From positions 1 through 64,000 of the forward strand of contig CAILLO010000009.1 in the NCBI GenBank assembly GCA_903835065.1: a stretch of DNA of 64,000 nucleotides. Direction: 5' to 3'. Each line of letters begins with the position of its first letter. Positions within the stretch are counted from its first letter, which is position 1. Below the pieces are notes generated by a model, which was given only the letters and a program-made list of their open reading frames with translations, did no database searches and had not been told where the DNA came from. Positions 1 to 64,000 of the stretch are shown one piece after another. The stretch is from an uncultured Eubacteriales bacterium (GTDB lineage Bacteria; Bacillota; Clostridia; Saccharofermentanales; UBA5734). A program made the position numbers and the translations under genes.

Positions 1-39
1 GCCCGGTGCCGTACGACGGCCATAGCCGGAGTGACAGGC

Positions 40-141
40 AAGCGGCGCATCAGCTTCTACGGCAAGTCGGGAGACGTACGTTGACCGCTTCGCGGGCATC
101 GTGGCAGTCTCCCGCAACTACTTGCCGTTGAAGCTGACGAC
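40..141. repeat. Hairpin repeat element, copy 1
   Basis: A long imperfect inverted repeat. The outer arms CAGCTTCTACGGCAAGT (51-67) and ACTTGCCGTTGAAGCTG (120-136) pair with one mismatch, and CGGGAGAC (68-75) pairs with GTCTCCCG (107-114). The left flank (40-49) matches the reverse complement of the right flank of the copies near 25370 and 25475, so this copy lies in the opposite orientation. Its core resembles the hairpin at 25198. It sits immediately upstream of a CGD alpha remnant. Confidence 0.75.
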
Positions 142-175
142 ACACCGTCACGATGCTCGCCCTTGCCGGAAAGCC

Positions 176-289
176 CGCTGGAACGGATTCCTGCTCAGCG
201 AGTTCGAGGGGGACAAGTGCGTGCCGGGGTCCGCATCGGACCAGCTGCACAAGCAGCACGTGCTGTTGAAGCGCGCGCTGGGACGCTGA
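176..289 (+). pseudogene. C-terminal remnant of a CGD alpha-type isomerase
   Basis: The last 37 codons read like the C-terminus of the CGD alpha proteins in this window: WNGFLLSEFEGD corresponds to the YDGWLSSEYEGN type of sequence that carries the last metal-ligand glutamate, followed by the usual basic tail. Upstream of about position 176 the homology stops and is replaced by the hairpin repeat; the frame closes at a stop at 32-34. The rest of the TIM barrel is absent, so this is a truncated gene rather than one cut by the window edge. The beta-subunit gene follows 15 bases later, the order expected for an alpha-beta pair. Whether the 3' piece is translated is unknown. Confidence 0.7.
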
Positions 290-304
290 AGGGAGGCGGA
301 CGAC

Positions 305-709
305 ATGCTGGAACGCGACATCGTCCAGTCCCGGGGATTCCGGAACATCGGCAAGGGCGGGGCCGCCGTCGGTTTCGAAGTGGCGGTGCGTCTCCCCTAT
401 TACCGCGGCATCTGGCTGTCCCAGCTCCGGCCGGGTCGCCTGGTCGTCGACGGCGTGGAGATCGCGCCGGCCGACATCACCTGGGTCGTGGACGGCAAGG
501 CCTATTCCCAGGGCGAACTCGCGGCGCACGGCGACGTGCACTGGTTCCTGCTGGACACGGCGGTGCTGTCCGTGTGGAAGCCCGGCGGGCTCGCGCAGGG
601 GCTGCACGAAATCGAAATCGACTTCAGCTGGAGCGCCTCGTACATGCCGCCGTCGATGGACTCGGCGTTCGGCACGCGGCCCCAGAAGCGCCAGCTGGTG
701 CTGGTGTAG
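305..709 (+). CDS. CGD beta subunit-like protein (DUF6379 type), set 1
   Basis: A 134-residue protein of the small-subunit family that pairs with TIM-barrel alpha subunits in C-glycoside deglycosidases, which cleave the sugar-aglycone bond of 3-oxo-glycosides. Family marks visible: RLPYYRG near residues 36-42, a VDGVEI strand, HWFLLDTAVLSVWKPGGL in the second half, and a C-terminal strand ending in Gln-Leu-Val. There is no signal peptide, so it is cytosolic. The ATG follows AGGGAGG at good distance. Its expected alpha partner is only a 3' remnant upstream, so this subunit is orphaned unless it pairs with another alpha protein of the island. Family assignment is by comparison with the four other copies here. 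Confidence 0.8.
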   Translation: MLERDIVQSRGFRNIGKGGAAVGFEVAVRLPYYRGIWLSQLRPGRLVVDGVEIAPADITWVVDGKAYSQGELAAHGDVHWFLLDTAVLSVWKPGGLAQGLHEIEIDFSWSASYMPPSMDSAFGTRPQKRQLVLV

Positions 710-714
710 GAGCG

Positions 715-909
715 CTACTCCGTCTTCCGGTCGGCGAGGAGGTTCCCCGCGACGGCGACGTTCTCCGCCTCGTCCTCGCGGATCAGCACGGTGATGTTCT
801 CCGGCGGTTGACCATATTCGCGGGCGACCACCTCGGTGATGCCGGCGACGAGGGCGCGCTTGCGGGCCAGGTCCCTGACGGGCGGGCCATTGACGACGAT
901 GAACGGCAT
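715..909 (-). CDS. 4-oxalocrotonate tautomerase family protein
   Basis: A 64-residue protein starting Met-Pro-Phe-Ile-Val-Val; after Met removal Pro becomes the N-terminal catalytic base typical of 4-OT enzymes, and the length fits the family (about 60-65). The central ENITVLI strand is also typical. These cytosolic oligomers move protons on keto-enol substrates. Here it is the last gene of a minus-strand isomerase/MFS/oxidoreductase operon, so a role in tautomerising an oxo-sugar or a phenolic aglycone is plausible but unproven. The ATG is preceded by AGGAGA. Confidence 0.85.
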   Translation of the reverse strand: MPFIVVNGPPVRDLARKRALVAGITEVVAREYGQPPENITVLIREDEAENVAVAGNLLADRKTE

Positions 910-959
910 GGCGGTTCTCCTTTCATTCTGCGGGCCATCCCGGACGCGGGGACGGTGCG

Positions 960-2018
960 TCAGACGCGCAGGTCCGCGACCTTCTCTTCCCTTCCGGATG
1001 CAGCCGAGGCCATCGCCGCGCGGACGACGGCCAGCGCGGTCGCGCCGTCGCGCCCGGTGCGCACGACGGCGCCTTCGCCGCGGACCGCCGCGTGGAAGGC
1101 GGCGACCGACCGGTCGAAGGGGTTCATGCGGTCCTCGACGGGGATCGATTCCATGAGGTCCGACTTCGCCGACCGCACCCGGACGACCTCGGGCGCGGGA
1201 ATCGACGCATAGGGACCGTGCTCGCGGGCCGACAGCGTCCCCTCGGTGCCGAGCACCTCGACTCCCGGGATGCCGTCGATCAGGTAGGAATCGTGGAACG
1301 AGGCGAAGAGGCCGCCCCGCGTGCGCATCACTCCCATCGCCTGGTCCGCGACGCCCTCGGCGGCGAGCCCCTGGCGGGCGCCGTACGCGAAGACCGCCTC
1401 GATCTCGTCGGCGAGGAGGAAGCGCGCCAGGTCGGCGTCGTGCGTGGTGAGGTCGTAGAACACGCCGCCTCCGGCGGTCGCGCTCTTCGTGCGCCAGGAG
1501 TCGTCGAAGACCTTCGGCAGACGGATCGTGTGGCGCACGCGCAGGGCGAGCGGACGGCCGATGTCGCCCGCGGCGATGCGCTCGCGGATCAGGCGGTACT
1601 GGGGCAGCGCAGGCTGGTGGTGCAGCACGGCGAAGACGACGCCGGCGGCGGCGCAGGCGCGGACCATCTCCTCCGCGTCCGAAACCTCGACGGCGAGGGG
1701 CTTTTCGCAAAGGACGTGCTTGCCGGCGCGGGCCGCGGCGAGGACCGGGTCGCGGTGGCGGTCGTTGGTCGTGCTGACGTAGACCGCGTCGACGGCCGGA
1801 TCGGCGAGCGCCTCCTCGAGCGAGCCGTAGGCGCGCGGCAGGTCGAACTCGGCCGCGAAGGCCGCGCCGCGCGCGGGTGACGAGCTCAGTACGCCGCAGG
1901 CCCGGCCGCCCGGGATTCGGTGCAGCACGGGGTCCATGACGTCGCGCACCATCGTGCTCGCGCCGAGGTACGCCCAGCCGACCGTCGCGTTCCGCGAAAC
2001 GGGATGGCGAGTCTCCAT
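960..2018 (-). CDS. Gfo/Idh/MocA family oxidoreductase
   Basis: A 352-residue NAD(P)-dependent sugar dehydrogenase-fold protein. The N-terminal Rossmann strand is VGWAYLGAST, lacking the canonical GxGxxG but keeping Gly-Ala-Ser, and the family EKP motif is present (CEKPLAV, about residue 105), followed by the C-terminal alpha/beta domain with GTEGTL. Family members oxidise or reduce hydroxyls of sugars and glycosides; in gut C-glycoside clusters such an enzyme makes the 3-oxo-glycoside. The gene starts 2 bases after an MFS gene and is preceded by AGGAGG. The actual substrate cannot be read from sequence. Confidence 0.88.
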   Translation of the reverse strand: METRHPVSRNATVGWAYLGASTMVRDVMDPVLHRIPGGRACGVLSSSPARGAAFAAEFDLPRAYGSLEEALADPAVDAVYVSTTNDRHRDPVLAAARAGKHVLCEKPLAVEVSDAEEMVRACAAAGVVFAVLHHQPALPQYRLIRERIAAGDIGRPLALRVRHTIRLPKVFDDSWRTKSATAGGGVFYDLTTHDADLARFLLADEIEAVFAYGARQGLAAEGVADQAMGVMRTRGGLFASFHDSYLIDGIPGVEVLGTEGTLSAREHGPYASIPAPEVVRVRSAKSDLMESIPVEDRMNPFDRSVAAFHAAVRGEGAVVRTGRDGATALAVVRAAMASAASGREEKVADLRV

Positions 2019-2020
2019 GG

Positions 2021-3253
2021 TCAGGCCTCCTCCGGGGGAACCCCCGCTGCGGCGTCCCGCGCCTCGTGTCGCGCGAGCTGCGGTCGCACGAAGAACAGGT
2101 ACACGACGCCGGACAGCGCGACGACGCCGATGGACACCAGGAAGAAGGCCGTGAAGTCCATGTCCGTCAGCTGCACGATATAGCCGAAGACGACCGCGCC
2201 GAGGCCGAAGCCGAGGTCAGAAGCGGTCATGTAGGTGGCGTTGGCCGCACCGAGCGACTCCCGCGGGCTGAGGCGGATCAGGAAGTCGCGGAGCACCGCG
2301 CCGGAGAGTCCGAGCCCAACGCCGAACAGGAAGGCCGCGAAGGCGACCGTGAGTTCGTCCTTCGCGAACGCGAGCATCGCGTAGGTGAGCAGCACGACGG
2401 CGAGGCTGGGCAGGAAGAGGCGCTTCGGTCCGACGCGTTCGACGATGCGGCCGAGCAGCAGGTAGGTCAGCCCCATGCCGACGGCATGCACGGGGAAGAA
2501 CAGCCCGATATGGGCGAAACCGCGCTCCTTGCCGTAGGTCGCGATGTACATCATGATCGCGTCGAGCGGCAGGCACGAGAAGAACGAGACGAGGGAAATC
2601 CACAGCGCGGTCGGCTCGAACAGGCGGCCCTTGCGGGCGGGAGTGCCGACGGCCGGCGGACGGAGGGCGCTGCCCGCGCGCCGTTCCTTCTTCTCGTAGG
2701 CCATCAGCATCGAGAGGCCGATGACCAGGACGCCGGACCCGACGAGCACGCCGAAGAGCAGGCGCACGTCGATGCCGAGCAGGTAGAGCCCGAGCACCGG
2801 ACCGGCCGCGGTCGACACCGTCCCGGCCAGACCGAGGTATCCGATCGCCTCGGTCAGGCGCGACGGCGGCGCAAGGTCGGCGAGTACGGTGCCCGTCGCC
2901 GTCGTGAAGGCGCCGTAGCCGACGCCGTGGACGACGCGCAGGAGGAACAGCAGGGCGAAGACCGGCAGGGAGGGGTACAAGGCGGAGCACGCCGTGATCG
3001 CGGCGGCGCCGACGACCAGGACGACCCGGCGGCCGCGCTCGTCGAGGAACTTGCCGACGAGCGGACGGAAGGCAAGCGCCGCGAACGTGAACGCCCCGGC
3101 GAGCACGCCGGCCTCTCCTGCCGTGCCGCCGATGCCGGCGACGAAGGTCGGCAGGCCGGTCAGCAGCATGAAGTGCGCGTTGTAGGCCACCAGGTCGATG
3201 GCCAGCAGCAGGACGAACCAGCGGGTCCAGAGCTTCGGGCGGGACTTCGTCAT
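2021..3253 (-). CDS. MFS transporter
   Basis: About 410 residues with twelve hydrophobic segments, hence an inner-membrane secondary transporter. The loop between TM2 and TM3 carries a DERGRR motif like the MFS signature, and a basic cytoplasmic loop (about residues 190-215) separates the two halves. The start ATG overlaps the stop of the upstream isomerase gene (ATGA), indicating translational coupling. By context it probably imports a glycoside or exports an aglycone. It is related to the MFS at 4191 and less clearly to that at 58234. Confidence 0.88.
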   Translation of the reverse strand: MTKSRPKLWTRWFVLLLAIDLVAYNAHFMLLTGLPTFVAGIGGTAGEAGVLAGAFTFAALAFRPLVGKFLDERGRRVVLVVGAAAITACSALYPSLPVFALLFLLRVVHGVGYGAFTTATGTVLADLAPPSRLTEAIGYLGLAGTVSTAAGPVLGLYLLGIDVRLLFGVLVGSGVLVIGLSMLMAYEKKERRAGSALRPPAVGTPARKGRLFEPTALWISLVSFFSCLPLDAIMMYIATYGKERGFAHIGLFFPVHAVGMGLTYLLLGRIVERVGPKRLFLPSLAVVLLTYAMLAFAKDELTVAFAAFLFGVGLGLSGAVLRDFLIRLSPRESLGAANATYMTASDLGFGLGAVVFGYIVQLTDMDFTAFFLVSIGVVALSGVVYLFFVRPQLARHEARDAAAGVPPEEA

Positions 3254-4098
3254 CGGTCGGTCCACCGCGCCAGGTATGCGGCCGAGGCGAGGCTGTCCGC
3301 CACGCCGTCGCGGTCCGACGGGTCCTGGTCGAGGACGATGCGGTAGTCGGGGCGGGCGTAGCGGTCCGCCGCGGCGAAGGCCGCCGGGTAGTCGCAGGCG
3401 CCCTGACCGGCCGGCACGTAGATCCGTTCGCGCTCCATCGCGGCGAAGCCGGGAGCGAGGTCCTTGACGTGGAGGATTCGGACCCTGTGCCCGAGCCGTC
3501 GGATCAGGTCCGCGACGTCGACGCCGGCGTAGGTCGCCCAGCCGACGTCCAGCTCGGCCCCCAGCCCGATTTCCTCGCACCCCTCGAGGATGCGCTCGTA
3601 CAAGGTCTTCCCGGCGCCCGACCCATCATGCACCACGACGAAATCCGTGTCGTGGTCGTGCAGGACCATCTCCACGCCGGCCGCCTTCAGCACGCGCCCC
3701 ACCGAGAGAATCTTCTCGACGACCGACCGGCAGGCGACGATGTCATCGCCGACGGCCGGCGGACTGAACACCACGTACGCGATGCCGAGCTCGACGCAGA
3801 ACGCCGCCAGCTCGTCGACTTCGCTCTCGATGCGGTCCAGCGAGACGAACATCCCCTCGAGCGCGAGGCCCATGGCCCGCAGGCGCGACAGCCGCTCGCG
3901 GATCGCAGTGCGGGGCCAGCCCGATTCGATTCCACCGGAAATCGCCCGATATTTCGCCAGCATCGCGGGGTCGGCACCCCAGTCGGTCAGCACCTCGAGA
4001 TACGAGACGCCGCCGTCGCGCAGGGTCGCGAGCGTCCCCCACAGGTCCGCGTGCAGGTCCCGGAAGACGCCGAGCGTCTGTATTCCCAGTCGTTTCAC
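3250..4098 (-). CDS. Sugar phosphate isomerase/epimerase-fold protein (IolE-like)
   Basis: A 282-residue AP-endonuclease-2-type TIM barrel. Visible marks are the first strand LGIQTLGVF, MVLHDHDTDF, ELDVGWATY (Asp ligand) and ILHVKDL (His ligand). The last ligand is usually a Glu in a VE motif; here the strand reads IVLDQDPSD, so an Asp may replace it. GTG start behind GAGGTG. It is the first gene of an operon isomerase-MFS-oxidoreductase-tautomerase. Such enzymes isomerise or dehydrate inososes and 3-oxo-hexoses; here the oxo-sugar released by deglycosylation is the likely substrate. Confidence 0.82.
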   Translation of the reverse strand: MKRLGIQTLGVFRDLHADLWGTLATLRDGGVSYLEVLTDWGADPAMLAKYRAISGGIESGWPRTAIRERLSRLRAMGLALEGMFVSLDRIESEVDELAAFCVELGIAYVVFSPPAVGDDIVACRSVVEKILSVGRVLKAAGVEMVLHDHDTDFVVVHDGSGAGKTLYERILEGCEEIGLGAELDVGWATYAGVDVADLIRRLGHRVRILHVKDLAPGFAAMERERIYVPAGQGACDYPAAFAAADRYARPDYRIVLDQDPSDRDGVADSLASAAYLARWTDR

Positions 4099-4190
4099 GT
4101 CAACACCTCATTCGAACCAGGCGATGGACGGCTCCGGTTCATCGCGGGCGACTTCGCGGGGCGGCTCGTCGTCCCGTTGCATCCGTTCGT

Positions 4191-5408
4191 TCAAGGCGTA
4201 CCTCCCGCTTTCCGACCCTTGCCCGGGATCGCCCGGGTCAGCCCGACCACCAGGAACTGGACGGCCACGAAGGCGCTCGCGATGTAGAAGACCGGACCGA
4301 GTCCGGCCAGCGTGCTGATGGTGCCCATGAGGATCGAACCGATGCTGAGGCCGATGTCGCTGGCGGCCATATAGAGGGCGTTCGCCTTGCCGCGCTGCGG
4401 AATCGGCGTCGATTTCATCAAGGAGGCGGAGACCAGCGGCTGCACCACGCCGTTGGCGAGGCCGTAGACCGCCGCCGCGACGAGAAGCATGGCGAGGTTC
4501 GCGCTGAAGCCGATCAGAAGATAGGCGAAGACCATCGCGGGGAGTGCCGTCAACATCATCCGCCGGTACCCGTACCGCTCGCCCAGCCGGTTGCCGAAGA
4601 TCCGGACCAGCAGCGTCGCCACCGACTGCACGGTGAAAAAGAGGCCGCCGCCCACGATCGTGCGGTCGACGATCAGCAACGGGAGGAAGGTCATGATCGA
4701 GCCGAAAGCCAGGAAGACCAGCAGGTTGAGGACGACGGGCACGACGACCGGCGCCGTGAGGACCAGCTTCTGCGGCGCGTTCTCGCCGGCCAGCCACTCG
4801 GCGCAGGCCTGTTCGTCCTTCTTGCGGACCGCCAGGGCGTCGTCGTGGACGGAACGGATGAACAGGGCGAGGACCACCAGCAGCGCCACCAGCGCGCCGG
4901 AACCGATCCAGAGCGCCGGGAAGCCGTAGCGCTGGGCGACGGCGAGGCTGACGGTCGGACCGGCGGCACTGGCGAGGATCCCGGCGATGCCGTAGTGCCC
5001 GATGCCCTCGGAGAGGCGGGAATGCGGAATCGCATCCGTCGCGAGCGTGAGGCACGCGGTGGATGTGAACGCGAAGCCCGCGCCGCGCACGGCGCTGCAG
5101 ACATAGAGGAGGAGAAGGCCCGGGACGAATGCGGTCGCGGCCGACGCCGCGGCGAGCAGGACGAGGCCGATCAGCAGGGCGGGGACACGGCCGTGCCCGT
5201 CGAGCATCCAGCCGACGACGGGCCGCAGCGCGAGGGCGGTCAGCGTCGCGACCATCGCGTTGAGACCGACCTGGATGTCGCTGGCGCCGAACGCGTGCGC
5301 GAAGATCGGCACGGTCGCCGTCTGCCCCAGGAACGCCGCGAGGACGAATCCGTTGACGAGCATGGCCAGCACCAGATTGCGGCTCCAGACCTTCTCGTTC
5401 GTCGTCAC
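4191..5408 (-). CDS. MFS transporter
   Basis: A 405-residue, twelve-segment MFS protein of the same type as the one at 2021, with the TM2-TM3 loop WMLDGHGRVP and a charged central loop. GTG start behind AGGAGAC. It has its own promoter in the AT-rich divergent region shared with the CGD beta/alpha pair at 5586-6996, implying co-regulation and a role in uptake of that pair's glycoside. The 92 bases between its end and the isomerase gene downstream show no clear feature. Confidence 0.87.
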   Translation of the reverse strand: MTTNEKVWSRNLVLAMLVNGFVLAAFLGQTATVPIFAHAFGASDIQVGLNAMVATLTALALRPVVGWMLDGHGRVPALLIGLVLLAAASAATAFVPGLLLLYVCSAVRGAGFAFTSTACLTLATDAIPHSRLSEGIGHYGIAGILASAAGPTVSLAVAQRYGFPALWIGSGALVALLVVLALFIRSVHDDALAVRKKDEQACAEWLAGENAPQKLVLTAPVVVPVVLNLLVFLAFGSIMTFLPLLIVDRTIVGGGLFFTVQSVATLLVRIFGNRLGERYGYRRMMLTALPAMVFAYLLIGFSANLAMLLVAAAVYGLANGVVQPLVSASLMKSTPIPQRGKANALYMAASDIGLSIGSILMGTISTLAGLGPVFYIASAFVAVQFLVVGLTRAIPGKGRKAGGTP

Positions 5409-5454
5409 GTCCGTCTCCTGTCCTGTCTTGCGGTGCGCGGCTTGGAATGGCTCG

Positions 5455-5484
5455 ATTATACCGTACGCACACCGTCGTTTTCAA
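5455..5484 (-). promoter_or_regulatory. Promoter for the MFS gene
   Basis: Read on the minus strand: TTGAAA, an 18-base spacer, then TATAAT, about 45 bases upstream of the GTG start at 5408. The same ten bases around the -10 box recur at 19191-19200. Confidence 0.65.
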
Positions 5485-5488
5485 CATA

Positions 5489-5508
5489 GTTACAAAAATT
5501 TCTGTAAC
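5489..5508. promoter_or_regulatory. Palindromic operator between divergent genes
   Basis: A 20-base near-perfect palindrome with GTTACA and TGTAAC arms around an A/T-rich centre. It lies next to the -35 boxes of both divergent promoters, so one bound regulator could repress both the MFS gene and the CGD pair. LacI-family proteins encoded at 7094 or 19332 are candidates, by proximity only. Confidence 0.65.
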
Positions 5509-5510
5509 TC

Positions 5511-5539
5511 TTGCTTTACATTTTCACAGGGCTTACAAT
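5511..5539 (+). promoter_or_regulatory. Promoter for CGD set 2
   Basis: TTGCTT, a 17-base spacer, then TACAAT, about 47 bases before the ATG at 5586. The palindrome at 5489 ends two bases upstream of the -35 box. Confidence 0.65.
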
Positions 5540-5585
5540 AGGTTCATCCTGTCCGGAACTCCCTGATAGAAGGAGGAAGACGCCC

Positions 5586-6002
5586 ATGTTCGACAAGTAC
5601 ATCGTCTGTCCCTATGGCCTGCGCAACGTGATCGACGAGCACGGCAGCATCGAGGGTTTCGAGCTGAAGATCCGCATTCCCTACTACCGCGGTGTGCCCC
5701 TGTCGGTCGTCGACTCGCTCAAGATCACGATCGGCGCCGAGACGTTCACCAACGAGAGCATCCGGTTCACCGTCGCATCCGGAAGCTTCACGATGTCCGA
5801 GATGTCCACGGTCGCGACGCGCCGCTGGAACTTCGACGAGGACGCCACGCTCAAGGTCACCCGGCCCGGCGGCCTGGTCTACTTCGACCAGCGGGTCGAG
5901 GTCCTGATCGCGATCCGCGCCCCCTATGGAATCTTCACGGGCCACGACGTCAAGGTCCTGTCGCTCGAGCCCGACAAGTACCTCGCCGTGGCGGCGAAGT
6001 AG
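5586..6002 (+). CDS. CGD beta subunit-like protein (DUF6379 type), set 2
   Basis: 138 residues. Family marks: RIPYYRGVPLS near residues 33-43, RRWNFDEDATLKV, and a C-terminal strand. The ATG at 5586 lies behind GAAGGAGG; an upstream in-frame start exists but would overlap the promoter. The alpha subunit follows after 13 bases, so the two are probably made as a complex. In characterised CGDs the beta subunit helps shape the active site of the metal-bearing alpha subunit. Confidence 0.85.
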   Translation: MFDKYIVCPYGLRNVIDEHGSIEGFELKIRIPYYRGVPLSVVDSLKITIGAETFTNESIRFTVASGSFTMSEMSTVATRRWNFDEDATLKVTRPGGLVYFDQRVEVLIAIRAPYGIFTGHDVKVLSLEPDKYLAVAAK

Positions 6003-6015
6003 AAGGAGCAAGAAG

Positions 6016-6996
6016 ATGGCGACGATCAAGCGCGGCGTTTCCCTGTACAGCTACCAGGAGGAGTACTTCCTCCGGACGATGAAGCTCGAGGACTGCATCA
6101 AGGCCGTGTCCGACATGGGCGCGACCGGCGTGGAGATCATTCCGGAGCAGATGTGCAACGAATACCCGGACCTGTCCCCCGAGTTCCTGAAGAAGTGGTT
6201 CGGCTGGATGGAGAAGTACCACGTGCAGCCGACCTGCGCGGACGCCTTCTCCGAGGCGCTGCTGTTCAAGAACCGCGTCCTCTCCGACGACGAGCTCGTC
6301 GACCTCATGGAGCGCGACCTCAAGGTCGCCCACGACCTCGGCTGCTTCGTGATCCGCACGCTGTGCACGACCCCGATGCGGGTGATCGAGCGCAGCCTCC
6401 CGCTCGCGAAGAAGCACGGCGTCAAGATCGGCCTCGAGATCCACGCCCCCCTCGACCTCGGCTCCTCCTGGTTCGACCCCTACCAGGACCTGATCGACCG
6501 CCGCGGCACCGAGTGGTTCGGCATCATCCCCGACATGGGCGTCTTCGAGCTCAAGCCCAGCCGGATCAAGGCCGACCGCGCGATCCGCGACGGCGCGAAC
6601 GCGAAGATCGTCCAGTACGTCAACGACGCCTATGATGCCAAGGCCGACCTGAAGAAAGTCCGCGAGGACATCGCGAAGATGGGCGCCAATGCCGAGGACT
6701 TCAAATGGCTGGGCCTCTGCGCCCGGATCCTGCACACCGACCCGCAGGTCCTGAAGAAGCACAAGGGCCACATCTTCCACGTCCACGCGAAATTCTACGA
6801 CATGCTGCCGGACTTCACCGACGAGAACCTCGACTACGAAGTGGTCGTCCCCGTCCTCAAGGAGATCGGATACGACGGCTGGCTGTCCAGCGAGTACGAG
6901 GGCAACCGCACGATCGACGACGCGTTCCCCGTCGATAGCATCCAGCAGGTCTCCCGCCAGCACGAGATGTTCAAGCGCCTGATCGGCGAGAAATAG
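6016..6996 (+). CDS. CGD alpha subunit-like TIM barrel, set 2
   Basis: A 326-residue sugar phosphate isomerase/epimerase-fold protein starting MATIKRGVSLYSYQEEYF. The four metal ligands expected for this family are visible in order: Glu in GLEIHAP, Asp in IIPDMGVFE, His in HVHAKFYDM and Glu in SSEYEG near the C-terminus. In C-glycoside deglycosidases this metal site activates the 3-oxo-sugar for elimination of the aglycone. Directly downstream of its beta partner with AAGGAG as ribosome site; transcription likely ends at the terminator 30 bases downstream. The substrate, a C- or O-glycoside, cannot be decided from sequence. Confidence 0.85.
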   Translation: MATIKRGVSLYSYQEEYFLRTMKLEDCIKAVSDMGATGVEIIPEQMCNEYPDLSPEFLKKWFGWMEKYHVQPTCADAFSEALLFKNRVLSDDELVDLMERDLKVAHDLGCFVIRTLCTTPMRVIERSLPLAKKHGVKIGLEIHAPLDLGSSWFDPYQDLIDRRGTEWFGIIPDMGVFELKPSRIKADRAIRDGANAKIVQYVNDAYDAKADLKKVREDIAKMGANAEDFKWLGLCARILHTDPQVLKKHKGHIFHVHAKFYDMLPDFTDENLDYEVVVPVLKEIGYDGWLSSEYEGNRTIDDAFPVDSIQQVSRQHEMFKRLIGEK

Positions 6997-7026
6997 CCCG
7001 AACGGATCCGCTGACCCCGTCGCTGC

Positions 7027-7072
7027 AAAAGAGGACCCGGACCCGCCGACGCGGGAATCCGGGTCCTCTTTT
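7027..7072. terminator. Bidirectional intrinsic terminator
   Basis: AAAAGAGGACCCGGA (7027-7041) pairs with TCCGGGTCCTCTTTT (7058-7072), giving a GC-rich stem with T-tracts on both strands. It serves the CGD set 2 operon (+) and the LacI gene (-). Confidence 0.9.
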
Positions 7073-7093
7073 CGAAAAGCGGGGGGAAGGACC

Positions 7094-8089
7094 CTATTCC
7101 TTCCGACCCACGGTCGATTCGCGGATCATCAGCTGGTGGTCGATCATGATGTGGCGGCCGATCTCGATCTCCTCCTTGATCAGGGAGGCGAGCAACTGCA
7201 TGGTCGTGCTTCCGATCTCGAAGTAGGGCTGGCAGACCGTCGTCAGCGGCGGCGAGCAGATCTCGGCGATCTCGGCCCCGTCGTAGCCGGCCACCGCGAT
7301 ATCGTCCGGCACGCGCAGCCCCGCGTCGCGGAAGGCGGTCACGCAGCCGACGGCGACCGTGTCGACGGCGCAGAAGACGGCGTCCGGGCGCGGCTCCATC
7401 GTCAGGATCCTCCGGCCGGCCTCGAGGCCGCTGTCGAGGTTGAAGTCCGCCTCGATCACGAGCGAGGGGTCGAACGGGATGCCGTGGTCGATCAGGGACA
7501 TGTGATAGCCCTTCTCGCGCTCCTTGACGAAGTGCGGGAAGCCGATCACGAGCCGGGGGGCGACGAAGGCGATGCGCCTGCGGCCGATGGAGACCAGGTG
7601 GTCGACGATCTCGGAGGCGGCCAGCTCGTTGTTGGTCGAGACCTGGAAGGAATCGGGCACGGCGATGTATTCGCCGCACTGGACGACCGGGATCCTCTTC
7701 GCCAGCTTGATCTGGTCCTCGACCGAGAAGATCGAATTCAGCAGGATCACGCCGTCGACCATGCTGTTCTTGAGGAACTTCACGGAGTCGAGGTCGATGT
7801 TGCGCGTCGTGCAGTAGTTGATGATGATGTCGTAGCCGAGCTTGGTGGCGGCGGCCTGGATGCCGTCGACGACGTCGTCGATCACGACCGAGCAGATCAC
7901 GAGGATCGTCTTGGTCTCGGAACGCTTCTGGTTCCGGCTGTACGTGCTGGGCTGGTAGCCCAGCTTCTGGGCGGCGTCGAGCACGCGCGCGCGCTTCTCC
8001 TCGTACACGACGTAACTGTTGTTCATCACCCGGGACACGGTCGCGACGGACACCTTCGCGAGGGCCGCCACTTCGTCGATCGTCGCCAT
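7094..8089 (-). CDS. LacI family transcriptional regulator
   Basis: 331 residues: an N-terminal LacI helix-turn-helix (TIDEVAALAKVSVATVSRVMN, residues 3-23) with hinge, then a periplasmic-binding-protein-like sugar sensor to the end, including the CSPPLTTVCQPYFEIG segment typical of the family. It is the last gene of the minus-strand run beginning with CGD set 3 but also has its own promoter and inverted repeat just upstream, pointing to autoregulation. Likely effector: a sugar or glycoside handled by the neighbouring CGD and GH43 genes. Confidence 0.93.
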   Translation of the reverse strand: MATIDEVAALAKVSVATVSRVMNNSYVVYEEKRARVLDAAQKLGYQPSTYSRNQKRSETKTILVICSVVIDDVVDGIQAAATKLGYDIIINYCTTRNIDLDSVKFLKNSMVDGVILLNSIFSVEDQIKLAKRIPVVQCGEYIAVPDSFQVSTNNELAASEIVDHLVSIGRRRIAFVAPRLVIGFPHFVKEREKGYHMSLIDHGIPFDPSLVIEADFNLDSGLEAGRRILTMEPRPDAVFCAVDTVAVGCVTAFRDAGLRVPDDIAVAGYDGAEIAEICSPPLTTVCQPYFEIGSTTMQLLASLIKEEIEIGRHIMIDHQLMIRESTVGRKE

Positions 8090-8136
8090 GCTTTCACCTC
8101 GGCATCGGAAACTCCGATGTTTCTGAAAGCATTATA
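8090..8136 (-). promoter_or_regulatory. LacI gene promoter with overlapping inverted repeat
   Basis: On the minus strand a TATAAT box (8131-8136) overlaps the stop codon of the GH43 gene. It is followed by TTTCAGAAAC-N6-GTTTC, where GAAAC/GTTTC form an inverted repeat inside a wider GCTTTCA/TGAAAGC pair. This is the expected place for an autoregulatory operator. No convincing -35 box was identified. Confidence 0.5.
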
Positions 8137-9766
8137 GCAGAACCCTTTCCAGCTCGAACCACTCGAAGGCCGCCGAATTCCCGCTTTCTCGTCCGTTCGA
8201 CGTCGCGAGGAGCCCCAGCAGCGTGCCGACCATCCCGCCGACGACCTCCGGGTTGATGGCCCGACCGTCGACGCCCTCGAGCAGGGGACGAAGCCCCGAC
8301 TCGTCCGACCCGTAGAAGAAGCCGAAGTCCTGTCCGCGGGCTTGGATCTCGAGCGCGATCGGCCCCTCCGGCACTTCCGTCGTCGCGAGAATCTCCTCGT
8401 GCGTGCGGCTGGAGAAGCCCGGAAGGAACGGGAGTCCGTGCAGCTCGCACGTCGCGCGGACCAGCCGCAGGACCTGGCGACCTTCGGACAGGCTCCGCTC
8501 GAGTCGGAACTGGTGGTTGCTCGCCTGCATCACCACGAGACCCGCGGCCTCGTTCTCCGCGCGGGCCTTGAAATCCATGCGGGTCGCGGCCCGGAAGGAC
8601 GGATGCTCCTGGATGCGCGCGACCACGGCGAGCGACGGGACGCTGGCGTCGGGTTCCTCGTCGAAATGGAATCGGGTGGAGACGAGCTCCGGCGCCAGGG
8701 CCCGGGGCAGGAGGCGCAGTTCCAACCGCCCGTCCGCGACGCGGTGGAAGGGCCGGTAGGGCGTGCCGATGAACCGCCATTCCGGATCCAGGCGGTCCCC
8801 GTCGAAGTCGTCGCGCACCGGGACGGACCTGGGTTCGAAGACCGGCAGGCCGGTGTCCGGATAGGTCCACTCGACCTTGCCGGTGCCGGGCGAGAAGACG
8901 GGCCACCCGTCCTCCCAGGTCACGGGGCAGATCCAGGTCTCGCGTCCGAGGTTCTTGTGGTAGCCGTCGATCAGCCGGGAGGCCAGCAGCACCGCGTACC
9001 AGTCGCCGTTCTGCGTCTCGACGAGGTCGGCGTGGCCGGGGTTGCCGATCGGGTAGTCCTTGCCGAGGTGGCGGTGCGTGAGGACGGGATTGCCCGCGAA
9101 CCCCTCGTAGGGGCCCAGGACGTCCCGGCTTCGCGCCACGGTCACGGCGTGGAAATGCTCGGTGCCGCCCTCGGCGATCACGAGGACGTACCCGCCGTCC
9201 TTGCGGTACAGGTGCGGCGCCTCCGGCGAGGCGCAGCCGTTCAGCGCGCCGCCCCAGAGGACGGTGCGCGGTCCGGTCAGCCGGCGCTCCGCGAGGTCGA
9301 ACGCGGCGCCCCAGATCACCTGCGGCCCCTGGGAGCCGTCGGGTTGCGGGAACCGGTCCGTGCCGGCGACGTAGGCCTGGCCGTCGTCGTCGAAGAACAG
9401 GGTGGCGTCGATGCCCGGCACGTCGGTCAGCCAGGTCGGCTCCGACCAGGGGCCGCGGGGATCCTTCGCCGTGACGAGCAGATTGCCCTTCGCGCTCGCG
9501 TTGAAGACGATCACGCAGAACGTCCCCTCGTGGTAGCGGATCGTCGGGGCCATGAGGCCTGCGACGAGCGAATCCGCCGTGACGTGCAGCTGGGAGGGGC
9601 GGTCGAGGACGTAGCCGATCCGCTCCCAGTGCGCGAGGTCCGTACCGTGGAAGACCGGGATGCCGGGGAACATCGAGAAGCTCGAGTTGACAAGATAGTA
9701 GTCCTCCCCGACCCGGCAGATCGAGGGGTCGGGGTAGAAGCCGGGGATGATCGGGTTGACGATCAT
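8132..9766 (-). CDS. Glycoside hydrolase family 43 (beta-xylosidase/arabinosidase-like)
   Basis: 544 residues. The N-terminal five-bladed propeller carries the GH43 marks: PGFYPDPS with the base Asp13, GIDATLFFDDDG with the pKa-tuning Asp120, and SPEAPHLY with the acid Glu182. From about residue 315 onward comes the concanavalin-like C-terminal domain of GH43 xylosidases. No signal peptide, so it acts on imported oligosaccharides or pentosyl-glycosides in the cytosol. ATG behind GGAGGG; longer upstream in-frame extension lacks family similarity. It lies in the CGD set 3 unit, suggesting removal of xylose or arabinose from the same plant glycosides. Confidence 0.9.
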   Translation of the reverse strand: MIVNPIIPGFYPDPSICRVGEDYYLVNSSFSMFPGIPVFHGTDLAHWERIGYVLDRPSQLHVTADSLVAGLMAPTIRYHEGTFCVIVFNASAKGNLLVTAKDPRGPWSEPTWLTDVPGIDATLFFDDDGQAYVAGTDRFPQPDGSQGPQVIWGAAFDLAERRLTGPRTVLWGGALNGCASPEAPHLYRKDGGYVLVIAEGGTEHFHAVTVARSRDVLGPYEGFAGNPVLTHRHLGKDYPIGNPGHADLVETQNGDWYAVLLASRLIDGYHKNLGRETWICPVTWEDGWPVFSPGTGKVEWTYPDTGLPVFEPRSVPVRDDFDGDRLDPEWRFIGTPYRPFHRVADGRLELRLLPRALAPELVSTRFHFDEEPDASVPSLAVVARIQEHPSFRAATRMDFKARAENEAAGLVVMQASNHQFRLERSLSEGRQVLRLVRATCELHGLPFLPGFSSRTHEEILATTEVPEGPIALEIQARGQDFGFFYGSDESGLRPLLEGVDGRAINPEVVGGMVGTLLGLLATSNGRESGNSAAFEWFELERVLL

Positions 9767-9795
9767 GGTTCCCTCCAGAAGAAATTGACCGGCGG

Positions 9796-10083
9796 TCAGC
9801 CGGTCACGAGGCAGGTCCGGTATTCGGGTTCGCCGGAATGCATCGGGACCATCCGGTCCGTCAGTTCCCGGAACGTGGCGGTCGCGAGGTGCGCCCCGAG
9901 CGCCTCCCGGGTCTCCCATTCCTCGACGAGCAGAATCGTGTTCCCGTCGCCGACGTCCTGGCAGACCTGGTAGGTCGAGCAGCCGGGCTCGCCCCGGGCC
10001 GCCGCCGCGAGGCGGCGGGCCAGGACGAGGAAGGCCTCGGCGGAGCCGGGGCGGACGCGGCAGGTCACGATGACCTTCAGCAT
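9796..10083 (-). CDS. Antibiotic biosynthesis monooxygenase (ABM) domain protein
   Basis: A 95-residue ferredoxin-like alpha/beta barrel protein: VIVTCRVRPGSAEAF at the start, EPGCSTYQVCQD in the middle, LLVEEWETREALGAHL and a C-terminal FRELTDRM helix, all typical of the YgiN/ABM family. Members include quinol monooxygenases and many uncharacterised small dimers. In an anaerobic polyphenol cluster, quinone or phenol handling is a reasonable guess but not shown. It lies between the FMN reductase and GH43 genes on the same strand. Confidence 0.85.
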   Translation of the reverse strand: MLKVIVTCRVRPGSAEAFLVLARRLAAAARGEPGCSTYQVCQDVGDGNTILLVEEWETREALGAHLATATFRELTDRMVPMHSGEPEYRTCLVTG

Positions 10084-10114
10084 GTCGTTCTCCCTTCGGC
10101 CGGTGCGGCCGGAA

Positions 10115-11101
10115 TCAGGCCTTCTTGGGCATCTTGAGCTCGTGGCCGTAGTCCTTGTACTTCTGGAGCAGGCCGGGCAGCTCGGCGCCGCGCTCGGCGA
10201 TGATCTTCTGCTGGATCGGGCGCATGATCTCGAATTCCTTCTGGTGGTCGTGCAGGCCCTCGTAGCGGAGGCGCGAGTGCGACTGCTGCTCCTCGGAGAA
10301 TTCGACGCGGACCTTCTCGCCCTCGACGACGAGCGTCCCCTCGATGCCGCACAGCGGGCATTCGACGCGGGTCGTGCCGTATCGGATCGTGATGTCGCGG
10401 TTGTGGCAGACCGGGCAGATGCCGGCGTCGTCGCCGAACCAGGTCCTGGCCGTCTCGGAGAAGGGCTTGCCGTGCATGGAGACGATGTTCGCGCCGAGCT
10501 GTTCGCAGCGGGCGATCAGCTTGTCGTCGAGGACGGGGTTGACGCGCGTGCCCATGGCGAAGGCGTCGATCTGGTCGACGACGCGCACCTGGTGCGGGAA
10601 CATGAGCAGGTTCATCCCGGCGAGGCCCATCGACACCCAGTGCGGGGTGAAGGCGCCGCCGATCGAGATCAGGCCGCCGTAGCGCTGCTTCAGGTAGCGC
10701 GGGTCGAGGAGCTGGTCTCCGGTCTTGCCCGCGGCGATGCGCTTCTTCTGCTCGATGTCCATGCCGACCTGGTCGTGGGCCGGGCCGAAGCGGTCGGCGA
10801 GGTTCTTGAGCTGGCCGGTCGGGCCGAGGACGTACACGGGCGCCGCGACGATCCAGGCGTCGGCGTCGAGCATCGCGTTCTCGACGAAGGCGTAGTCGTC
10901 CTTGAGGCAGCAGACGCTGTTGCCGCCGTTGGCGACGCCCCGGCTGCAGGAGCCGCAGCCCGTGCAGTGCTGGATGTCGAGGCCCATCATGCGGATGAAC
11001 TGGACGTCCGCGCCCGCCTTCTCCGCGCCCATCAGCGCGGCCTTGAGCACGAGCTCGCTGTTCTTCATGGCCCGACCGAAATTGAGTCCGAGTACTTTCA
11101 T
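10115..11101 (-). CDS. NADPH-dependent FMN reductase/iron-sulfur flavoprotein with zinc-ribbon tail
   Basis: 328 residues. The N-terminal flavodoxin-like fold starts MKVLGLNFGRAMKNSELV and carries CTGCGSCSRG plus a later Cys, as in iron-sulfur flavoproteins that bind a cluster near FMN. About residue 225 onward is unusual: CPVCHNRDI followed by CPLCGIEG forms a zinc-ribbon-like four-Cys knuckle. A paralogue with the same layout is at 47244. Encoded directly downstream of the FAD-dependent reductase gene, it could pass electrons to that enzyme or reduce the aglycone itself. Confidence 0.82.
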   Translation of the reverse strand: MKVLGLNFGRAMKNSELVLKAALMGAEKAGADVQFIRMMGLDIQHCTGCGSCSRGVANGGNSVCCLKDDYAFVENAMLDADAWIVAAPVYVLGPTGQLKNLADRFGPAHDQVGMDIEQKKRIAAGKTGDQLLDPRYLKQRYGGLISIGGAFTPHWVSMGLAGMNLLMFPHQVRVVDQIDAFAMGTRVNPVLDDKLIARCEQLGANIVSMHGKPFSETARTWFGDDAGICPVCHNRDITIRYGTTRVECPLCGIEGTLVVEGEKVRVEFSEEQQSHSRLRYEGLHDHQKEFEIMRPIQQKIIAERGAELPGLLQKYKDYGHELKMPKKA

Positions 11102-11175
11102 GGGGTGTTTTCCTCCAGAGGGGATGCGAACGCCCGGGATCCGGCGTTGCGGCCTGGTTCGATGCGATCGGAAGA

Positions 11176-12639
11176 CTACGCGTTCTGGCTGTAGAGGTCG
11201 ACGAGGTATTCCACGGCGTGCTCGCCGGCCATGCGGCCGCTGTTCAGTGCGAAGCCCATCGTGTTGCCGGGCAGGATGAAGACGTAGGAGTCGCCGAAGA
11301 TCGTGCAGGCGTCGGTGCCGGCGGCGTAAAGTCCCGGGATCGTGTTCCACTCGGTGTCCTGGACCTCGGTCTTGTAGTTGATCTTGATGCCGCCCAGCGA
11401 CCCGTACGCGCCGGGAGCCATCGTCACGCAATAGAAGCGAGGGCCCTTCAGGGGCTTCAGGTAGCGGGCGTCCTTGTTGAAGAGCTCGTCGCGGGACTTG
11501 CAGGCGGCGTTGTACTCGGCGACGGTCTTCTTGAGGTTCTCGGCGTGGATTCCGGTCTTCGCGGCCAGTTCCTCGATGCTGTCGGCCGCGACGACGTAGG
11601 GGTCGCCCGCCTTCTGGGCCGCGGCCATCTCGGCGTCGTATCCGTCGCAGCTGCGGATGTGCGAGACCAGGTTGAACTTGTCGACGCCGTTCTTGATGTA
11701 GTAGTTCTTGATCGAATCGTCGATGATCGAATAGCCGAAGCTGTTCTTCTGGGTGGTCAGCGCATTGGAGAAGAACGTCGTGTTGCTCATGACCTCTTCG
11801 TTGACGAAGCGCTCGCCCTGGAGGTTGACGCAGAGGTTCGGCTGGCAGTGGACGGCCTTGACGGTACCGTAGTCGCCCTGGCTGGGGCTCGAATACGCGA
11901 CCTCCATGTTGAAATCGGTCTTGGCCGCGCCGACGTCCCAGGCCATCTTCATGCCGTCGCCGACGACGCCGGGGATGCGGAAGCTGAACATGTTCTTGCC
12001 GTACTCGTACTGCGTGTACTGCTTGATCATCTCCGGGTTGTCGCCGAAGCCGCCGGTCGCAACGACGACGGCGCTGCAGTCGATGCGGATCTCCTCGCCG
12101 GTCTTGTCGGTCGCGAGCACGCCGACGATGCGGCCGTTCTCGCGCAGGATCTTCTTCGCGGGCGTCTCGAGCAGCAGCTGGGCGCCCAGCTCCTCGAGGC
12201 GGCGGGTCATCACGCGCAGCATGCCGGACGCCGCACGGGGACCGATCTCGCCGTTCTCGGGCTTGACGATGTGCCAGGTGGCCTCGGATTCCGGGAAGTA
12301 CTTGAACGCGCCCGCGAACTCGACGCCCATGCCCTGCAGCCAGTCGATCGTGCTGCCGGACTTGTACAGGTACTCGCGGACCAGGCGCGCGTCGACGCGC
12401 CAGTGCGTGTAGTCCATGAAGCGGCGGAAGGCCTCTTCCTTGGTGATGCCGATCAGCGACTCGCGCTGGATCCGGGTCTCGATGCCGAGCGGGCCCATGC
12501 CCATGTTGCTGGCGCCGCCGGTCGTGCTGGCCTTCTCGAGCACGATGACGCGCGCTTCCTTTTCCGCCGCCGCGTTGGCGGCCGCGAGGCCGGCGGGGCC
12601 GGCGGCGATGACGACGAGATCGCATTCCATTCTCTTCAT
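11176..12639 (-). CDS. FAD-dependent reductase (fumarate reductase flavoprotein-like)
   Basis: 487 residues. Dinucleotide-binding start LVVIAAGPAGLAAAN (Ala-Ala-Gly where most have Gly-x-Gly), a VVVATGGFGDNPEM segment, and a C-terminal GLYAAGTDA ... PGNTMGFALNSGRMAGE motif closing the FAD site. It is the single-domain type without fused FMN or cytochrome domains. Relatives reduce activated C=C bonds (fumarate, urocanate, cinnamates). Placed right after CGD set 3 and before an FMN reductase, it is a good candidate for reducing the double bond of a released flavonoid or phenylpropenoid aglycone. ATG behind GGAGGAAG. Confidence 0.85.
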   Translation of the reverse strand: MKRMECDLVVIAAGPAGLAAANAAAEKEARVIVLEKASTTGGASNMGMGPLGIETRIQRESLIGITKEEAFRRFMDYTHWRVDARLVREYLYKSGSTIDWLQGMGVEFAGAFKYFPESEATWHIVKPENGEIGPRAASGMLRVMTRRLEELGAQLLLETPAKKILRENGRIVGVLATDKTGEEIRIDCSAVVVATGGFGDNPEMIKQYTQYEYGKNMFSFRIPGVVGDGMKMAWDVGAAKTDFNMEVAYSSPSQGDYGTVKAVHCQPNLCVNLQGERFVNEEVMSNTTFFSNALTTQKNSFGYSIIDDSIKNYYIKNGVDKFNLVSHIRSCDGYDAEMAAAQKAGDPYVVAADSIEELAAKTGIHAENLKKTVAEYNAACKSRDELFNKDARYLKPLKGPRFYCVTMAPGAYGSLGGIKINYKTEVQDTEWNTIPGLYAAGTDACTIFGDSYVFILPGNTMGFALNSGRMAGEHAVEYLVDLYSQNA

Positions 12640-12668
12640 GTTCTCTTCCTCCTTGGTGGCTTTCGGAT

Positions 12669-13727
12669 TCAGGCTTCGAGGATCCTTCTCATGGCTTCCT
12701 GCTGTCTGCGCACCTGCTCGACGCTGTCCACGGGCAGGGCGTCGTTCAGGGACGAGTTGCCTTCGTATTCGGAGCTGATATAGCCGTCGTAACTGCCGGC
12801 GACGTACGCGGCGAGCACCTGGGGCAGCGGGGTGGTGGCGTCGACGTACTGCTCGTCGACCTCGTGGAACTTGGCGTGCGTGTGGTGGATGTGGGCGATG
12901 TTGCGTGTCACGACCGACGGGTCGTTCCAGGTGAAGTTGTAGGACATGAAGAGGTAGCCCAGGTCGGCGTCGTTGGCGCCGAGCGGGACGAGCTTCTCCT
13001 TCAGGTCGAACATGCCGTTCTCGCGGCGGTAGGCCGAGTTCGCGGCGGCCAGGTCGAGGCTGTAGCGGATGTGCACGAAGCCCTTCTCGACGCGCTCGGC
13101 GAAGGCCTCGTCGACCCGCCTCAGCAGGTCGGGGTGGGCGCCCTTGCGCAGAGCCTGGGCCCGGGCGATCGGCGGCATGTTGCGGTAGAACATGCCGAAG
13201 TCCGGCATGAACCCGAAGTGCTTCGTCCCCGTCTTCCGGATCATCTCCAGATAGAGGTCGGACCATTCGCTGTCGAGGGCGAAGGGGGCATGGACCTCGA
13301 GGCAGATCGTGATGCCTTCCTTCTCGGCGCAGGCGAGGCTCCCCTCGATCACCTCCAGCGGCGTGGAGCAGAGGGTGCGGAGGGTCTTGAAGCCGAACCG
13401 GGCGGCCAGCCGGATGTCGCGCTCGGTCATGGCGACCTGCTCGCGGAGGGTCAGCACGCGGTTGCGGTAGAGCTTCGACTCGAGGAACGCGTCGTAGCAA
13501 GTGGGCGTCAGGCCGTACTTCGCGAGCCAGCCGAACCACTGCGCCTCGAAGGCGGGGGAAGGACCCGGGAAGTCCGGGAACATCGCTTCGGCAAGCACCT
13601 CGACGCCGGTGGCGCCGGTCGACGCCACGGCCCTCAGACACCCCTCGAGGTCGAGGCGGCCGTAGTAGTACTCCTCCTGGAGACTGTAGAGCGAAACGCT
13701 GCGCTTGACCTGGTTCGGTGCGGCCAT
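12669..13727 (-). CDS. CGD alpha subunit-like TIM barrel, set 3
   Basis: 352 residues, beginning KRSVSLYSLQEEYYYGRLDLEGCL like set 2. Metal-ligand motifs in order: CLEVHAPF (Glu), FMPDFGMFY (Asp), HTHAKFHEVDE (His) and ISSEYEGNSS (Glu). It follows its beta partner by 25 bases and precedes the FAD reductase, all on one strand. Expected role: metal-dependent cleavage of a 3-oxo-glycoside as a complex with the 13753-14142 product. It is longer than set 2, mainly in the loop region around residues 195-250. Confidence 0.85.
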   Translation of the reverse strand: MAAPNQVKRSVSLYSLQEEYYYGRLDLEGCLRAVASTGATGVEVLAEAMFPDFPGPSPAFEAQWFGWLAKYGLTPTCYDAFLESKLYRNRVLTLREQVAMTERDIRLAARFGFKTLRTLCSTPLEVIEGSLACAEKEGITICLEVHAPFALDSEWSDLYLEMIRKTGTKHFGFMPDFGMFYRNMPPIARAQALRKGAHPDLLRRVDEAFAERVEKGFVHIRYSLDLAAANSAYRRENGMFDLKEKLVPLGANDADLGYLFMSYNFTWNDPSVVTRNIAHIHHTHAKFHEVDEQYVDATTPLPQVLAAYVAGSYDGYISSEYEGNSSLNDALPVDSVEQVRRQQEAMRRILEA

Positions 13728-13752
13728 GGGGGTCTCTCCTTCTCGAACGGCG

Positions 13753-14142
13753 TCAGCCGGGGAGCGTGAAATCGGTTTCGGCGTGGACCACGATGGGCCA
13801 CGGCATGTAGGAGGGACGGATCGTCTGGGTGCACCCGAGGCGGTGCGGACCCGGAGCCGGCGCGGCGCCCGAAAGGACCTGCACGGTCCCCCAGCGGCCG
13901 AACTCCCAGCGGTTGTCGACGGCGGTCTCCATTTCCACGAGCGTGAAGACGTCGCCGCGGTTCACGGCGCGGAGCGCCTCGCGAGGCATCTTCACGCCGT
14001 CCAGCCAGACCTCGAGGTCGAGGATGATCGAGAGCGGCGCTCCGCGGTAGTACTGGAGCTTCATCCCGAACTGGAAGCCGGCGGGTTTCCCGTCCCGTTC
14101 CACGAGCGAGAATCCGTCCGGATCGAACACCTGCTGGAACAT
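13753..14142 (-). CDS. CGD beta subunit-like protein (DUF6379 type), set 3
   Basis: 129 residues with the family marks KLQYYRGAPLS, VWLDGVKM and NRWEFGRWGTVQV. It is the first gene of a unit that continues with CGD alpha, FAD reductase, FMN reductase, ABM protein, GH43 and LacI. ATG behind GAGGAGG. The C-terminal strand differs from the other copies, ending FTLPG, but the core matches well. Confidence 0.82.
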   Translation of the reverse strand: MFQQVFDPDGFSLVERDGKPAGFQFGMKLQYYRGAPLSIILDLEVWLDGVKMPREALRAVNRGDVFTLVEMETAVDNRWEFGRWGTVQVLSGAAPAPGPHRLGCTQTIRPSYMPWPIVVHAETDFTLPG

Positions 14143-14187
14143 CGTGCCTCCTCACCTCGCCCTAGGACGTCAACGTACTCATGTTCC

Positions 14188-14300
14188 CCGCACCATGCCA
14201 CCCTGTTCCGGTGCGGTCGGAAGCTCCACTCGTGCCCGGCGGGCACGAGCCCGCTTCCGGCAACGACTAACTGAAAGCCGTGCTCTAAAAGTAGTCGTTG
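14188..14300. other. Run of three hairpins between SnoaL-like and CGD beta genes
   Basis: CCGCACC (14188-14194) pairs with GGTGCGG (14210-14216); CGGAAGC (14218-14224) pairs with GCTTCCG (14253-14259) around an inner CTCGTGCCCG/CGGGCACGAG stem; CAACGACTA (14261-14269) pairs with TAGTCGTTG inside the end of the SnoaL-like gene. No promoter was recognised for the downstream CGD set 3 unit, so these stems could be a terminator or an attenuator. Their ends do not match the hairpin family at 40 and 25276. Confidence 0.55.
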
Positions 14301-14653
14301 TTTCCGATCATCTCGGGTGGGATGGGCATCAGGACGTCCCAGTGCTCGGCCAGCAGTCCGTCCTGGATGCGGTAGAAGTCGCAGACGACGGCCTCGTTCT
14401 TCCCCGGCAGGCCGACGGCGTGCAGGTGCACGGCGGCCATGTCGTCCTGGCAGATGGTGCGCTTGATGTCGAGGTGGAAGGTCGGGACGGCCTTGAACTT
14501 CTCCGCGAAGGCCTCCATGAAGGCGGCGCGGCCCTGGCCGACGCCGGGGTTGTGCTGGATGTAGTCGGGGCGCATGTAGCGCACGGTCGCCGCGATGTCG
14601 TGCCCGTTGAAGACGACGTCGTAGAATTCCCGGATCATCTGTTCATTCGTCAT
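14285..14653 (-). CDS. SnoaL-like/NTF2-fold protein
   Basis: A 122-residue cone-fold protein: EQMIREFYDVVFNGHDI, YMRPDYIQHNPGVGQGR, DIKRTICQDDMAAVHLH and the final EHWDVLMPIPPE are the pattern of the SnoaL-like polyketide cyclase family. Members include cyclases, isomerases and hydratases of small oxo-compounds. Start chosen at 14653 because GGGAGA lies at the right distance; an ATG 15 bases upstream is less well placed. Last gene of an acpS-pta-SnoaL unit on the minus strand. Confidence 0.82.
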   Translation of the reverse strand: MTNEQMIREFYDVVFNGHDIAATVRYMRPDYIQHNPGVGQGRAAFMEAFAEKFKAVPTFHLDIKRTICQDDMAAVHLHAVGLPGKNEAVVCDFYRIQDGLLAEHWDVLMPIPPEMIGNNDYF

Positions 14654-14664
14654 GCCGTTCTCCC

Positions 14665-15660
14665 TCATTCCGCGGACACCGCCACCATGGCGATGTTGCC
14701 GATCATCTCGTCGATGGGCGCGCTGCGCGAGAAGTCGCCGATCGCCTTGGAAAAGCCCTGCAGCATCGGCCCGTAGGCGTTCGCGCGGGCGAAGTTCTGC
14801 ACCAGCTTGACGCCGATGTTGCCGGCGTCGAGGTCGGGGAAGACGATGACGTTGGCGCGGCCGGCGACCAGGCTGCCATCCTTGACCTTGCGGGCGGCGA
14901 CGGCGGGGTTGATCGCGGAGTCGAGCTGGAATTCGCCGTCGATCAGCAGGTCGGGACGCTTTTCATGGGCGATCGCGATCGCGTTGCGGACGCGGTCGAC
15001 GCGGGCGTGCTCGGCGCTGCCCTTGGTGGAGAAGGACAGCATCGCGACGCGCGGCTCCCAGCCGAACAGCCGGTGCACGGTGTCGGCGGAGGCGATTGCG
15101 ATGTCGGCCAGCTCGCTCTCGGACGGTTCGGCGTTGACGGCGCAGTCGGCGATCGCGAGCAGATTCCCTTCGGAGCCCTGCCAGCCCGGAATGTCCATGA
15201 TGCCGATGCTCGACACGGTGTCGATGCCCGGCTTCGTACCGAGGAACATCTGCCCGGCCAGGACGACCTCGCCCGTGGCGTGGGTCACGCCGGCCATGCA
15301 GCAGTCCGCCTCGCCGATCTCGACCATGATCACGGCCATGTTGAGCGCATCCTTCATGCGGCGCTGGAGGGCCGCGAGGGAGAAGTCGCTCTTGCGGGCC
15401 GCATAGGCTTCGGCGAATCGGAGGGCGGCGGCTTCGTCCGGGTGGCGCAGGACGACGATGCCGTCGAGGGACAGGCCCAGCTCCTTCGCGCGGGCGCCGA
15501 TCGCGTCCGGGTCCCCGAGGAGGATCGGGCGGACGAGCCCTAAGTCGAGCGCCTTGCGGGCGGCCTGGAGCACGCGGTCCTCGCCCGATTCCGGGAACAC
15601 CACGCGCTTGGGCGCCTTCCGCGCCTTTTCGAAGAGCATCTCCATGATCGGTGCGGCCAT
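14665..15660 (-). CDS. pta: Phosphate acetyltransferase
   Basis: 331 residues, the length of the short clostridial/Bacillus-type Pta. Typical segments: KRVVFPESGEDRVLQAA at the start, ATGEVVLAGQMFLGTKPGI in the middle, and ANVIVFPDLDAGNIGVKLVQ toward the end. It interconverts acetyl-CoA and acetyl phosphate in the cytosol. The start at 15660 is favoured because AGGAGG sits 9 bases upstream; the ATG at 15669 would abut it. It overlaps closely with acpS upstream. With butyrate kinase at 43828 it could support substrate-level phosphorylation on acyl products of aglycone or sugar catabolism. Confidence 0.93.
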   Translation of the reverse strand: MAAPIMEMLFEKARKAPKRVVFPESGEDRVLQAARKALDLGLVRPILLGDPDAIGARAKELGLSLDGIVVLRHPDEAAALRFAEAYAARKSDFSLAALQRRMKDALNMAVIMVEIGEADCCMAGVTHATGEVVLAGQMFLGTKPGIDTVSSIGIMDIPGWQGSEGNLLAIADCAVNAEPSESELADIAIASADTVHRLFGWEPRVAMLSFSTKGSAEHARVDRVRNAIAIAHEKRPDLLIDGEFQLDSAINPAVAARKVKDGSLVAGRANVIVFPDLDAGNIGVKLVQNFARANAYGPMLQGFSKAIGDFSRSAPIDEMIGNIAMVAVSAE

Positions 15661-15665
15661 GCGGG

Positions 15666-16058
15666 TCATCCTCCTTGCGTGCTCTCCGCGGACGACAGGA
15701 CCGCGAAGGCCAGACAGTATTCCGTTTCCGAGGAGAGGGACAGGTCGACGGTCGCCTCTCCGGCGTGGCGCTTCATTTCTCCGTGCAGGGTGACGGCGGG
15801 TCGGCCGATCGCGTCGTTCAGGATCTCGATCTCATCGAGGCGGACGTGGTCGCCGGCCAGCCCCAGGGCCTTGAAGACGGCTTCCTTCCCCGCGAACCGG
15901 GACGCGAGGTACAGGACGGGGTCGGGACGGCGGCAGGCCTCTTCGCGCTCGCGGGCGGTGAAGGTGCTGCGAAGGAAGGGCGAATCGACGCCCGGATCCT
16001 CCACGACCCGGCGCATCCGGTCGAGGCTCAGCAAATCGGTTCCGATGCCGAGGATCAT
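15666..16058 (-). CDS. acpS: Holo-acyl carrier protein synthase
   Basis: 130 residues. The AcpS signature GIGTDLLSLDRM (Asp8 binds magnesium) and SRFAGKEAVFKALG (Glu59) are present, with the final Phe-Ala-Val strand. It transfers 4-phosphopantetheine from CoA to a Ser of acyl carrier proteins. An acyl carrier protein gene lies 28 kb away at 43576. AcpS is normally housekeeping; its position at the head of an operon with pta and a SnoaL-like gene inside a catabolic island is unusual and may mark where the island joins the core genome, or service of the local ACP. Confidence 0.93.
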   Translation of the reverse strand: MILGIGTDLLSLDRMRRVVEDPGVDSPFLRSTFTAREREEACRRPDPVLYLASRFAGKEAVFKALGLAGDHVRLDEIEILNDAIGRPAVTLHGEMKRHAGEATVDLSLSSETEYCLAFAVLSSAESTQGG

Positions 16059-16153
16059 CCGTACCCTCCACAGGCTTCCGCATCCTGTTCTGTCGGGTCC
16101 ATTCTACCGCTCCCCCACCCGAAATCCATTGGACTATCGTACAATTCATGCTC

Positions 16154-16182
16154 TCGACTTTTCCAGCGAACGATCGTATCAT
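16154..16182 (+). promoter_or_regulatory. Possible promoter of the PucR-type regulator gene
   Basis: TCGACT, a 17-base spacer, then TATCAT, 58 bases before the ATG at 16241. A direct repeat TTCAAGC-AA-TTCAAGC follows at about 16202-16217 and may be a regulator site. The opposite-strand promoter for acpS was not identified. Confidence 0.4.
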
Positions 16183-16240
16183 GCTCCCGTAGATGCATTG
16201 ATTCAAGCAATTCAAGCGGATATCAGTCCGGAGGACAGAC

Positions 16241-17425
16241 ATGGACGAACGTACAGTAGTGGAATCCTCCACCGGTGCGACTTTCGAGCAGGAACCCGTG
16301 GAAGGCGCCCTGGCCCGCCTGACGGACGCGCTCCTGTCGGACGAGGGCCTCCAGGCGCTCATCGACGAAGCGGGGCGCGCGACGGGCCGCCGCATCGCGG
16401 TCGAGGACGTCGAAGGCCGCTCCCTCGCCTGGACGACGGGAGACGAGTCGCCGGCCCCTGCCACGCCGGGTGCACCGACCGGAGCCGCCGACGAGGGCGG
16501 CCTGGCCTCGCAGGTCCTTCTGCGTGGCGTCCCCGTCGCCGTTCTCCGGGTCGGGTCGGACGGCAGGGACTTCTCCCTGGACGAGCGCGCCCTGTTCGAA
16601 CGCTTCGCCCGGATGATCGCCCTGGAACTGCAGAAGGCGGGCGTCGTCCGCGAGAACCGCGGCATGCTCCACGCCGGCTTCCTCTCCGACCTGCTCGACG
16701 ACCGGATCGACACCGCCGCGGCCGCCCGACGTCGACTCGGCGCGCTGGGAGTCACCCTCCCCCGCCACCTGCACCTCCTGACCGTCGCCACCCGCAGCCG
16801 CCTCGTCGCGGACGTCCGGTTCCAGAGTCTCGGCGACCGCCTTCGCCGCCTCTTCCCCGACGCGTTCACCGTCTCCTACCAGGGGTCCTATGTCGTGCTG
16901 CTGGGACGTTCGACACCCGGCGACCCGCTCCGCGAGGTCGAGACCGCCCTGACGGAGCTGCTCGCGGGCAACAAGTGGGTCGCGGGGTTGAGCGGCTCCT
17001 TCACGGAGATCCTCGAGACCCGGCGCCACTACGCCGAAGCGCTCAAGGCCGTCGACCTCGGGGTCCGGGGCCGCAACGCGCGGTCCCTCTTCCGCTACGA
17101 GGACCTGAAGGTCTTCCACATGGCGGAACTCTGCGAGCACCAGGTCCCGCTCCAGGCGCTGTGCCACCCCGGGATCTTCACGCTGCTCGACTACGACGAC
17201 GAACAGGGCGCCGACCTCGTCGAGACGCTTCGCGTCTACATGCGGCTGGCCCGCAATCCGACCCGGTCGGCCGAGGCGCTCGGCGTCCACCGGAACACGC
17301 TGTTCTACCGGATCGACCGGATCGAGAAGCTCACGGGGCTCGACCTCGCCGACGGCGAGGACCTGTTCCGCATCGGGATGTCCCTGAAGCTGCTCGAGTT
17401 CCTCGAGAGGATCAGGCCGGCCTGA
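16241..17425 (+). CDS. PucR/CdaR-type transcriptional regulator
   Basis: 394 residues. The N-terminal half is a GAF-like sensor region (RRIAVEDVEGRSLAW, then VPVAVLRVG). The middle carries a GGDEF-like CdaR domain without catalytic residues. The C-terminal PucR helix-turn-helix reads YMRLARNPTRSAEALGVHRNTLFYRIDRIEKLTGL at about residues 330-365. Members activate catabolic operons on binding small ligands. It is transcribed away from acpS-pta and converges on the VOC gene with only 8 bases between stops. Its target is unknown; the adjacent divergent operon is the first candidate. Confidence 0.88.
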   Translation: MDERTVVESSTGATFEQEPVEGALARLTDALLSDEGLQALIDEAGRATGRRIAVEDVEGRSLAWTTGDESPAPATPGAPTGAADEGGLASQVLLRGVPVAVLRVGSDGRDFSLDERALFERFARMIALELQKAGVVRENRGMLHAGFLSDLLDDRIDTAAAARRRLGALGVTLPRHLHLLTVATRSRLVADVRFQSLGDRLRRLFPDAFTVSYQGSYVVLLGRSTPGDPLREVETALTELLAGNKWVAGLSGSFTEILETRRHYAEALKAVDLGVRGRNARSLFRYEDLKVFHMAELCEHQVPLQALCHPGIFTLLDYDDEQGADLVETLRVYMRLARNPTRSAEALGVHRNTLFYRIDRIEKLTGLDLADGEDLFRIGMSLKLLEFLERIRPA

Positions 17426-17433
17426 TCCTCGCC

Positions 17434-17922
17434 CTAGGACTTCGCTGCGTACACGACCTGCAGCGACCGCTCGGTGTACTGCATCAGTTCGATGCGATTG
17501 CCGTCGGGGTCCTTGATCCAGAACTGCCAGGTGTGGTCCGGTCCCAGCGTCGGACCGGAGTCCAACGGGATGCCCAGCGACCGGAGGCGATCCGCCGCCG
17601 CGTGGATGTCGTCGACGAGCAGACTCAGGTGGGCGTAGCCGATCCGCTCGAAATTCGGTCCGCCGGTCGCGAGGTCGGTGTCCGGCTTGGGGTAGAACAG
17701 CTCGAGGAAGGCCCCCTCCCCGATCTTCAGGTACGCGATGCCGGGCTTGCCCGCCAGCGCGACGATCGGATTCCCCGGAAAGAGCGTCGCGATATCCTCC
17801 GGGATGAGGATCTCGAAAGCCTTCTCCAGTCCGAGCGCCCCGCAATAGAAGGCGAGCGACCGTTCCATGTCGACGACGTTGAACGCGACGTGCGAGAACC
17901 CGCGAATCCCGCCCTTGTCCAT
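17434..17922 (-). CDS. VOC (glyoxalase/dioxygenase) family protein
   Basis: 162 residues with two beta-alpha-beta-beta-beta repeats. Potential metal ligands are visible: His in GFSHVAFNVVD, His in IGYAHLSLLVDD and Glu in RIELMQYTERS. VOC enzymes use a divalent metal for isomerisation, epimerisation or lyase chemistry on oxo-compounds. Downstream of the Gfo/Idh/MocA gene at 18039, separated by a hairpin. It resembles the VOC protein at 57681, not the 25484/28006 pair. Confidence 0.85.
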   Translation of the reverse strand: MDKGGIRGFSHVAFNVVDMERSLAFYCGALGLEKAFEILIPEDIATLFPGNPIVALAGKPGIAYLKIGEGAFLELFYPKPDTDLATGGPNFERIGYAHLSLLVDDIHAAADRLRSLGIPLDSGPTLGPDHTWQFWIKDPDGNRIELMQYTERSLQVVYAAKS

Positions 17923-17959
17923 GCCGGTCTCCTTCGCGGCGCCACGGCCGCCCCATGGA

Positions 17960-17999
17960 ACAGGCCGGCGTGGCGGGTCTCCCCGGCCGGCCGGCCTGT
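17960..17999 (-). terminator. Hairpin after the Gfo/Idh/MocA gene
   Basis: ACAGGCCGGC (17960-17969) pairs with GCCGGCCTGT (17990-17999) with a 20-base GC-rich loop. There is no T-tract on the minus strand, so it may attenuate rather than end transcription before the VOC gene. Confidence 0.45.
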
Positions 18000-18038
18000 C
18001 GCTGAAAAATTTCTGGAACGCCTCGTGCGGAAAGTCGC

Positions 18039-19136
18039 CTAGAATCGAACGATGTCGTGGATTTCGTGGGACTTGTAGATGGCCTCGAGGACCTGGGTGA
18101 CGACGATCGCCTGCTCCGGCAGGACCAGGGGCTGCGTGTCGTGGATCACGGCCTTGAGCCACTGCTCGGCCTCGAGCGTTCCCGGGTCGCCGCTGCGGCC
18201 TTCGAAGTATGCGACGCCGCCGGCGCCCGCGATCTCCTCGTCGATCATCTTGCCGTACTTGGTCGTGTTGAGCACCAGGCGATACGGAGCGCCCATGCCG
18301 CCCTTGATCTCGGCGCCGCCCTCGGTGCCGCACAGCGTGGTGGCGGCTTCCTTTGCGTCGGTCGTGTTCAGGGCCCAGGCGGCCTCCAGGTAGATCGTCG
18401 CGCCGTTCTCCATCTTGATGAAGCCGAACGCGGAGTCCTCGACCTCGAAGGTCTTCGGGTCCCAGGGACCGAACACGTTGGCCTCGAATTTGTCGGCCAT
18501 CTTCCAGAACACCGAGCCGGAGACGCTGGCAGGCTTGTAGTTGCCCATCATCCAGAGGGTCAGGTCGAGCGCGTGCGTGCCGATGTCGATCAGCGGTCCG
18601 CCGCCCTGCAGGGCCTTGTTCGGGAACACGCCCCAGGTCGGGACGGCGCGCCGGCGCACCGCGTGCGCCTTTGCGAAGTAGACGTCTCCGAGGAAGCCGC
18701 TGTCGACGGCCTTGCGCAGCGCGATCACTTCGTCGCGGAAGCGGTTCTGGTAGCCGATCGTGAGCTTCTTGCCGGACTTCTTCGAGGCGTCGAGCATCTT
18801 CTTGGCGTCGGCGTAGGTATGGGCCATCGGTTTCTCGCACAGGACGTGCTTGCCGGCCTCGAGGGCCGCGACGGTCATGGGCGAATGCATGACGTTCGGG
18901 GTCAGGACGTGGACGACGTCGATCTTCTCGTCCTTGAGCATCTCGGTGTAGTCGGTGTAGGTCTTCGCATGCGGGGCGCCGTACTTGTCGGCGGCCTTCT
19001 TCGCGCGCTCGGGGAGGATGTCGCAGAAGGCGACCAGTTCGCACAGGTCCGGGAACTTGACCAGCGAGGGGAGGTGCTTCTGGTTGGCGATGCCGCCGCA
19101 GCCGATGAAGCCGATCTGGAGCTTTCCGTTCTTCAT
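18039..19136 (-). CDS. Gfo/Idh/MocA family oxidoreductase
   Basis: 365 residues: Rossmann start IGFIGCGGIANQKHLPSL with intact GxGGIA, CEKPMAHTY (EKP motif, about residue 95), YQNRFRDEV, and the GGGPLIDIGTHALDLTLWMMG segment that carries the catalytic His/Asp region of the family. Cytosolic NAD(P)-dependent sugar or glycoside dehydrogenase. It has a strong own promoter and shares the upstream gap with the divergent LacI gene at 19332, so it is the likely target of that regulator. The family includes the glycoside 3-dehydrogenases that feed CGD enzymes, which fits here. Confidence 0.92.
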   Translation of the reverse strand: MKNGKLQIGFIGCGGIANQKHLPSLVKFPDLCELVAFCDILPERAKKAADKYGAPHAKTYTDYTEMLKDEKIDVVHVLTPNVMHSPMTVAALEAGKHVLCEKPMAHTYADAKKMLDASKKSGKKLTIGYQNRFRDEVIALRKAVDSGFLGDVYFAKAHAVRRRAVPTWGVFPNKALQGGGPLIDIGTHALDLTLWMMGNYKPASVSGSVFWKMADKFEANVFGPWDPKTFEVEDSAFGFIKMENGATIYLEAAWALNTTDAKEAATTLCGTEGGAEIKGGMGAPYRLVLNTTKYGKMIDEEIAGAGGVAYFEGRSGDPGTLEAEQWLKAVIHDTQPLVLPEQAIVVTQVLEAIYKSHEIHDIVRF

Positions 19137-19194
19137 GAGATCTCTCCTTTTCGTGGGAATGGCGATTGCCGATTCGTCGGGATGACCTCCCTCG

Positions 19195-19223
19195 ATTATA
19201 TCGGCTGTAAAGAAAAGCGTCAA
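19195..19223 (-). promoter_or_regulatory. Strong promoter of the Gfo/Idh/MocA gene
   Basis: On the minus strand TTGACG, a 17-base spacer and TATAAT, about 60 bases upstream of the ATG at 19136. Confidence 0.7.
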
Positions 19224-19232
19224 TGGTTTACA
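19206..19232. promoter_or_regulatory. Operator-like palindrome TGTAAA-N15-TTTACA
   Basis: A 27-base inverted repeat overlapping the -35 box and spacer of the oxidoreductase promoter. A further TTTACA follows at 19237-19242 and a TTTCATATGTTTTCATG stretch at about 19250. Probable site for the divergently encoded LacI protein. The span equals that of the palindromes at 21949 and 57587, though the arms differ. Confidence 0.55.
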
Positions 19233-19331
19233 GTTATTTACAAAATCGCTTTCATATGTTTTCATGTAAGAAACGACTCCCTCACCGCATCCCGTCATGC
19301 GACGACCGAGTCCCGGCAGGGGGTAGGCACC

Positions 19332-20333
19332 ATGAAGTCCGTCACCATCCAGGATGTCGCCAATGAGGCCCAGGTCTCCATCGCGACGGTCTCCCGCGTC
19401 CTCAGCGGAAAGGGCCAGGTCTCGGCCGAGCGCCGGAACCGCGTGCTCGAGGCCGCCGATCGGCTGGACTACACCACCGACCTCAAGGTGAGGGCGCCGC
19501 GGAAAGTCGAGGCCCGCATCCTGCTGATGATCGTGCCCCGGATCTCCAACCCCTTCTACGCCGAAATCGTCCACGGCTTCCAGAATACGGCCTACAAGAA
19601 CGGCTACGAGGTCATGCTCTGCCAGTCCATGTCCAATCCGCGACGACTCGAGGAATACATCGAGCTCATGCGCAGCGGCGTCGCCGAAGGCGCCGTCACG
19701 CTCGACCCGATGACCGGGCTCGACGTCTTCGCGACACTCGTCGGCAAGTTCCCGCTCGTGCAGTGCTGCGAATACAACGAGGCGCTCTCTTCCTCCTACG
19801 TCGCGGTCGACAACGTCCGCGCCGCCCGCGAGGTCGTGCACTTCCTCCACTCGATCGGATGCCGACGGATCGCCCTCCTCAATTCCGGTCTCAACTTCAA
19901 GTACGCGCGCGACCGCCAGCAGGGCTACGAGGAAGGGCTCCAGGAACTCGGCCTGCCGGTCCGCCCCGAAGGGATCGCCCACGTCTCCGACGTGAACTTC
20001 AATCTCGCGCTCGGAGTCGCCGAGCGTCTTCTGGGCGGCACTCCGCCGCCCGACGCCGTCTTCGCGGTCTCGGACGTCTACGCGGCCGCCGTGGAGAAGG
20101 CCGCGAAGCGCATGGGGATCCGCGTCCCGCAGGACCTCGCCGTCGTGGGCTTCGACAACATCGACGTCTCCCTGATGTGCGATCCGTCGATCACGACCGT
20201 CAACCAGCCCCGATACGAGATCGGCGCCTTCGCCTGCGACATGCTGCTCGAGCGGATCCGCACGCCGGAGACCCCCGTGCGCCAACTGATCCTCAACACG
20301 GAGCTGATCGTCCGCGATTCGACGCTTCGGTAG
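19332..20333 (+). CDS. LacI family transcriptional regulator
   Basis: 333 residues. Helix-turn-helix TIQDVANEAQVSIATVSRVLSG (residues 5-26), then a sugar-binding-protein-like sensor with NPFYAEIVHGFQ, SVDNVRAA-type and VVGFDNIDVSLM segments. It is divergent from the Gfo/Idh/MocA gene and faces the fused CGD gene, whose stop is 10 bases away. Predicted to repress the adjacent oxidoreductase gene through the palindrome at 19206; no clear promoter for the regulator itself was found. Confidence 0.93.
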   Translation: MKSVTIQDVANEAQVSIATVSRVLSGKGQVSAERRNRVLEAADRLDYTTDLKVRAPRKVEARILLMIVPRISNPFYAEIVHGFQNTAYKNGYEVMLCQSMSNPRRLEEYIELMRSGVAEGAVTLDPMTGLDVFATLVGKFPLVQCCEYNEALSSSYVAVDNVRAAREVVHFLHSIGCRRIALLNSGLNFKYARDRQQGYEEGLQELGLPVRPEGIAHVSDVNFNLALGVAERLLGGTPPPDAVFAVSDVYAAAVEKAAKRMGIRVPQDLAVVGFDNIDVSLMCDPSITTVNQPRYEIGAFACDMLLERIRTPETPVRQLILNTELIVRDSTLR

Positions 20334-20342
20334 ACCGGTCCG

Positions 20343-21755
20343 CTACTTCCGCACGCCCATGGTCACCTTGGCGCGGTCGGTCCACAGGAACGGAAGGTAA
20401 TAAGTCCGGATCTGGTGCGAGTAGTCGAACTCGTGCGGCTTCGACTCGTCGAGTCCGCCCGGCAGGTCGACGAGCACCTTGACCGTGCGCCCGTAGTTCC
20501 AGTAGTACGCTTGGATCGTGGCCATCTCGGCGAACGCGAACCGCTGGCCTTCGACTTCGAAGGAGATCCGGTCGGGTCCGTACAGGAAGCCGTCCACCGC
20601 GACGCGGCAGTCGTCGACGAGGCACAGCGGCACGCCGCGATAGTAGAAGCAGCGCGACTCGATCTCGAACCCGGCGATCTTCCCGTCCGCGCCGACGAGA
20701 TTCCGGTAGCCGAGGTTGCTGAGCGCCTGGGTGTCCGTGGATTTCTCGGCCAGGGTCGGCATCGGGAAGCCGGGGTATGTGCCGATGCAGCGGTCGAGCA
20801 TCGTCTGGAAGCGGCGCAGCGGCAGGAACGGGTCGCCCGGCACGGGGCCGCCCTCGTACTCGGAGGAGATGTAGCCGGCGTATCCGCCCTGGACCAGCAC
20901 GGGCAGGACGTTCGGGTAGTCGATGCTGGTCTCCTCGCAGTGCTCGTCCATCTCCCAGAACTTGCCGTGGATATGGAGGATGTAGGGCATGTGCTCGAGC
21001 AGGACCTTCGGATCGTGGGACTCCGTGCGCCAGCACTGGCGGAGGAAGGCGGCCTCGGCGGGCGGGCGCGGGTCGAGGAGCATGCGCTCGCAGCGGGCCC
21101 GGTAGGCCTCGTTGGATTCCTGCTCGTAGACCGTCTTCATGGTTTCGATCAGGACCGGGTCGACGTTCGCGGCGCGTGCGGCGCGCATGAAGTAGACGCC
21201 TTCGGTGATGTGCTTCACGAACATGCTCATGTCGGGGATGATGCCGAGATAGGGCGTGTTCTTCTTCCGGATGATCTCGATCGTCTCCTGGATAATGGGG
21301 AGGATCCAGGACGAGGAGCCGTTGTGGATCTCGACGCCGAGTTTGACGCCGTATTCCTCGCAGATCGGGGCGGCCTCGGCGAAGAGCCGTGGGTCGAAGG
21401 TGCCGCCGATGCGGAGGATCGGGCAGTCAATCGCGGCCGCGAACCGGACGTGGCGCTTCACGATGTCGACGGACTCCCGGAGGGTGAGGTCGCGGTGCCG
21501 GAACATCGTGCGGTCGACGAAGAAGTCGTGGGCGACGGTCTTCGTGCCGTATTTCCACATCATCTCCTTCCACAGCGCGAGGTCTTCCTGGTTCACGTCG
21601 GGGCAGTTGCGGAAGAAGAGCTGGCCGAGCAGCTCGATGCCGTTCACGCCCATGTTGGCCATGGCCGCGATGCACTGGTCCCAGGTGAGCTGGCCCTCCG
21701 CGACGAGCTGCTTGAAACTGTAGACCGTGACACCCCGCTTGATCAGGTTCATCAT
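20343..21755 (-). CDS. Single-chain CGD alpha-beta fusion, set 4
   Basis: 470 residues. Residues 1 to about 335 form the TIM-barrel alpha part, with all four ligand motifs: GVEIHNGSSSW, GIIPDMSMF, HIHGKFWEMDE and ISSEYEGG. After a linker around 335-350, residues to the end match the beta subunit: RCFYYRGVPLCLVDDCRVAVDG, FAEMATIQAYYWNYGRTVKV and a final VTMGVRK strand. The other four sets encode beta separately and mostly upstream, so this fusion also has reversed order. ATG overlaps the stop of a short upstream gene (ATGA). A frameshift artefact is unlikely because both domains read through one uninterrupted frame with preserved motifs. Confidence 0.88.
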   Translation of the reverse strand: MMNLIKRGVTVYSFKQLVAEGQLTWDQCIAAMANMGVNGIELLGQLFFRNCPDVNQEDLALWKEMMWKYGTKTVAHDFFVDRTMFRHRDLTLRESVDIVKRHVRFAAAIDCPILRIGGTFDPRLFAEAAPICEEYGVKLGVEIHNGSSSWILPIIQETIEIIRKKNTPYLGIIPDMSMFVKHITEGVYFMRAARAANVDPVLIETMKTVYEQESNEAYRARCERMLLDPRPPAEAAFLRQCWRTESHDPKVLLEHMPYILHIHGKFWEMDEHCEETSIDYPNVLPVLVQGGYAGYISSEYEGGPVPGDPFLPLRRFQTMLDRCIGTYPGFPMPTLAEKSTDTQALSNLGYRNLVGADGKIAGFEIESRCFYYRGVPLCLVDDCRVAVDGFLYGPDRISFEVEGQRFAFAEMATIQAYYWNYGRTVKVLVDLPGGLDESKPHEFDYSHQIRTYYLPFLWTDRAKVTMGVRK

Positions 21756-21904
21756 GTCCCGCTCCCTTCGATGACGACCGTCCGGCCCAGCCGGTGGGAC
21801 TCGAAGCAGGCCTCGACGAGCTTCATGACGCGCATCACCTGCGCGTTCTCCACGATCGGGCCGGCCTTGCCCTCGATCGCGATGCCGTGGTTCCGATTCT
21901 CCAT
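21752..21904 (-). pseudogene. 50-residue Gfo/Idh/MocA C-terminal remnant with intact translation start
   Basis: The short product (HGIAIEGKAGPIVENAQVM followed by RVMKLVEACFESHRLGRTV) reads like the last 45 residues of a Gfo/Idh/MocA oxidoreductase, whose C-termini end in helices of the type VIEACYESARTGR. It starts at an ATG behind AGGAGGG, downstream of a good promoter, and its stop overlaps the start of the fused CGD gene (ATGA). The simplest reading is an internal deletion that removed the oxidoreductase body but kept the start and the coupling signal. It may now act as a leader peptide driving CGD translation. Confidence 0.6.
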
Positions 21905-21936
21905 GAGCCGACCCTCCTGTAGTTCTTGATAGCTCG

Positions 21937-21965
21937 AGTATAGCAACTCATGAAAGAAACTTCAA
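21937..21965 (-). promoter_or_regulatory. Promoter of the fused CGD operon
   Basis: On the minus strand TTGAAG, a 17-base spacer and TATACT. The sequence around the -10 box closely resembles the promoter at 48264. It overlaps the palindrome at 21949-21975. Confidence 0.65.
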
Positions 21966-21975
21966 ATTTTTCATG
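21949..21975. promoter_or_regulatory. 27-bp operator CATGAAA-N13-TTTCATG
   Basis: Perfect 7-base inverted arms separated by 13 A/T-rich bases, lying on the -35 region of the fused CGD promoter and upstream of the divergent flavodoxin gene. The same arms and spacing occur at 57587-57613 in front of CGD set 5. Confidence 0.7.
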
Positions 21976-22044
21976 GAGTTTTCAGAAAACCGATGGTACA
22001 CTGGAGAAGATAATGGCCCCCCCTACGAAGAGAAGGAGTCGACC

Positions 22045-23013
22045 ATGAAGAGCGTCCTCGTCTACTACTCCCAGACCGACAGCACCCGCAAGGTGGCCCG
22101 CGCGATCCGCGACGGCGTCCGCGAGGAGACCGGGCAGTGCGACCTCTTCACGGTCAAGCAGGCCAAGGAACTGGACCTCTTCGGATACGACCTCGTCGGC
22201 CTGGGCTCCCCGATCTGGATGGGCGCCGAGACGCCCAACCTCCGCATCTGGATCGACGCGCTGCCGCACCAGAGTGGCCGGCATGCCTTCGCCTTCAACA
22301 CGCACGGGGTCATGCCCGAGCTCTACTTCCCGAGCCTCGTCCGACGCCTGGAATACAAGGGCTTCACGGTGCTCGGGACGCGAGACTGGTTCGGCGAAGC
22401 CCGCTTCCAGACCGCGGCCTCCCCCTACTATACGACGGGGCACCCCGACGAGGTCGACCTGCAGGAAGCCCGCGACTTCGGGCGCGAGATGGCCCGCAAC
22501 TCCCCGCGCGTCGCCGCCAGCGAGACCGCCCTCGTGCCGCCCGTCCCCGAGCTGGCCTGGACGCCGCAGCTCCAGATCCTGTTCGAATTCTTCAAGACGG
22601 GGCACAACCCGCACGGCTACATGACCTACGACCGCTCGAAGTGCAACTACCCCAAGTGCCGCATCTGCGTCGACAACTGCCTCATGCAGTACATCGACTT
22701 CGACAAGGAACCGAGGCGGTACGGGTCGTGCGGCGACCACTGCGACATGTGGATGGGCTGCACGTTCTGCGAGGCGGTCTGCCCGACCGGGGCGATTTCG
22801 TGCGATTGGGAAGCCCAGGAGAAGCGCAACGTGTCCGGCGGGTTCCGCGTCGGCGGCAACGCGCTGCACGACGGCGCGCTCAAGATGATCGAGGAGGGGC
22901 GCCTGCGCATGAAGCTGCCGCTCGAGTCGATCGACTGGGGGCACCAGTTCCGCCACGAGCACCCCAAGCACCCGCGCTACAAGGTTCCGAAGAAGGAACC
23001 CGACGAGATCTAG
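22045..23013 (+). CDS. Flavodoxin-ferredoxin fusion protein (EFR1-like)
   Basis: 322 residues. The N-terminal flavodoxin domain begins VLVYYSQTDSTRKVARAI (FMN phosphate loop) and runs to about residue 150. The C-terminal part holds two cysteine groups, CNYPKCRICVDNC and CGDHCDMWMGCTFCEAVCPTG, suited to two 4Fe-4S clusters with an unusual first group. Such proteins carry electrons between ferredoxin or flavin donors and reductases in the cytosol. Divergent from the fused CGD gene and sharing its palindromic operator region, it probably supplies electrons for reduction of an aglycone. Start at the ATG behind GAAGGAG. Confidence 0.85.
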   Translation: MKSVLVYYSQTDSTRKVARAIRDGVREETGQCDLFTVKQAKELDLFGYDLVGLGSPIWMGAETPNLRIWIDALPHQSGRHAFAFNTHGVMPELYFPSLVRRLEYKGFTVLGTRDWFGEARFQTAASPYYTTGHPDEVDLQEARDFGREMARNSPRVAASETALVPPVPELAWTPQLQILFEFFKTGHNPHGYMTYDRSKCNYPKCRICVDNCLMQYIDFDKEPRRYGSCGDHCDMWMGCTFCEAVCPTGAISCDWEAQEKRNVSGGFRVGGNALHDGALKMIEEGRLRMKLPLESIDWGHQFRHEHPKHPRYKVPKKEPDEI

Positions 23014-23019
23014 AAAGAA

Positions 23020-23050
23020 GGGGCTGTCTCACAAAAAGCGAGGCAGCCCC
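23020..23050. terminator. Bidirectional terminator hairpin
   Basis: GGGGCTGTCTC (23020-23030) pairs with GAGGCAGCCCC (23040-23050) around an A-rich loop, between two convergent genes. Confidence 0.75.
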
Positions 23051-23062
23051 CTGCCGTACCCC

Positions 23063-23986
23063 TCACCGGTAGATCGGCCCCAGCTCACGCTCGAGGTAGT
23101 ACGTCGTGAGGGCCATGGAGGCCAGCAGGTCGGGCGTGCCGTCGGTCTCGACGGTGACCCAGCCCTGGAAGCCGTGCTTCTTCATCGAGCGCCACAGCGA
23201 CTTGAAGTCCAGGACTCCTTCACCAGGCTCCCAGAACCAGCGCGTGCCGTCGTCCTGGATCTCGACGTCCTTCGCGTAGCGGACGGAATCCGGCAGCTTC
23301 GGCGACGCCGTGTCCTTCAGGTGGAACGTGCAGATGCGGTCGTGGTAGTCGTCGTAGAACTTCACCATGTCCTCGCCGATGATCGCGATCTGCGCCGTGT
23401 CGAGGCAGTAGTGGACGTAGCGCGGGTCGGTGGACTCGATGAACTCCCGGTGGTTCTCCTTGTTGATGGCACAGAAGAATTCGTTGTGCAGGCCGATCCG
23501 CACGCCCTTCGACTCGGCGTAGCGGCCCATCTCGGTGAGCGTCGCGGCGGCGTACCGGACCTGTTCGCGCGACAGGGGACCGACGCCGAAGTAGTTGCTG
23601 TCCGGGCAGGTGTTCATGTGTTGGCCGCCCATCTCGACGATGCGGTCGACGTCCAGGCGGCTCGACGCGAGCACTTCCTCGCGCTTCGCAGGGTCGTGCG
23701 ACCCCTCCGCGCCGTGGAACATGCCGCTCACGGCGACGCCGCGCTCCTTCGCGAATTCGGCGAATTCCTTCAGGGTACCGAACAGCGGCAGCATGTCGGC
23801 GAGGTCCCATGGGGCGACTTCGATGCCCTCGTAGCCGGTGGCGGCGTGGTAGCGCAGGATGCGGTCCCAGTCGCTGTAGTAGGCGGCATTGGACTTGTCC
23901 TCGTAGTAGAAGTCCCGGAAATTCGGGATCGTCTTGTACGGAATCGTCTTCCAGTGGCTCATGTGGGAGAAGCGCAGGTTGGCCAT
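23063..23986 (-). CDS. Sugar phosphate isomerase/epimerase-fold protein, pair A active member
   Basis: 307 residues. TIM-barrel marks in order: GIEVAPWDL, GLHNEFFCAINK (Glu), YCLDTAQIAIIG (Asp), CTFHLKDTAS (His) and VTVETDGTPD (Glu), so the metal site looks complete. It lies 14 bases after the gene at 24001, and the two form a pair repeated at 30710/31654. Likely role: isomerisation or epimerisation of a 3-oxo-hexose. It is clearly similar to 30710-31642 across its whole length. Confidence 0.85.
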   Translation of the reverse strand: MANLRFSHMSHWKTIPYKTIPNFRDFYYEDKSNAAYYSDWDRILRYHAATGYEGIEVAPWDLADMLPLFGTLKEFAEFAKERGVAVSGMFHGAEGSHDPAKREEVLASSRLDVDRIVEMGGQHMNTCPDSNYFGVGPLSREQVRYAAATLTEMGRYAESKGVRIGLHNEFFCAINKENHREFIESTDPRYVHYCLDTAQIAIIGEDMVKFYDDYHDRICTFHLKDTASPKLPDSVRYAKDVEIQDDGTRWFWEPGEGVLDFKSLWRSMKKHGFQGWVTVETDGTPDLLASMALTTYYLERELGPIYR

Positions 23987-24000
23987 CTTCGGTACCTCCT

Positions 24001-24960
24001 TCAGTCCTTCGCGGCGATGCCGTCGAGGAAGGCGCGGGCGCGCAGCATCGCGCGGTAGATGTCCCGGGTCTGGCGGCAGCTGCAGACGAGCCATCCGCGG
24101 TACGACGCGTCGTCGAGCGCGGAAATGGCGCCGGCGAGGTCCACGTCGCCGAGTCCGATGTCGCGGAAGACCTGCGTCGGGCGGTCGGCCGGGAATTCGG
24201 GATTCACGGCGCGCCAGGCGCTGCCGGAGTCGACGAAGGCGGTGTCGGTGAGGTGGACGCTCCCGATGCGGCCGGAGAGGGAGCGGATCCGCGCCGCGGG
24301 TTCCAGGCCGCCGATCCGGAGGTGCGCCGTGTCGATATCGGCCAGGGCGCCGTCGAGGCCCGACAGGAAGGTGTCGATCCGGTCGCCGCGAAGCAGGCTC
24401 CAGAATTCCGACTTGAGGGAGAGAAGAACGCCGGTGGTTCGCGCTTCGAGGGCGAGCCGGTCGAGCAGGTCCGACGTGCGCTTCAGGAATTCCCGGGACC
24501 AGACGGACGCTTCGCCGTGGGTGGACTCGAGGATCCCCACGGGCGGCGTCGGTGTGACGACGAGGGATTCGGCGCCGGTTTCGGCGGCGAAGCGGAGCGC
24601 TTCGGAGGCGAAGTGCGCGAAGGCTCCGAAGTAGACTTCGGTCGGGGCGGATGCGAACAGAAGGGGCGAGAAGGCGACGGTGGCGATGCGTTCGATGCCC
24701 TTCGCCTTCATGGCGTCGCGGAAGCCGGCGACGGATCCGTACTTCGTGGTGACGGCGTAGTTCGTCATGGGGACGCCGCTGCGTCCGCCGAAGTCCCATT
24801 TGGGCTGGTAGGGGAGCTCGATGGCCCGGAAACCGGCGGCGGGGACCAGCGTGAACAGTTCGTCCCAGAAGTACCGGCTCTCCCGGCGGTTGCGGTTGGG
24901 CTCCTGGCGGTCCAGGTCGACGAGGTCGAGGGCGAGGGCGAATTTCCGGTTGGAATCCAT
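24001..24960 (-). CDS. Sugar phosphate isomerase/epimerase-fold protein, pair A degenerate member
   Basis: 319 residues. The fold is recognisable (FRAIELPYQP, LKSEFWSLLRGD, DIDTAHLRIGG, SVHLTDTAF), but the final Glu motif is replaced by WLVCSCRQTRD. Its partner at 31654 shows similar loss, so this may be a structural partner of the intact barrel at 23063. Start taken at 24960 behind AGGAGG, which matches the length of the paralogue. A second in-frame ATG at about 25023 also has an AGGAGG site and would add 21 residues. Confidence 0.78.
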   Translation of the reverse strand: MDSNRKFALALDLVDLDRQEPNRNRRESRYFWDELFTLVPAAGFRAIELPYQPKWDFGGRSGVPMTNYAVTTKYGSVAGFRDAMKAKGIERIATVAFSPLLFASAPTEVYFGAFAHFASEALRFAAETGAESLVVTPTPPVGILESTHGEASVWSREFLKRTSDLLDRLALEARTTGVLLSLKSEFWSLLRGDRIDTFLSGLDGALADIDTAHLRIGGLEPAARIRSLSGRIGSVHLTDTAFVDSGSAWRAVNPEFPADRPTQVFRDIGLGDVDLAGAISALDDASYRGWLVCSCRQTRDIYRAMLRARAFLDGIAAKD

Positions 24961-25197
24961 GTTCGTCGCCTCCTTTGCAGTTCGAGCATAACGGACTTCG
25001 TCGTTCGAGCGGCCCATGGACATCGGATGCCTCCTCTTTCCTGCATTCGGCTTCTCACGTCATAGATTCGATGGGGGAAGGGTAGCGGTCTAGCCTCGAC
25101 CAGCGAACGGACGAAGTCTGGAGCATCGTCGGGGTCTCCGAGTGTATGGAAGCCAGTTGGGCAGACCCACTCCGATCGGGTTGCCCGAAATCTCCTG
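24961..25197. other. Non-coding gap upstream of the isomerase pair
   Basis: About 240 bases with no convincing gene. It contains the alternative start region of the isomerase gene (24961-25026) and a TTCGAGC direct repeat at about 24978 and 25004. No clear promoter box was identified. The hairpin repeat cluster begins at its right end. Confidence 0.5.
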
Positions 25198-25252
25198 CGG
25201 CAAGTCGGGAGCCTGCCACGATGCCGAAGGCATCGTTCGGCTCCCGACTCGC
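25198..25252. repeat. Hairpin repeat element, short divergent copy
   Basis: AGTCGGGAGCC (25203-25213) pairs with GGCTCCCGACT (25239-25249), with an inner ACGATGCC/GGCATCGT stem. CGGCAAGTCGGGAG is identical to positions 60-73, and CTGCCACGATGCC matches the reverse complement of the copy 1 core, so it derives from the same family. Confidence 0.65.
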
Positions 25253-25275
25253 TCTAGAAACTCCGCGGCACTGGC

Positions 25276-25382
25276 GTCGTCAGCTCCAACGGACCCTATC
25301 GCGCCATGTTCAACGCTCCCCCGCTGTCTTCGAGGAAGCCAGCGGCCGCGTTGAAGGGTCCGTAGGAGCTGGTGCGCCGCTT
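25276..25382. repeat. Hairpin repeat element, copy 2
   Basis: CAGCTCCAACGGACCC (25281-25296) pairs with GGGTCCGTAGGAGCTG (25356-25371). Inside are TTCAACGC/GCGTTGAA and CCGCTG/CAGCGG stems, making one long stepped hairpin. The ends (GTCGTCAGCTCC and GGAGCTGGTGCGCCGCTT) are shared with the neighbouring copy 3. Confidence 0.8.
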
Positions 25383-25384
25383 GC

Positions 25385-25485
25385 GTCGTCAGCTCCGACG
25401 GAGAGTAGTTGCGGAAGCTACAACGCAGACCGCTCAGCGGTCAGCGTCCCGCTCCCGACTCTCCGTAGGAGCTGGTGCGCCGCTT
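25385..25485. repeat. Hairpin repeat element, copy 3
   Basis: CAGCTCCGACGGAGAGT (25390-25406) pairs with ACTCTCCGTAGGAGCTG (25458-25474); inside are GTTG/CAAC and a GACCGCTCAGCGGTC palindrome. The ends match copy 2, while the inner stem differs but keeps base pairing. Its right edge touches the stop codon of the VOC gene at 25484. Confidence 0.8.
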
Positions 25486-25972
25486 ACTTTATCGGATGCC
25501 CGCCGGTGCGGTCTTCGTTGTAGATCTCGAGGAACAGGCCGAGTTCCTTGCGCAGGTCGAGGTATGCGTACTCCATGCCCTCGCCCGTCTTGCCGTTGTC
25601 TTCCTTGGCGTGGATCCAGGGGTCCTTGCCGGTCAGCGCCTTGTGCTCCTTGACGACGTCGTCGAACTTGTCGCGGGTGCGGACGGCGATGTGGTGGATG
25701 CCGTTGCCGTGCTTCTCGAGCCACTCCTTGTAGACGGTCTCGTTCTTGGGCTGGATCAGCTCGAGCTCCATGCCGAAGGCCTTGCAGAAGGCGGCGCGGA
25801 ACTCGACCATGCCGGGCTTGCCGTCGACGAGCATCTTCGGGAACATGCCGGGGCCGAAGTCGATGACGTTCCACGGCCCGATGCCGTATTCCGTCTCGTA
25901 GTGCTTCACGGCGGCGTTGACGTCCGCGACGATGATCCCGATCTGGAGCAGATGGGAGATGAAGGGTTCCAT
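25484..25972 (-). CDS. VOC family protein (methylmalonyl-CoA epimerase-like), Gln variant
   Basis: 162 residues. The N-terminal strand reads LLQIGIIVADV, where epimerase relatives have a His ligand before the Gly-Ile; here it is Gln. The second ligand region GIHHIAVRT and the final Glu in LGLFLEIYN are kept. Gln is an accepted metal ligand in some glyoxalases. It is a close paralogue of 28006. ATG behind AGGAGG. Possible role: epimerisation or isomerisation of an oxo-sugar. Hairpin repeats lie directly after its stop. Confidence 0.83.
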   Translation of the reverse strand: MEPFISHLLQIGIIVADVNAAVKHYETEYGIGPWNVIDFGPGMFPKMLVDGKPGMVEFRAAFCKAFGMELELIQPKNETVYKEWLEKHGNGIHHIAVRTRDKFDDVVKEHKALTGKDPWIHAKEDNGKTGEGMEYAYLDLRKELGLFLEIYNEDRTGGHPIK

Positions 25973-26071
25973 GGGGCTCCTCCTTTGTGGGTTCCCGGAC
26001 CTTCGGGGCCAGGGGCTTCGGGTGGGCGATTGGGCTATAATGGTCGCAACAGGACGATGGGAGGGGACGGG

Positions 26072-26926
26072 ATGCCGCAGGCGGTCTACCACGAGGATCG
26101 GGAATACGGGTCGGATTTTCCCGTCGAGATCGTCCGCTTCGGGGATTTCAGTTTCCGCGCGCACTGGCACTCCGAAATCGAACTGCTCCGGGTCGTCCAG
26201 GGTCGGCTGGTCGTCGGGGTCAACAGCGAGTCGCGGGAGCTCGGTCCCGGCGAAGGCGCCGTCTGCACGAGCGGGGACCTCCACTGGTACGATGCCCTGC
26301 CCGGTTCCTCCGTCGTCGACGTGCTCGTGTTCCGTCCGGAGATCCTCGAGCCGATCCTCCCGATCCCTGCGAACTTCCATGTCCGGAAGCCGTTCCTCCT
26401 GCGGGAGGGGACGGATCCGGTGCTGCTCGACGGCCTGGGGACGACCTTCGACCGCATCCGGTCCGAGATGGCCCGGAAGGAGCCGCATTTCAAGGTGCAG
26501 GTGACCGCCCTGCTCGCCGGCCTCATGGTCCAGGTGCTGCGCCACGTCCCCCAGTCTCCGGAGGACGCGACCTCGGGCCCCGAGTGGTCCGCGTCGAAGA
26601 AGCAGATCCGCAAGGCGATCAAGTACCTCGAGCTCAACTACTCGCTGCCGGTCCGGCTCGACGACGTGGCCCGCCACCTCGGCGTCAGCGACGTCCATTT
26701 CTCCCGGGTCTTCAACGAGGTCGTCGGGATGAACTTCAAGGCCTACTTGAACCGTCTCCGCGTGGAGAAGGCCGACCACCGGGTCCGGGCGACCGACGAC
26801 CCGATCATCGGAATCGCCTACGACTGCGGGTTCGGCAGCATCCGGACCTTCAACCGGGCCTACCTCGAGCTGAAGGGCGTCACGCCGACGGCCCAGCGCG
26901 CGAAGAACCGCCCGCAGACCGGCTGA
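26072..26926 (+). CDS. AraC family transcriptional regulator
   Basis: 284 residues. The N-terminal cupin sensor has FSFRAHWHSEIELLRVVQGRL, and the C-terminal double helix-turn-helix runs from about residue 190: YSLPVRLDDVARHLGVSDVHFSRVFNEVVG, then IIGIAYDCGFGSIRTFNRAYLELKG. Start at the ATG behind GGAGGGG. A TATAAT box at 26036-26041 gives a likely promoter, but the -35 box is poor. It is encoded divergently from the VOC gene at 25484 and probably controls it or the isomerase genes next to it in response to a sugar. Confidence 0.92.
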   Translation: MPQAVYHEDREYGSDFPVEIVRFGDFSFRAHWHSEIELLRVVQGRLVVGVNSESRELGPGEGAVCTSGDLHWYDALPGSSVVDVLVFRPEILEPILPIPANFHVRKPFLLREGTDPVLLDGLGTTFDRIRSEMARKEPHFKVQVTALLAGLMVQVLRHVPQSPEDATSGPEWSASKKQIRKAIKYLELNYSLPVRLDDVARHLGVSDVHFSRVFNEVVGMNFKAYLNRLRVEKADHRVRATDDPIIGIAYDCGFGSIRTFNRAYLELKGVTPTAQRAKNRPQTG

Positions 26927-26934
26927 CCGCCGCC

Positions 26935-26964
26935 GAGGAGCCCGGGGGACGCCCCGGGCTCCTC
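26935..26964. terminator. Strong GC hairpin between convergent genes
   Basis: GAGGAGCCCGGGG (26935-26947) pairs perfectly with CCCCGGGCTCCTC (26952-26964), a 13-bp stem with a four-base loop, between the AraC and aldo/keto reductase genes. Confidence 0.8.
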
Positions 26965-26974
26965 GCGTTGCGGA

Positions 26975-28009
26975 CTAGCGGGTGGCGGACCTCAGGTCGA
27001 GCCACTCGATCTCCTTCGGGGTCAGCGCGATCTCGACCGCGGCGATCGTGGAGGCGAGTTCGGTGCGGTTCGCGACGCCGGAGACCGGGAAGACCTCCAG
27101 GCCGCTGTTCACGATATAGGCCAGCGCGATCTGGGCGATCGTCACGCCCTTTTCCTTCGCCAGTTCCGCCACGCTGTCCAGGCGCTGGAAATTCCCCTCG
27201 CCGCAGTAGGCGTGCGCCATGATCGGGTCCATGGTCTCGCCGCGGCCGGTCAGCTGGTCCTTCGTCGCCTTGCCGGAGAACAGGACACCGGGGCTCATGA
27301 GGTGGTCCTTCTCGGCTTCGTAGCGCTCGCGCGTGATCATGCCGGAGAAGAAGCCGCGGGCCAGGCTCGAGTAGGCGAAGACGGGCATGTGGTTGGCGGC
27401 GTACCAGGCGCGGGCGTCGGCGTTCTTCGGGCCGGCGATCGTCACGGTGCCGGGGGCCCACGGCGCCGAATACTCCTCCGCGAGGCTGTACTGCGGGCTG
27501 CTGGCGCGGAAGGGCTCGAGTCCGTTGGCCTTCGCGTAGTCGTTGGCTTCCTGGATGCGCTGGTGCGTCCAGTTGGAGCCGCCGAAGCTCTTGATGCGGC
27601 CGGCTTGGAAGTGCTCGTTCAGCGCGTCGACGATGGGGCCGACCGGGAGATCGGTGTCGTCGCGGTGCAGCAGATAGATGTCGATGAAGTCGGTCTCGAG
27701 GCGCTCGAGCGAACGGTTCAGGTCCTCGGCGAGGTCCTTCGGCGTCACGCGCTTGCCCTGCGGCCCGGGGTGGCAGCCCTTGGTGATCACGACGACGTCC
27801 TTGCGGTTCTTGCGTGCGGTCATCCACTTGCCGATCGAGACTTCGGCGCCGCCGTAGCCGATCGCGGTGTCGAGGAAGTTGACGCCCATCTCGGTCGTCA
27901 TGTCCAGGTGATTGAAGTGTTCGCCGAGATCGCCCGAGAACAGGGGCATCGTGCCCATGAGCACGGGGCTGACGTCGCGGTCGAGGAACGGGATTCTCTT
28001 CTTCTTCAT
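26975..28009 (-). CDS. Aldo/keto reductase
   Basis: 344 residues with the full catalytic tetrad in the family positions: Asp47 and Tyr52 (NFLDTAIGYGG), Lys77 (ITKGCH) and His115 (YLLHRDD). The NADPH-binding SGVANRTEL segment is near the C-terminus. It reduces aldehydes or ketones, or runs in reverse, in the cytosol. The ATG overlaps the stop of the VOC gene upstream (ATGA). It is the last gene of a seven-gene run from 33840, so an oxo-sugar or keto-aglycone is a likely substrate. Confidence 0.92.
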   Translation of the reverse strand: MKKKRIPFLDRDVSPVLMGTMPLFSGDLGEHFNHLDMTTEMGVNFLDTAIGYGGAEVSIGKWMTARKNRKDVVVITKGCHPGPQGKRVTPKDLAEDLNRSLERLETDFIDIYLLHRDDTDLPVGPIVDALNEHFQAGRIKSFGGSNWTHQRIQEANDYAKANGLEPFRASSPQYSLAEEYSAPWAPGTVTIAGPKNADARAWYAANHMPVFAYSSLARGFFSGMITRERYEAEKDHLMSPGVLFSGKATKDQLTGRGETMDPIMAHAYCGEGNFQRLDSVAELAKEKGVTIAQIALAYIVNSGLEVFPVSGVANRTELASTIAAVEIALTPKEIEWLDLRSATR

Positions 28010-28524
28010 GTCGCCTCCTTGTAGGGATGCCCTCCGATATTGCCTTCGTGGTGCTTCTCGACGTGTTCGGGGTAGATTTCCATGAAGATGCCGAGTTCCT
28101 TGCGCAGGTCGAGGTACGCGAACTCGAGGTTGCGGCCCTCCGGCGCGCCGGTGTCCTTGGCGTGGATCCAGGGGTCCTTGCCCGTCAGGCGCTTGTGCTC
28201 CGCGATCACGTCCTGGAAGGGGTCCTTCGTGATGACGGCGATGTGGTGGATCCCCGGACCGTGCTCCTTGAGCCACTTCATGTACGCGCTGTCGGACATG
28301 GGCTGGATCAGTTCGATCTCCAGGCCGAAGCAGTGGCACATGGCCATCCGGAAGTCCAGGTCCGTCGGCTTCCCGTCGACCTCGAGCTTCGGGAACCCCT
28401 TCGTGTCCATGCGTCCGACGTGCCAGGGCCCGATGCCGTACTCTTCCTCGTAGTGCTTCACCGTCGCGTCGAGGTCCTCGACGATGATCCCGATCTGCAG
28501 GAGTTTCGCGATCTTGCTTTCCAT
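28006..28524 (-). CDS. VOC family protein (methylmalonyl-CoA epimerase-like), Gln variant
   Basis: 172 residues, paralogous to 25484 over the whole length. The first ligand position is again Gln (LLQIGIIVEDL), with GIHHIAVITKD and LGIFMEIYPE supplying the other candidate ligands. The C-terminus is slightly longer and His-rich (EHVEKHHEG). It lies between an isomerase gene and the aldo/keto reductase gene with which it is translationally coupled. Confidence 0.83.
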   Translation of the reverse strand: MESKIAKLLQIGIIVEDLDATVKHYEEEYGIGPWHVGRMDTKGFPKLEVDGKPTDLDFRMAMCHCFGLEIELIQPMSDSAYMKWLKEHGPGIHHIAVITKDPFQDVIAEHKRLTGKDPWIHAKDTGAPEGRNLEFAYLDLRKELGIFMEIYPEHVEKHHEGNIGGHPYKEAT

Positions 28525-28565
28525 ATCGATCTCCCTTCCTTTGTGTGCGGTTTCCGCAGGACGGC

Positions 28566-29453
28566 CTACCCGAGCAGGCCGCGCAGGAAACGGTAGTCCA
28601 TGTCGGCGGCCACGACGGCTTCACCGGCACGGTTGTCCGCGATGTGGTAGTATTCGCGCTCGTTCACGAAGGCAGCCACGCCCTGGGCTTCCGCCGCGTC
28701 GCGCAGCGCCGTCCAGTCGATCAGGCCCTTGCCGAGCTCCACGTTCCAGTTGCGCGAATGGTACATGAGGGCCGCGGCCTGCGCCGGGAACTTCGGCGGC
28801 CCGCCGCCCTTGCGCACGTCGCCGGCGAGGCTCTTCGCGAGGGCCATGATCCGCGCCGGGAAGTGTTCGTACTCGTCCTCGTTCTTCGCGACCTTGTCGC
28901 ATTCCTTCACGTGGATGATCGGGAAGCGTCCCGGGTATTTGCGGACATAGGCGGCGCAGTCTGTGCCGGCTATCTGTCCCCAGCCCACATCGAACTCGAA
29001 TCCGACCAGCGCCGGGTCCGTGTTCTGGAGCAGGATGTCGTACGCGCGGGTGTCGCCGACCTGGACGAACTCGTTCGCGTGGTTGTGGTAGAGCGTCTTC
29101 AGCCCGAATTTCGCCGTGGCGCGGCCGATGCCGTTGAGCGTCTCCGCGACGCGGAGCAGTTCCTCGCGGACCTTCGGGTGGCCCGGGATGTTCGCGACCG
29201 TGAAGCGCGCGCCCATCGCCTGTCCGAACGCGAGTTCGGCTTCGGAAGAAAGGCCCATGACCGACACGACGTCGAGCCCGAGGTCCTGGACGTACTTCCG
29301 GAATTCCGGCAGGTCCAGCCCGTCCTTGAAGTCGGAGATCAGCTCCACGCCGTCGTAGCCGAGCCCGGCGAAGACCTTCAGCGCATCCAGCAGTCCCGCG
29401 CGCTCCTGGCGGATCAGCGAGTAGACCTGTCCATAGACTATTCCCTTGCCCAT
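28566..29453 (-). CDS. Sugar phosphate isomerase/epimerase-fold protein
   Basis: 295 residues. TIM-barrel marks: YDGVELISDF, LYHNHANEF, GFEFDVGWGQ (Asp), IIHVKECDK (His) and AFVNEREYY (Glu). It resembles the YcjR/IolI type that acts on 3-oxo-sugars or inososes. It sits 32 bases after a Gfo/Idh/MocA gene, a common pairing in which the dehydrogenase makes a keto-sugar that the isomerase rearranges. Confidence 0.87.
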   Translation of the reverse strand: MGKGIVYGQVYSLIRQERAGLLDALKVFAGLGYDGVELISDFKDGLDLPEFRKYVQDLGLDVVSVMGLSSEAELAFGQAMGARFTVANIPGHPKVREELLRVAETLNGIGRATAKFGLKTLYHNHANEFVQVGDTRAYDILLQNTDPALVGFEFDVGWGQIAGTDCAAYVRKYPGRFPIIHVKECDKVAKNEDEYEHFPARIMALAKSLAGDVRKGGGPPKFPAQAAALMYHSRNWNVELGKGLIDWTALRDAAEAQGVAAFVNEREYYHIADNRAGEAVVAADMDYRFLRGLLG

Positions 29454-29485
29454 GTGGCTCTCCTTCTCTTCGTCCGGTCCCGACC

Positions 29486-30664
29486 TCAGTCGAAATCGAT
29501 CCAGACCGTACCCTTGCGACTACTCTCGACGCACTTCGCGACGAACTTCACGCCGTCGATGCCCTCGTCGATCTTCGGATAGTCGTAGTCGGATTCCTTG
29601 GCCTTCTTCCCGTCCATCCGGTCGCGCACGGCGGCCGTGAAGGCGCCGTACAGATTCGCGAAGGCCTCGTTGTAGCCTTCGGGGTGGCCCGACGGGAACC
29701 GGGAGTTCTTCGACGCGGCGGGGTGGAGGTAGCCGTTGCCGCGGGAGAGACGTCGCGGCGGCTGTTCCTTCAGCGAAAGCTTGAGGTAGTTGGACTCCTC
29801 CTGGACGAACTCGATCGCGCCCTTCGTGCCGAAGATGCGGACCTTGAGGCCGTTGTCGTAGCCGGCCGCGACCTGGGACGACCAGTACATGCCCTTCGCG
29901 CCGTTCGTGAAGCGGAGCATGACCTGCGCGTTGGTGTCGAGCGTGCGGCCCTTGCCGATCACATCGAGGCTCGCGCAAACCTGCCGGATCTTCAGTCCGG
30001 TCATCATGGCGACCATGTTCTCCACGTGCGTGCCGATGTCGCCGAGGCAGTTGGAGATGCCGGCCTGCTTCGGGTCGGTGCGCCACGCGGCCTGGCGCTG
30101 CCCCTCGGTCTTCTCGAGGAGGTCCATGAGCCATTCCTGCGGGTACTCGCCCATGACCATCACGATGTCGCCGATCTCGCCGGATTCGACGATCGCGCGG
30201 GCCTCCTTGGCCATCACGTGCCCGGCATACGCGTAGGCGACACCGAACAGGCACTTCTTCTTCTTCGCGAGCGCCTTGAGTTCCAGCGCCTGCTCGAGCG
30301 TGTGCGCCAGCGGCTTCTCGCACATCACGTGGATACCCTGCTCGAGGAACGCCTTCGCCGCCGGGTAGTGCGAGTCGTTCTGCGCCGCGATCACGACGAA
30401 ATCGATCGCGTCCGTGCGCCCGGCTTCCTTCCGGGCCATCTCCTCGAAGTCCGCATACACGCGGTCCTCGTCGAGATGCAGCTCGCGCCCCGTCACCGCG
30501 CTGTTCGCGGGGTTGCGCGAGAAGCAGCCCGCCACCAGCGTGCCGTAGCCGCCGAACGCGATGGCGGAGCGATGCACGCCGCCGATGAACGATCCCGGCC
30601 CTCCGCCGACCATGCCGTACCGGAGAGGCCTTCCGACTGCGGCCGATTCCTTGCCTTCGATCAT
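29486..30664 (-). CDS. Gfo/Idh/MocA family oxidoreductase
   Basis: 392 residues. The nucleotide loop GMVGGGPGSFIGGVHR, MCEKPLAHT (EKP) and NCLGDIGTHVENM (catalytic His region) are intact. The long C-terminal HPAASKNSRFPSGHPEGYNEAFANLY stretch is typical of a subfamily acting on sugars and glycosides. ATG at 30664 preferred; a GTG 12 bases upstream is possible. Second oxidoreductase in the 26975-33840 unit. Confidence 0.92.
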   Translation of the reverse strand: MIEGKESAAVGRPLRYGMVGGGPGSFIGGVHRSAIAFGGYGTLVAGCFSRNPANSAVTGRELHLDEDRVYADFEEMARKEAGRTDAIDFVVIAAQNDSHYPAAKAFLEQGIHVMCEKPLAHTLEQALELKALAKKKKCLFGVAYAYAGHVMAKEARAIVESGEIGDIVMVMGEYPQEWLMDLLEKTEGQRQAAWRTDPKQAGISNCLGDIGTHVENMVAMMTGLKIRQVCASLDVIGKGRTLDTNAQVMLRFTNGAKGMYWSSQVAAGYDNGLKVRIFGTKGAIEFVQEESNYLKLSLKEQPPRRLSRGNGYLHPAASKNSRFPSGHPEGYNEAFANLYGAFTAAVRDRMDGKKAKESDYDYPKIDEGIDGVKFVAKCVESSRKGTVWIDFD

Positions 30665-30709
30665 GACCTTTCCCACCTTTCGTGAATGGATGGCCCCGCG
30701 GGGCCCTGC

Positions 30710-31642
30710 TCAGGAATAGATCGGAGCGAGTTCGGTGTCGATGTAGGCCTTGGACAGGACGAGCGTGGCGAGCGGGTCCGGCGTGCCGTCGGTCTCGACC
30801 GCGACCCAGCCCTTGTGCTGGTACTTCTTGAGGAGCTTCCACAGGCCCGGGAAGTCGACGGTGCCGCCGCCCAGCTCCCAGAACCAGCGGTCGCCCTCGT
30901 CGTTGAACTCCGCGCCGGCCGCGCAGCGCTTCTCGTCGGGTGCGTCGAAGATATTGGTGTCCTTGAGGTGGAAGTACTTGATCCGCTCGTGGTACTTGTC
31001 GTACATCGCGACCGGGTCGAAGCCCATGATCGAGACCTGCGCCGTGTCGAGGACGAAGGCGGCGTACTTCGGGTCGGTCATCTCGATGAACCGCTCGAGG
31101 TCGTACTTGTTGACCGCGCACCAGAACTCGCTGTGGATGCAGGCCACGATGCCCTTGTCGAGCGCGCGCCGGCCGATCTCGTTGAAGCAGTCCGCGGCGT
31201 TGCGCAGCTGCTCCTTGGAGAGCGGGCCATGCCCGAAGTAGCCGCTGGCGGGCATGATGTTGATGTTCTCGCCGCCGAGTTCAGCCGTGAAGTCGATCAT
31301 CTTCTGGTTCATCGCGAGGACGGCAGGGTGGTTGGCCCGGTCCTCGGAGCCGAGGGCGAGCGAGAACGTCCCGGTCACCTGCTCGATGCCGCGCTCCTTC
31401 GCGAAGTCCGCGAAGCCCTTCGGCGAACCGAAGTACTCGTTGACGTACGGCAGCATGTGGAACATCAGTTCGATGCCCTTGAAGCCCGCACCCACGTGGT
31501 ACCGGAGAATCTTGTCCCAGTCGAGGTAGTAGACCGAGTTGCCGAAATCGCCTTCGTACCACTCGCCCCACTGGTTCGCGACCGGATAGCGGACCATGAG
31601 GCCCCACATGTTGGTCATATAGGAATATTTCAGGTTGCCCAT
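30710..31642 (-). CDS. Sugar phosphate isomerase/epimerase-fold protein, pair B active member
   Basis: 310 residues, clearly homologous to 23063-23986. Complete metal site: CIHSEFWCAVNK (Glu), FVLDTAQVSIMG (Asp), YFHLKDTN (His) and VAVETDGTPD (Glu). It follows its degenerate partner (31654) by 11 bases. Probable oxo-sugar isomerase/epimerase. Confidence 0.86.
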   Translation of the reverse strand: MGNLKYSYMTNMWGLMVRYPVANQWGEWYEGDFGNSVYYLDWDKILRYHVGAGFKGIELMFHMLPYVNEYFGSPKGFADFAKERGIEQVTGTFSLALGSEDRANHPAVLAMNQKMIDFTAELGGENINIMPASGYFGHGPLSKEQLRNAADCFNEIGRRALDKGIVACIHSEFWCAVNKYDLERFIEMTDPKYAAFVLDTAQVSIMGFDPVAMYDKYHERIKYFHLKDTNIFDAPDEKRCAAGAEFNDEGDRWFWELGGGTVDFPGLWKLLKKYQHKGWVAVETDGTPDPLATLVLSKAYIDTELAPIYS

Positions 31643-31653
31643 CTCGTTCCTCC

Positions 31654-32643
31654 TCAAGCCTTCGCGGCGATCGCGTGGTCGATGCGCCAGCGCATGCGCA
31701 GCAGCGCGCGCGGTACGTCGAGGGTCATCCGGGAGTCGAAGACGATCCAGCCGTCGAATCCGGCGGCGGCCAGCGCCTGGTAGGCGCCGCGCAGGTCGAC
31801 CGACCCGTCGCCGAGGTCGCAGAACACGCGCTGCGCGCCCTGGATAGGGATCTCCGGGTGCGACGTGCGGTAGTTGCCGACGACGTCCTCGAAGCAGGTG
31901 TCGTTGAAGCGGACCGACGCGAGGCGGCCCTGGTGCGCCTTCAGCACGGCGACGGGGTCGGCGCCGGCGATCGCGAGGTGCGAAAGGTCGGGGCTGTAGA
32001 GGATTTCCTTGTCGAGCTTGGCGAGGAACGCGTCCAGCGCGGTGCCGCGCAGCAGGCTCCAGAACTCGTTGCGGACGGACAGGCGGACGCCCTTGGCCTT
32101 GGCTTCGCGCGCCAGCTTGTTGAGCACGGCGGCGGTCAGGTCGAGGAAGCCGGCCTCCCAGCCCTCGCGTCCGCCGCCGAAGCAGCGCTCGACGAGACCC
32201 ATCGGGGGCGTCGGCGAGACGACGAGGTCGGTCGAGCCGAGGTCGGCCAGGAAGCCGACGGCTTCGCGGCCCATCGACTCGAGCAGCCCGAAGTAGCGGG
32301 CGGTGTCGCCGTCGGTGGCGAGGATCTCGGCCAGCGCGTCGGAGGCCTGGACGTGCACGCCGCTGACGTCGGCGATGCCGAATTCGGCGAGCTTCTGGCG
32401 GAACTGCTTCGGCGAGCCGTACTTGACGTTGACGGCCGCAAGGCTGATCGGCACGCCGCAGCGGCCGATCTCGAAGGCGAGCGGGTCGTTGTTGAAGGGG
32501 TTGTAGGGCAGTTCGACCGCGGTGAACCCCGCGGCGGCGACCCACTGGAAGAACTCGATCCAGTAGCCCTTGGAGAGCAGGCGAAGCTTGCTCGGGCCGC
32601 TGCTCTTGAGTTCGACCGTTTCGAGACTGCAGGCGATCTTCAT
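31654..32643 (-). CDS. Sugar phosphate isomerase/epimerase-fold protein, pair B degenerate member
   Basis: 329 residues, paralogous to 24001-24960 (shared FTAVELPYNP, RNEFWSLLRGT, LSHLAIAG). The His of the HxxD strand is replaced (SVRFNDTCF) and the last Glu is missing (WIVFDSRMT), so the canonical metal site is broken. It is always encoded directly upstream of an intact barrel, suggesting a heteromeric complex or a non-catalytic sugar-binding partner. Confidence 0.78.
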   Translation of the reverse strand: MKIACSLETVELKSSGPSKLRLLSKGYWIEFFQWVAAAGFTAVELPYNPFNNDPLAFEIGRCGVPISLAAVNVKYGSPKQFRQKLAEFGIADVSGVHVQASDALAEILATDGDTARYFGLLESMGREAVGFLADLGSTDLVVSPTPPMGLVERCFGGGREGWEAGFLDLTAAVLNKLAREAKAKGVRLSVRNEFWSLLRGTALDAFLAKLDKEILYSPDLSHLAIAGADPVAVLKAHQGRLASVRFNDTCFEDVVGNYRTSHPEIPIQGAQRVFCDLGDGSVDLRGAYQALAAAGFDGWIVFDSRMTLDVPRALLRMRWRIDHAIAAKA

Positions 32644-32676
32644 GGACGGCGCTCCTTTCGAATGGACCTCGACGGG

Positions 32677-33840
32677 TCAGTTCCCCTGGACGGGGGGCAG
32701 GGGGGCCGGCCGGTCGCAGGTGCTGGCGATCAGGACGCGGCCCTCGACGGCCGCCCGGTCGAACGCGCTCAGGACTTCGGTGACGTGGAAGGCGAGTTCG
32801 GCGCTCGCACGGTGGGCACGCCCTTCGACGATCGCGGCGGCCATGTCGGCGACGCCGAGGCCGCGCAGGTTGCCGGGCGGGTCGGGGCGGACGAGCGGCG
32901 CGTCCCGGAAGAGGCGGTCCATCTCGGAGGGCGTGTGCAGGAGGCGGACGGCGTCGGTCCAGGGCTTCCCCTCGACGGCGGCGAGCATGTCGGCGCCGCG
33001 GAGGACCGAGACCGGACCCCCGAAGAAGTTGGGGTCGGGCAGGACCATCGTCCCCTCGGTCCCGTAGAGCTCGAGCCCCGGGAGGTGGGACCACCACACG
33101 TCGAAGCTCATGGTGACGTTGACAAGCGTGCCGTCCCGGAAGCGCATCGCGCCGGTGTAGTGCGTGGGCACCTCGACGTCGATCGTCTGGCCGCGCTTCG
33201 GCGAGTTCGCCGTGATCGTCCGCGTCGGGAACGTCCGGCAGCTGAACCCCTCGACGCTCTCGACGGGGCCGAGCAGCGAGACCAGCGCGGTGAGGTAGTA
33301 CGGGCCCATGTCCATCATGGGACCGGCGCCCTTCTTGTAGTAGAACTCGGGGGCGGGGTGCCAGGATTCGTGGCCGTGCCCCATCAGGTTCGCCGTTCCG
33401 CACACCGGAGCGCCGATCGCGCCTTCGTCGAGCAGCCGGCGGCAGGTCTGGAGTCCGGCGCCGAGGAACGTGTCCGGGGCGCAGCCGACGCGCAGGCCCT
33501 TGCGCGCGGCGAGCTCGAGCGTCTTCCGGGCGCCCTCGAGGTCCAGGGCGAGCGGTTTCTCGCAGTAGACGTGCTTGCCCGCCTCGAGAGCGGCGCAATT
33601 GACTTCGACGTGGGCGGCGGGGATCGTCAGGTTCACGACGAGCTCGACGTCCGGGTCGGCAAGGAGTCCCGCGACGTCGCCGTGGCGCGGGATGCCGTAC
33701 TTCGACGCTGCCTCGGCGGCCTTGTCGACGAACAGGTCCGCCACGTGCACGACGCGCAGGCCGGGCGTGTTGGTCAGGTTCGGCAGGTAGGTGGCGCTGA
33801 TCGTGCCGCAGCCGACGACGCCGACGTTGACGATTCGCAT
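32677..33840 (-). CDS. Gfo/Idh/MocA family oxidoreductase
   Basis: 387 residues: GVVGCGTISATYLPNL (intact nucleotide loop), CEKPLALDL (EKP), FYYKKGAGPMMDMGPYYLTALVSLLG (catalytic region) and a C-terminal helical tail. First gene of the run 32677-26975: oxidoreductase, degenerate isomerase, isomerase, oxidoreductase, isomerase, VOC, aldo/keto reductase. A weak TACACT -10-like box lies about 40 bases upstream. Candidate glycoside or sugar dehydrogenase. Confidence 0.92.
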   Translation of the reverse strand: MRIVNVGVVGCGTISATYLPNLTNTPGLRVVHVADLFVDKAAEAASKYGIPRHGDVAGLLADPDVELVVNLTIPAAHVEVNCAALEAGKHVYCEKPLALDLEGARKTLELAARKGLRVGCAPDTFLGAGLQTCRRLLDEGAIGAPVCGTANLMGHGHESWHPAPEFYYKKGAGPMMDMGPYYLTALVSLLGPVESVEGFSCRTFPTRTITANSPKRGQTIDVEVPTHYTGAMRFRDGTLVNVTMSFDVWWSHLPGLELYGTEGTMVLPDPNFFGGPVSVLRGADMLAAVEGKPWTDAVRLLHTPSEMDRLFRDAPLVRPDPPGNLRGLGVADMAAAIVEGRAHRASAELAFHVTEVLSAFDRAAVEGRVLIASTCDRPAPLPPVQGN

Positions 33841-33948
33841 GGAAGATCCCTCCCTGGGGGCCGTGGGTTCACGACCTCAGTGTAGGGCGCGGAGCGTCCG
33901 GCTTCTCGCCAATCCTTGCCGGATGCTGGCCATTTTCCATGGGAGAGG

Positions 33949-34085
33949 CTACAGCGCGACGCGCTTCGCGTGCCGAATCGTGAAGTCGAGGGCGCCGCGA
34001 CCGTGAAGTCCTCCAGCTGCCGCCAGGACTTGAGCTCCTCCTGAATCTCCGCGGCGTGCGGCGCGTACCACTCCTCGGTGGGGCT
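33949..34085 (-). pseudogene. Possible 3' gene remnant
   Basis: On the minus strand one frame reads EEWYAPHAAEIQEELKSW and continues RQLEDFTV, which looks protein-like. A shift of frame then gives LDFTIRHAKRVAL before a stop at 33949-33951. No start codon, ribosome site or full-length frame is present, so it may be the decayed end of a lost gene. Parent family not recognised. The remaining bases up to 33841 show nothing clear beyond a weak promoter-like box. Confidence 0.3.
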
Positions 34086-34103
34086 TCGAGGGGCTTCGCG
34101 CTT

Positions 34104-35684
34104 CTAGTTCCCGTATTCGTACAACCGGATCCTCAGGACCGACGGCGCGGTGCCGAAGCGGTGCATCATCCGCTCGTCCCCGTTCAGGATGCGGCCGCGG
34201 CGCCAGGTCCCGTCGACGAAGGAGCCCTCTTCCTTGACCAGGACGCCGACGGCCCGCTGGTCGTTGGCGTAGAACACGACGTTGCAGGAGATGCCGACGA
34301 GGAAGAACTCGTCCGGCGCGACCTCGACGAGGAATCCTCCGGCGACCGGGTCCTCGCTCGTCGGCGGCGGGCCGAAGAGGCTGCCCGCGCCATAGGTCAC
34401 CTTCGCCGAGTACTTCCGGAAGCGGAGCATCGTGCCCCGGTCGTGGTACTGCAGGAATCCCTGGATCCGGTCCTCCCGGTGCGCCGACCGGACGAGTTCC
34501 TCGAGGCTGGCGACGAGCCGGTAGGCCTGGCCCAGGAGATGGCCCGCCCTGACCCGGTCCCCTCCGACGGCCGAAGGGTCGATGTTGAGGCGGCGGAGCT
34601 CCTCTTCGCCCAACCCGGTTTCGCCGAGCATGAGGTCCTCGATGCCGAAGGGCGAGAAGCACAGCGCGTTGTGCTGGCCGACCGCATATAGCAGGAAGGG
34701 CACGGTATCCTTCGAGCCGCGCGTCTCGGGGATGAAGAGGGGATTCCCGTCCGACGCGTATTCGTCGCAGACCGCCCGGTATTCGTCCACGTAGATGTCG
34801 GGGGCCAGGAAGGAGATCGTCGGGGCGAGTGCGCGCCACATCCTGCGGACCTTGAAGACGGGTCCGCCCGTCGGGTACTGCCCGGGCCGGGCGGGGAACT
34901 GTTCGAGCCAGGCGTTCGCATAGTAGACGATCCGGTGTTCTTCTGCGCCGGCCGCGACGATCCGCTCGACGGCCTTCGCGAAGTGGCAGGCCATGAACTG
35001 TTCGTCGGCGTCCGCCCCGAAGGCGTCGGTCCAGGTGCCCGAGACGCCGAAGGCACGAGCGACCTCCGCGGGAACCGTCGAGCGGAACGCCTGCTCCGCC
35101 GCGGGCGTGCGGTCCCGGCTGCAGCCGAGGATGCCGAGTTCGTTCTCGATCTGGACGACGATCACGGTTTCCCCGTCCGGGTCGATTTCGCGGACGCGCC
35201 GCATGAGGCGACGGAAGGCGTCCGCGTCCGCCTGGACGGCGGCGTCGCAGAACGGCGAAACGGAGGGGAGCGTCGTGTCGGCCTTGTGGAACACGGCGCC
35301 TTCGTCCACGCCGTTCGTCGTCATGTAGACGAAGCGTTCGCGGTCGAGTTTCGCCCATGTCGGAATGTACGACGACTCGCTGTTCTTCCAGAGGCCGAAC
35401 CAGAGGAGCGTCAGCGTGACGCCTTCCCGGCGGGCCTGGTCGACCAGTCCGTCCACGAGTGCGAAGTCGAACGTCCCCTCTTCCGGCTCGATGCATTCCC
35501 AGTAGACGGGCGCGATCACGTTGTTCATGTGCAAGGGGCGCAGGGACGGCCAGACGACCTGGTCCATGTACTCCAGACTGGACGAGCTGGAATTGTGGAT
35601 CTCCCCCGAGAGGGCGCGGTAGGGCTTCCCTCCGACGAAGAGTTCGGTCTTCTTCCCGGTTCCGACGAGATACGGCAGCGGCAT
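34104..35684 (-). CDS. GH35-like beta-galactosidase family protein (DUF5597 type)
   Basis: 526 residues. The N-terminal TIM barrel has YRALSGEIHNSSSSS, VIAPVYWECIEPEEG, VIVVQIENELG (acid/base Glu) and FIPETRG (likely nucleophile Glu), the layout of GH35/GH42-like exo-galactosidases with the DUF5597 C-terminal beta domain (about residues 370-526). There is no signal peptide. It probably removes a terminal galactosyl or related residue from imported glycosides. ATG behind CTGGAGGG. Confidence 0.85.
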   Translation of the reverse strand: MPLPYLVGTGKKTELFVGGKPYRALSGEIHNSSSSSLEYMDQVVWPSLRPLHMNNVIAPVYWECIEPEEGTFDFALVDGLVDQARREGVTLTLLWFGLWKNSESSYIPTWAKLDRERFVYMTTNGVDEGAVFHKADTTLPSVSPFCDAAVQADADAFRRLMRRVREIDPDGETVIVVQIENELGILGCSRDRTPAAEQAFRSTVPAEVARAFGVSGTWTDAFGADADEQFMACHFAKAVERIVAAGAEEHRIVYYANAWLEQFPARPGQYPTGGPVFKVRRMWRALAPTISFLAPDIYVDEYRAVCDEYASDGNPLFIPETRGSKDTVPFLLYAVGQHNALCFSPFGIEDLMLGETGLGEEELRRLNIDPSAVGGDRVRAGHLLGQAYRLVASLEELVRSAHREDRIQGFLQYHDRGTMLRFRKYSAKVTYGAGSLFGPPPTSEDPVAGGFLVEVAPDEFFLVGISCNVVFYANDQRAVGVLVKEEGSFVDGTWRRGRILNGDERMMHRFGTAPSVLRIRLYEYGN

Positions 35685-35721
35685 GTCGATTCCCTCCAGG
35701 GGTCTGGCGGAAGAATGCAGA

Positions 35722-35751
35722 AGAGGACGTCCGACGGACCGGGCGTCCTCT
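35722..35751 (-). terminator. Hairpin terminator after the 35797 isomerase gene
   Basis: AGAGGACG (35722-35729) pairs with CGTCCTCT (35744-35751), with an inner GTCC/GGAC pair, between the isomerase gene and the GH35-like gene on the same strand. Confidence 0.65.
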
Positions 35752-35796
35752 CCAGCGTCGGGCCGCGAAGCGCGGACCGGCTGGACCGCCCTTCTG

Positions 35797-36789
35797 CTAC
35801 TTCTTGAGCGCGTCGTCGAACGCGACGTCCGACGGGCTGAAATTGATGCGCTTGGTCATCGCGCAGGCCTCGGTCGCGCCGAAGACGCGCTCCATGGCGC
35901 TGTCCTCCCACTCGACGGACAGCGGGCCGTCATAGCCGGCTTCGTTCAGGGCGCGGATGATCCGGTCGAAGTCGACGCTGCCGTGGCCCGGGGACACGAA
36001 GTTCCAGCCGCGGCGCATGTCGCCGAAGGTCAGGAACGAGCCCAGGATCCCTTCGGTGCCCTCGAGGTTCACGCGGGCATCCTTGATGTGCACGTGGTAG
36101 ATCTTGTCGGCGAATTCGCGGAGGAAGAGGTGCGGCTGGATGCCCTGCCAGATCAGGTGGCTCGGGTCGAAGTTGATGCCGAGCGTCGCGTTGCCCTTGA
36201 ACGTCTCGCGGAACAGCTTCTGCGCGGAATAGAAGTCGAACGCGATCTCGGTCGGGTGCACCTCGAGCGCGAACTTGACGCCACAGGCCTTGAACTCGTC
36301 GAGGATCGGGGTCCAGAGTTCCTTGATCTTGTCGTAGCCGGCCTGGATCATCTCGTCGGTGGTCTGCGGGAACGAGTACCAGTACTTCCAGATCGGCGAG
36401 CCCATGAAGCCCGTGACGACCTTGCAGCCCATCGTCTTCGCGGCGTGGGCGGTGTACTTCATCTCTTCGATCGCCCAGGCGCGGATCGCCTCGGGCTTGC
36501 CCTTCACGCTGTCCGGCGCGAAGCCGTCGAGACGCGGGTCCCAGTCGTCGCCGACGCACTGGCCGGCGAGGTGGGAGCCGAGCGCCCAGCACTTCAGGCC
36601 GTACTTCTTCAGGGTCGCCTTGCGCTGCTTGACGTACTCGGGGTCGGTCGCGGCCTTGCGGACGTCCATGTGGTCGCCCCAACAGGCGAGCTCGAGCCCG
36701 TCGAAGCCCATCTTCTGCGCGAGCTTGCACAGGTCCTCGAACGGCAGGTCGGCCCACTGTCCAGTGAATAGGGTCACGGGTCTCGTCAT
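35797..36789 (-). CDS. Sugar phosphate isomerase/epimerase-fold protein
   Basis: 330 residues with a complete ligand set: FALEVHPTEIAFD (Glu), GINFDPSHLIWQG (Asp), YHVHIKDARV (His) and LSVEWEDSAM (Glu). The opening VTLFTGQWADLPFEDL and LELACWGDHMDV mark a widespread subfamily found beside Gfo/Idh/MocA genes. Monocistronic by context: a hairpin follows it and about 110 bases of non-coding DNA precede it. Probable epimerase or isomerase of a keto-sugar. Confidence 0.88.
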   Translation of the reverse strand: MTRPVTLFTGQWADLPFEDLCKLAQKMGFDGLELACWGDHMDVRKAATDPEYVKQRKATLKKYGLKCWALGSHLAGQCVGDDWDPRLDGFAPDSVKGKPEAIRAWAIEEMKYTAHAAKTMGCKVVTGFMGSPIWKYWYSFPQTTDEMIQAGYDKIKELWTPILDEFKACGVKFALEVHPTEIAFDFYSAQKLFRETFKGNATLGINFDPSHLIWQGIQPHLFLREFADKIYHVHIKDARVNLEGTEGILGSFLTFGDMRRGWNFVSPGHGSVDFDRIIRALNEAGYDGPLSVEWEDSAMERVFGATEACAMTKRINFSPSDVAFDDALKK

Positions 36790-36910
36790 GCGAATGTCCT
36801 CCTTCGTCTTCGTTCCAGGGTCATCGGGGGTGAGGGATCGTCGAATCCACTATACCGCCGCAGTAGAGTCGCCGCTTGCCAGAATCCGACCGGGAATGGT
36901 CATTTTCCGA

Positions 36911-38395
36911 CTATATCGAAGTCGGAGGACGGCGCAGTCCGCCGAGTCCGCCGAGTCCTGCCGGCTTGGCCTTGAAGCTGCCGACCGGCACGGGTTCGGG
37001 CGGCGTCTGCGGCTTCACGGTGCCGGCGCGCGCCACCGCGCCCGCGATCGGACGGCAGACCGCCTCGCAGATGGCGCACTGGTTGCAGATGTCCTGGTCG
37101 ATGACGTGGATGAACTCCGGTTCGCCCGAAATGGCATGGACGGGGCACTTGGGCAGGCATTCTCCGCAGCCGGTGCACTTGTCGGGCAGGATGTGGAACG
37201 TGGCGTACTTGGCGCAGACCAGCGTCGGGCACTTCTTCCGCTTCATGTGCTGCTCGAATTCGTCGCTGAAGTGCGCCTGCACGGTGGTCGCGACGTCGCT
37301 CGCGGTGCGTCCGACCGAGCATAGCGACCCCTCGCGCATCCCGGTCGCGAGCTCTCCGAGCGTCTCGAGGTCGTCGGCCCGGGTCTTGCCCTGCGTGGCG
37401 TCGAGCAGCAGCTCGCGCACCTGCCAGGAGCCTTCGCGGCACATCGTGCAGCGGCCGCAGGAGGCCTCTTCCAGGAAGGTCATCTGCCGCACGGCGTAGT
37501 CGACGGCGCAGGTCCGCTGGTCGAGCACTTCGATGCTGCCGGAGCCGAGCTTCCGACCGCAGGCTTCGAAGGCACCGTAGTCGAGGGCGACGTCGAGTTC
37601 GTCGGGTCCGAGGACAGGGCCGTTGGGACCGCCGACCTGGACGAACTTCAAGGTGGAGCCGGGGGCCATCCCGCCGCACAGGTCGTCGAGGACGGTGCGC
37701 AGCGGCGTGCCGAGCGGCAGCTCGTGGAGGCCGGGGCGGGCGACCGGTCCCTGCACCGAGAAGAACTTGGTGCCGGGCGCCTTCGAATCCGCGTCGGCGC
37801 GGAACAGCGCGGCGATCTGCGCGAGCGTCTCCGCGTGGTGCACCACGGTCGGGCGTCCGTCGAAGCCGCGCTCGGCGGGCTCGGGCGGCGTCAGCGCGGA
37901 CATGGTGGGGCGGCCCGCCATGGAGGCGAGCAGCGCGGTGTCCTCGCGGCAGACGAAGCGGGCCTCGACGGGGGCGACCGCCAGCGGCAGCGCGACGCCC
38001 ATCGCGCGGATGGCTTCGGTCAGGCGGGCCTGGAGCGCCGGGTTCTCGCGGTCGACGGCGACGTACCCCTGCGTCGCGCCGACGGCGCGGGCGACGATCG
38101 CGAGGCCCTCCAGCGCGCCGAGCGGGTCGGCAGCCAGCAGCGTCGCGGCGGCCGGCATGCGGGGGTCCGCGTCGAGCGCGTTGAGGACGACGGTCTTCGG
38201 CCCGGCCGGCCGGGCCAGGCACAGGCGCCACTTCTCGGCGACGGGCCGGCCCTGTCCGCCGCGGCCGCGGAGGCCGACGGCCTCGACGCGGGCGAGGATC
38301 TCCGCGGGCGGCAGCGCGAGCGCGCGGCGCAGCGCCTCGGTGCGGACGGCGGCGTCGACGGGGACTTCGGGTAGCATGCGAAGCTCAGTGGACAT
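36911..38395 (-). CDS. NuoF/HndC-like NADH-binding electron-transfer subunit with ferredoxin tail
   Basis: 494 residues. The FMN/NADH loop appears as GLRGRGGQGRPVAEKW (Gln-Gly-Arg-Pro where Nuo has Ala-Gly-Phe-Pro). The cluster motif ASCGRCTMCREGS plus a later Cys in SLCSVG binds N3-type 4Fe-4S. The C-terminus adds two 4Fe-4S sites, CTGCGECLPKC and CNQCAICEAVC, as in HndC/HydB subunits of soluble NAD(P)-linked complexes. It overlaps by 11 bases with the NuoG/GltD-like gene, its likely partner. No NuoE-like gene is present in the window. Last gene of the long unit from 48209. Confidence 0.88.
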   Translation of the reverse strand: MSTELRMLPEVPVDAAVRTEALRRALALPPAEILARVEAVGLRGRGGQGRPVAEKWRLCLARPAGPKTVVLNALDADPRMPAAATLLAADPLGALEGLAIVARAVGATQGYVAVDRENPALQARLTEAIRAMGVALPLAVAPVEARFVCREDTALLASMAGRPTMSALTPPEPAERGFDGRPTVVHHAETLAQIAALFRADADSKAPGTKFFSVQGPVARPGLHELPLGTPLRTVLDDLCGGMAPGSTLKFVQVGGPNGPVLGPDELDVALDYGAFEACGRKLGSGSIEVLDQRTCAVDYAVRQMTFLEEASCGRCTMCREGSWQVRELLLDATQGKTRADDLETLGELATGMREGSLCSVGRTASDVATTVQAHFSDEFEQHMKRKKCPTLVCAKYATFHILPDKCTGCGECLPKCPVHAISGEPEFIHVIDQDICNQCAICEAVCRPIAGAVARAGTVKPQTPPEPVPVGSFKAKPAGLGGLGGLRRPPTSI

Positions 38396-40493
38396 CGTAT
38401 TCCCCCCAGAACTTCTGCCGGGTGATCCCCAGGCGCAGGTCGCACTGCAGGCAGCGGCCGGACTCGTAGCCGGCCGCGTCGCAGCCGTAGCCGCGGTCGA
38501 CCAGGGTCGCGAGGTCGAGCGTCTCGACGGGCGCGTAGTCCGTGCAGGTGCGCGGCACGGAGGCGAACCCCTCCTGCCGGCCGATATACGGGTCGGCGGG
38601 TCGCTTCGGCGCAAGCGCCTCGTCGAGCAGGCCCAGTCCGCCGAGGCGGCGGTCGATGGCGGAGGCGGCGCGGCGGCCCGCGGCGATGGCCTCGATCACG
38701 GAGGCGGTGCCGATCACGGCGTCGCCCGCCGCGTAGACGCCGGGGACGGCGGTCTCGAGCGTCTCGGGGTCGGCGGCGATGCGGTTGCCCCGGGCGAGCG
38801 GCAGGCCGAAGTCCGCCGTCAGGTCGGGGCGCTGGCCGACGGCGAAGACGATCGTGTCGGCGGGAATGACGTGCTCGGAGCCGATCTCGCAGAGGATCAC
38901 GGCGCGGCCCTGCTCGTCGAAGTGGAACGAGCAGACCTTGCTGCACTTGACGCCGGTCACGTGCCCGTCCTCGCCCTCGATGCCCTGGAAGGTCACCGAG
39001 GCGTGCACGGTCGTGCCCTCGTCGAGGGCTTCGTCGATCTCCTCCGGACTCGCCTTCATCTCGTTGCGGGCCTCGAGGCAGACGACGGTCACGTCCTTCG
39101 CGCCGAGCCGGCGCGCGGCGCCCGCGCAGTCGAAGGCGACGTTGCCGCCGCCGAGCACGACCACGCGCTCGCCGACCGGCACCTTCTCGCCGAGGCTGAC
39201 GCGACGCAGGAAGTCGGTGTTGATCAGGATGCCGGACAGGTCGGCGCCGGGGATCGGAAGCCGGGCGCCCTGGTGGGTGCCGACCGCCGCGAGGACGGCG
39301 TCGTACCCGGCCTCGAGCAACACGGGGGCGCAGTCGACCTTCGAATCGGTGCGGATCTCGACGCCGAGCGCCGTGACTTCGGCGATCTCGCCGGCGAGGA
39401 TATCGGACGGCAGTCGATAGCCCGGAATGCCGACGCGCATCATGCCGCCCGCGACGGGCAGCGCTTCATGCACGACGACGGAATGTCCCAGTTTCGCGAG
39501 GTAGAACGCGGCGGTGAGTCCGGCCGGTCCGGAGCCGATCACGGCGACCTTCCTTCCGGTCGGCGGGAGCCGGAACGACCCGGTGCGCCAGGAGCCGTCG
39601 TCCTGCGACGCGGCGAAGCGCTTGAGCTGCTTGATGGAGACGGCCTCGTCCACTTCGGCGCGGCGGCACTTCGTTTCGCAGACGTGGTTGCAGATGTAGC
39701 CGAGGACGGCCGGGAACGGGACCTTCTCGCGCACGACGGCGTTGGCTTCGGCCGCGCGGCCCTCCTTGACGAGGCGGATGTAGCGCGGGATGTCGATGCC
39801 GGCGGGGCAGGCGGCGCGGCAGGGCACGAGCGCATCGTCGCGTTTCATGTCCGTCCGGACGACGCCGATCTGGTCCATGATCGAACCGGTCGGGCACACT
39901 TCGACGCAGGCGCCGCAGAACTTGCAGCCGGAATCCGCGAGGGTGCCGTTCTTCGGGAGGACGCGGACGCGGCCGTCCTTGCGCCCGAACGTCAGGGCGT
40001 CGACGCCGCGCACGTCGCTGCAGGCGCGCACGCATCGGCCGCAGAGGATGCAGCGGTACATGTCGTGGTAGACGAGCGGGTTGCGCAGGTCGGGTTCGAT
40101 CAGGTTCGGGCGCTTGCGCAGGTGCTGGTCCGTGACCTCGAGGTACTGGATCAGCGATTGCAGTTCGCACTTCAGGTACTTGTTGCAGGACGTGCACTCG
40201 GAGGGGTGCGGCGCGAGCACGAGCTCCGCGGCGAGCCTGCGCAGCCGGTTGAGCCGCGCCGTGCGCGTGACGACGACCATTCCGTCCGTCGCGGGCGTCG
40301 AGCAGGAGGTGACGGGGTCCGCCACGCCCTCGACCTCGACGACGCACAGGCGGCAGGAGCCGGCCGGCGCGAGGTCGTCGTGGGAGCAGAAGTGGGCGAT
40401 GTAGACGCCGGCGGCGAGCGCCGCCTGCAGGACCGACTGGCCCGGCTGCGCCACGATCTCCTTGCCGTCGAGGGTGAAGCGGATTCCATCCAT
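38385..40493 (-). CDS. NuoG N-terminal domain fused to GltD-like FAD/NAD(P) oxidoreductase
   Basis: 702 residues. Residues 1 to about 215: a 2Fe-2S domain (FCSHDDLAPAGSCRLC, then a Cys in VTSCSTP), a His/Cys cluster segment (HPSECTSCNKYLKC), and two 4Fe-4S sites (CILCGRCVRAC, CKFCGACVEVC). Residues about 215-650: the glutamate-synthase small-subunit fold with CRAACPAGIDIP, the FAD loop IGSGPAGLTAAFYLA and the second nucleotide loop VLGGGNVAFDC. A short Cys pair (CLQC) ends the chain. This would pass electrons between NAD(P)H, ferredoxin and the NuoF-like partner, possibly by bifurcation. Confidence 0.9.
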   Translation of the reverse strand: MDGIRFTLDGKEIVAQPGQSVLQAALAAGVYIAHFCSHDDLAPAGSCRLCVVEVEGVADPVTSCSTPATDGMVVVTRTARLNRLRRLAAELVLAPHPSECTSCNKYLKCELQSLIQYLEVTDQHLRKRPNLIEPDLRNPLVYHDMYRCILCGRCVRACSDVRGVDALTFGRKDGRVRVLPKNGTLADSGCKFCGACVEVCPTGSIMDQIGVVRTDMKRDDALVPCRAACPAGIDIPRYIRLVKEGRAAEANAVVREKVPFPAVLGYICNHVCETKCRRAEVDEAVSIKQLKRFAASQDDGSWRTGSFRLPPTGRKVAVIGSGPAGLTAAFYLAKLGHSVVVHEALPVAGGMMRVGIPGYRLPSDILAGEIAEVTALGVEIRTDSKVDCAPVLLEAGYDAVLAAVGTHQGARLPIPGADLSGILINTDFLRRVSLGEKVPVGERVVVLGGGNVAFDCAGAARRLGAKDVTVVCLEARNEMKASPEEIDEALDEGTTVHASVTFQGIEGEDGHVTGVKCSKVCSFHFDEQGRAVILCEIGSEHVIPADTIVFAVGQRPDLTADFGLPLARGNRIAADPETLETAVPGVYAAGDAVIGTASVIEAIAAGRRAASAIDRRLGGLGLLDEALAPKRPADPYIGRQEGFASVPRTCTDYAPVETLDLATLVDRGYGCDAAGYESGRCLQCDLRLGITRQKFWGEYDVH

Positions 40494-40502
40494 GGAGGGC
40501 TC

Positions 40503-41741
40503 CTACCGGGCCGGGCCCGTGAGGGCCGCCGCGTCGTCCGTCGGCGCCGGGGCGGCCTTGCGGAAGGTCAGGGACACGAGGACCGCGACCCCGCAGAGTG
40601 CGGCGGCGACATAGTAGGCCCAGAAATAGGACTTCGTCGCGTCGACGAAGGAGGCCGCCACCATGGGGCCGATGACCCCGCCGGTGCCCCACGCGGTCAT
40701 GAGCAGACCGTAGTTCGAGCCGTAGTTCTTCACGCCGTAGCGCTCGATGACCGTGGACGGGAACACCGCGAACAGCGCGCCGTAGAAGAGACCCGTGAGG
40801 GCGGCGCCGACCGCGAGGGTCGGGATGTCGGTGAACAGCGGGAAGAGGCACATGGTCGCGGCGAGGCCGAGGAACACGAGGCGGAGCAGGACGATGCGCC
40901 CGAGGCGGTCGGAGACCCAGCCGCCCAGGATGCGTCCGCCGGCGTTGAAGATCGCGAGCAGGATGACGAGCAGGAAGCCGCCGTCCCAGTTCGCCTGGAT
41001 TTTCACGATCTTGGCGGCGTGGCCGATGATCATGAGCCCGGCCGCGGAGGAGAAGGCCAGCATGATCCAGAGGCGCCAGAAGTCCAGCTTGCGGACCATG
41101 ACCTTCCAGTCGACGTCCGGGGCGAACACGTGCTGCGCGGAGGTCGTCGCCTCGACCGGCGGATACCCGGCCGGCGGGTTCTTCAGGAACTGGGCCAGTG
41201 CGAGGACGAGGACGAAGATGCCCGCGCCGAGGGTGAGGAAGGTCGTGTCGATGCCGAAGCGCTTGATCATGAAGTCGGTGAACGGTGCGTAGAACGCCGA
41301 CGCGATGCCGATGCCGGCCGCGACGAGGCCCGTCACCATGCCCTTGCGGCTCGCCGGGAACCACTTGACGGCCGGCGGCGAGGTGGAGACGTTGCTCAGG
41401 CCGATGCCGGCACCGGTGATGACGCCGAACGTGAGCACCATGACGGTCGGGTTCCGGGTCAGGCCGGACAGGACCAGTCCGAGGCCCATCAGGATGCCGG
41501 ACAGCGTCCCGGTGAGGCGCGGCCCCCTGCGGTCCTGGAGTCGTCCGGTGAGGGCCATCGTGACGACGAAGGAGACCAGGGCGGCGGTATAGGGGAGCGA
41601 GGCCTGGGTGCTGGTCCAGCCCCATTTCTCGACCATTCCCTTGGCGATGACGCTCCAGATGTAGAGAAGGCCGGCGAGGAAGTTGATGCCGGTCGCGATG
41701 CCGAGCATTCCGTTCGCCCTGGACTTGAGGGGGTCGAGCAT
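40503..41741 (-). CDS. MFS transporter, oxalate/formate antiporter (OFA) type
   Basis: 412 residues with twelve hydrophobic segments. The opening GIATGINFLAGLLYIWSVIAKG, TGRLQDRRGPR loop and STSPPAVKWFPASRKGM segment are typical of the OFA family, which exchanges carboxylates. In the long unit with esterases and a butyrate kinase it may export a carboxylic end product or import an aromatic acid. A 9-base gap separates it from the electron-transfer genes downstream. Confidence 0.88.
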   Translation of the reverse strand: MLDPLKSRANGMLGIATGINFLAGLLYIWSVIAKGMVEKWGWTSTQASLPYTAALVSFVVTMALTGRLQDRRGPRLTGTLSGILMGLGLVLSGLTRNPTVMVLTFGVITGAGIGLSNVSTSPPAVKWFPASRKGMVTGLVAAGIGIASAFYAPFTDFMIKRFGIDTTFLTLGAGIFVLVLALAQFLKNPPAGYPPVEATTSAQHVFAPDVDWKVMVRKLDFWRLWIMLAFSSAAGLMIIGHAAKIVKIQANWDGGFLLVILLAIFNAGGRILGGWVSDRLGRIVLLRLVFLGLAATMCLFPLFTDIPTLAVGAALTGLFYGALFAVFPSTVIERYGVKNYGSNYGLLMTAWGTGGVIGPMVAASFVDATKSYFWAYYVAAALCGVAVLVSLTFRKAAPAPTDDAAALTGPAR

Positions 41742-41792
41742 GGGGTCCTCCGTTCGGTCTCTTCGTCGGGGTCGGTTGGCGGCCGCTCCGTC

Positions 41793-43553
41793 CTATCGGT
41801 AGATGTAGTCGCCGGCGACGTAGCGCGGCGGGATCGAGGGAATCTGCAGGTACGACTCGTACGCGCCGCCCGTGTGGAACACGTGCTCGCCGTGGTTGTC
41901 GTGGTCCCACTCGAGGCGCTCGAACCAGCCCTCGCGGCGGTAGTCGCCCGTGATCTCGACGCGCAGCTGCTGGCCCTTGTGCCAGAGGCGGCTGGTCGGC
42001 CAGATCTCGATGTCGACCGGCACGATCTCGCCGGGCTTGAGGCGCTGCTCGCCCGTGTGGGCCTGGACCGGCTGCCAGTCGGTGGACAGCTTCGGGTCGA
42101 GTTCGCGGTGGGAGACGCGCATCTTGCCCCACGCGCCGGGGTGCGGCTCGCCGAGGACGCTGACGGGCAGGAAGTCCCCCTTCTCGTCGAGCTTCTTGAT
42201 GGCGATGAAGAGGTCCATGTCGTCGTGGCCGCGGGCCTCGACGTTCAGGTGCAGCTTCATGAAGCCGGTGATCTCGGTGTCCTCGGTGAATGTGACGTCG
42301 AAGTTCGTCGTGCCCGTCGCGCCGTCGTGCGAGACTTCGGCGACCTTCACGGGCGCCCGGTAGGACAGGGACTTCGTCGCGGCGTCGAGGTAGAGCTTCT
42401 TGTACTCGGTGCGGGCGAGCGGGAACTCCTTCTCGGGGCGGTCGGTCTGGAAGTCGTACTCGTAGGCGTCCTGCACCTCGATGCGGACCTTCGGGGTGAG
42501 CTCCCAGCCGTTGCGGATGCCCTTGAGGTAGCGGTCGAAGTACAGCTTGAGGTCCTCGAGGCCCTTGTTGCCGTAGGTGTCCGGCCACTCGAACTCGCGG
42601 TGCGCGCGCATCCACTTCCTGGACGTGCGGATCTTCTTGAAGCCCTCGAAGGAGCCGCGCAGGTGGAAGTGGTTCCAGCAGGCGGTCGCGTAGACCGGGA
42701 TGCGGATCTTCTCGAACTGCGGGATCTTGTCCTTCCAGTAGGCGTTCATGAACGGGTACTTGCAGGCCATGTAGACCATGTCGTCGATGTAGTTGTCGCC
42801 GGTCGTGAAGCCGACGACGCCCTCCATGAAGGCGTAGGCCGGGATGCCGCCCTCATAGGCGGATTCGCGGTACAGGTCGCCGGTCGCTTCCCACGGCGCG
42901 ATGCACGTGAGGTGGGGCGGCTGCTCCGCGGCGATGCGCCACTGGGTCATCGCGACGCCCGAGTTGCCGAACAGCGCGATCTTCCCGCTGCACCAGTCCT
43001 GGGTCGCGAGCCACTCGATCAGGTCGTAGCCGTCGCGGCCGTCCTGGGTGCCGAACAGGTGGTGGTCGCCCTCGGAGTGCCCGATGCCGCGCGGGTCGAC
43101 GTTGACGACGGCGTAGTCCTGGTGGCACCAGTAGCCCGGGTCGGCCGACTCGAACTTGGCCATCAGGGAGACCGTGCCCGCCGGCACGCCCATGATCTTC
43201 CACTCGTCCTGACCGTCGCCGGGGCGCTTGCCGAAGAAGCTCCAGGAAATGATCGCGGGGAGCTTGCCCTTCGCATGCTCGGGCAGGTAGACGTCGCAGT
43301 AGATCGTGACGCCGTCGCGCATCTTCACGCCGACGTCGTGGTGGGAGACGATGCCGGGTTCGGGATACACGGTCTCGGTCTTCTTCGGCGGGCAGAACGC
43401 GAACGTGTTGCCGCCGGGGCCCTGCGCCATGATCTCTTCCTTGGTCATCGGCTTGCGGGCCTTGCGGTAGTAGCAGTCGATGACCTCGCCGTTGAAGTCG
43501 ATCTTCTTGACGATGCGCTCGACGGGCTTGTTGATGATCTCCTCGGCCTTCAT
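41793..43553 (-). CDS. CocE/NonD family alpha/beta hydrolase
   Basis: 586 residues. The N-terminal alpha/beta hydrolase domain has RDGVTIYCDVYLP, VNVDPRGIGHSEG and the nucleophile Ser198 in ALFGNSGVAM. The C-terminal jelly-roll domain starts about residue 345 and carries FMKLHLNVEARGHDDMDLFI and HKGQQLRVEI. Members cleave aromatic esters or peptides. No signal peptide is seen. By context it could hydrolyse an acylated or galloyl-like aglycone. RBS GAGGAG upstream; the acyl carrier protein gene precedes it by 22 bases. Confidence 0.88.
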   Translation of the reverse strand: MKAEEIINKPVERIVKKIDFNGEVIDCYYRKARKPMTKEEIMAQGPGGNTFAFCPPKKTETVYPEPGIVSHHDVGVKMRDGVTIYCDVYLPEHAKGKLPAIISWSFFGKRPGDGQDEWKIMGVPAGTVSLMAKFESADPGYWCHQDYAVVNVDPRGIGHSEGDHHLFGTQDGRDGYDLIEWLATQDWCSGKIALFGNSGVAMTQWRIAAEQPPHLTCIAPWEATGDLYRESAYEGGIPAYAFMEGVVGFTTGDNYIDDMVYMACKYPFMNAYWKDKIPQFEKIRIPVYATACWNHFHLRGSFEGFKKIRTSRKWMRAHREFEWPDTYGNKGLEDLKLYFDRYLKGIRNGWELTPKVRIEVQDAYEYDFQTDRPEKEFPLARTEYKKLYLDAATKSLSYRAPVKVAEVSHDGATGTTNFDVTFTEDTEITGFMKLHLNVEARGHDDMDLFIAIKKLDEKGDFLPVSVLGEPHPGAWGKMRVSHRELDPKLSTDWQPVQAHTGEQRLKPGEIVPVDIEIWPTSRLWHKGQQLRVEITGDYRREGWFERLEWDHDNHGEHVFHTGGAYESYLQIPSIPPRYVAGDYIYR

Positions 43554-43575
43554 GTCGCTTCTCCTCGCTCCCGGC

Positions 43576-43803
43576 TCACGCCAGGCTCGCCACGTATTCG
43601 GCGGCTTCTCCGAAAGTCTTGCGACGACGGAATTCCATGAAATTGATGTCGACGCCGAATTCGTCCTCGAGCACGGCGATCATCTTCACCAGGTCGACCG
43701 ATTTCGCTCCGAGGTCCTCGAACCGGGTGCTCGCGTCCATGGGCCTGACGCCCACGAGCGAACCGCATTTCTCGATGATCCTGGCCAGCACTTCGTCCTT
43801 CAT
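43576..43803 (-). CDS. Stand-alone acyl carrier protein-like protein
   Basis: 75 residues folding like ACP: the attachment Ser35 lies in DLGAKSVDLVKMIAVLEDEFG, where most ACPs have Gly-x-Asp-Ser; here Lys precedes the Ser. Followed by the usual DINF strand-helix segment. It would carry acyl groups on 4-phosphopantetheine added by AcpS. No ketosynthase or adenylation gene is nearby; the neighbours are a CocE-type hydrolase and butyrate kinase, an unusual setting that hints at acyl transfer to or from a degradation intermediate. Confidence 0.85.
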   Translation of the reverse strand: MKDEVLARIIEKCGSLVGVRPMDASTRFEDLGAKSVDLVKMIAVLEDEFGVDINFMEFRRRKTFGEAAEYVASLA

Positions 43804-43827
43804 GTCCCTTCTCCCTTTCTTCCTTCC

Positions 43828-44934
43828 CTATCGCCGGAATCCGCTCCAGACGGGCACGCCCGTATAGGTCTTCGGCTGTTCCTCTCCGGTCAGCACGCGC
43901 CGTGCGCCGCTGGCCATCGCCTCCATCTCGAACTCGCCCGGCATCGCGACGACGGGGGCGATGAATCCGACCATCTCCCGGACCTTTTCCACCAGGTACG
44001 CGTCCCGCGCGATGCCGCCGGTCAGGAGGATCGCGTCGACCTGCCCGTGCAGCACGGCCGCGTAGGCGCCGATGCTCTTGCCGATCTGATAGACCATCGC
44101 GTCGTACACGAGCTTCGCATAGACGTCGCCCGCCCTGATCCGTTCCTTGACTTCCAGCACTTCCGCCGTGCCCAGGTGGTCGACGAGTCCACCGTTCTTG
44201 GTCAGGTAGTCCATCATCTGCCGTTGCGTGAACTTCCCGGAGAAGCACATCCGGATCAGCGCGGCCCCGGGGACCGAGCCGGCCCGCGTCGGGGCGAAGG
44301 GTCCGTCGCCGTTGACGACGTCGGTGGTGTCGGCCATGCGGCCCTTCCGGTGCGCCGTCACGGAGACGCCGCCGCCGATGTGCGACACGACGAGGTCCAG
44401 GTCTTCATATCGCCGGCCGATCGAGGCGGCGTAGCGGATCGCGACTTCCTTCTGGTTCAGGGGGTGGCCGCGGCTCTCGCGCGCCGCATCGGCCAGACCG
44501 CACACGCGGGCGACCTCGTCCATCTCGTCGACGTCGGGCGGGTTGACCACGAACGCGCGCCCGCCGTAGGTGGCGGCGAACTCGGCGGCCAGCTGGCTGC
44601 CCAGCGTCGCCGGGTGCTTCACGGAGAAGCCGATGCGCGCGTGGTGCAGCAGGGCCTCGTTGATCTCGTACGTGCCGCCGTCGCAGCCGACGAGGCCGCC
44701 GCCGCGCCCGATGAAGGCGTCGGTGCCGTCGAGGGAGAGGCCGCGCTTCGACAGTTCGTTCAGGATTGTCTCGCGGCGGTAGGGCAGCTGGTCCGCGATC
44801 TCGGCGAAATCCTTCAAGCGCGCTGCATCGTGCGTCACGTTGACGGAGAAGATTTCCCGGTCGTCCTCGAAGAGGGCGACCTTGGTCGAGGTCGAGCCGG
44901 GGTTGATGGCGAACAGGCGGTAGATCTTCGTCAT
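43828..44934 (-). CDS. buk: Butyrate kinase (acetate/propionate kinase superfamily)
   Basis: 368 residues. Phosphate loop FAINPGSTSTKVALFED at the N-terminus, DLVVSHIGGGVSVTAH (substrate/ATP site), NGDGPFAPTRAGSVP and DAILLTGGIARD near the end are the pattern of the Buk subgroup. It makes ATP from butyryl phosphate or a branched or aromatic acyl phosphate. The start overlaps the stop of the URO-D gene (ATGA). The matching phosphotransacylase could be the distant pta product. Confidence 0.93.
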   Translation of the reverse strand: MTKIYRLFAINPGSTSTKVALFEDDREIFSVNVTHDAARLKDFAEIADQLPYRRETILNELSKRGLSLDGTDAFIGRGGGLVGCDGGTYEINEALLHHARIGFSVKHPATLGSQLAAEFAATYGGRAFVVNPPDVDEMDEVARVCGLADAARESRGHPLNQKEVAIRYAASIGRRYEDLDLVVSHIGGGVSVTAHRKGRMADTTDVVNGDGPFAPTRAGSVPGAALIRMCFSGKFTQRQMMDYLTKNGGLVDHLGTAEVLEVKERIRAGDVYAKLVYDAMVYQIGKSIGAYAAVLHGQVDAILLTGGIARDAYLVEKVREMVGFIAPVVAMPGEFEMEAMASGARRVLTGEEQPKTYTGVPVWSGFRR

Positions 44935-45890
44935 GCCGGAGCTCCTCCATGGATGCGGATCTCGTCGTTGAGGATTTTCATGGCCCAGGGGTCGTCCCGG
45001 ACGAAGGAGGGCTGGATCGCGAACCCCCCGCCGGGTGCGAGTTCGTCGATGGCCCGACGGACCTCCTGCCGGAGTTCCGCCTCCGTGACGCCCTCCCGGT
45101 CCAGCACGCCCTGGTTGTCGAGGCCGTAGAAGAAGGCCAGGCGGTTCTGGTAGCGAGTCTTCAGGCCACGGACGTCGTTCATCACCTGGCAGGGGTTCCA
45201 GGCGTCGACGCCCATCTCCACCATCGCCGGGACGAACGCCTCGACTTTCCCGTCGCAGTGCATCAGGAAGCGCGCGCCATGGGCGTGGACGACGTCGACG
45301 ATCCGCTGGGTTCCGGGTCGGAGGAACTCGTCGAACAGGTCCATGGAGAAGAACGGGGCGCCTTCGCTGCCCCAGTCGTCCATGTACTCGACGACGTCGG
45401 GGCGGTAGAGCGGCAGGACCTTCTCGAGGACGGCGACCTTGAAGTCCACGATCGCGTCGATCAGCTCGTGCATCGCCTCGGGCTGCTCGTGGAAGTTGCA
45501 GAATGCATCCTCGAAGCCCATCAGGCAGTGCAGGCGCTCGAACAGCCCGAACGGCTGGAGCAGGGCGAAGGCGCGTTCGGTCGGGTCCACGCCGCGGAGG
45601 TCCTGCTCGGCGGTGGCGACCCAGTCGACGCCGGAGAGGTCCGGGAAGAGGCTCTCCTCGCGCCAGCGGGTGATATCCGGCAGTCGCTTGAGGCCCGGAG
45701 TGGGCGTCGGCTGTCCGGTCTTCTCGTCGGTCGTCCAGTGGACGCCATAGGAATCGCACCCGCCTCCCCGACCGTCGTACCGGTCGCGGACGGCCGAGCA
45801 CACGCGCATGTCGGTCGCGACAGAGAAGTCGGGAATCCAGCGGGGCGTCCCCCCGCCCAGGGCGGTCAGGAGATTCTCGCGCTCGGTCAT
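44931..45890 (-). CDS. URO-D/MtaA-type methyltransferase family protein
   Basis: 319 residues of the uroporphyrinogen decarboxylase-like barrel. FLMHCDGKV supplies a His-x-Cys pair and WNPCQV a third Cys, the zinc-ligand layout of cobamide-dependent methyltransferases (MtaA/MtbA type) rather than true HemE. Such proteins serve in O-demethylation of methoxylated aromatics. No corrinoid protein gene is present in the window. Coupled by ATGA overlaps to the carboxylesterase upstream and butyrate kinase downstream. Confidence 0.83.
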   Translation of the reverse strand: MTERENLLTALGGGTPRWIPDFSVATDMRVCSAVRDRYDGRGGGCDSYGVHWTTDEKTGQPTPTPGLKRLPDITRWREESLFPDLSGVDWVATAEQDLRGVDPTERAFALLQPFGLFERLHCLMGFEDAFCNFHEQPEAMHELIDAIVDFKVAVLEKVLPLYRPDVVEYMDDWGSEGAPFFSMDLFDEFLRPGTQRIVDVVHAHGARFLMHCDGKVEAFVPAMVEMGVDAWNPCQVMNDVRGLKTRYQNRLAFFYGLDNQGVLDREGVTEAELRQEVRRAIDELAPGGGFAIQPSFVRDDPWAMKILNDEIRIHGGAPA

Positions 45891-47221
45891 CGGCCGGCCT
45901 CCTCGCGGACGTCGAGGCGCATCATTGCGCGCGACGCGCCGGTGTAGGCGGGCCATTCGGGCAGGCCGGGTCCGTTGGGGTCGCCCGTGCGGGCGAAGTT
46001 CGCCCAATAGGAGACCATGCGTTCGGACAGTTCGCGGTCGCCGTCCGTGAAGGGACGCCAGCAGCGGTCGAGCGTGCCGAAGACGTACCAGAGCTCGCTC
46101 GAATGGAAGGCGCCGGCGTCGTCGCCGGGCAGCCGTCGCTCGAAGCGGTAGAGCCGCGCCGGAATCCGCTTCTGCTGGAGCTGGAGCTCGGCCCAGGCGA
46201 AGACGGCGCGCTCGAGGCGTTCGTGCATGCCGGGGCCTTCGACGAAGTCGTCCGACGTCAGGCCGATCAGGAGGGGGATGTCGCGCGGGGCGCCGTGCAG
46301 GATCGCTTCCGAGGCGTCCTCCAGCAGAACGTGTCCGTCGACGTTCGGGGCCATCTGGATCGCCCCCGGGTCCTTGGAGTCGAGTTCCGGCCTGGGCGCG
46401 CTGTCGACGATCTCCCGGGCGGACAGGGTCCGCATCTCGGCGATCGAGGCCACGCCGTACCCGGCGACCACGTGCGGTCCGTTCCTCTCGGCGACGGCCA
46501 GGGACTGGTTGTCGTGAAGGGCGTGGATGCCGCCGCCGCTCTGGAGGATCGCGCGGTGGAACAGCCCGCGGGCGAGGGGCGAGGCGACCAGCGTCTGGAC
46601 GCTCATCGCGCCGGCGGACTGGCCGAAGACCGTGACGTTGGAGGCGTCGCCGCCGAACGCCGCGATGTTGTCGCGCACCCAGCGGAGCGCGGCGATCTGG
46701 TCGAGGATGCCGTAATTGCCGGAGGTCCCGGTCTCGGATTCGGCGGACAGCTCCGGATGCGCGAGGAACCCGAGCACGCCGACCCGGTAGTTGATCGTGA
46801 CGAGCAGCACGCCCCTGGACGCCAACGCCTCGCCGTCGAACTCGATTTCGCCTCCGTGCCCGCCGAGGAAGGCGCCGCCGTGGATCCAGAACATCACGGG
46901 CAGGCGCTCCGACGCGTCCTGCGCCGGGGTCCAGACGTTCAGGAACAGACAGTCGTCGGTCATGCCCATCGGGTCCGGCGCATACTGGAATTCCTTCTGG
47001 TAGAACGTGCCGGGCGGCGGCGTCCACTGGGGCGCTCTCCGGCCGAATTCACCGGCCGGGCGGACGCCCTTCCACGGAACGACGGGCCGCGGAGCGCGCC
47101 AGCGCAAGTCGCCGGCCGGCGGTGCGGCATAGGGCAGGCCCTTGAAGACGGCGATGCCCGGCCGCGTGCCGGGAACCCCCGCGACCTGTCCGCCCTCGAT
47201 CCGGATCGGCTGCTTCAGCAT
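45887..47221 (-). CDS. Type B carboxylesterase
   Basis: 444 residues. Nucleophile Ser202 in TVFGQSAGAMS, oxyanion HGGAF at 114-118, GNYGILDQIAALRWVRDNI, and the catalytic His in FHSSELWYVFG. The substrate is an ester, probably an acylated phenolic. ATG at 47221 and GTG at 47224 are both possible behind GGAAGG. Second gene in the unit from 48209, and translationally coupled to the URO-D gene. Confidence 0.93.
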   Translation of the reverse strand: MLKQPIRIEGGQVAGVPGTRPGIAVFKGLPYAAPPAGDLRWRAPRPVVPWKGVRPAGEFGRRAPQWTPPPGTFYQKEFQYAPDPMGMTDDCLFLNVWTPAQDASERLPVMFWIHGGAFLGGHGGEIEFDGEALASRGVLLVTINYRVGVLGFLAHPELSAESETGTSGNYGILDQIAALRWVRDNIAAFGGDASNVTVFGQSAGAMSVQTLVASPLARGLFHRAILQSGGGIHALHDNQSLAVAERNGPHVVAGYGVASIAEMRTLSAREIVDSAPRPELDSKDPGAIQMAPNVDGHVLLEDASEAILHGAPRDIPLLIGLTSDDFVEGPGMHERLERAVFAWAELQLQQKRIPARLYRFERRLPGDDAGAFHSSELWYVFGTLDRCWRPFTDGDRELSERMVSYWANFARTGDPNGPGLPEWPAYTGASRAMMRLDVREEAGR

Positions 47222-47243
47222 CACGTCGCCTTCCGCTTCCCGC

Positions 47244-48209
47244 CTACTTGAACTTCAGTTCGCGATAGCCCTCGAAGGGCTTCATCTTCGCTTTGAGCGA
47301 GTCGCCGGCGGCCACGATCTTCGGGCCCGCGATCGAGCCGAAGGACTTGATCTCGGTCCAGTGCTCGAGCTTGCCGTCGTAGTTGCAGCGGGAGCGCTTC
47401 TGCTCGGCCTCGGAGAACGTGACCTTCAGTTCGTCGCCCACGATCGACATCGTGCCGAAGATGCCGCAGACCGCGCATTCGACCGTCGTCGTCTTCCGGA
47501 GGGTCATCAGGTTGTTGTGGCAGACGGGGCAGATCCAGCCGTCGTCGCCGGCCCACTCGACGGTGTCGCGCGGCTTGCCGCAGGCCTTCGCCACGTTCCG
47601 TCCGAGGCGGGCGACGCGGGCCATCTGCTCGTCGTCGAGCAGGGGGCTGCCCTTGCGCCCCTGGTCATAGGCGTCGATCTGGTCGACGACCTTGATGTTG
47701 CCGGGGAACGTGAGGAGGTGCATGTTCGGCAGTCCCAGCGCGACCCAGTTCTGGGTCATCGCGCCGCCGACCGAAATCAGGCCCGCGAAGCGGTCCTTGA
47801 AGATCCGGGCATCGAGCAGCTGGTCGCCGGTCTTGCCCGCGGCGACGCGCTTCTCCTGCTCCTTGCCGAGGAAGCAGGTGTCGTGAGCGGGGCCGAAGCG
47901 GTCGACGAGGTCCTTGTAGAGACCCGCGGGGCCGACGGCGTAGACGGGGCAGGCCGCGATGATCGCGTCGGACTCGAGGAAGGACTCCTCGAGGAAGTGC
48001 AGGTCGTCCTTGAGGATGCAGCGGCCGTTGCCGCCGCGGTCGAGGGAATTGCCGCAGCCGCCGCAGCCGGTGCACGGCCGGATGTCGAGGTCGAGCATGC
48101 GCACGAAGGAGACTTCCGCTCCTTCCTTTTCGGCCGCCATCAGGGCTGCCTTGACCAGGATCTCGCTGACCTTCATCTTGCGACCGAAAGAGAGTCCGAG
48201 CATTTTCAT
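47244..48209 (-). CDS. NADPH-dependent FMN reductase/iron-sulfur flavoprotein with zinc-ribbon tail
   Basis: 321 residues, paralogous to 10115-11101: MKMLGLSFGRKMKVSEILV, CTGCGGCGNSLDRG plus a later Cys (GRCILKDDL), and the C-terminal CPVCHNNLM / CAVCGIFG zinc-ribbon pair. First gene of the long minus-strand unit ending at 36911, with its own promoter. Probably reduces flavin for, or directly reduces, an aromatic substrate. Confidence 0.83.
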   Translation of the reverse strand: MKMLGLSFGRKMKVSEILVKAALMAAEKEGAEVSFVRMLDLDIRPCTGCGGCGNSLDRGGNGRCILKDDLHFLEESFLESDAIIAACPVYAVGPAGLYKDLVDRFGPAHDTCFLGKEQEKRVAAGKTGDQLLDARIFKDRFAGLISVGGAMTQNWVALGLPNMHLLTFPGNIKVVDQIDAYDQGRKGSPLLDDEQMARVARLGRNVAKACGKPRDTVEWAGDDGWICPVCHNNLMTLRKTTTVECAVCGIFGTMSIVGDELKVTFSEAEQKRSRCNYDGKLEHWTEIKSFGSIAGPKIVAAGDSLKAKMKPFEGYRELKFK

Positions 48210-48263
48210 GGGGTCCTCCTGTCAGGGGTTCCGCGGCGAGCCGGCCGGGTTCGGGACGAATCC

Positions 48264-48306
48264 AGTATAGCAATCCGTCTTCGGGGTTTCAATTTATTTC
48301 ATGAAA
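48264..48306 (-). promoter_or_regulatory. Promoter of the 48209-36911 unit with CATGAAA half-sites
   Basis: On the minus strand TTGAAA, a 17-base spacer and TATACT (48264-48269). Just upstream, TTTCATGAAA (48297-48306) is a perfect palindrome of the arm found in the 21949 and 57587 operators, and it overlaps the stop codon of the amidohydrolase gene. Confidence 0.65.
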
Positions 48307-49309
48307 GTTTCAGTAACTCGACGCCATTCCGCCAGGCGATGCGTTCGCGCTCCTCGGTCGAGATCGGCGCCGACGCGAAGAACGCCGTCGCGGCCTCGGT
48401 CGATTCGAACGGGTAGTCGACGGCGAACAGGACCCGGTCCGCGCCGAGCACGTCGATCGTGCACCGGAGCGACGGGGCGCTGAAGTTCCCGCTCGTCGTG
48501 ACGAAGAGATTCCTCTTCGCGTAGTACGAGGGAAGCTCCCGGATGCGCCGGGTTCCGGACCCCTCGAGCAGGCTTCCCCCGCTCCGCGCGTTCGCCCACT
48601 GGTTGTCGAGCCGCCACAGCGCATAGGGGATCGTCTCACCGAGGTGCCCCACGATCAGATTCGCCTTCGGGAAGTCGTCGAAGACGCCGCTGCACAGAAT
48701 GCGCAGCGCGTGCGTCCCCGCCTCGGTGCCCCAGCCCCAGGCCGCGGTCAGCAGTTCGGGGAAATCCTCGAGGTTCTTCCACTGTCCGGGAATCGGGTCG
48801 TTCACGTGAAGGGAGATCGGTACGCCGAGGCCTTCGGCGGCTTCCCAGACGACGCGCAGGGACGGGTGGTCGAGGTAGAGCCCGTTCGTGTGTCCGTTGA
48901 CGAGCGCGCCGACGAGTCCGAGTTCGCGGACGACCCGCTCGAGTTCCCGGGCGGCGGCCGCGGGGTCCTGCAGCGGCAGAGCCGCGAAGCCGGACAGCCG
49001 GTCGGGGTGTCTCGCGACGACCTCGGCGAGCCGGTCGTTGAAGAGCTTCGAAAGGCGGACGGCTTCGCCCGCATCCACAAGGCCCTGGATCGAGGGCGAC
49101 GAGGCGGACAGGACCTGGCGCTCGATGCCGAAGCGGTCCATGGCGGGCAGGCGGAGCTCTTCGATATCCGAAAGCACCCGGCCGAGGTCACCCCCCACGC
49201 CGGACTTCTCCTTGACCGGGAACCCGATCCGCTCCATGTACGCGGCGCGGATGGGCGCGAGCTCATGGATCGAGTAGTGCTCCTCGAAGGCGATCGGTCC
49301 GCGCTTCAT
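48299..49309 (-). CDS. Amidohydrolase-2 family protein (gamma-resorcylate decarboxylase-like)
   Basis: 336 residues. IAFEEHYSI at residues 6-14 resembles the N-terminal metal motif of non-oxidative aromatic decarboxylases; further ligands appear as SLHVND, IVGHLGETIPYAL and FAVDYPFESTE. These enzymes remove CO2 from dihydroxybenzoates and relatives using a divalent metal. It lies 3 bases after the ABC permease gene, so it shares the transporter transcript. Aglycone-derived phenolic acids are the likely substrates; hydrolase activity cannot be excluded. Confidence 0.85.
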   Translation of the reverse strand: MKRGPIAFEEHYSIHELAPIRAAYMERIGFPVKEKSGVGGDLGRVLSDIEELRLPAMDRFGIERQVLSASSPSIQGLVDAGEAVRLSKLFNDRLAEVVARHPDRLSGFAALPLQDPAAAARELERVVRELGLVGALVNGHTNGLYLDHPSLRVVWEAAEGLGVPISLHVNDPIPGQWKNLEDFPELLTAAWGWGTEAGTHALRILCSGVFDDFPKANLIVGHLGETIPYALWRLDNQWANARSGGSLLEGSGTRRIRELPSYYAKRNLFVTTSGNFSAPSLRCTIDVLGADRVLFAVDYPFESTEAATAFFASAPISTEERERIAWRNGVELLKLS

Positions 49310-49312
49310 GCA

Positions 49313-50203
49313 TCAGCCCTTCACGGCTCCGACCATGATGCCGGACACGAAGTAGCGCTGGATGAACGGGTACGCGACCAGCATCGGGATGATGGACACC
49401 ATGATGACGCAATACTTTATGAGTTCCGCCACGACGGATACGTAGGCGGACGATCCCGAGGCGCTCGCCGTGGTCGCCTGGTTCTTCAGGAGGATCTGCT
49501 GGATGACGAGCTGCAGCGTGAACAGGTTCGCCGAGCGGAGGTAGATCATCGCCTGGAAGTAGGAGTTCCACTGGGCGATCACGTAGAACAGCGCGACGAC
49601 GGCGATGCTCGACTTCGCGAGCGGGATCATGATGCGGAACAGGATCTGGAGCTTGTTGGCGCCGTCGAGGTTCGCGGATTCCTCCAGGCTCTCCGGGATG
49701 GTCTGGAAGTAGGTGCGCATGATGATGAGGTTGAAGGCGGACATGCAGTTCGGGATGATCACGGCGAGCGGCGTGTCGATCCAGCCGAGCCTGCTGATCA
49801 GGATGTAGGTCGGAATCAGGCCGCCGTTGAAGATCATGGTGAAGGTGATGAAGAACATCGCCTTGTTGCCCCAGTAGAGATTCCTGCGGGACAGCACGTA
49901 GGCGCCGAAGATCGTCAGGACCGAGCCGAGCGCCACGGAGCCCGCCGTGTACAGGATCGTGTTCAGGTAGCCGCGCCAGATCTCGACGCTCTCGAACACC
50001 TTCTGGTAGCCGACGAGGGAGAAGCCCTTGGGCCAGAGGATCAGACCGGTGTTCGCGGCCAGCTTGAAGGGGTCGCTGATCGAGGCCATCAGCACGTGCA
50101 CGAAGGGGATCAGCGCGATGACGCCCAGGACCGAGAGCAGGAGGGCGTTGAAGACGATGAACGTCTTGCGGGGCAGACTTTCCTTGCGGAATGGCGTATC
50201 CAT
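49313..50203 (-). CDS. ABC transporter permease, Lpl/CUT1 type (second permease)
   Basis: 296 residues, six membrane segments, with the ATPase-contact motif ESLEESANLDGANKLQILFRI (EAA loop) near residue 185 and the ending VAYPFIQRYFVSGIMVGAVKG typical of YtcP/LplC permeases. Imports oligosaccharides or glycosides together with 50216 and 51250. No ATPase gene is in the window, as usual for CUT1 systems that share one encoded elsewhere. Confidence 0.92.
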   Translation of the reverse strand: MDTPFRKESLPRKTFIVFNALLLSVLGVIALIPFVHVLMASISDPFKLAANTGLILWPKGFSLVGYQKVFESVEIWRGYLNTILYTAGSVALGSVLTIFGAYVLSRRNLYWGNKAMFFITFTMIFNGGLIPTYILISRLGWIDTPLAVIIPNCMSAFNLIIMRTYFQTIPESLEESANLDGANKLQILFRIMIPLAKSSIAVVALFYVIAQWNSYFQAMIYLRSANLFTLQLVIQQILLKNQATTASASGSSAYVSVVAELIKYCVIMVSIIPMLVAYPFIQRYFVSGIMVGAVKG

Positions 50204-50215
50204 CTTCGTCCCTCC

Positions 50216-51136
50216 TCAGAACAGCCGGGTGTCGGTGTAGCGCTTGGCCAGCCAGTTCGACAGGAGCACCATGGCCAGGCCCGCGACGGCGTTGAACAGG
50301 CCGACGGCGGCGGCGTAGCTGTAGTTGAACTCGAGCAGGCCCTTGCGGTAGACGAAGGTGGAGATGACGTCGGCGGTCTCGTAGATGCCCGGCGAGTAGA
50401 GCAGGATGATCTTCTCGTAGCCGACGTTCAGGAGCTGCCCCGTGCGCAGGATGAAGAGGACGATGATGGTCGGGGCGATGCCGGGAATCGTGATGTGGAG
50501 CAATTGCTTCCAGTGGCCGGCGCCGTCGATGCGGGCGGCCTCGTATTGTTCGTGGTCGATGCCGCTCAGCGCGGCGAGGTAGATGACGGCGATGTACCCC
50601 GTCATCTGCCACATGTCGGACACGACCATGATCGGTCGGAATCCGTTCGCGTAGGTGAGCAGGCTGTTGTCCAGCCCGAAGAGCGAGCTGAAGAGGTTGC
50701 CGACGGGGCCTTCCGGGGCGACGAAGATCTTGATCAGCGAGGCCACGACGACGAGGGAGATGAAGTAGGGGATGTACGTGGCGGTCTGGATGGTCTTCTT
50801 GAAGAGCCTGCCCTTCACCTCGTTGAGCAGCAGCGCGAGTCCGACGGGGCTGAGCACGCCGAACATCAGGCCCAGCGCGCTGAGGATCAGCGTGTTGCGG
50901 ATCAGGCGCCAGAAATAATAGCTCTTGAAGAAGGTGACGAAGTTCGCGAACCCGACGAAGGCGCTTCCGAAGACGCCCTTCGCGGGGCTGAAATGCTCGA
51001 AGGCCATGGCGAGGCCGCCCATGGGGATGTAGAGGAAGACGACGTAGTAGAGGAGGACCGGCAGCAGGAGGAAGTAATACGTGCGGTTCCGTCTCCAGTC
51101 GACCCTGATCTTGCCTTCTCGTTTCGTGCCCTGCAT
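50216..51136 (-). CDS. ABC transporter permease, Lpl/CUT1 type (first permease)
   Basis: 306 residues with six membrane segments. YYFLLLPVLLYYVVFLYIPMGGLAMAFEHFS opens the protein, the EAA loop reads YEAARIDGAGHWKQLLHITI, and GLAMVLLSNWLAKRYTDTRLF closes it, all typical of LplB permeases. Partner of 49313; 12 bases separate them. Confidence 0.92.
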   Translation of the reverse strand: MQGTKREGKIRVDWRRNRTYYFLLLPVLLYYVVFLYIPMGGLAMAFEHFSPAKGVFGSAFVGFANFVTFFKSYYFWRLIRNTLILSALGLMFGVLSPVGLALLLNEVKGRLFKKTIQTATYIPYFISLVVVASLIKIFVAPEGPVGNLFSSLFGLDNSLLTYANGFRPIMVVSDMWQMTGYIAVIYLAALSGIDHEQYEAARIDGAGHWKQLLHITIPGIAPTIIVLFILRTGQLLNVGYEKIILLYSPGIYETADVISTFVYRKGLLEFNYSYAAAVGLFNAVAGLAMVLLSNWLAKRYTDTRLF

Positions 51137-51180
51137 GTCGTAGCCTCCTTCAGACCGGATGCGCTCCTGGGAAGAGAGCA

Positions 51181-51238
51181 GCCGCGGGCGGACGAGCCGC
51201 CCGCGGCCGTTTGATCTGCACGGATCCTAGCGATCCGT
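51181..51238 (-). other. Two hairpins between binding-protein and permease genes
   Basis: GCCGCGGGCGG (51181-51191) pairs with CCGCCCGCGGC (51197-51207), and ACGGATC (51220-51226) pairs with GATCCGT (51232-51238). Neither has a T-tract. Stem-loops at this place typically protect the binding-protein mRNA or reduce read-through into the permease genes. Confidence 0.65.
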
Positions 51239-51249
51239 ACGGGACCGGA

Positions 51250-52881
51250 TCACTTCTTGGCCATATAGCGGTCGTAGGCCGTCTGCATGATCGTGATGGC
51301 GTTGTCGATGCCCATGGACTTGATCTGGGCGGCCTGGGTGGCCATCCAGCCGGCGGCGACGGTCGGGCTCTTGACGGCCAGAACGTACTGCTCCTGGATG
51401 TAGGTCTGGATATCGCTCATGATGGCGTTGACCTGGGTGCTCTCGTCAGCGGTCAACTGCCAGGTCAGGTAGACGGTGTTGACGGAGTCGACCTGGACGT
51501 TCTGCTCGGTCGTGGTCGCCGCGTCGATGAGCTGCGCGGACTGCACGGGGCCGTGCTCGAGCTTCAGCGGCGCGAAGTTGCCGTTGTAGATTTCGAGGTA
51601 GGCGGAGGCGCCCTTGTCGCTCTTCAGGATCTTGTCGGTGAACTGCGGCTTTCCGTTGACCATCGTGTAGGAGTCGCCTTCGACGCCCCAGTTCATGAGG
51701 AGCTGGCCCTGGTCGGTGCACATCCAGTTGAAGAGCTTGAGCAGCAGGTCGGGGTTCTTGCACGCCTTGGTGATGACCCACGGGTCGGAGACGTATTTGG
51801 GGAACGTGACCTGTTCGCTCGGGAGGTCGGAGGTGGCGGTCAGCTTGGGAGCCGGCGCGGCGACCCAGGCGAAGCCGGTCTGCGTGGAGGCGGCGCCGTA
51901 GAACATGCCCTTCCAGGCGAGGTAGCCGCCGGTCGCGCCGGCCTTGCCGGTGCCGACCAGCGCGGCTTCGCCGGGCAGGTCGTAGATGCCGCGGGTGTCG
52001 AAGTCACGGTCGTAGAGGCCTTCGGCATACCAGGCGGACAGGGTCTTCAGGTAGTCGGCATAGCCCTGCTCGACGCCACCGTAGTGGATCTTGCCGGACG
52101 TGTCGGGGTAGAAGAGGCCGACGCCGGAACCGAACTGGTTGGCCGGGTTGGCGACGATGCCGTAGGCCTGCATGAAGATCGGGTTGTCGCCCAGGTGCTT
52201 CAGCAGCGGGAAGGTGGCGCCGTTCTTGTCCTTGAAGGCGGTCAGGACGGTGTGCCACTCGTCGATGGTGGTCGGCATCGTGAGGCCGTCGGTATCGAGC
52301 CAGTCCTTGCGGATCATCATGCCCCAGACGAACGCGGGTTTGTCGTTCGTGAGCTCGGTGACCTGGTAGACGCCGGGGATGTAGCCCTTGTCGGTCTGGA
52401 TGTCGCGGAGGATCTCGGGCTTGTTCAGGAGGCTCCAGTAAAGGGGAGCATCCGTCGCGAGCAGCGGCTTGACGTCGAGCGCGACGCCGTCGTCGACGGC
52501 CTGCTCGAGTCCGCCGGTGTAGTTCACCGAGCCGGAGCCGGAGGGATAGGCGAAGAGGTCGGGATAGGTCTTGGCGGCGAGCATGAGGTTGAACTCGGTG
52601 GTGTAGTTCGAGCTCAGGACGCTCGTGAAGTCGAGCTGCACGTTGGTCAGCTCGGCGACCTTCTTCCAGACCACGTTGTCCTTGTAGTCCTGCGCGGACT
52701 CGTTGATGGCCAGGAAGGCCTTGAAGGTCTGCACGGTGTCGGCGAGAGGCAGCGAGACCTTGGAGATGTCGGGGGTCGGGGTCGCGGTCGGGCCAGGGGT
52801 GTTGGTGGGAGCGGCGCAGCTGGCCAGCACGGCCAGAGCCAGGGCGAGGACAACCAGGACGGACCAGAATCTCTTGTTCAT
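51250..52881 (-). CDS. Extracellular solute-binding lipoprotein (LplA-like)
   Basis: 543 residues. Signal peptide MNKRFWSVLVVLALALAVLA with the lipobox Leu-Ala-Ser-Cys22, then a Thr/Pro-rich linker (TPGPTATPTP) and a family-1 solute-binding domain. It captures sugars or glycosides outside the membrane for the permeases downstream. ATG at 52881 behind AGGAG; longer in-frame starts upstream would spoil the signal peptide. The Thr/Pro linker is of the type frequent in Chloroflexota and some Bacillota. Confidence 0.93.
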   Translation of the reverse strand: MNKRFWSVLVVLALALAVLASCAAPTNTPGPTATPTPDISKVSLPLADTVQTFKAFLAINESAQDYKDNVVWKKVAELTNVQLDFTSVLSSNYTTEFNLMLAAKTYPDLFAYPSGSGSVNYTGGLEQAVDDGVALDVKPLLATDAPLYWSLLNKPEILRDIQTDKGYIPGVYQVTELTNDKPAFVWGMMIRKDWLDTDGLTMPTTIDEWHTVLTAFKDKNGATFPLLKHLGDNPIFMQAYGIVANPANQFGSGVGLFYPDTSGKIHYGGVEQGYADYLKTLSAWYAEGLYDRDFDTRGIYDLPGEAALVGTGKAGATGGYLAWKGMFYGAASTQTGFAWVAAPAPKLTATSDLPSEQVTFPKYVSDPWVITKACKNPDLLLKLFNWMCTDQGQLLMNWGVEGDSYTMVNGKPQFTDKILKSDKGASAYLEIYNGNFAPLKLEHGPVQSAQLIDAATTTEQNVQVDSVNTVYLTWQLTADESTQVNAIMSDIQTYIQEQYVLAVKSPTVAAGWMATQAAQIKSMGIDNAITIMQTAYDRYMAKK

Positions 52882-53082
52882 GGAACTCCTCCTTGTACCT
52901 TTCTTCTTCCTTGGGGATCTTGATTCAGGACCTGTCTTCGATCGAGAAAGGGGTTTCCATCGCGCGGGCGCACCGACCATCGCCGGGCGAGGCTGACGTC
53001 CTCAAGGTACGCGCGGGCGTCTCGTCTGGAAAGAGCAGGATTCGAGCCATGTGCGGAAATTCCGCGGAGAACCCGCGAACCC
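52882..53082. other. Gap between regulator and binding-protein genes
   Basis: About 200 bases without a gene. It contains a GCGGAAATTCCGC palindrome (about 53052-53064) that could be a site for the AraC-type regulator upstream. No convincing promoter boxes were recognised. Confidence 0.35.
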
Positions 53083-55425
53083 TTACTGGGAGCGCATCCG
53101 CTCGCGGTACTGGGTCCCGGTCACGCCCTCGAGCTTCTTGAAGATGCTGTTCATCGTCCGGAAGTTGTAGTACCCGACCTTCTTCGCGATTTCGGCGACG
53201 TTCCAGTCGGTCTCGGCCAGGTACTTCCGGGCGAGGTCGATCCGGCACTGCTGGATATAGTCGAGCGTGCCCATCCCGAGGCGGGACCGCATGAGGCGGG
53301 TGACCTGAGACACGCTGAGGTCGACGTGGTCGGCGAGCTTCGTGACGGAGAGGTCGGTGTCGGAGATGTTGGCCTGGATGTAGTCCACGATTCCCTGGAG
53401 CTTCCCGTGGTGCTGCTGGGCGGCCTCCTTCTTCGCGTGGAGGTCCTCCATGCAGGCGAGGAAGGCGTGGATGGTCCGGCGGAACAACCCGAGGTCGTTG
53501 CAGGTGGCCAGGGTGTCGAGCAGCGCGTCGGCCTCCTTGCGGAAGGCGGGCGGCTGCCCGGCGGAGAGTTCCTCGAGCGCGGCGAGCAGGTCCTCGACGA
53601 GGCTGTACTGACGCAAGCGCCGGATCGTCGGGTTCAGCTTCGCCGGCGTGTCCTCGTCGATGATGCGGTTGACCAGCACCTCGACGGAGCGGTAGTCGTT
53701 TCCCATGAGGTGGTTGAGCAGCTGCCGCCGCGTCGTGAGCGAATTGGCCCCGGGAAGTTCGGGTCCGGCCTCCGGGTCCTTCTCGGCGTGGCAGTGGACC
53801 GACCCGACGCTTTCGAAGAGCCGGGCGAAGTCGAGCGAATCGAGCGCGTCCTGGTATGAGCGCGGGATGCCGCCCAGGGTGGGTTGCTCGCTGCCGACGC
53901 CGGCGGAGACGAGGATGCCGAACTTCTCGCGCAGGAAGGCGAGGCCCTCCTCCGCGACGGTGGCGAGCGACGGGCAGCCGGTCGGCAGGTCGCCGGCCGG
54001 CAGGCCGACGAGGCAGGCGAGCAGGCCGTCGACTTCGAAGACGTAGGCCACGCAGCCGCCCGTTTCGCCGTATTTCTCCTCGAGGACGTTGCGGACCAGG
54101 AAGGACGCGAGTTCGATCGCCTGGCGCACATCGGGGTCGGGGTCCTCGTCCGCGAGCAGCACGCCGAAGTCCTCGATGGCCATCAGGAGCAGGAGGTATC
54201 GGTCGGACGGGAATCGAACGCCATCCTCCGCGAGCATCGCCGCGAGGTCGGTGCGGCCCTGGACGCGGCCCTTGACGAGGCGGTCGAGCAGGGAGTCCCG
54301 CAGCGCGGTCTCCTGGCGCTCGAGACGCTTCGAATAGAGGTCCTTCTCGAGGATGACCTTCTGGACGGCCTCCTCGAGGTACTGCATCTCGTTGCGGGGC
54401 TTTCCGTCCTCGGGCTTCACGGACCGACCGATCCGCTCCATAAGGCGTCGGATCGGCGAATAGTTGCGCCGCGCGAAGAAGAAGGAGATCGCGGCGCCGA
54501 GAAGGAAGAAGCCGAGGATCGCCGCGAGCGTCCAGTCGCGGGTGGACCGGATGCCGGCCTGATAGGCGTCCACGCCGGAAAGCAGGACGTACTTCCAGCC
54601 GTTGCGCTCCGACGTGATCGAGGAGGCGAGGTATTCGCGGCCCGAGAGTTTTTGGACCTGCGGCGTCTCGGGAAGGTCGCCGTAGCGGAGCTGGAGCGGT
54701 GAAGCCGTCGTGGCCGTGCCGGTCAGGCGGTTCCCGTCGGCGTCGAGCACGAAGAACTCATAGTCCTGGAGCCCGCTGAAGCTGGCCGCGGGGGCGAGGA
54801 ATCGCGACGCGTCCAGGCGGAGCACCAGCACGCCCTCCGGCGTGACGCCGCGAGGGTAGACGTTGACGAAGAGGAGGATCTGGGCGAGGCCGCCTTCCGA
54901 CGCGGGAGGCAGGATCACGTACTTGGGACGGCTGAAGTCGCCGACCAGCAGCGACTCGAGCTGCGTCCCGGAGATCCCGAAGGTGCTTTCCGCCGGGAAG
55001 GGCAGGGCCGTCGGGTCGTTGGTCCCGTAGAGGGTCGAGAGGAAGACCCGGCTCTTGTAGGAATAGAGGAAGATGTCGCGGATGACGGAGTTCGTGTGCA
55101 CGGCCTGCATCATCTGCGCCTTCGCGTGCATCGGGGCCACCGCGAGGACGGGGTTGTAGAATGGGTGCGCCTCGTGCACGTAGGCCAGGACGTCCGCATC
55201 GTACTGAAGGAGGGAGGCGGCCGCCTCCACCTCCTGGAGCTGTCCGTCGAGCAGGCTCTGCAGGCTGCGGAGGTTCGCGGTCTCCACTTTGCGGACCTCG
55301 AGGTCGAGGGAGCGGGAGGCGCCGGCATAGACGATCAGGCTCGCGAGGAGTGCGCAGACGAGCACGATCCAGTACGAGACGAGCCAGTTCACGAAGAGGG
55401 AGCGCCGAAGCGCCGGCTTCCTCAT
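53083..55425 (-). CDS. Membrane-bound Cache-AraC transcriptional regulator
   Basis: 780 residues. Membrane segment 1 (about residues 10-34), an extracellular Cache-like sensor to about 290, membrane segment 2 (LAAILGFFLLGAAISFFFA, about 305-325), a cytoplasmic linker region, and a C-terminal AraC double helix-turn-helix (about 680-780: VTKLADHVDLSVSQVTRLMRS, VAEIAKKVGYYNFRTMNSIF). This architecture typically sits beside LplABC-type importers in Bacillota and activates them on sensing the extracellular sugar or the loaded binding protein. ATG behind GGAGGTG. Confidence 0.9.
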   Translation of the reverse strand: MRKPALRRSLFVNWLVSYWIVLVCALLASLIVYAGASRSLDLEVRKVETANLRSLQSLLDGQLQEVEAAASLLQYDADVLAYVHEAHPFYNPVLAVAPMHAKAQMMQAVHTNSVIRDIFLYSYKSRVFLSTLYGTNDPTALPFPAESTFGISGTQLESLLVGDFSRPKYVILPPASEGGLAQILLFVNVYPRGVTPEGVLVLRLDASRFLAPAASFSGLQDYEFFVLDADGNRLTGTATTASPLQLRYGDLPETPQVQKLSGREYLASSITSERNGWKYVLLSGVDAYQAGIRSTRDWTLAAILGFFLLGAAISFFFARRNYSPIRRLMERIGRSVKPEDGKPRNEMQYLEEAVQKVILEKDLYSKRLERQETALRDSLLDRLVKGRVQGRTDLAAMLAEDGVRFPSDRYLLLLMAIEDFGVLLADEDPDPDVRQAIELASFLVRNVLEEKYGETGGCVAYVFEVDGLLACLVGLPAGDLPTGCPSLATVAEEGLAFLREKFGILVSAGVGSEQPTLGGIPRSYQDALDSLDFARLFESVGSVHCHAEKDPEAGPELPGANSLTTRRQLLNHLMGNDYRSVEVLVNRIIDEDTPAKLNPTIRRLRQYSLVEDLLAALEELSAGQPPAFRKEADALLDTLATCNDLGLFRRTIHAFLACMEDLHAKKEAAQQHHGKLQGIVDYIQANISDTDLSVTKLADHVDLSVSQVTRLMRSRLGMGTLDYIQQCRIDLARKYLAETDWNVAEIAKKVGYYNFRTMNSIFKKLEGVTGTQYRERMRSQ

Positions 55426-55497
55426 TGAAGCACCTCCGGATGGCGTCAGCATAACACGGGCGGAGTCGCGGCGGAAGGCGGTCCGGAGGCGCCGGGT

Positions 55498-56070
55498 TCA
55501 GAGGATCCGGTTGAACTTGCCGGCGTCGCGCGGGCGGGCGTCCGGGCTCTCGGCGGGCACGCCGACCGAAAGGAAGTACATCGGCTCGTAGCCGGCGGGG
55601 ATGCCGAGGCGGGCCAGGAGCGGCGCGCCTTCGGGCGAGCGCAGGTAGTCCAGCACGCCGCCGATGAAGCAGGTGGCGAGGCCGAGGGAATGCGCCGCGA
55701 GGACGATGTTCTCGGCGAGGTGCGCGCTGTTGGTCGGCCCCCGGGAGGTCTCGCAGCAGACGAGGATGTCGGTCGGGGCGTGGAAGAAGACCTGGTAGTC
55801 GGGGTCCTTCAGGCGCTCGACCATGACCGGCGGCAGGTTCGGGCGGTCCTTGACCATGCGGACGAATCCGTCGCCGATCTCCTCGAGCAGGGCGCGGTCC
55901 TGCACGACGCACAGGTGCCAGGACTGGACGTTCATGCCGCTCGGCGCCGCGAAGCCGCAGGCGAGCAGGGTCTCGAGCTCGGCCTCGGTCAGCTGCCGGT
56001 CGCGCTGGAAGGCGCGGACGCTGCGGCGGGCGAGGATCGTGTCGACGACGGCGTTGTGGATGATGGTCAT
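55498..56070 (-). CDS. Nitroreductase-family FMN oxidoreductase
   Basis: 190 residues. The opening DTILARRSVRAFQRDR is the FMN-binding Arg-Arg-Ser motif; AAPSGMNVQSWHLCVVQD and GLATCFIGGVLDYL complete the pattern. NAD(P)H-dependent flavoenzyme of the cytosol, acting on nitro-, quinone or enone substrates. As third gene of the CGD set 5 operon it could reduce the released aglycone. Confidence 0.9.
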   Translation of the reverse strand: MTIIHNAVVDTILARRSVRAFQRDRQLTEAELETLLACGFAAPSGMNVQSWHLCVVQDRALLEEIGDGFVRMVKDRPNLPPVMVERLKDPDYQVFFHAPTDILVCCETSRGPTNSAHLAENIVLAAHSLGLATCFIGGVLDYLRSPEGAPLLARLGIPAGYEPMYFLSVGVPAESPDARPRDAGKFNRIL

Positions 56071-56082
56071 GGGGGTGCCCTC

Positions 56083-57057
56083 CTATGCGAGTCCGAGAAT
56101 CCGCTTCTCCATGGTCAGGTGGCGCTTCAGCTGTTCCGTCGCGTCGATGCTCTCGTCGAACTGGTGTCCTTCGTACTCGCTGGCGATGAAGCCCTTGAAT
56201 CCGTGGTCGCGGACGAGCGGGAGGATCCGGTCGTAGGGGATGCAGGCGTCGTGGAAGTTCTCGTCGATGTGGTAGAACTTGCCGTGCATGTAGCGGGAGT
56301 GCTTCACCATCGGCCCGATGTCCTCGAGCGCGGCGGGGTGGAAGTCCTTGAAGAGTTCGTGGGCGATCGGGCGCTCCGCATCGGTGAGGTCGGGGACCTG
56401 CTTCAGGGCCTCCTCCTCTGTGACGCCGCGACGCTGCAGGGGGCAAAGGACATCAAGGGTCTTCTGCCGCATGCCGAGCTCGGCGGCCTGGTGGAACCAG
56501 GGCAGGTGCGGGTATTCCTGGAAGACGCCGAAGTCGGGCACGATGCCGATGTGGTCGGAGCCGTACTTGTCGAAGAGGCCGAAGTACTCCCTCCAGACGG
56601 GCACGTGGATCGTGTGCGGGACGTGGAGCTCGACGCCCAGCCAGACGTCCAGCTTCGCGGCGTACGGGACCATCTTCTCGAGAGTCGCCGGGGAGATCGC
56701 GTGCTGGGTGCGGACGACCTGGAAACCCATGCGGCTGGCGATCTCGAGGTCGTTCTTCGTGAACTGGACGATCTCCGGCTCGTTCAGGTCGCGGTCGGAC
56801 CGCAGGCCCATGTCGACGTAGGCGCTGTAGCTGACCGGAGCGAGCCGGTACTTCTGGAGGAGCTTCTGGAAGTCCTCGCACCAGGCGGCCGTGGGCCAGG
56901 GATATCCGGGGACCATCATGGCGGCGACAATCTCGATGCCCTCGGCCCCGAGCTCCTGCGCGGTGGCGAGGCACCGCTCGAGGTCGTAGCGGCGGAGGAA
57001 GTAGTCGATCGTGAGGCTGTAGAGGGAGATGCCGAGCTTGATGTTGGAATCCTTCAT
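56083..57057 (-). CDS. CGD alpha subunit-like TIM barrel, set 5
   Basis: 324 residues. Ligand motifs: GVELHVPHTIHVPV (Glu), GIVPDFGVFQEYP (Asp), YMHGKFYHIDENFHD (His) and IASEYEGHQFDE (Glu). Opening ISLYSLTIDYFLRRYDLERCL matches the other alpha subunits. Start at 57057 preferred, with GAAGGA at suitable distance; the ATG at 57063 abuts it. Follows its beta partner by 37 bases and precedes a nitroreductase gene. Confidence 0.85.
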   Translation of the reverse strand: MKDSNIKLGISLYSLTIDYFLRRYDLERCLATAQELGAEGIEIVAAMMVPGYPWPTAAWCEDFQKLLQKYRLAPVSYSAYVDMGLRSDRDLNEPEIVQFTKNDLEIASRMGFQVVRTQHAISPATLEKMVPYAAKLDVWLGVELHVPHTIHVPVWREYFGLFDKYGSDHIGIVPDFGVFQEYPHLPWFHQAAELGMRQKTLDVLCPLQRRGVTEEEALKQVPDLTDAERPIAHELFKDFHPAALEDIGPMVKHSRYMHGKFYHIDENFHDACIPYDRILPLVRDHGFKGFIASEYEGHQFDESIDATEQLKRHLTMEKRILGLA

Positions 57058-57094
57058 CTTCATCCTTCCTTCGTTCCGCTGCCGTGGCGCGGGT

Positions 57095-57514
57095 CTAGCG
57101 GGCGAGCGGCAGGGCCCGGACGTGGGCGCCTTCCGCGACGATGTAGTTGCCGTAGTAGCCCGTGTAGGGCACGCGGTAGGCGAAGTCGACGCGGATCTCG
57201 TGCGGTCCGGCCGCCAGCCCGCCTTCCTTCGCGACCTTCAGCGTCGCGTTGTCGAGGATGAACCAGTACTCGACGAACAGCTCCGGAATCTGGGCCATCA
57301 GGAACTCCTTGCCGTTGAGGCAGAACAGGAGGTCCTGCGGGTCGACCTTCTTCCCGTCGACGGTCAGGTCGAGGCGCGTGATGCAGGAAAGGTGCGAACC
57401 GCGGTATCCGGGGAACCGGATCTCGAGCTGGTACCCCGTGACCAGGCCGTTCACGGCCGTGTTCCGGAATCCCGTGTCGGTGACGGTGTGCTTGAAGTAA
57501 GCCTGGAAATGCAT
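57095..57514 (-). CDS. CGD beta subunit-like protein (DUF6379 type), set 5
   Basis: 139 residues. The signature reads RFPGYRGSHLS (Gly where others have Tyr-Tyr), with LDLTVDGKKV, EYWFILDNATLKVAKEGGL and a C-terminal strand. First gene of the unit, under a promoter that carries the 27-bp CATGAAA palindrome. Expected to form a complex with the 56083-57057 product. Confidence 0.83.
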   Translation of the reverse strand: MHFQAYFKHTVTDTGFRNTAVNGLVTGYQLEIRFPGYRGSHLSCITRLDLTVDGKKVDPQDLLFCLNGKEFLMAQIPELFVEYWFILDNATLKVAKEGGLAAGPHEIRVDFAYRVPYTGYYGNYIVAEGAHVRALPLAR

Positions 57515-57586
57515 GGGGTCCCTTCCTTCCGCATCGTCGGTCCGAGAGGTCCGTCGGTCCGTTGCAGTTGAAACTTTCTGGATTTA

Positions 57587-57613
57587 CATGAAAATGTTAT
57601 CATCATTTTCATG
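57587..57613. promoter_or_regulatory. 27-bp operator CATGAAA-N13-TTTCATG
   Basis: The palindrome extends to ten perfect bases per arm (CATGAAAATG and CATTTTCATG). Same arms and total length as 21949-21975. It lies between the divergent CGD set 5 and VOC genes, over the promoter boxes. Confidence 0.72.
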
Positions 57614-57622
57614 AATGGTCAA
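57594..57622 (-). promoter_or_regulatory. Promoter of CGD set 5
   Basis: On the minus strand TTGACC, a 17-base spacer and TAACAT, with the palindrome overlapping the spacer and -10 box. On the plus strand TTTCTG-N17-TATCAT (57575-57603) could serve the VOC gene. Confidence 0.55.
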
Positions 57623-57680
57623 TGAACCTTTGGAACAAGACCTCCCGCAGAACATCTGCCACCAGAGAAGGAGAACGACC

Positions 57681-58202
57681 ATGGCCATCATCCGCAACCT
57701 GATGCATCTCGCCCTCCGGGTCCACGACCTCGACGCCACGCTGCGCTTCTACCGGGACGCCCTGGGCCTGCCGGAGGTCTTCTCCCTCAGAAAACGCGAG
57801 TTCTACGACATGCTGGCCGAGGAGGGCGGCGACGTCCCCGACCGCTCGGACGAAGACGCCGTCTGGCTGACCTACCTCCGCATCCGCGACGAGCAGTACC
57901 TCGAGATTTTCCCCGTCCCGGACGAGGAGGTCTCCCAGTTCGTCGACCGGCAGAGCGTCTTCCACTTCTCGCTGCAGGTGGACGACATCCGGGAGACGGT
58001 AGCGGTGCTGCAGAAGCATGGGGTCATCGTGTCGCCGCTGCACGTCGATGCGTTGGCCGGACGTTCGGTCGCGGAGCCGTTCGAGCCGATCCGCGCGCGC
58101 TGCCATTCGCTGATCGCCTGGGTCGAGGACCCGGACGGCAACCTGATCGAGCTCATGCAGCTGATGCCGGACAGCCTGCAACGGGGGCTGGACACGAAAT
58201 AG
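57681..58202 (+). CDS. VOC (glyoxalase/dioxygenase) family protein
   Basis: 173 residues. Candidate metal ligands: His in NLMHLALRVHD, His in VFHFSLQVDD and Glu in IELMQLMPDS. ATG at 57681 behind AAGGAGAA; the longer upstream frame lacks similarity. Divergent from CGD set 5 and sharing its operator region, so probably co-regulated. It resembles 17434 in motif layout. Likely acts on a small oxo-compound of the pathway. Confidence 0.87.
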   Translation: MAIIRNLMHLALRVHDLDATLRFYRDALGLPEVFSLRKREFYDMLAEEGGDVPDRSDEDAVWLTYLRIRDEQYLEIFPVPDEEVSQFVDRQSVFHFSLQVDDIRETVAVLQKHGVIVSPLHVDALAGRSVAEPFEPIRARCHSLIAWVEDPDGNLIELMQLMPDSLQRGLDTK

Positions 58203-58233
58203 GTCTTCTCCCCCGCTGCCGCGAGGCCGCTTT

Positions 58234-59523
58234 CTACGGGTCGAAGGTGTCGAGCAGGGTCGATTCCGGGGCGAGCACCGCCGGGACGACCGGCTTCGAC
58301 GCGCGCACGGTCCAGAAGGAGAGCCCGACGGCGACGAGCGTCATTCCCGCGGCGCCGAGGAACATTCTGGGAAACCCGCCGGCGTCCAGCACGAAGCCCC
58401 AGATCACGGCGCCCAGGCCGATGCCGACGTCGGTCGAGAGGAAGAACAGCGCGCTGGACGCCCCGAAGCGGTCACGTGGTGCATGCCGGACGGCGAGGGC
58501 GTTCATGGAGGGGCCGGTCATGCCCAGGGAGATCCCGAAGAGTGCGCCGGACACCAGGAAGGCCGCTTCACCAGGAATCATGGACAGCAGCAGGAACGAA
58601 CAGACGGTGACGAAGAACCCGGGGACCAGGACGGCAAGCGGGCCCCGGCGGTCGAAGACCTTGCCGGCGAAGAGGCGCGCGACGAACATGAAGGCCGCCT
58701 CCAGCGTGAAGAAGAGGCCGCCTTCCGCGAAGCCGCTCTGCACGGCGTAGAAGCCGGCGAAGGCGATCAGGCTCGAGATCGCGAGGCAGACGACGAACTG
58801 GAGCAGGCTGGCCGGAAGGGCGGCCTTCTCGACTACTTTCCAGACGCCCTTGTAGACTGGGGCGTCCGGAGCCGACGCGACCGCCACCGTGCCGGTCCGT
58901 GCGGCGGTCGCCGAGGACTCCGCCTTCCGCCTGCGCTCGTAAGTGGACACCATGGCGAGTCCGAGCGAGACCACGACGGCCAGCGTGCAGAGGTAGAACA
59001 TGCCCCGGTCGTTCTTTCCCGCGACGATGGCGAGGCCGAGGGCCGGCCCGAACGCCATGGCCAGGGACTGCCCGAGCCCGAAGAACCCGAGGCCCTCGCC
59101 GATCCGGCTGCGCGGCGTCACGTCCGCGACGGCGGCGGCCGCCGCGGTCGAGACCATGGCGAAGCCGATACCCTGAAGGCAGCGGAAGAAGAAGAGGGCG
59201 GTCAGGTCCGGGACGAGTCCGCTGGCCAGGAGGCCGGCCGCGAAGATCGCGGCGCCGGCGACCATGGTGAGGCGACGACCGTGGGTGTCGGAGAAGCGGC
59301 CGCTGACGAGGCGCATGACGCCGGCGCAGACGGCGAAGCCCGTGCCGAGCAGGCCGGCGAAGCTGGCCGTACCGCCGAGGTGGTTGACGTACACGGACAA
59401 CGTGGCCGAGAGAAGCTGCATGACGACGGCCGTCATGAGCCCGACCAGGCAGATCAGGACGAAGTCGCGGTTCCAGAGCCTGGGGGCGCCGACCGAAGAC
59501 ACGGGATCTTTCATCTTTGCCAT
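58234..59523 (-). CDS. MFS transporter
   Basis: 429 residues with twelve hydrophobic segments, the SGRFSDTHGRRLTM loop signature, and a charged, Ala-rich central loop (about residues 190-225). Inner-membrane secondary transporter; similar in layout to 2021 and 4191. It converges with the VOC gene. Substrate unknown. Confidence 0.88.
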   Translation of the reverse strand: MAKMKDPVSSVGAPRLWNRDFVLICLVGLMTAVVMQLLSATLSVYVNHLGGTASFAGLLGTGFAVCAGVMRLVSGRFSDTHGRRLTMVAGAAIFAAGLLASGLVPDLTALFFFRCLQGIGFAMVSTAAAAAVADVTPRSRIGEGLGFFGLGQSLAMAFGPALGLAIVAGKNDRGMFYLCTLAVVVSLGLAMVSTYERRRKAESSATAARTGTVAVASAPDAPVYKGVWKVVEKAALPASLLQFVVCLAISSLIAFAGFYAVQSGFAEGGLFFTLEAAFMFVARLFAGKVFDRRGPLAVLVPGFFVTVCSFLLLSMIPGEAAFLVSGALFGISLGMTGPSMNALAVRHAPRDRFGASSALFFLSTDVGIGLGAVIWGFVLDAGGFPRMFLGAAGMTLVAVGLSFWTVRASKPVVPAVLAPESTLLDTFDP

Positions 59524-59649
59524 GTCCGTATCGTAAGCGGATTCGACGTCCGCGTAAAGTGCTTTGGCGGATTTTTCTGGAAGGTTTCAGAAAATCGCGC
59601 TCCGAAGGGGCTCCCCCACGTTGTCCCGACTTCGCCCGCGTGCGATAAT

Positions 59650-59760
59650 GTGGACGGCCCGATCGAGGAGATGCGGGAGCACTTCAACCCCTTGCTCGCG
59701 ATCAAGGCGAACGGGCCTACCTACGAGATGCCCGGCTGGTTCGCGAAGGCGAAGGAATAG
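59650..59760 (+). pseudogene. Short C-terminal gene remnant
   Basis: A frame ending at 59760 reads VDGPIEEMREHFNPLLAIK and then ANGPTYEMPGWFAKAKE, protein-like but only about 36 residues, with no good ribosome site at the GTG (59650) or ATG (59671). The sequence upstream in the same frame is not protein-like. Parent family not recognised. The rest of the 59524-59789 gap shows no clear gene. Confidence 0.35.
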
Positions 59761-59789
59761 GGCGCAGGCCCGGAAGGCAGGCGAAGGAC

Positions 59790-60443
59790 ATGCAGATCTC
59801 CTGGCTCGAACTCGTCGGCTACGCCGCGTCGGTCATCACCGCGGTCTCCCTGATGATGGCGTCCCACGTGCGCCTCCGGCTGTTGAACCTGGTCGGCTCG
59901 GCGGTCTTCGCGGTCTACGGCTTCCTGATCCAGGCATACCCGGTCGCCGTGCTGAACGTCTTCATCGCCGCGGTCGACCTCTACTTCCTGCTCCGCATCC
60001 TGCGGTCGAAGACGTTGTTCACGCTGCTGCCCATGCCCGAGCGGGACGTCTACTTCGGGCACTTCCTCGACTTCCACCGCAAGGACATCGCCGGGTTCTT
60101 CCCGGAGTTCCGGGCATCCGACGCCTCGGGGCCGGATGCCGGGCTCCTCTCGGTCTACATCCTCCGCAACGCCGTCACGGCGGGCGTCTTCGTCGCTCGC
60201 CGCGGCCCCTCGGACCCGGGATCGGCCGATGTCGTGCTCGACTACGTGACGGCCGAGTTCCGCGACTACCGCACCGCCGAATTCCTCTTCCAGGCGCAGG
60301 CCGGGTTCTTCCGGGCGCAGGGCGTGAAGCGCCTCGTCGCCACGGCCGGCGTGAAGTCGCACGCGAAGTACCTGCGGCGCGTCGGATTCACGGAGATGCC
60401 GAGCGCGGAAGGCGGACCGCCCCGGTTCGAGCTGGCGTTCTAG
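59790..60443 (+). CDS. YgjV-like membrane protein with GNAT-like C-terminus
   Basis: 217 residues. Three hydrophobic segments in the first 75 residues (WLELVGYAASVITAVSLMM, LRLLNLVGSAVFAVYGFLI, VAVLNVFIAAVDLYFLLRI) match the YgjV family. The C-terminal half (about 85-217) is soluble and ends in KYLRRVGFTE, like the last strand of acetyltransferases. Function unknown. ATG behind a weak GGCGAAGG site. It is not obviously part of the glycoside system. Confidence 0.8.
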   Translation: MQISWLELVGYAASVITAVSLMMASHVRLRLLNLVGSAVFAVYGFLIQAYPVAVLNVFIAAVDLYFLLRILRSKTLFTLLPMPERDVYFGHFLDFHRKDIAGFFPEFRASDASGPDAGLLSVYILRNAVTAGVFVARRGPSDPGSADVVLDYVTAEFRDYRTAEFLFQAQAGFFRAQGVKRLVATAGVKSHAKYLRRVGFTEMPSAEGGPPRFELAF

Positions 60444-60457
60444 GGACGGGCGCAAGA

Positions 60458-60490
60458 CGGACGGGCCGGTCGGATCGACCGGCCCGTCCG
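60458..60490. terminator. Perfect 15-bp GC hairpin between convergent genes
   Basis: CGGACGGGCCGGTCG (60458-60472) pairs perfectly with CGACCGGCCCGTCCG (60476-60490) around a three-base loop, between the YgjV-like and alcohol dehydrogenase genes. Confidence 0.8.
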
Positions 60491-60500
60491 CGTCATGGAA

Positions 60501-61577
60501 TCAGAACTTGATGGCGACCTTGAAGTCCCCGTGCTTGCCCGAAGCGTACTCGAAGGCGTCCTCCCACTTTTCGAGCGGAAACGAGCGCGAGACGACGCCC
60601 GCCGTCTTCAGTGTACCGTCCGCGATGTTCTCGATCACGAAGGGGAAGCAGTAGGGGCTCAGGTGGGCCCCGAGCACGTCCAGTTCCTTCCGGTCGCCGA
60701 TGATGGACCAGTCGAGGGTCGTCGGGGCGCCGAAAACCGAGAACTCGACGAAGCGGCCGAGCTTCCGGATCATCTGCATGCCCTGGACCACGGAGGACGG
60801 GTGACCGGTCGCCTCGATGTAGATGTCGCAGCCGTAGCCGTCCGTCAGGGCCATGATCTCCTGGACGACGTCGACCTTCGAGGGGTTCCAGATGAGGTCG
60901 GCGCCGAATTCCATCGCCTTCTCGAGGCGGTTGTCGAGCATGTCCAGCACGATCAGCTTCTTCGGGTGACGCAGCTTCGCGTAGGTGACCATCCCGAGTC
61001 CCAGCGTCCCCGAACCCGACAGGACGACGATGTCCTCGCAGCCGATCTGCGCCCGGTCGACGCAGTGCTTCGAGCAGGAATACGGCTCGATCAGGAGCGC
61101 CGCGTCGAGCGGCAGGTCCTTCGGGACCCTGTGGACCACGGCCTTCTTCGGGAGACGGATGTACTCGGCCATCCCGCCGTTCAGCCTGCCGAAGAACCCG
61201 AAAATCTCGTGCGGCTGGCACATCCAGTAGTGGCCGTCCTTGCAGAACCGGCACTCTCCGCAGGGCACGATCTGGTCGGCGACCAGGCGTTCGCCGATTT
61301 CGTACCCGCGGACGTTCCCGCCGAGCTGCGCGACGATCCCCACGAATTCGTGACCCGGGATGAAGGGCGGCTGCACCCAGGAGGGCTGGCGCTCATCGCC
61401 CCAGAACATGGCCGCGCCGTGGTGGCACTTGGTGTCGCCGGCGCATACACCGCAGCCTTCGGTCTTCAGGAGAATGTCGTCCGGACCGCAGACGGGCGTC
61501 GGGTATTCCGGAACGAACCGGTAGTCGGTGCCGCTGAACGCGACCAGGGCCTTCATCGTCTTCGGAATCTGGTTCAT
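60501..61577 (-). CDS. Zinc-dependent alcohol dehydrogenase (MDR family)
   Basis: 358 residues. Catalytic zinc ligand Cys in GCGVCAGDTKCHHG, PGHEFVGIVAQLG (His-Glu), structural zinc site CGECRFCKDGHYWMC, and the nucleotide loop VLSGSGTLGLGMV. It oxidises a polyol or sugar hydroxyl with NAD(P). It follows a decayed paralogue by 31 bases and a URO-D gene further upstream, all on one strand. Confidence 0.93.
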   Translation of the reverse strand: MNQIPKTMKALVAFSGTDYRFVPEYPTPVCGPDDILLKTEGCGVCAGDTKCHHGAAMFWGDERQPSWVQPPFIPGHEFVGIVAQLGGNVRGYEIGERLVADQIVPCGECRFCKDGHYWMCQPHEIFGFFGRLNGGMAEYIRLPKKAVVHRVPKDLPLDAALLIEPYSCSKHCVDRAQIGCEDIVVLSGSGTLGLGMVTYAKLRHPKKLIVLDMLDNRLEKAMEFGADLIWNPSKVDVVQEIMALTDGYGCDIYIEATGHPSSVVQGMQMIRKLGRFVEFSVFGAPTTLDWSIIGDRKELDVLGAHLSPYCFPFVIENIADGTLKTAGVVSRSFPLEKWEDAFEYASGKHGDFKVAIKF

Positions 61578-61608
61578 CTACGGGTCTCCTTTCGCTCGAT
61601 CGGGAGCG

Positions 61609-62014
61609 TCATGGCAAGACGACGGTCTTCCCGAGCTGGAGCATGATCAATCCGATCGTGCCGTCGCCGACGATCAGGACGGTCTGCCCGGGTCTTGTCC
61701 CGGCAAGGTCGATTCCGTGCAGGCAGCAGGCCAGGGGCTCCGCCATCGCGGCCACCCGGAAGGGCATTCCCTCGGGGATCCGGCGCGCCTGCTTCTCCGG
61801 AACGGTGCGGAATTCCGCGAACCCGCCGTCCACCGTGGTCCCGATGCCGACCATGTTCTCGCAGAAACGTCCCTTCCCCTGAAGACAGGGGGAGCAGGCC
61901 CCGCAGACGCCGCAGGCCTTGACGCGGACCAGGACCTCGCGGGGACCGGGCTTGCGCCGCTCGATCTCCTCGACCCGGATATCTTCTTTCCCGTGGGAAT
62001 ACGGCTGCTTTCAT
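61609..62014 (-). pseudogene. Decayed zinc alcohol dehydrogenase
   Basis: The ATG at 62014 reads MKAAVF. One extra C then shifts the frame; in the shifted frame it continues HGKEDIRVEEIERRKPGP, VLVRVKACGVCG, and joins directly to ACSPCLQGKGRFCENM, so the segment that should carry the GHE zinc ligands is missing. It runs on through GGFAEFRTV and VLIVGDGTIGLIMLQL, then stops at 61609 in the middle of the nucleotide-binding fold. Three lesions (frameshift, internal deletion, C-terminal truncation) mark it as non-functional. Confidence 0.8.
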
Positions 62015-62036
62015 CGGCGGGCCTCCTCGATTCGCG

Positions 62037-63143
62037 TCACGCGTCGTACCTGCATTCCTTGCAAGCGACCACGAAGGCGCGGATGTTCTCGGGGTCGCCG
62101 AGATAGAAAGCGTCGGAGGGGCTGCAGATGTAGCCCCCGTCCGGGCAACTCTCGAACAGGTCGCGGACCATCCTCCGGACGAGCGTCGGATTCCCGTGCT
62201 CGAACCCGGCGTGCTGGTCGAAGCCGCCGATGAAGAACAGCCGGTCGCCGACGCGCCGGGCCGCCTCGCGCAGGTCGCAGTCGCCGCCCATGGCGGGCGG
62301 GGTCATCGTCTCGAGCCCGTCGGCGCCGTTCTGCGCGACGAGCTCCAGCAGCGGCATCACGCCGCCGCACAGGTGGTGGACGACGTACGCGTCGTGTGCG
62401 TGCAACGCGTCGTGCTGGCGCCGGTCGTACGGCAGGCAGAACTCCTCGTGCATCGCCGGACTGATCACCGAGCTCGAGCCCGCTCCGCCGCCCGTCTCCA
62501 CGAGATCCAGCTCGATCTTCCCGCCGAGCTCGATCACGTCGAGCTTCTTGCGCAGCATCGCCTCGAGCGTCGCATGGACCAGGTCCGGCTCGTCGAAGCA
62601 GCTGCCGATCGACGGCTCCACGTCGCGGAGGGTCGCGTAGCTCTGCCAGGGGCTCCCCTGTCCGAAGTCGAAGAAGGCGCCGCGGACGATGCCCCGCTCG
62701 CCGATGCGCGATCTGGCTTCCCGCACGGGCGTCCAGTCGACGCCGTCGGGCACGGGGACGTATTTCGTCCAGAGCTCGAGGTCCCGCTCGTCGCCGACGA
62801 TCGGCCGGGTGACCCAGCCCGAGAAGCGGTCGCAGGCGCCTTCGACGGTCAGCATCCCGCCCGGTGTCGCGATCTCCGAGCGCCAGCGCAGGTCGCCGCC
62901 TTCGTCGCGGCCCAGGTCGTAGCGCGTCTCGCGCCACTCGGAGAGGCTCCGGTCGCTGTAGTGGAACTTCGGGTTCACGTAGATCACCGGGTCCATCCCG
63001 AAGTATTCGCACGCTTCGTACTGGTCCATCCCGCGGAGGTGGGTCTCCAGGTAGGAGTCCATCCACCCGTGGACCTGGAAAGGCAGGCGGTCCGTCTTCT
63101 GCCTGCGGATCGTCGCGAGGAAACGCTCGCGTCCCGTCATCAT
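62037..63143 (-). CDS. URO-D/MtaA-type methyltransferase family protein
   Basis: 368 residues of the uroporphyrinogen decarboxylase-like barrel: RERFLATIRRQKTDRLPFQ at the start, VVHHLCGGVMPLLELVAQNGADGLETM (His-x-Cys pair), and FFIGGFDQHAGFEHGNP. Additional cysteines occur near the C-terminus (SCPDGGYICSP, CKECRYDA). The family includes cobamide methyltransferases for methoxylated substrates. First gene before the decayed and intact alcohol dehydrogenases. Starts at one of two adjacent ATG codons behind GGGAGG. Confidence 0.83.
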   Translation of the reverse strand: MMTGRERFLATIRRQKTDRLPFQVHGWMDSYLETHLRGMDQYEACEYFGMDPVIYVNPKFHYSDRSLSEWRETRYDLGRDEGGDLRWRSEIATPGGMLTVEGACDRFSGWVTRPIVGDERDLELWTKYVPVPDGVDWTPVREARSRIGERGIVRGAFFDFGQGSPWQSYATLRDVEPSIGSCFDEPDLVHATLEAMLRKKLDVIELGGKIELDLVETGGGAGSSSVISPAMHEEFCLPYDRRQHDALHAHDAYVVHHLCGGVMPLLELVAQNGADGLETMTPPAMGGDCDLREAARRVGDRLFFIGGFDQHAGFEHGNPTLVRRMVRDLFESCPDGGYICSPSDAFYLGDPENIRAFVVACKECRYDA

Positions 63144-63242
63144 GGTCCTTTTCCTCCCTGACGCGCCGTCCGTCGTCCCGGGGACGCGTCGACGCTCCCC
63201 CATTCTACCCGGATGGAGGAGCGCCGCGGTAACGGAGGGAAC

Positions 63243-63259
63243 CCCGGGACGATCCCGGG
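63243..63259 (-). terminator. Hairpin directly after the epimerase gene stop
   Basis: CCCGGGA (63243-63249) pairs with TCCCGGG (63253-63259), immediately 3' of the stop codon at 63260-63262. No T-tract, so its strength is uncertain. Confidence 0.5.
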
Positions 63260-64000
63260 TCAGCCGAGCGTGCGGTATTTCGCGATCAGTGCGTCGGTCT
63301 CCCGGCTGTAGACCGGGTCGACGACCATCAGCTCGGGGTGCGCGCGGTGGTAGGCGATCGAGCGCCGGATGCCCTCGTGGAAGGGCACTTTCGCGGCGAA
63401 TCCCGGCACGTAGCGCTTGAGCTTCGAGTTGTCGAACACGAGCGATTCGCCCTTGTCGCCGCGGAACGCGCCCTGGAACTTCGGCCAGTTGCGTTCGATG
63501 AACTCCACGGGGAGGTGGACGAGGTTCGGTTCGACGCCGAGGGCGTGCGCGAAGGTCGTGTAGATCTCGTCCCAGGTCATCGCCTCGTCCGACGTGATGT
63601 GGAAGGCGTGCCCGACCGTGGACTCGAGGCCCATGAGCCCGACGAAGCCGGCGGCGAAGTCGTCGCTGTGGGTCAGCGTCCAGAGGGTCCGCCCTTCGCC
63701 GTGGACGATCGTCTCCTCGCCGTGCAGTATGCGGTCGGCCAGCGTCCACTGCTTGTCCTGCCAGGACAGCAGGGCGCCGACGAGTTTGGTCTCGCCGTAG
63801 GTGTGGGAGGGGCGGACGATCGTGACGGGGAAGCCGTCCTCGCGGTAGCGCTCGAGCAGGTAGAATTCGCTGGCCATCTTGTTGCGCGCGTACTCGCTGA
63901 AGGGATTCTTCAGCGGGGTGTCCTCGCGGATGGGCCAGGTCTTCAGGGGCTTCTGGTAGACGGTGCACGAGCTGATGAAGATGTACTGCGCGACGTTGCC
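63260..64000 (-). CDS. NAD-dependent epimerase/dehydratase (extended SDR), 5' end outside window
   Basis: The frame is open to the window edge and the start is not included; 246 codons are visible. YIFISSCTVYQ and the catalytic Tyr-x-x-x-Lys in SEYARNKMASE are present, followed by PVTIVRPSHTYGE and a C-terminal substrate domain. It acts on nucleotide sugars or related keto/hydroxy sugars. The gene lies upstream of the URO-D gene on the same strand, separated by about 115 bases with a hairpin. Confidence 0.88.
   Translation of the reverse strand, partial: GNVAQYIFISSCTVYQKPLKTWPIREDTPLKNPFSEYARNKMASEFYLLERYREDGFPVTIVRPSHTYGETKLVGALLSWQDKQWTLADRILHGEETIVHGEGRTLWTLTHSDDFAAGFVGLMGLESTVGHAFHITSDEAMTWDEIYTTFAHALGVEPNLVHLPVEFIERNWPKFQGAFRGDKGESLVFDNSKLKRYVPGFAAKVPFHEGIRRSIAYHRAHPELMVVDPVYSRETDALIAKYRTLG

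Follow-up and report, generated by a model that had tools for sequence, protein, structure and literature searches.

The closest described counterparts of this locus are DfgAB / EuCGD and other C-glycoside deglycosidases (CGDs; PDB 7bvs, 7bvr and 7dnm). An excerpt from a review of these enzymes assigns the metal to the alpha subunit and a helping role in substrate binding to the beta subunit (PMC12141560), and an extract from the study of MiCGD reports that neither CarB nor CarC alone is active on the substrate (PMC8563793). The window (the whole stretch of DNA that was analysed, 64,000 nucleotides) opens with a locus of this type, in which DfgB is matched by the beta gene over nearly the whole length whereas the alpha gene is reduced to its last 36 codons beside a hairpin repeat. 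The features are collected in Table 1. Our main reading, held at a rough probability of 0.62, is a decayed CGD operon formed by a deletion from the edge of the hairpin element into the alpha gene; its weakest link is the adjacency of contig C25 to C9, the contig that contains the window.

Table 1. Features identified at the left end of the window, with the evidence for each.
Feature	Coordinates	Strand	Evidence
Outer hairpin element, right-hand part (left arm on contig C25)	1..173	+	Repeat copies, fold, C25 overlap and arm pairing
Inner hairpin nested in the outer element	40..142	+	C47 units without it; found alone at other loci
Junction	174..178	+	Element consensus stops after 173 and alpha homology runs from 177-179; compared with C21 and C47 copies and with alphas
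CGD alpha gene remnant	179..289	+	Last 36 codons and stop TGA; alignment and whole-alpha query
GGGAGG, likely beta ribosome site	291..296	+	8 nt before ATG, read in the sequence
CGD beta subunit gene, DfgB type, 134 aa, intact	305..709	+	PF19906 and 7bvs_B

The beta gene was matched to the CGDB family (PF19906) with an E-value of 3.9e-32 over positions 1-112 of the 112 in the profile, and its whole-domain score of 110.8 bits lies above the curated cut-off of 27.6. The nearest PDB chain is DfgB (7bvs_B, E 4.8e-34), which covers nearly all of it. With a GC3 of 0.92, a sound reading frame and a sound ribosome site, the gene is intact, as the first-pass annotation had described it. The assembly contains six other betas, all of other lineages and each with its own alpha adjoining or fused; in relatives, three of the nearest loci also have an alpha directly 5' of beta. 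The present beta would now be without an alpha of its own, and is either on its way out or borrowing another one, as the first-pass annotation had allowed; it is not expected to work by itself, since neither subunit of MiCGD was active alone in the extract cited above. No nearer orthologue was found above 40-43% identity among 23 genomes of the family, nor a relative with the ancestral arrangement. A search of genome contigs returned one relative, 40% identical and labelled Bryobacterales, which is too distant to show that arrangement. Elsewhere in the window, a frame of 470 aa (20343-21755, minus strand) contains an alpha domain followed by a beta domain and is a natural alpha-beta CGD fusion, opposite in order to PDB chain 8qrz_A, where beta comes first and alpha second.

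The alpha remnant is formed by bases 179-286, WNGFLLSEFEGDKCVPGSASDQLHKQHVLLKRALGR, and a TGA stop at 287-289, so that the 37 final codons counted previously correspond to 36 sense codons plus the stop. In alignments, its 36 residues share 56% and 44% identity with the C-terminal ends of two alphas from G001 (a congener), 53% with that of one alpha of G022 (same family) and 31-36% with those of three alphas of the window's own assembly; the G001 and G022 references are the alphas whose genes immediately precede the nearest betas in relatives. Used as query against the assemblies G000 (the window's own), G001 and G022, a 295-aa alpha of the DfgA type from G001 recovered the tail independently at C9:176-283, with query residues 258-294 aligned at 53% identity (E 1.6e-4). 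Pfam gave no match to the 36-residue tail on its own. Judged by its sequence, the tail does not make up the xylose-isomerase-like TIM barrel with its metal site, and is a remnant rather than a working member of the family.

The change from alpha homology to hairpin repeat is as abrupt as had been noted, with the boundary at 177-179 and hairpin sequence being what the upstream frame reads (GC3 of 0.73, versus 0.92 in the tail and in beta). The outer element continues to GGAAAG, ending at 173, followed by bases that match neither side well, and the alpha gene resumes with TGG at 179. Comparison with the copies on C21 and C47 indicates that the final ~11 nt of the element are absent at the junction. 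Microhomology was considered as well: the end of the element (GGGGAAC) and the alpha sequence (TGGAAC) have GGAAC in common, but the preceding CCCGC does not fit the element and microhomology is therefore not claimed.

The element is a strongly folding repeat. Positions 1-180 of the window fold at -90.7 kcal/mol, where shuffled sequences average -67 (z -5.4) and none of 200 does as well; the main stem spans 37-167. The outer element starts with TAGAG and usually ends on the right with GTGCGGGGAAC (GAAAG-GYGCGGGGAAC), as identified on C21 and C47 and in similar form on C36 and C25; in the window/C25 copy the left edge (TAGAG) is complete and the right edge is cut. The inner hairpin, of ~103 bases, is enclosed by the outer one in the copies of the window, C21 and C25; at C36:92 kb it lies close to the left end of a different outer element, and it occurs without any outer element at C9:25 kb, C9:82 kb, C15, C73 and C24. 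Incomplete copies occur elsewhere too: the one on C24 begins mid-hairpin at TAG, and the inner hairpin at C36:44 kb is shortened. On C47 (82806-83158) the plain outer hairpin forms a tandem array with a period of 105, starting at a TAG stop.

By BLAST (E<=1e-3), window positions 1-176 match 17 other places in the same genome, several of them being pieces of one locus. The family comprises 15 loci in this genome, often as a hairpin within a hairpin, when C25/C9 is taken as one, pieces are merged, and four weak model matches on the reverse strand of, or adjoining, counted loci are dropped. A covariance model of the element (R1) has matches in 2 of the 23 genomes of the family, both from one genus, and no Rfam family reached its gathering score in the window on either strand. 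Two more copies were identified in the window, at 14154-14287 and 25190-25486 (both on the minus strand), and in each an edge coincides with the stop of the preceding gene; the former is located just 5' of another beta gene.

The first base of the window is also the first base of C9 (94,440 bp), so the gene break is only about 176 bases from a break in the assembly (82 contigs, 2.51 Mb, contamination 3.85), and both breaks fall in or next to a repeat. When window positions 1-300 were searched against the whole assembly, the end of C25 (76594-76714 of 76714) proved identical to window bases 1-121 (121/121), the next best copy in the genome, on C21, being 92% identical. Contig ends were compared for 81 of the 164 that exist, 70 readable and 11 masked, and among the 70 readable ends no overlapping pair other than C25/C9 carries the element. 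The 11 overlapping pairs share 141 bases (five), 138 (two), 121, 115, 85 and 76. The value of 141 is presumably the assembler's word length, this being a usual MEGAHIT maximum; with 121 bases the C25/C9 overlap is shorter, as might be expected if a folded repeat is spanned by no 141-base word, and it is therefore not a plain graph join. When the two contigs are joined, the outer arms of the element close. This pairing is no proof of adjacency, because the left arm on C21 is nearly the same, and an identity of 121 bases could also come from two recent identical copies. We infer that C25 adjoins C9 and that the break in the contig at this point is due to the repeated, strongly folded nature of the element.

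Leftward past the overlap, C25 contains the outer arm, a first complete element, the TAG stop of a Gfo/Idh-like gene, then an alpha in full, a beta and a regulator of the LacI type. The end of C25 thus belongs to another CGD cluster (LacI, beta, alpha, Gfo/Idh, element), and four of the other five complete sets of alpha plus beta are located on C9. The Gfo/Idh-like gene of C25 was named from its sequence, the profile scan covering the Gfo/Idh gene of the window itself. The first-pass annotation had suggested that the missing 5' part of alpha be sought beyond the element; followed as far as the assembly goes, what lies there is the Gfo/Idh stop and no 5' half of alpha. With the DfgA-type query from G001, this half was found on no readable contig of the assembly. 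The same query also matches parts of six full-length alphas in G000 that belong to other lineages and are at most 40% identical, and an alpha of the assembly itself used as query returns the same six. The missing half is possibly on contigs that are masked, or too short and unbinned.

Before the deletion, the stop codon of the Gfo/Idh oxidoreductase gene would have been followed closely by a tandem hairpin element, an outer hairpin enclosing an inner one, and further downstream by an alpha-beta pair of the DfgA/DfgB type. The deletion would run from a point within the final ~11 bases of the element to around codon 257 of alpha. It would have removed the alpha body, about 257 codons or at least about 0.77 kb, and spared the tail before the intact beta. 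The event was probably a deletion and not an aberrant insertion. The first-pass annotation had proposed either an insertion of the element or a rearrangement between elements; the loss of the alpha body at the element stands, while a clean insertion and a recombination of whole elements are both disfavoured by the missing right end.

An artefact of assembly or strain mixture is unlikely: in that case the terminal ~176 bases of C9 would be wrong or a minority path, and alpha would be intact in the population. The junction is indeed near a contig end and in a strongly folding repeat, and the draft is both fragmented and contaminated to the extent given above. Against this, the junction at 173-179 lies beyond the shared 121 bases and is continuous with sequence unique to C9, and a graph with words of 141, the length inferred from the overlaps, needs reads across it.

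An insertion of the element into alpha, with the 5' half surviving beyond it on a contig that is short, masked or not binned, appears rather improbable. The family looks mobile, with its 15 loci; the smallest contig among those examined has 1503 bases, so that shorter pieces may have been dropped, and 10 small contigs read N at their start. The usual right terminus of the element is missing at the junction, however, which disfavours a clean insertion, and a simple insertion into alpha is further disfavoured because C25, which has the same end, shows the stop of a Gfo/Idh gene and not alpha, and no readable contig holds a 5' fragment of alpha. Unequal recombination of a complete element after Gfo/Idh with another inside alpha, with loss of the interval, is very improbable, since a complete right terminus would remain and none is present, although elements are often found in tandem (C25, C47).

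The truncated alpha is a pseudogene remnant beside a repeat, an ordinary case of gene decay, probably by deletion. A lone beta gene at such a place need not mean a working enzyme, and the coincidence of the break with a contig end calls for caution. The hairpin family is the better lead than the truncation.

At 14 of the 15 loci an edge of the element lies on a TAG or TAA stop of a gene-like frame, the remaining locus (C73) being unclear. Of the eligible bases in the window, 5.1% have such a stop no more than 3 nt away, a share that becomes 9.9% when either of two edges may count, and the chance of 14 in 15 at that background is about 1e-13. This value is too good, because most edges were set visually while the stops could be seen. 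The loci of the same genome that were placed by R1 and are outside its training set give a fairer count, three of four being on a stop (C9:65 kb, C52 and C47); the R1 match on C21 starts inside the element and not on a stop. The congener G001 speaks against the pattern, none of its four R1 matches being exact: three have a stop beginning 5-7 nt before the element and one has no near stop. At two further places in G001, found by BLAST, the edge of the element is at a stop or within a few bases of it.

Stop usage in 48 gene-like frames of the window was 25 TAG, 20 TGA and 3 TAA, TAG being above expectation for a G+C-rich genome. As TAG is the commonest stop here, the choice of TAG says little, and it is the position that is informative. 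In G001 (C107) a weak element-like hairpin (E 0.0099) has on either side a nearly identical copy of the ~24 bases that end the neighbouring gene, and these flanks look as if an insertion had duplicated the gene end.

As a tentative proposal, these may be undescribed, genus-restricted, nested mobile hairpins whose insertion sites are gene stop codons. Their own first bases would rebuild TAG or TAA, so that genes stay unbroken while the elements spread. The window copy would then be exceptional, a later deletion having broken its neighbour. The pattern could also come from TA-targeted insertion together with selection against broken genes. If the targeting is true, placement on stop codons lets a mobile element persist in a gene-dense genome with little harm. 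No printed account of hairpin elements placed on stop codons was found among the open-licence papers searched.

Among known mobile repeats, the REP elements of RAYT transposases are likewise palindromic and intergenic; this reading was ruled out by the lack of any Y1_Tnp (PF01797) match in the genome, the control search matching in 5 of 14 genomes. Transposases of the IS630 type (DDE_3), considered as possible mobilisers of the element, were identified at four places in the genome. One of them (C2:18.6-19.8 kb) is an intact element with the ends GTACGACGTTCTT, located between two convergent genes that both end in TAG at its borders. The ends of the hairpin element differ from the inverted ends of this one examined copy, and a simple scan found no inverted ends at the other three DDE_3 loci. 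RUP, Correia and other bacterial MITEs, as characterized in an extract of PMC2229807, are short, non-coding, repeated, folding and intergenic, as the present element is, several copies of which start and end at TA. TA was identified at both ends of the copies on C1, C21, C36:92 kb and C9:65 kb, and is absent at C36:44 kb and in the first unit on C25. In some copies the shared flanks are longer, about 8-15 nt, and no clean rule of target duplication was found among the copies. By description, the inner hairpin resembles SMR-A of Haloquadratum (~110 bp), which has prominent inverted ends and inserts within the palindromes of other elements; SMR-A is archaeal, and the targets reported for it in the excerpted account (PMC3119063) are PATEs and IS605 elements, not stop codons.

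Follow-up and report, generated by a model that had tools for sequence, protein, structure and literature searches.

A 27-bp palindrome that occurs twice in a 64,000-nucleotide window (the whole stretch of DNA that was analysed) is probably part of a cluster-specific TTTCATG operator, present at four promoter regions and bound by one factor encoded in the cluster, although binding by a single protein is a step that we infer. The four regions lie between the Gfo/Idh oxidoreductase and LacI genes, between the fused CGD and flavodoxin genes, between CGD set 5 and the VOC gene, and in front of the unit at 48209-36911. One cluster-encoded transcription factor would bind all of them, and with glycoside present the enzymes for sugar oxidation, C-C bond cutting and product processing would be produced together. 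Judged from its sequence and distribution, the putative regulatory element is real, specific to the cluster, largely conserved and ordinary in kind. What was observed directly is that the sites exist, that they are rare, that a second species partly conserves them, and that they overlap or lie close to conserved -35 and -10 boxes. The genes of the cluster, which lies in GC-rich DNA, are as follows.

18039-19136, minus strand: Gfo/Idh/MocA oxidoreductase (Pfam)
19332-20333, plus strand: LacI-family regulator (Pfam LacI)
20343-21755, minus strand: fused CGD, alpha TIM barrel plus beta (Pfam AP_endonuc_2 and CGDB)
21752-21904, minus strand: Gfo/Idh/MocA remnant of 50 codons, overlapping the start of the fused CGD by 4 bp
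22045-23013, plus strand: flavodoxin-ferredoxin protein (Pfam; 88% in the same-genus relative G001)
36911-48209, minus strand: unit headed by an FMN_red protein, with esterase, butyrate kinase, acyl carrier protein, CocE/NonD hydrolase, MFS and iron-sulfur flavoproteins (syntenic in G001)
53083-55425, minus strand: AraC-type membrane sensor/regulator (Pfam HTH_18), in the site 2 operon
55498-57514, minus strand: CGD set 5 beta and alpha subunits, and nitroreductase (Pfam)
57681-58202, plus strand: VOC (glyoxalase-fold) protein (Pfam)

Two copies of one palindrome and their rarity

The sequence-only reading had reported two palindromes with the same arms and spacing, and exact matching confirmed both, each with identical 7-bp arms around a 13-bp spacer.

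21949-21975, unstranded: site 1, CATGAAA-N13-TTTCATG, with the fused-CGD unit leftward and flavodoxin-ferredoxin rightward
57587-57613, unstranded: site 2, CATGAAA-N13-TTTCATG, with CGD set 5 leftward and VOC rightward

The divergent region that holds site 1 is 140 bp long and separates the flavodoxin-ferredoxin gene from the 50-codon ORF preceding the fused CGD; that of site 2 is 166 bp long and separates CGD set 5 from the VOC gene. Pattern searches, on which the genome-wide counts rest, detected only these two exact matches in the 2.51-Mb genome, both in the cluster, and none in 38 relatives. When two or fewer mismatches are allowed, 0.02 matches are expected in the window by shuffling. In composition-matched Markov simulations covering the 41 intergenic regions of the window, a gapped palindrome of any sequence with 7-bp arms (spacer 0-20) was common to two intergenic regions in 8 of 10,000 runs. 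A looser search of the relatives G008, G014 and G020 with three or fewer mismatches was discarded, as its 86-186 matches per genome are chance background.

The two 27-mers might also be a coincidence of AT-rich divergent promoters, with no shared regulator. Both do lie within AT-rich promoter DNA, the spacing of site 1 differs in G001, and the compact matches with one mismatch (see below) are mostly in genes. However, the simulations, the conservation of site 2 in G001 and the concentration of the compact form TTWCATGWAA in the cluster in two species all argue against coincidence, and we consider it very improbable.

A smaller element at four promoter regions

The same-genus comparison consists of one genome, G001, in which contig C77 is syntenic with 36-58 kb of the window and contig C148 with much of 10-23 kb. 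Site 2 reads CATGAAAATAGTACCATCCTTTTCAGG in G001 (C77:25524-25550), where 13 of 14 arm bases are kept and the flanks have diverged. The half-sites of site 1 persist as well, but 14 bp further apart. Because this spacing differs, the conserved unit is taken to be the half-site, compact or direct-repeat element, and the 27-bp palindrome is best described as one arrangement of a smaller putative element, either TTWCATGWAA or TTTCA direct repeats 10-11 bp apart. TTTCATG half-sites occur here in three forms: the compact TTWCATGWAA, direct repeats of 10-11 bp, and the inverted pair with TTTCA centres 18 bp apart (the 27-bp form). Besides the two palindromes, the following copies were found.

19250-19269, unstranded: site A, TTTCATATGT-TTTCATGTAA, with Gfo/Idh leftward and LacI rightward (G001: TTTCATGTGT-TTTCATGTAA)
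21969-21984, plus strand: site 1 direct repeat, TTTCATGGAG-TTTTCA, period 11
48297-48312, unstranded: site 3, TTTCATGAAAG-TTTCA, compact element plus direct repeat (G001: TTTCATGTAAGTTTCAGTAA)
57584-57593, unstranded: compact element TTACATGAAA, overlapping the left arm of site 2

A compact version beside the promoter at 48264 had already been noticed in the sequence-only reading, correctly: 48264-48269 is the -10 of a leftward promoter, and TTTCATGAAA matches exactly at 48297-48306, overlapping the stop codon of the gene at 48299-49309 (minus strand). Site 3 partly codes for the end of that gene, and it lies directly upstream of the FMN_red gene that heads the 48209-36911 unit; TTTCATGWAAGTTTCAGTAA is kept in G001, though it, too, is partly coding sequence from the end of the gene upstream. 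The fourth site, site A (TTTCATATGTTTTCATGTAA), is absent from that reading and was found by reading all cluster promoters; its G001 counterpart is TTTCATGTGTTTTCATGTAA. At the orthologous G001 promoters, sites 2, 3 and A are thus kept, and site 1 as re-spaced half-sites only. Tandem direct repeats of about 11 bp are present at sites A, 1 and 3, while site 2 is without a direct repeat of 10-11 bp.

In a pattern search, TTWCATGWAA occurs four times in this genome, three of them at cluster promoters, and three times in G001, two of them at orthologous promoters. A local regulon of four promoter regions is supported because of these counts. The reversed pattern, used as control, gave 0 in both genomes, and the leftover matches (the fourth of this genome and the third of G001), which are at the starts of translation genes, look like chance. 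For the direct-repeat form, 8 TTTCA repeats at 10-11 bp were observed in ten promoter regions (0.05 expected in simulation), orthologous promoters of G008 and G014 among them, but this form was first noticed in the very data that were counted, so that the repeat figures are supportive and no clean test. Genome-wide, four such repeats are in the cluster (one reusing the -35 of site 3) and five on contigs C46 and C64.

From the above, the shared operator that had been suggested for fused CGD/flavodoxin, CGD set 5/VOC and the 48209-36911 unit stands on its rarity and on its conservation in G001, but the 27-bp form is conserved as such only at CGD set 5/VOC. Two further searches were set aside. 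Extending the regulon genome-wide by the compact 10-mer with one mismatch was unspecific, the other matches being mostly within genes or at start codons, and a direct-repeat match on G001 contig C61 is a minisatellite.

Promoter placement and the history of site 1

The predicted promoter elements near the sites are listed below, with their G001 counterparts in brackets.

19195-19223, minus strand: leftward promoter of the Gfo/Idh gene, TTGACG-N17-TATAAT (TTGACA-N17-TATAAT)
21937-21965, minus strand: leftward promoter at site 1, TTGAAG-N17-TATACT, with the left arm of the palindrome in its spacer (TTGTAA-N17-TATAGT)
21997-22002, plus strand: rightward -10 of flavodoxin-ferredoxin, TACACT, predicted from sequence
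48264-48292, minus strand: leftward promoter of the 48209-36911 unit, TTGAAA-N17-TATACT (TTGTAA-N17-TACACT)
57594-57622, minus strand: leftward promoter at site 2, TTGACC-N17-TAACAT, overlapped by site 2 (TTGACC-N17-TACTAT)

Sites 1, 2 and 3 all have leftward -35/-10 pairs with 17-bp spacers, and all of these pairs are conserved in G001. The flavodoxin promoter has no good -35, and in both species its -10 follows the end of the direct repeat by 12 bp; the layout in G001 is similar, with TTTCATAGCG-TTTTCT and then TAGAAT. Site 2 lies across its leftward promoter, as would be the case for a repressor site, and at flavodoxin the direct repeat, 12 bp ahead of the -10, has the position of an activator site. 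Therefore the sign of regulation may differ from promoter to promoter.

The gene that faces flavodoxin in G001 is a full-length Gfo/Idh/MocA oxidoreductase. In the window, the first residues of the 50-codon ORF resemble the start of the G001 gene, and the remainder matches the C-terminal part (74% over 43 aa, 90% over 106 nt). A search of G001 for close relatives of the fused CGD found none, the best match being 32%. Taken together, these observations suggest that the fused CGD replaced most of a Gfo/Idh/MocA gene and inherited its promoter, as appears from the remnant; the direction and route of transfer are inferred. The third-position GC of the fused CGD is now like that of its neighbours. 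The only close relative found for it (70%; L045, 4001-5410) comes from a Eubacteriales MAG, with an unrelated neighbourhood and a different upstream region. Footprinting the fused CGD with this relative was abandoned, since the upstream context differs and the motif was not found there.

Candidate binding proteins and comparison with known systems

The identity of the protein and the sign of regulation are the least certain parts of the proposed regulon. If the element is real, the LacI regulator (19332-20333) ranks first among the putative binders, though only tentatively; some other protein comes next as a possibility, and the AraC-type protein (53083-55425) is a more doubtful choice.

By linkage, LacI is the best candidate. 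Its gene adjoins sites A and 1 in both species, and site A lies in its own promoter region and is kept in G001. Orthologues were found in G001 (81%), G014 (60%) and G020 (51%), and the recognition stretch VSIATVSR is the same; TTTCA repeats also occur in the divergent region of the G014 relative. The co-occurrence rests on the family, because a class-wide search of 391 sampled genomes found only the window's own LacI. The cluster resembles local autoregulated LacI-family sugar regulons (PMC4052901) in that the LacI gene is beside its putative targets, the motif lies in the divergent promoter of the regulator gene itself, and a small number of operons from a single pathway are involved. Unlike the predicted operators here, which have a CATG centre, a 27-bp form or direct repeats and a variable geometry, LacI-family operators are nearly always palindromes of even length, 16-22 bp, and the great majority have CG at the centre (PMC4052901). 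The “one regulator” of the sequence-only reading is plausible, but the usual geometry of LacI operators is not matched (PMC4052901). A search with the LacI-style centre TGWAANCGNTTWCA gave zero conserved sites. A LacI protein with an ordinary recognition helix might bind TTTCATG in an unusual geometry, with one-turn direct repeats and inverted pairs of about two turns, and so tie together four C-glycoside promoters, including the one taken over by the fused CGD; we regard this specific form as unlikely. The half-site TGWAA/TTWCA resembles half-sites of the CcpA/GalR type.

Alternatively, the element may be real and shared, with the AraC-type sensor as an activator acting from the direct repeats. 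The gene for this sensor belongs to the site 2 operon and has stayed with it in G001, whose protein (73%, near-identical HTH region) is the sole close orthologue in the family, and the direct-repeat layout and position before the flavodoxin -10 fit an activator of this type. However, searches at E 1e-40 gave no orthologue for it in G008 or G014, although TTTCA repeats are present in the related promoters of both genomes, and its gene is 30 kb away from sites A and 1. We give this alternative little weight. Against the proposed regulon as a whole, G008 has TTTCA repeats at its CGD promoter, yet a close orthologue of LacI or of the AraC-type sensor was not found in it at the cut-offs applied.

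Direct repeats of this kind are typical of the OmpR/PhoB family, and the cluster might answer a two-component signal through a response regulator encoded elsewhere, not a local sugar sensor. In partial agreement with this, half-sites about 11 bp apart are present at sites A, 1 and 3, though not at site 2, and those of the flavodoxin promoter lie 11-12 bp ahead of its -10, similar to OmpR/PhoB-type boxes. On C46 and C64, 11-bp TTTCA direct repeats (TTTCACGNNGATTTCA) adjoin two-component genes and are followed, 11 bp further on, by a -10-like hexamer. But the cluster repeats are unlike those of C46 and C64 beyond TTTCA[CT]G, inverted and compact forms occur as well, and no response regulator was found in the window; a two-component origin is, in our estimate, improbable. 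The five TTTCACGNNGATTTCA copies of this genome (L117-L121, each near 1501, on C46 and C64) are beside response regulator, sensor kinase or lipoprotein genes, and likely form a separate two-component regulon.

Other CGD modules have different elements. For example, the divergent promoter of another CGD set (window 5409-5585) carries the spaced palindrome AGTTACA-N8-TGTAACT. A paralogous Gfo/Idh-LacI divergent region adjoining another CGD pair (L060, 10581-10806, contig C25 of this genome) has TTTACA repeats, not TTTCATG, which suggests that each CGD module may have its own operator variant. In the window, 11176-12639 and 36911-48209 together hold a protein distantly like vinyl phenol reductase, with a match below the cut-off, a butyrate kinase, a phosphotransacetylase/butyrylase-type enzyme and iron-sulfur flavoproteins. 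These genes suggest a possible reductive processing of the phenolic aglycone.

Like the dgp and dfg C-deglycosylation clusters (PMC8563793), this cluster combines a Gfo/Idh/MocA oxidoreductase with CGD alpha and beta; in contrast to them, a single stretch here holds several CGD sets, of which one is fused, together with a predicted shared operator. No description of an operator for CGD genes was found in the open-access papers searched, mostly as titles and abstracts.

Enzymes for cutting the C-C bond in plant C-glycosides are already known. The predicted shared operator would link two CGD sets with redox proteins, a transporter and a large reductase/esterase unit, and thereby group genes of unknown role with the C-glycoside pathway. 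Site 1, in turn, suggests a way in which an enzyme gene that has newly arrived can come under a regulated promoter already in place.

Follow-up and report, generated by a model that had tools for sequence, protein, structure and literature searches.

The 64,000-nucleotide stretch of DNA analysed here (hereafter the window), from an uncultured Eubacteriales bacterium, holds hairpins of about 100 bases whose ends are alike and whose inner stems differ in sequence but still pair, which raises the question of what these elements are and how their arms stay matched. Stems whose two arms vary together are usually regarded as proving that an RNA is under selection, and a sequence-only reading of the window had seen selection on structure here as well, with a mobiliser of the REP/TnpA-REP type as a possible source of the copies. 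Our analysis leads us to favour, with some reservation, a genus-restricted miniature mobile DNA that inserts into 3' untranslated DNA immediately after stop codons. The hairpins proved real at the places first noted and, with their limits refined, the elements of the window are as follows (R1 and R2 are the two covariance models used):

1..39, + strand: 5' half of copy A's type-ii host hairpin, matching the uninterrupted form at C47:82809, within a 121-base contig overlap
40..146, + strand: copy A, a type-i hairpin nested inside a type-ii hairpin (fold z -5.75 on the + strand and -6.51 on the - strand; R1 108 bits)
142..183, + strand: 3' half of copy A's type-ii host hairpin, reading CACCGTCACGATGCTCGCCC... 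as in C47:82809
25193..25261, - strand: short degenerate member (fold z -6.29; R2 42.3 bits)
25273..25382, - strand: copy B, a type-i hairpin in tandem with copy C, with a 12-nt 3'-arm bulge (fold z -5.98; R1 78.5 bits)
25383..25485, - strand: copy C, a type-i hairpin directly behind the glyoxalase stop codon (fold z -7.03; R1 94.8 bits)
25484..25975, - strand: host gene Glyoxalase_4 (PF13669, 9.1e-15), whose TAA stop adjoins copy C

All four window hairpins folded far better than their dinucleotide shuffles (z -5.75 to -7.03), with 0 of 200 shuffles as good. Copies B and C adjoin, as expected of the tandem pair first described, and their row at 25.2-25.5 kb begins directly behind the TAA of the glyoxalase gene, in keeping with the gene-end location that had been claimed. 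The companion claim, that copies also lie in broken genes, was not borne out. Window bases 1-121 repeat the end of contig C25 without a difference, and copy 40-146 is on an assembly junction, where the nested hairpin broke the assembly. Because the two contigs overlap by these 121 identical bases, what looks like a further copy at the end of C25 is copy 40-146 itself. The type-ii 5' half at 1..39 has its start further left, in C25, and the junction between copy A and the type-ii 3' half is ambiguous by a few bases.

Across the family, the hairpins are imperfect palindromes of ~70-110 bases, longer when composite, and every full copy is built to a single plan. In the 5' to 3' direction this plan runs from a base stem through a 2x1 loop, 7 bp, one 1x1 mismatch and 9 bp to a bulge confined to the 3' arm; 7-8 bp follow, then small bulges, again on the 3' arm, that sit within a GTAC...GTGACAG-like frame, and last a head stem. 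The main 3'-arm bulge is 4, 5, 7, 12 or 13 nt long and ends in AT or CT in nearly all copies; three composite copies bear on it a side hairpin ending GCGAT or CACGAT. The short member at 25193..25261 has neither the 3'-arm bulge nor the outer stems. Stem sequences are almost wholly different from subfamily to subfamily. The end sequences that had been reported as common to the copies are indeed shared and fall into two types, type i (AGCGGCGCA.../...TGACGACGCT) and type ii (GAGC.../...GCGGGGAA), with type-ii ends present in both species that carry the family. No attC core sites were seen by eye at the hairpin ends. At one further site (C49; L067:220-275), short tandem copies of GCTTCTAGAGC precede the hairpin.

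To place these elements in their genomic setting, we used DNA and covariance-model searches (R1 and R2), which revealed ~18 dispersed copies in the window's own genome (G000, a 2.51 Mb draft, ~98% complete (98.5%)), a count that is incomplete since the search scores a limited number of candidates and misses diverged copies. These copies start on C9 at 40, 25189, 25281, 25390 and 82653, on C36 at 14406 and 92568, on C47 at 47622 and in a three-unit tandem at 82818-83110, and at C21:11947, C15:13446, C73:4849, C4:78582, C77:141374, C16:88742 and C49:259, with partial pieces at C24:28917, C36:44342 and C73:4940. The sequence-only reading had made its case depend on further genomic copies and on co-variation among them, and both are present. 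A second genome of the genus, the one other that was searched (G001, a 94% complete draft that appears strain-mixed) holds 7 copies by R2 and, by eye, at least one further hairpin of the same plan behind its glyoxalase gene. Model R1 matched solely these two genomes among 39 relatives, and R2 matched nothing in the other 21 family genomes except for one weak partial match (E 0.05), and nothing, under stricter filters, in 195 other genomes sampled across the class, such that the family is genus-restricted as far as tested. Scans with the type-i end pattern found only short elements and chance matches in the own genome, two stretches without such a hairpin among genome contigs (L079 and L080, read as chance) and no match in viral contigs; with the pattern AACGGCGCGAT, about half of the matches were chance hits in coding DNA. 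Rfam returned no match at gathering score, and no description of this hairpin family was found among the papers searched.

Evidence for mobility comes from presence and absence between the two species, from nesting and from dispersal. Orthologues in G001 lack the element found in G000 behind OppD, GroEL, an ABC transporter and 6PGD, and orthologues in G000 lack the element found in G001 behind ilvC, a PEP-utilising enzyme and rubrerythrin, a comparison made across species, whose 3' regions cannot be aligned, and not between strains. Nesting is seen in the type-ii sequence GTGACAGGCA/CCGTCACGATGC, which is uninterrupted at C47:82809 and has a complete type-i hairpin within it at C21:11936 and C9:40, and again at C36:92557, where the base stem of a different type-ii element is interrupted by a type-i copy. 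Near-identical copies are present at unlinked sites, and tandem rows occur both in the window and at C47:82.8 kb. A systematic search for target-site duplications gave no general signal above chance; matches at copies B and C and at C47:82k are the tandem copies themselves. Taken together, these comparisons of two draft genomes point to the copies being miniature mobile DNA. The sole long flanking duplication in the set lies at C36:14k (31 nt), where the end of an oppD-like gene is duplicated around the hairpin with 30/31 bases identical (L065 ~1470-1640; C36:14.4 kb).

The preferred site is narrow. In 18 gene-end cases the element starts within a few bases of the stop codon, with a few looser, and it follows the orientation of the gene in 14 of the 18, or 13 of 17 when the ilvC variants are counted once (simple sign test ~0.05, two-sided). 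The host genes are ordinary (GroEL, FtsH, SmpB, 6-phosphogluconate dehydrogenase, ABC transporters, glyoxalase, ilvC, rubrerythrin and others) and are untruncated, since their protein ends resemble the ends of orthologues that have no element (the two GroELs share GGGMDGMY and the two OppDs ...SAVPV). TAG is over-represented among the stops that precede elements, an excess that is only suggestive because, of 40 likely window genes, nearly as many end in TAG (18) as in TGA (19). Two other features were seen near smpB: in G001 (L127), the stop codon of smpB is immediately followed by a different insert of ~90 bases with a perfect 35-base direct repeat (CCGCCGCAACGGTGCGCGCCCTAGGGAGCGGGCGC) on its flanks, and just downstream of the smpB-associated hairpin is a T-box leader scoring 62.8 bits, below gathering score (L015:1611-1814, + strand).

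Evaluating the stems further, we found that the cores are variable yet paired, as had been described. Among nine type-i copies, mostly found by sequence, both sides had changed in 23/44 pairs, versus 7.3 +/- 1.7 in shuffles, and 92% of cells paired, versus 30-48% with the partner slid. Thirteen copies from both species, a set that leans towards structure because it was partly found by the structure model, had both sides changed in 29/37 pairs, versus 14.1 +/- 2.2 in shuffles, and the signal was lost when the partner was slid. Selection on RNA is expected to leave an excess of wobble pairs on the sense strand. Of 384 paired cells, 348 were Watson-Crick, 6 were G.T and 4 were A.C; wobble pairs are as rare as A.C mismatches and show no sense-strand excess. 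The segments are moreover mosaic, such that the outer segment of the C36 copy is 91% like C15 and 74% like C9_82k, and its inner segment is 96% like C9_82k and 62% like C15. A 29-nt head is common to both species at 96.6%.

The ilvC gene of G001 offers a view of one such change. Its 3' end occurs on two contigs, C22 (L091) and C231 (L087), one of them with ~1.1 kb extra before a PQQ-repeat gene, and the pair is probably a strain mixture within one draft genome. The coding ends differ at 2/~125 bases, the two 3' ends look like strain variants of one locus, and 68/69 element bases around the head are identical, with the head itself wholly replaced (TGCTCGGGGACGAGCATCG vs CGGCCATCAGCCGGAG) and both versions able to fold. 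This looks like a block replacement, for which either recombination among copies or template switching could account; template switching is a documented source of multi-base compensatory change (PMC8794818). Because wobble is nearly absent, segments are mosaic and a head has been replaced at one locus, paired blocks seem to be exchanged, or copied from arm to arm, at the DNA level, and our data suggest that much of the co-variation arose in this way and not through independent compensatory mutations. The simple reading of a selected RNA structure is therefore weakened: pairing is certainly kept, as the sequence-only reading held, but the way in which the stems change points to exchange or arm-to-arm copying of DNA.

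The tight position behind stop codons and the mostly sense orientation could nonetheless mean an RNA role, which counts against mobile DNA. Under such a role the hairpin would be a structured RNA of the 3' UTR that guards the mRNA end from exonucleases or tunes its decay, with pairing kept by selection on RNA and spread secondary, and the single conserved plan with its 3'-arm bulges and strong pairing would fit as well. We consider this rather unlikely, given the lack of wobble excess, orthologues that do without the hairpin, heads and bulges that are swapped or vary in length, and hosts that are unrelated, ordinary genes. That the hairpins are transcription terminators of convergent or neighbouring genes is suggested by their location at gene ends and by the C21 composite, which fills the gap between two convergent stop codons, and is nevertheless very improbable. 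An intrinsic terminator has a G+C-rich stem followed by a T-run, and a terminator scan found no T-run behind the window hairpins; element-free orthologues retain a terminator-like hairpin, and by eye a second, terminator-like hairpin follows the element in several loci, which is weak evidence since the scan, being too strict, did not call these.

Mobile DNA calls for a mover, and here REPINs are the closest known kind. They are paired inverted REP sequences of Pseudomonas and others, whose spacers keep length and pairing as their sequence varies, with compensatory changes (PMC3116915). The window family shares with them the ~100-base hairpin with two inverted conserved ends and a still-pairing spacer with compensatory changes, as well as being extragenic, mobile and sometimes tandem. 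It differs in its much longer continuous stem, fixed 3'-arm bulges, few copies (~18) and swapped stem blocks, and its ends read AGCGGCG.../...CGACGCT or GAGC.../...GCGGGGAA, with no GTAG-tagged REP units. Profile searches of the two incomplete drafts, at 98% and 94% completeness, gave 0 matches to Y1 transposases (IS200/RAYT, PF01797), the one transposase family searched; the TnpA-REP type of mobiliser that had been envisaged thus found no counterpart in either carrier. Y1 transposases are present in 11/23 family genomes, and the hairpins might be true REPINs whose RAYT escaped the search or has since been lost, as their form would allow; we think this improbable, as neither carrier gave a Y1 match, the ends have no GTAG tag and the Y1-bearing family genomes have no such hairpins in the model searches. 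Even less credible is an origin by reverse transcription, as retron msd-like elements or group II intron relics: the long hairpins, the 3'-UTR siting and some half-length copies (C24, C36:44k) are compatible with it, but no reverse transcriptase (PF00078, RVT_1) was matched in G000 or G001, while controls did match, and a retron or group II derivation is disfavoured on that count. The mover is probably neither a Y1 (RAYT/IS200) transposase nor a reverse transcriptase.

Since a RAYT in the genome and GTAG-tagged ends were both looked for and neither was found, the family works like a REPIN and cannot be filed as one; it is a new REPIN/MITE-like family. With MITEs it has in common small, non-coding, palindromic, extragenic units with inverted ends and nested insertions, and it differs from them in stems that vary by paired blocks; no parent transposase was found, with Y1 the family searched, and no consistent target-site duplication, the 31 nt at C36:14k being the only one. 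CGTC-tagged palindromic repeats (20-40 bp, with an 8-9 bp stem, a 4-5 nt loop and an unpaired CGTC tag) are likewise palindromic, mostly downstream of genes and with no dedicated transposase known (PMC3733652). Identity with them was rejected on unit size (~70-110 nt here), stem and loop, and tag, as CGTC occurs here in the type-i end only and is partly paired in the base stem. Hairpins maintained by template switching resemble ours in multi-base compensatory changes without wobble intermediates, except that those are RNA genes and ours a dispersed mobile repeat (PMC8794818).

For miniature mobile DNA behind stop codons, an enzyme acting on folded single-stranded DNA would be the most natural idea, because the plan and the bulges persist among copies whose stem sequences do not. 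A trans-acting enzyme would recognise the folded single strand with the bulges as landmarks, and the arms would stay Watson-Crick paired through exchange of paired blocks between copies or, alternatively, through template switching during replication, with one arm serving as the model for its partner, and not through point mutations that slowly arise in pairs. Once transcribed, the hairpins would form part of the 3' UTR of the mRNA and may incidentally affect RNA stability. We raise more tentatively that they form a distinct class of mobile hairpin, with fixed bulges recognised by a non-Y1, non-RT enzyme that targets DNA behind stops and arms that evolve by 'head swapping' instead of compensatory point mutation.

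With pairing kept, wobble nearly absent and a block replaced, the family is a compact natural case for testing how hairpins are maintained at the DNA level. It has also spread in the manner of REPINs although neither genome yielded the one enzyme known to drive such spread, which makes a search for the real mover worthwhile.
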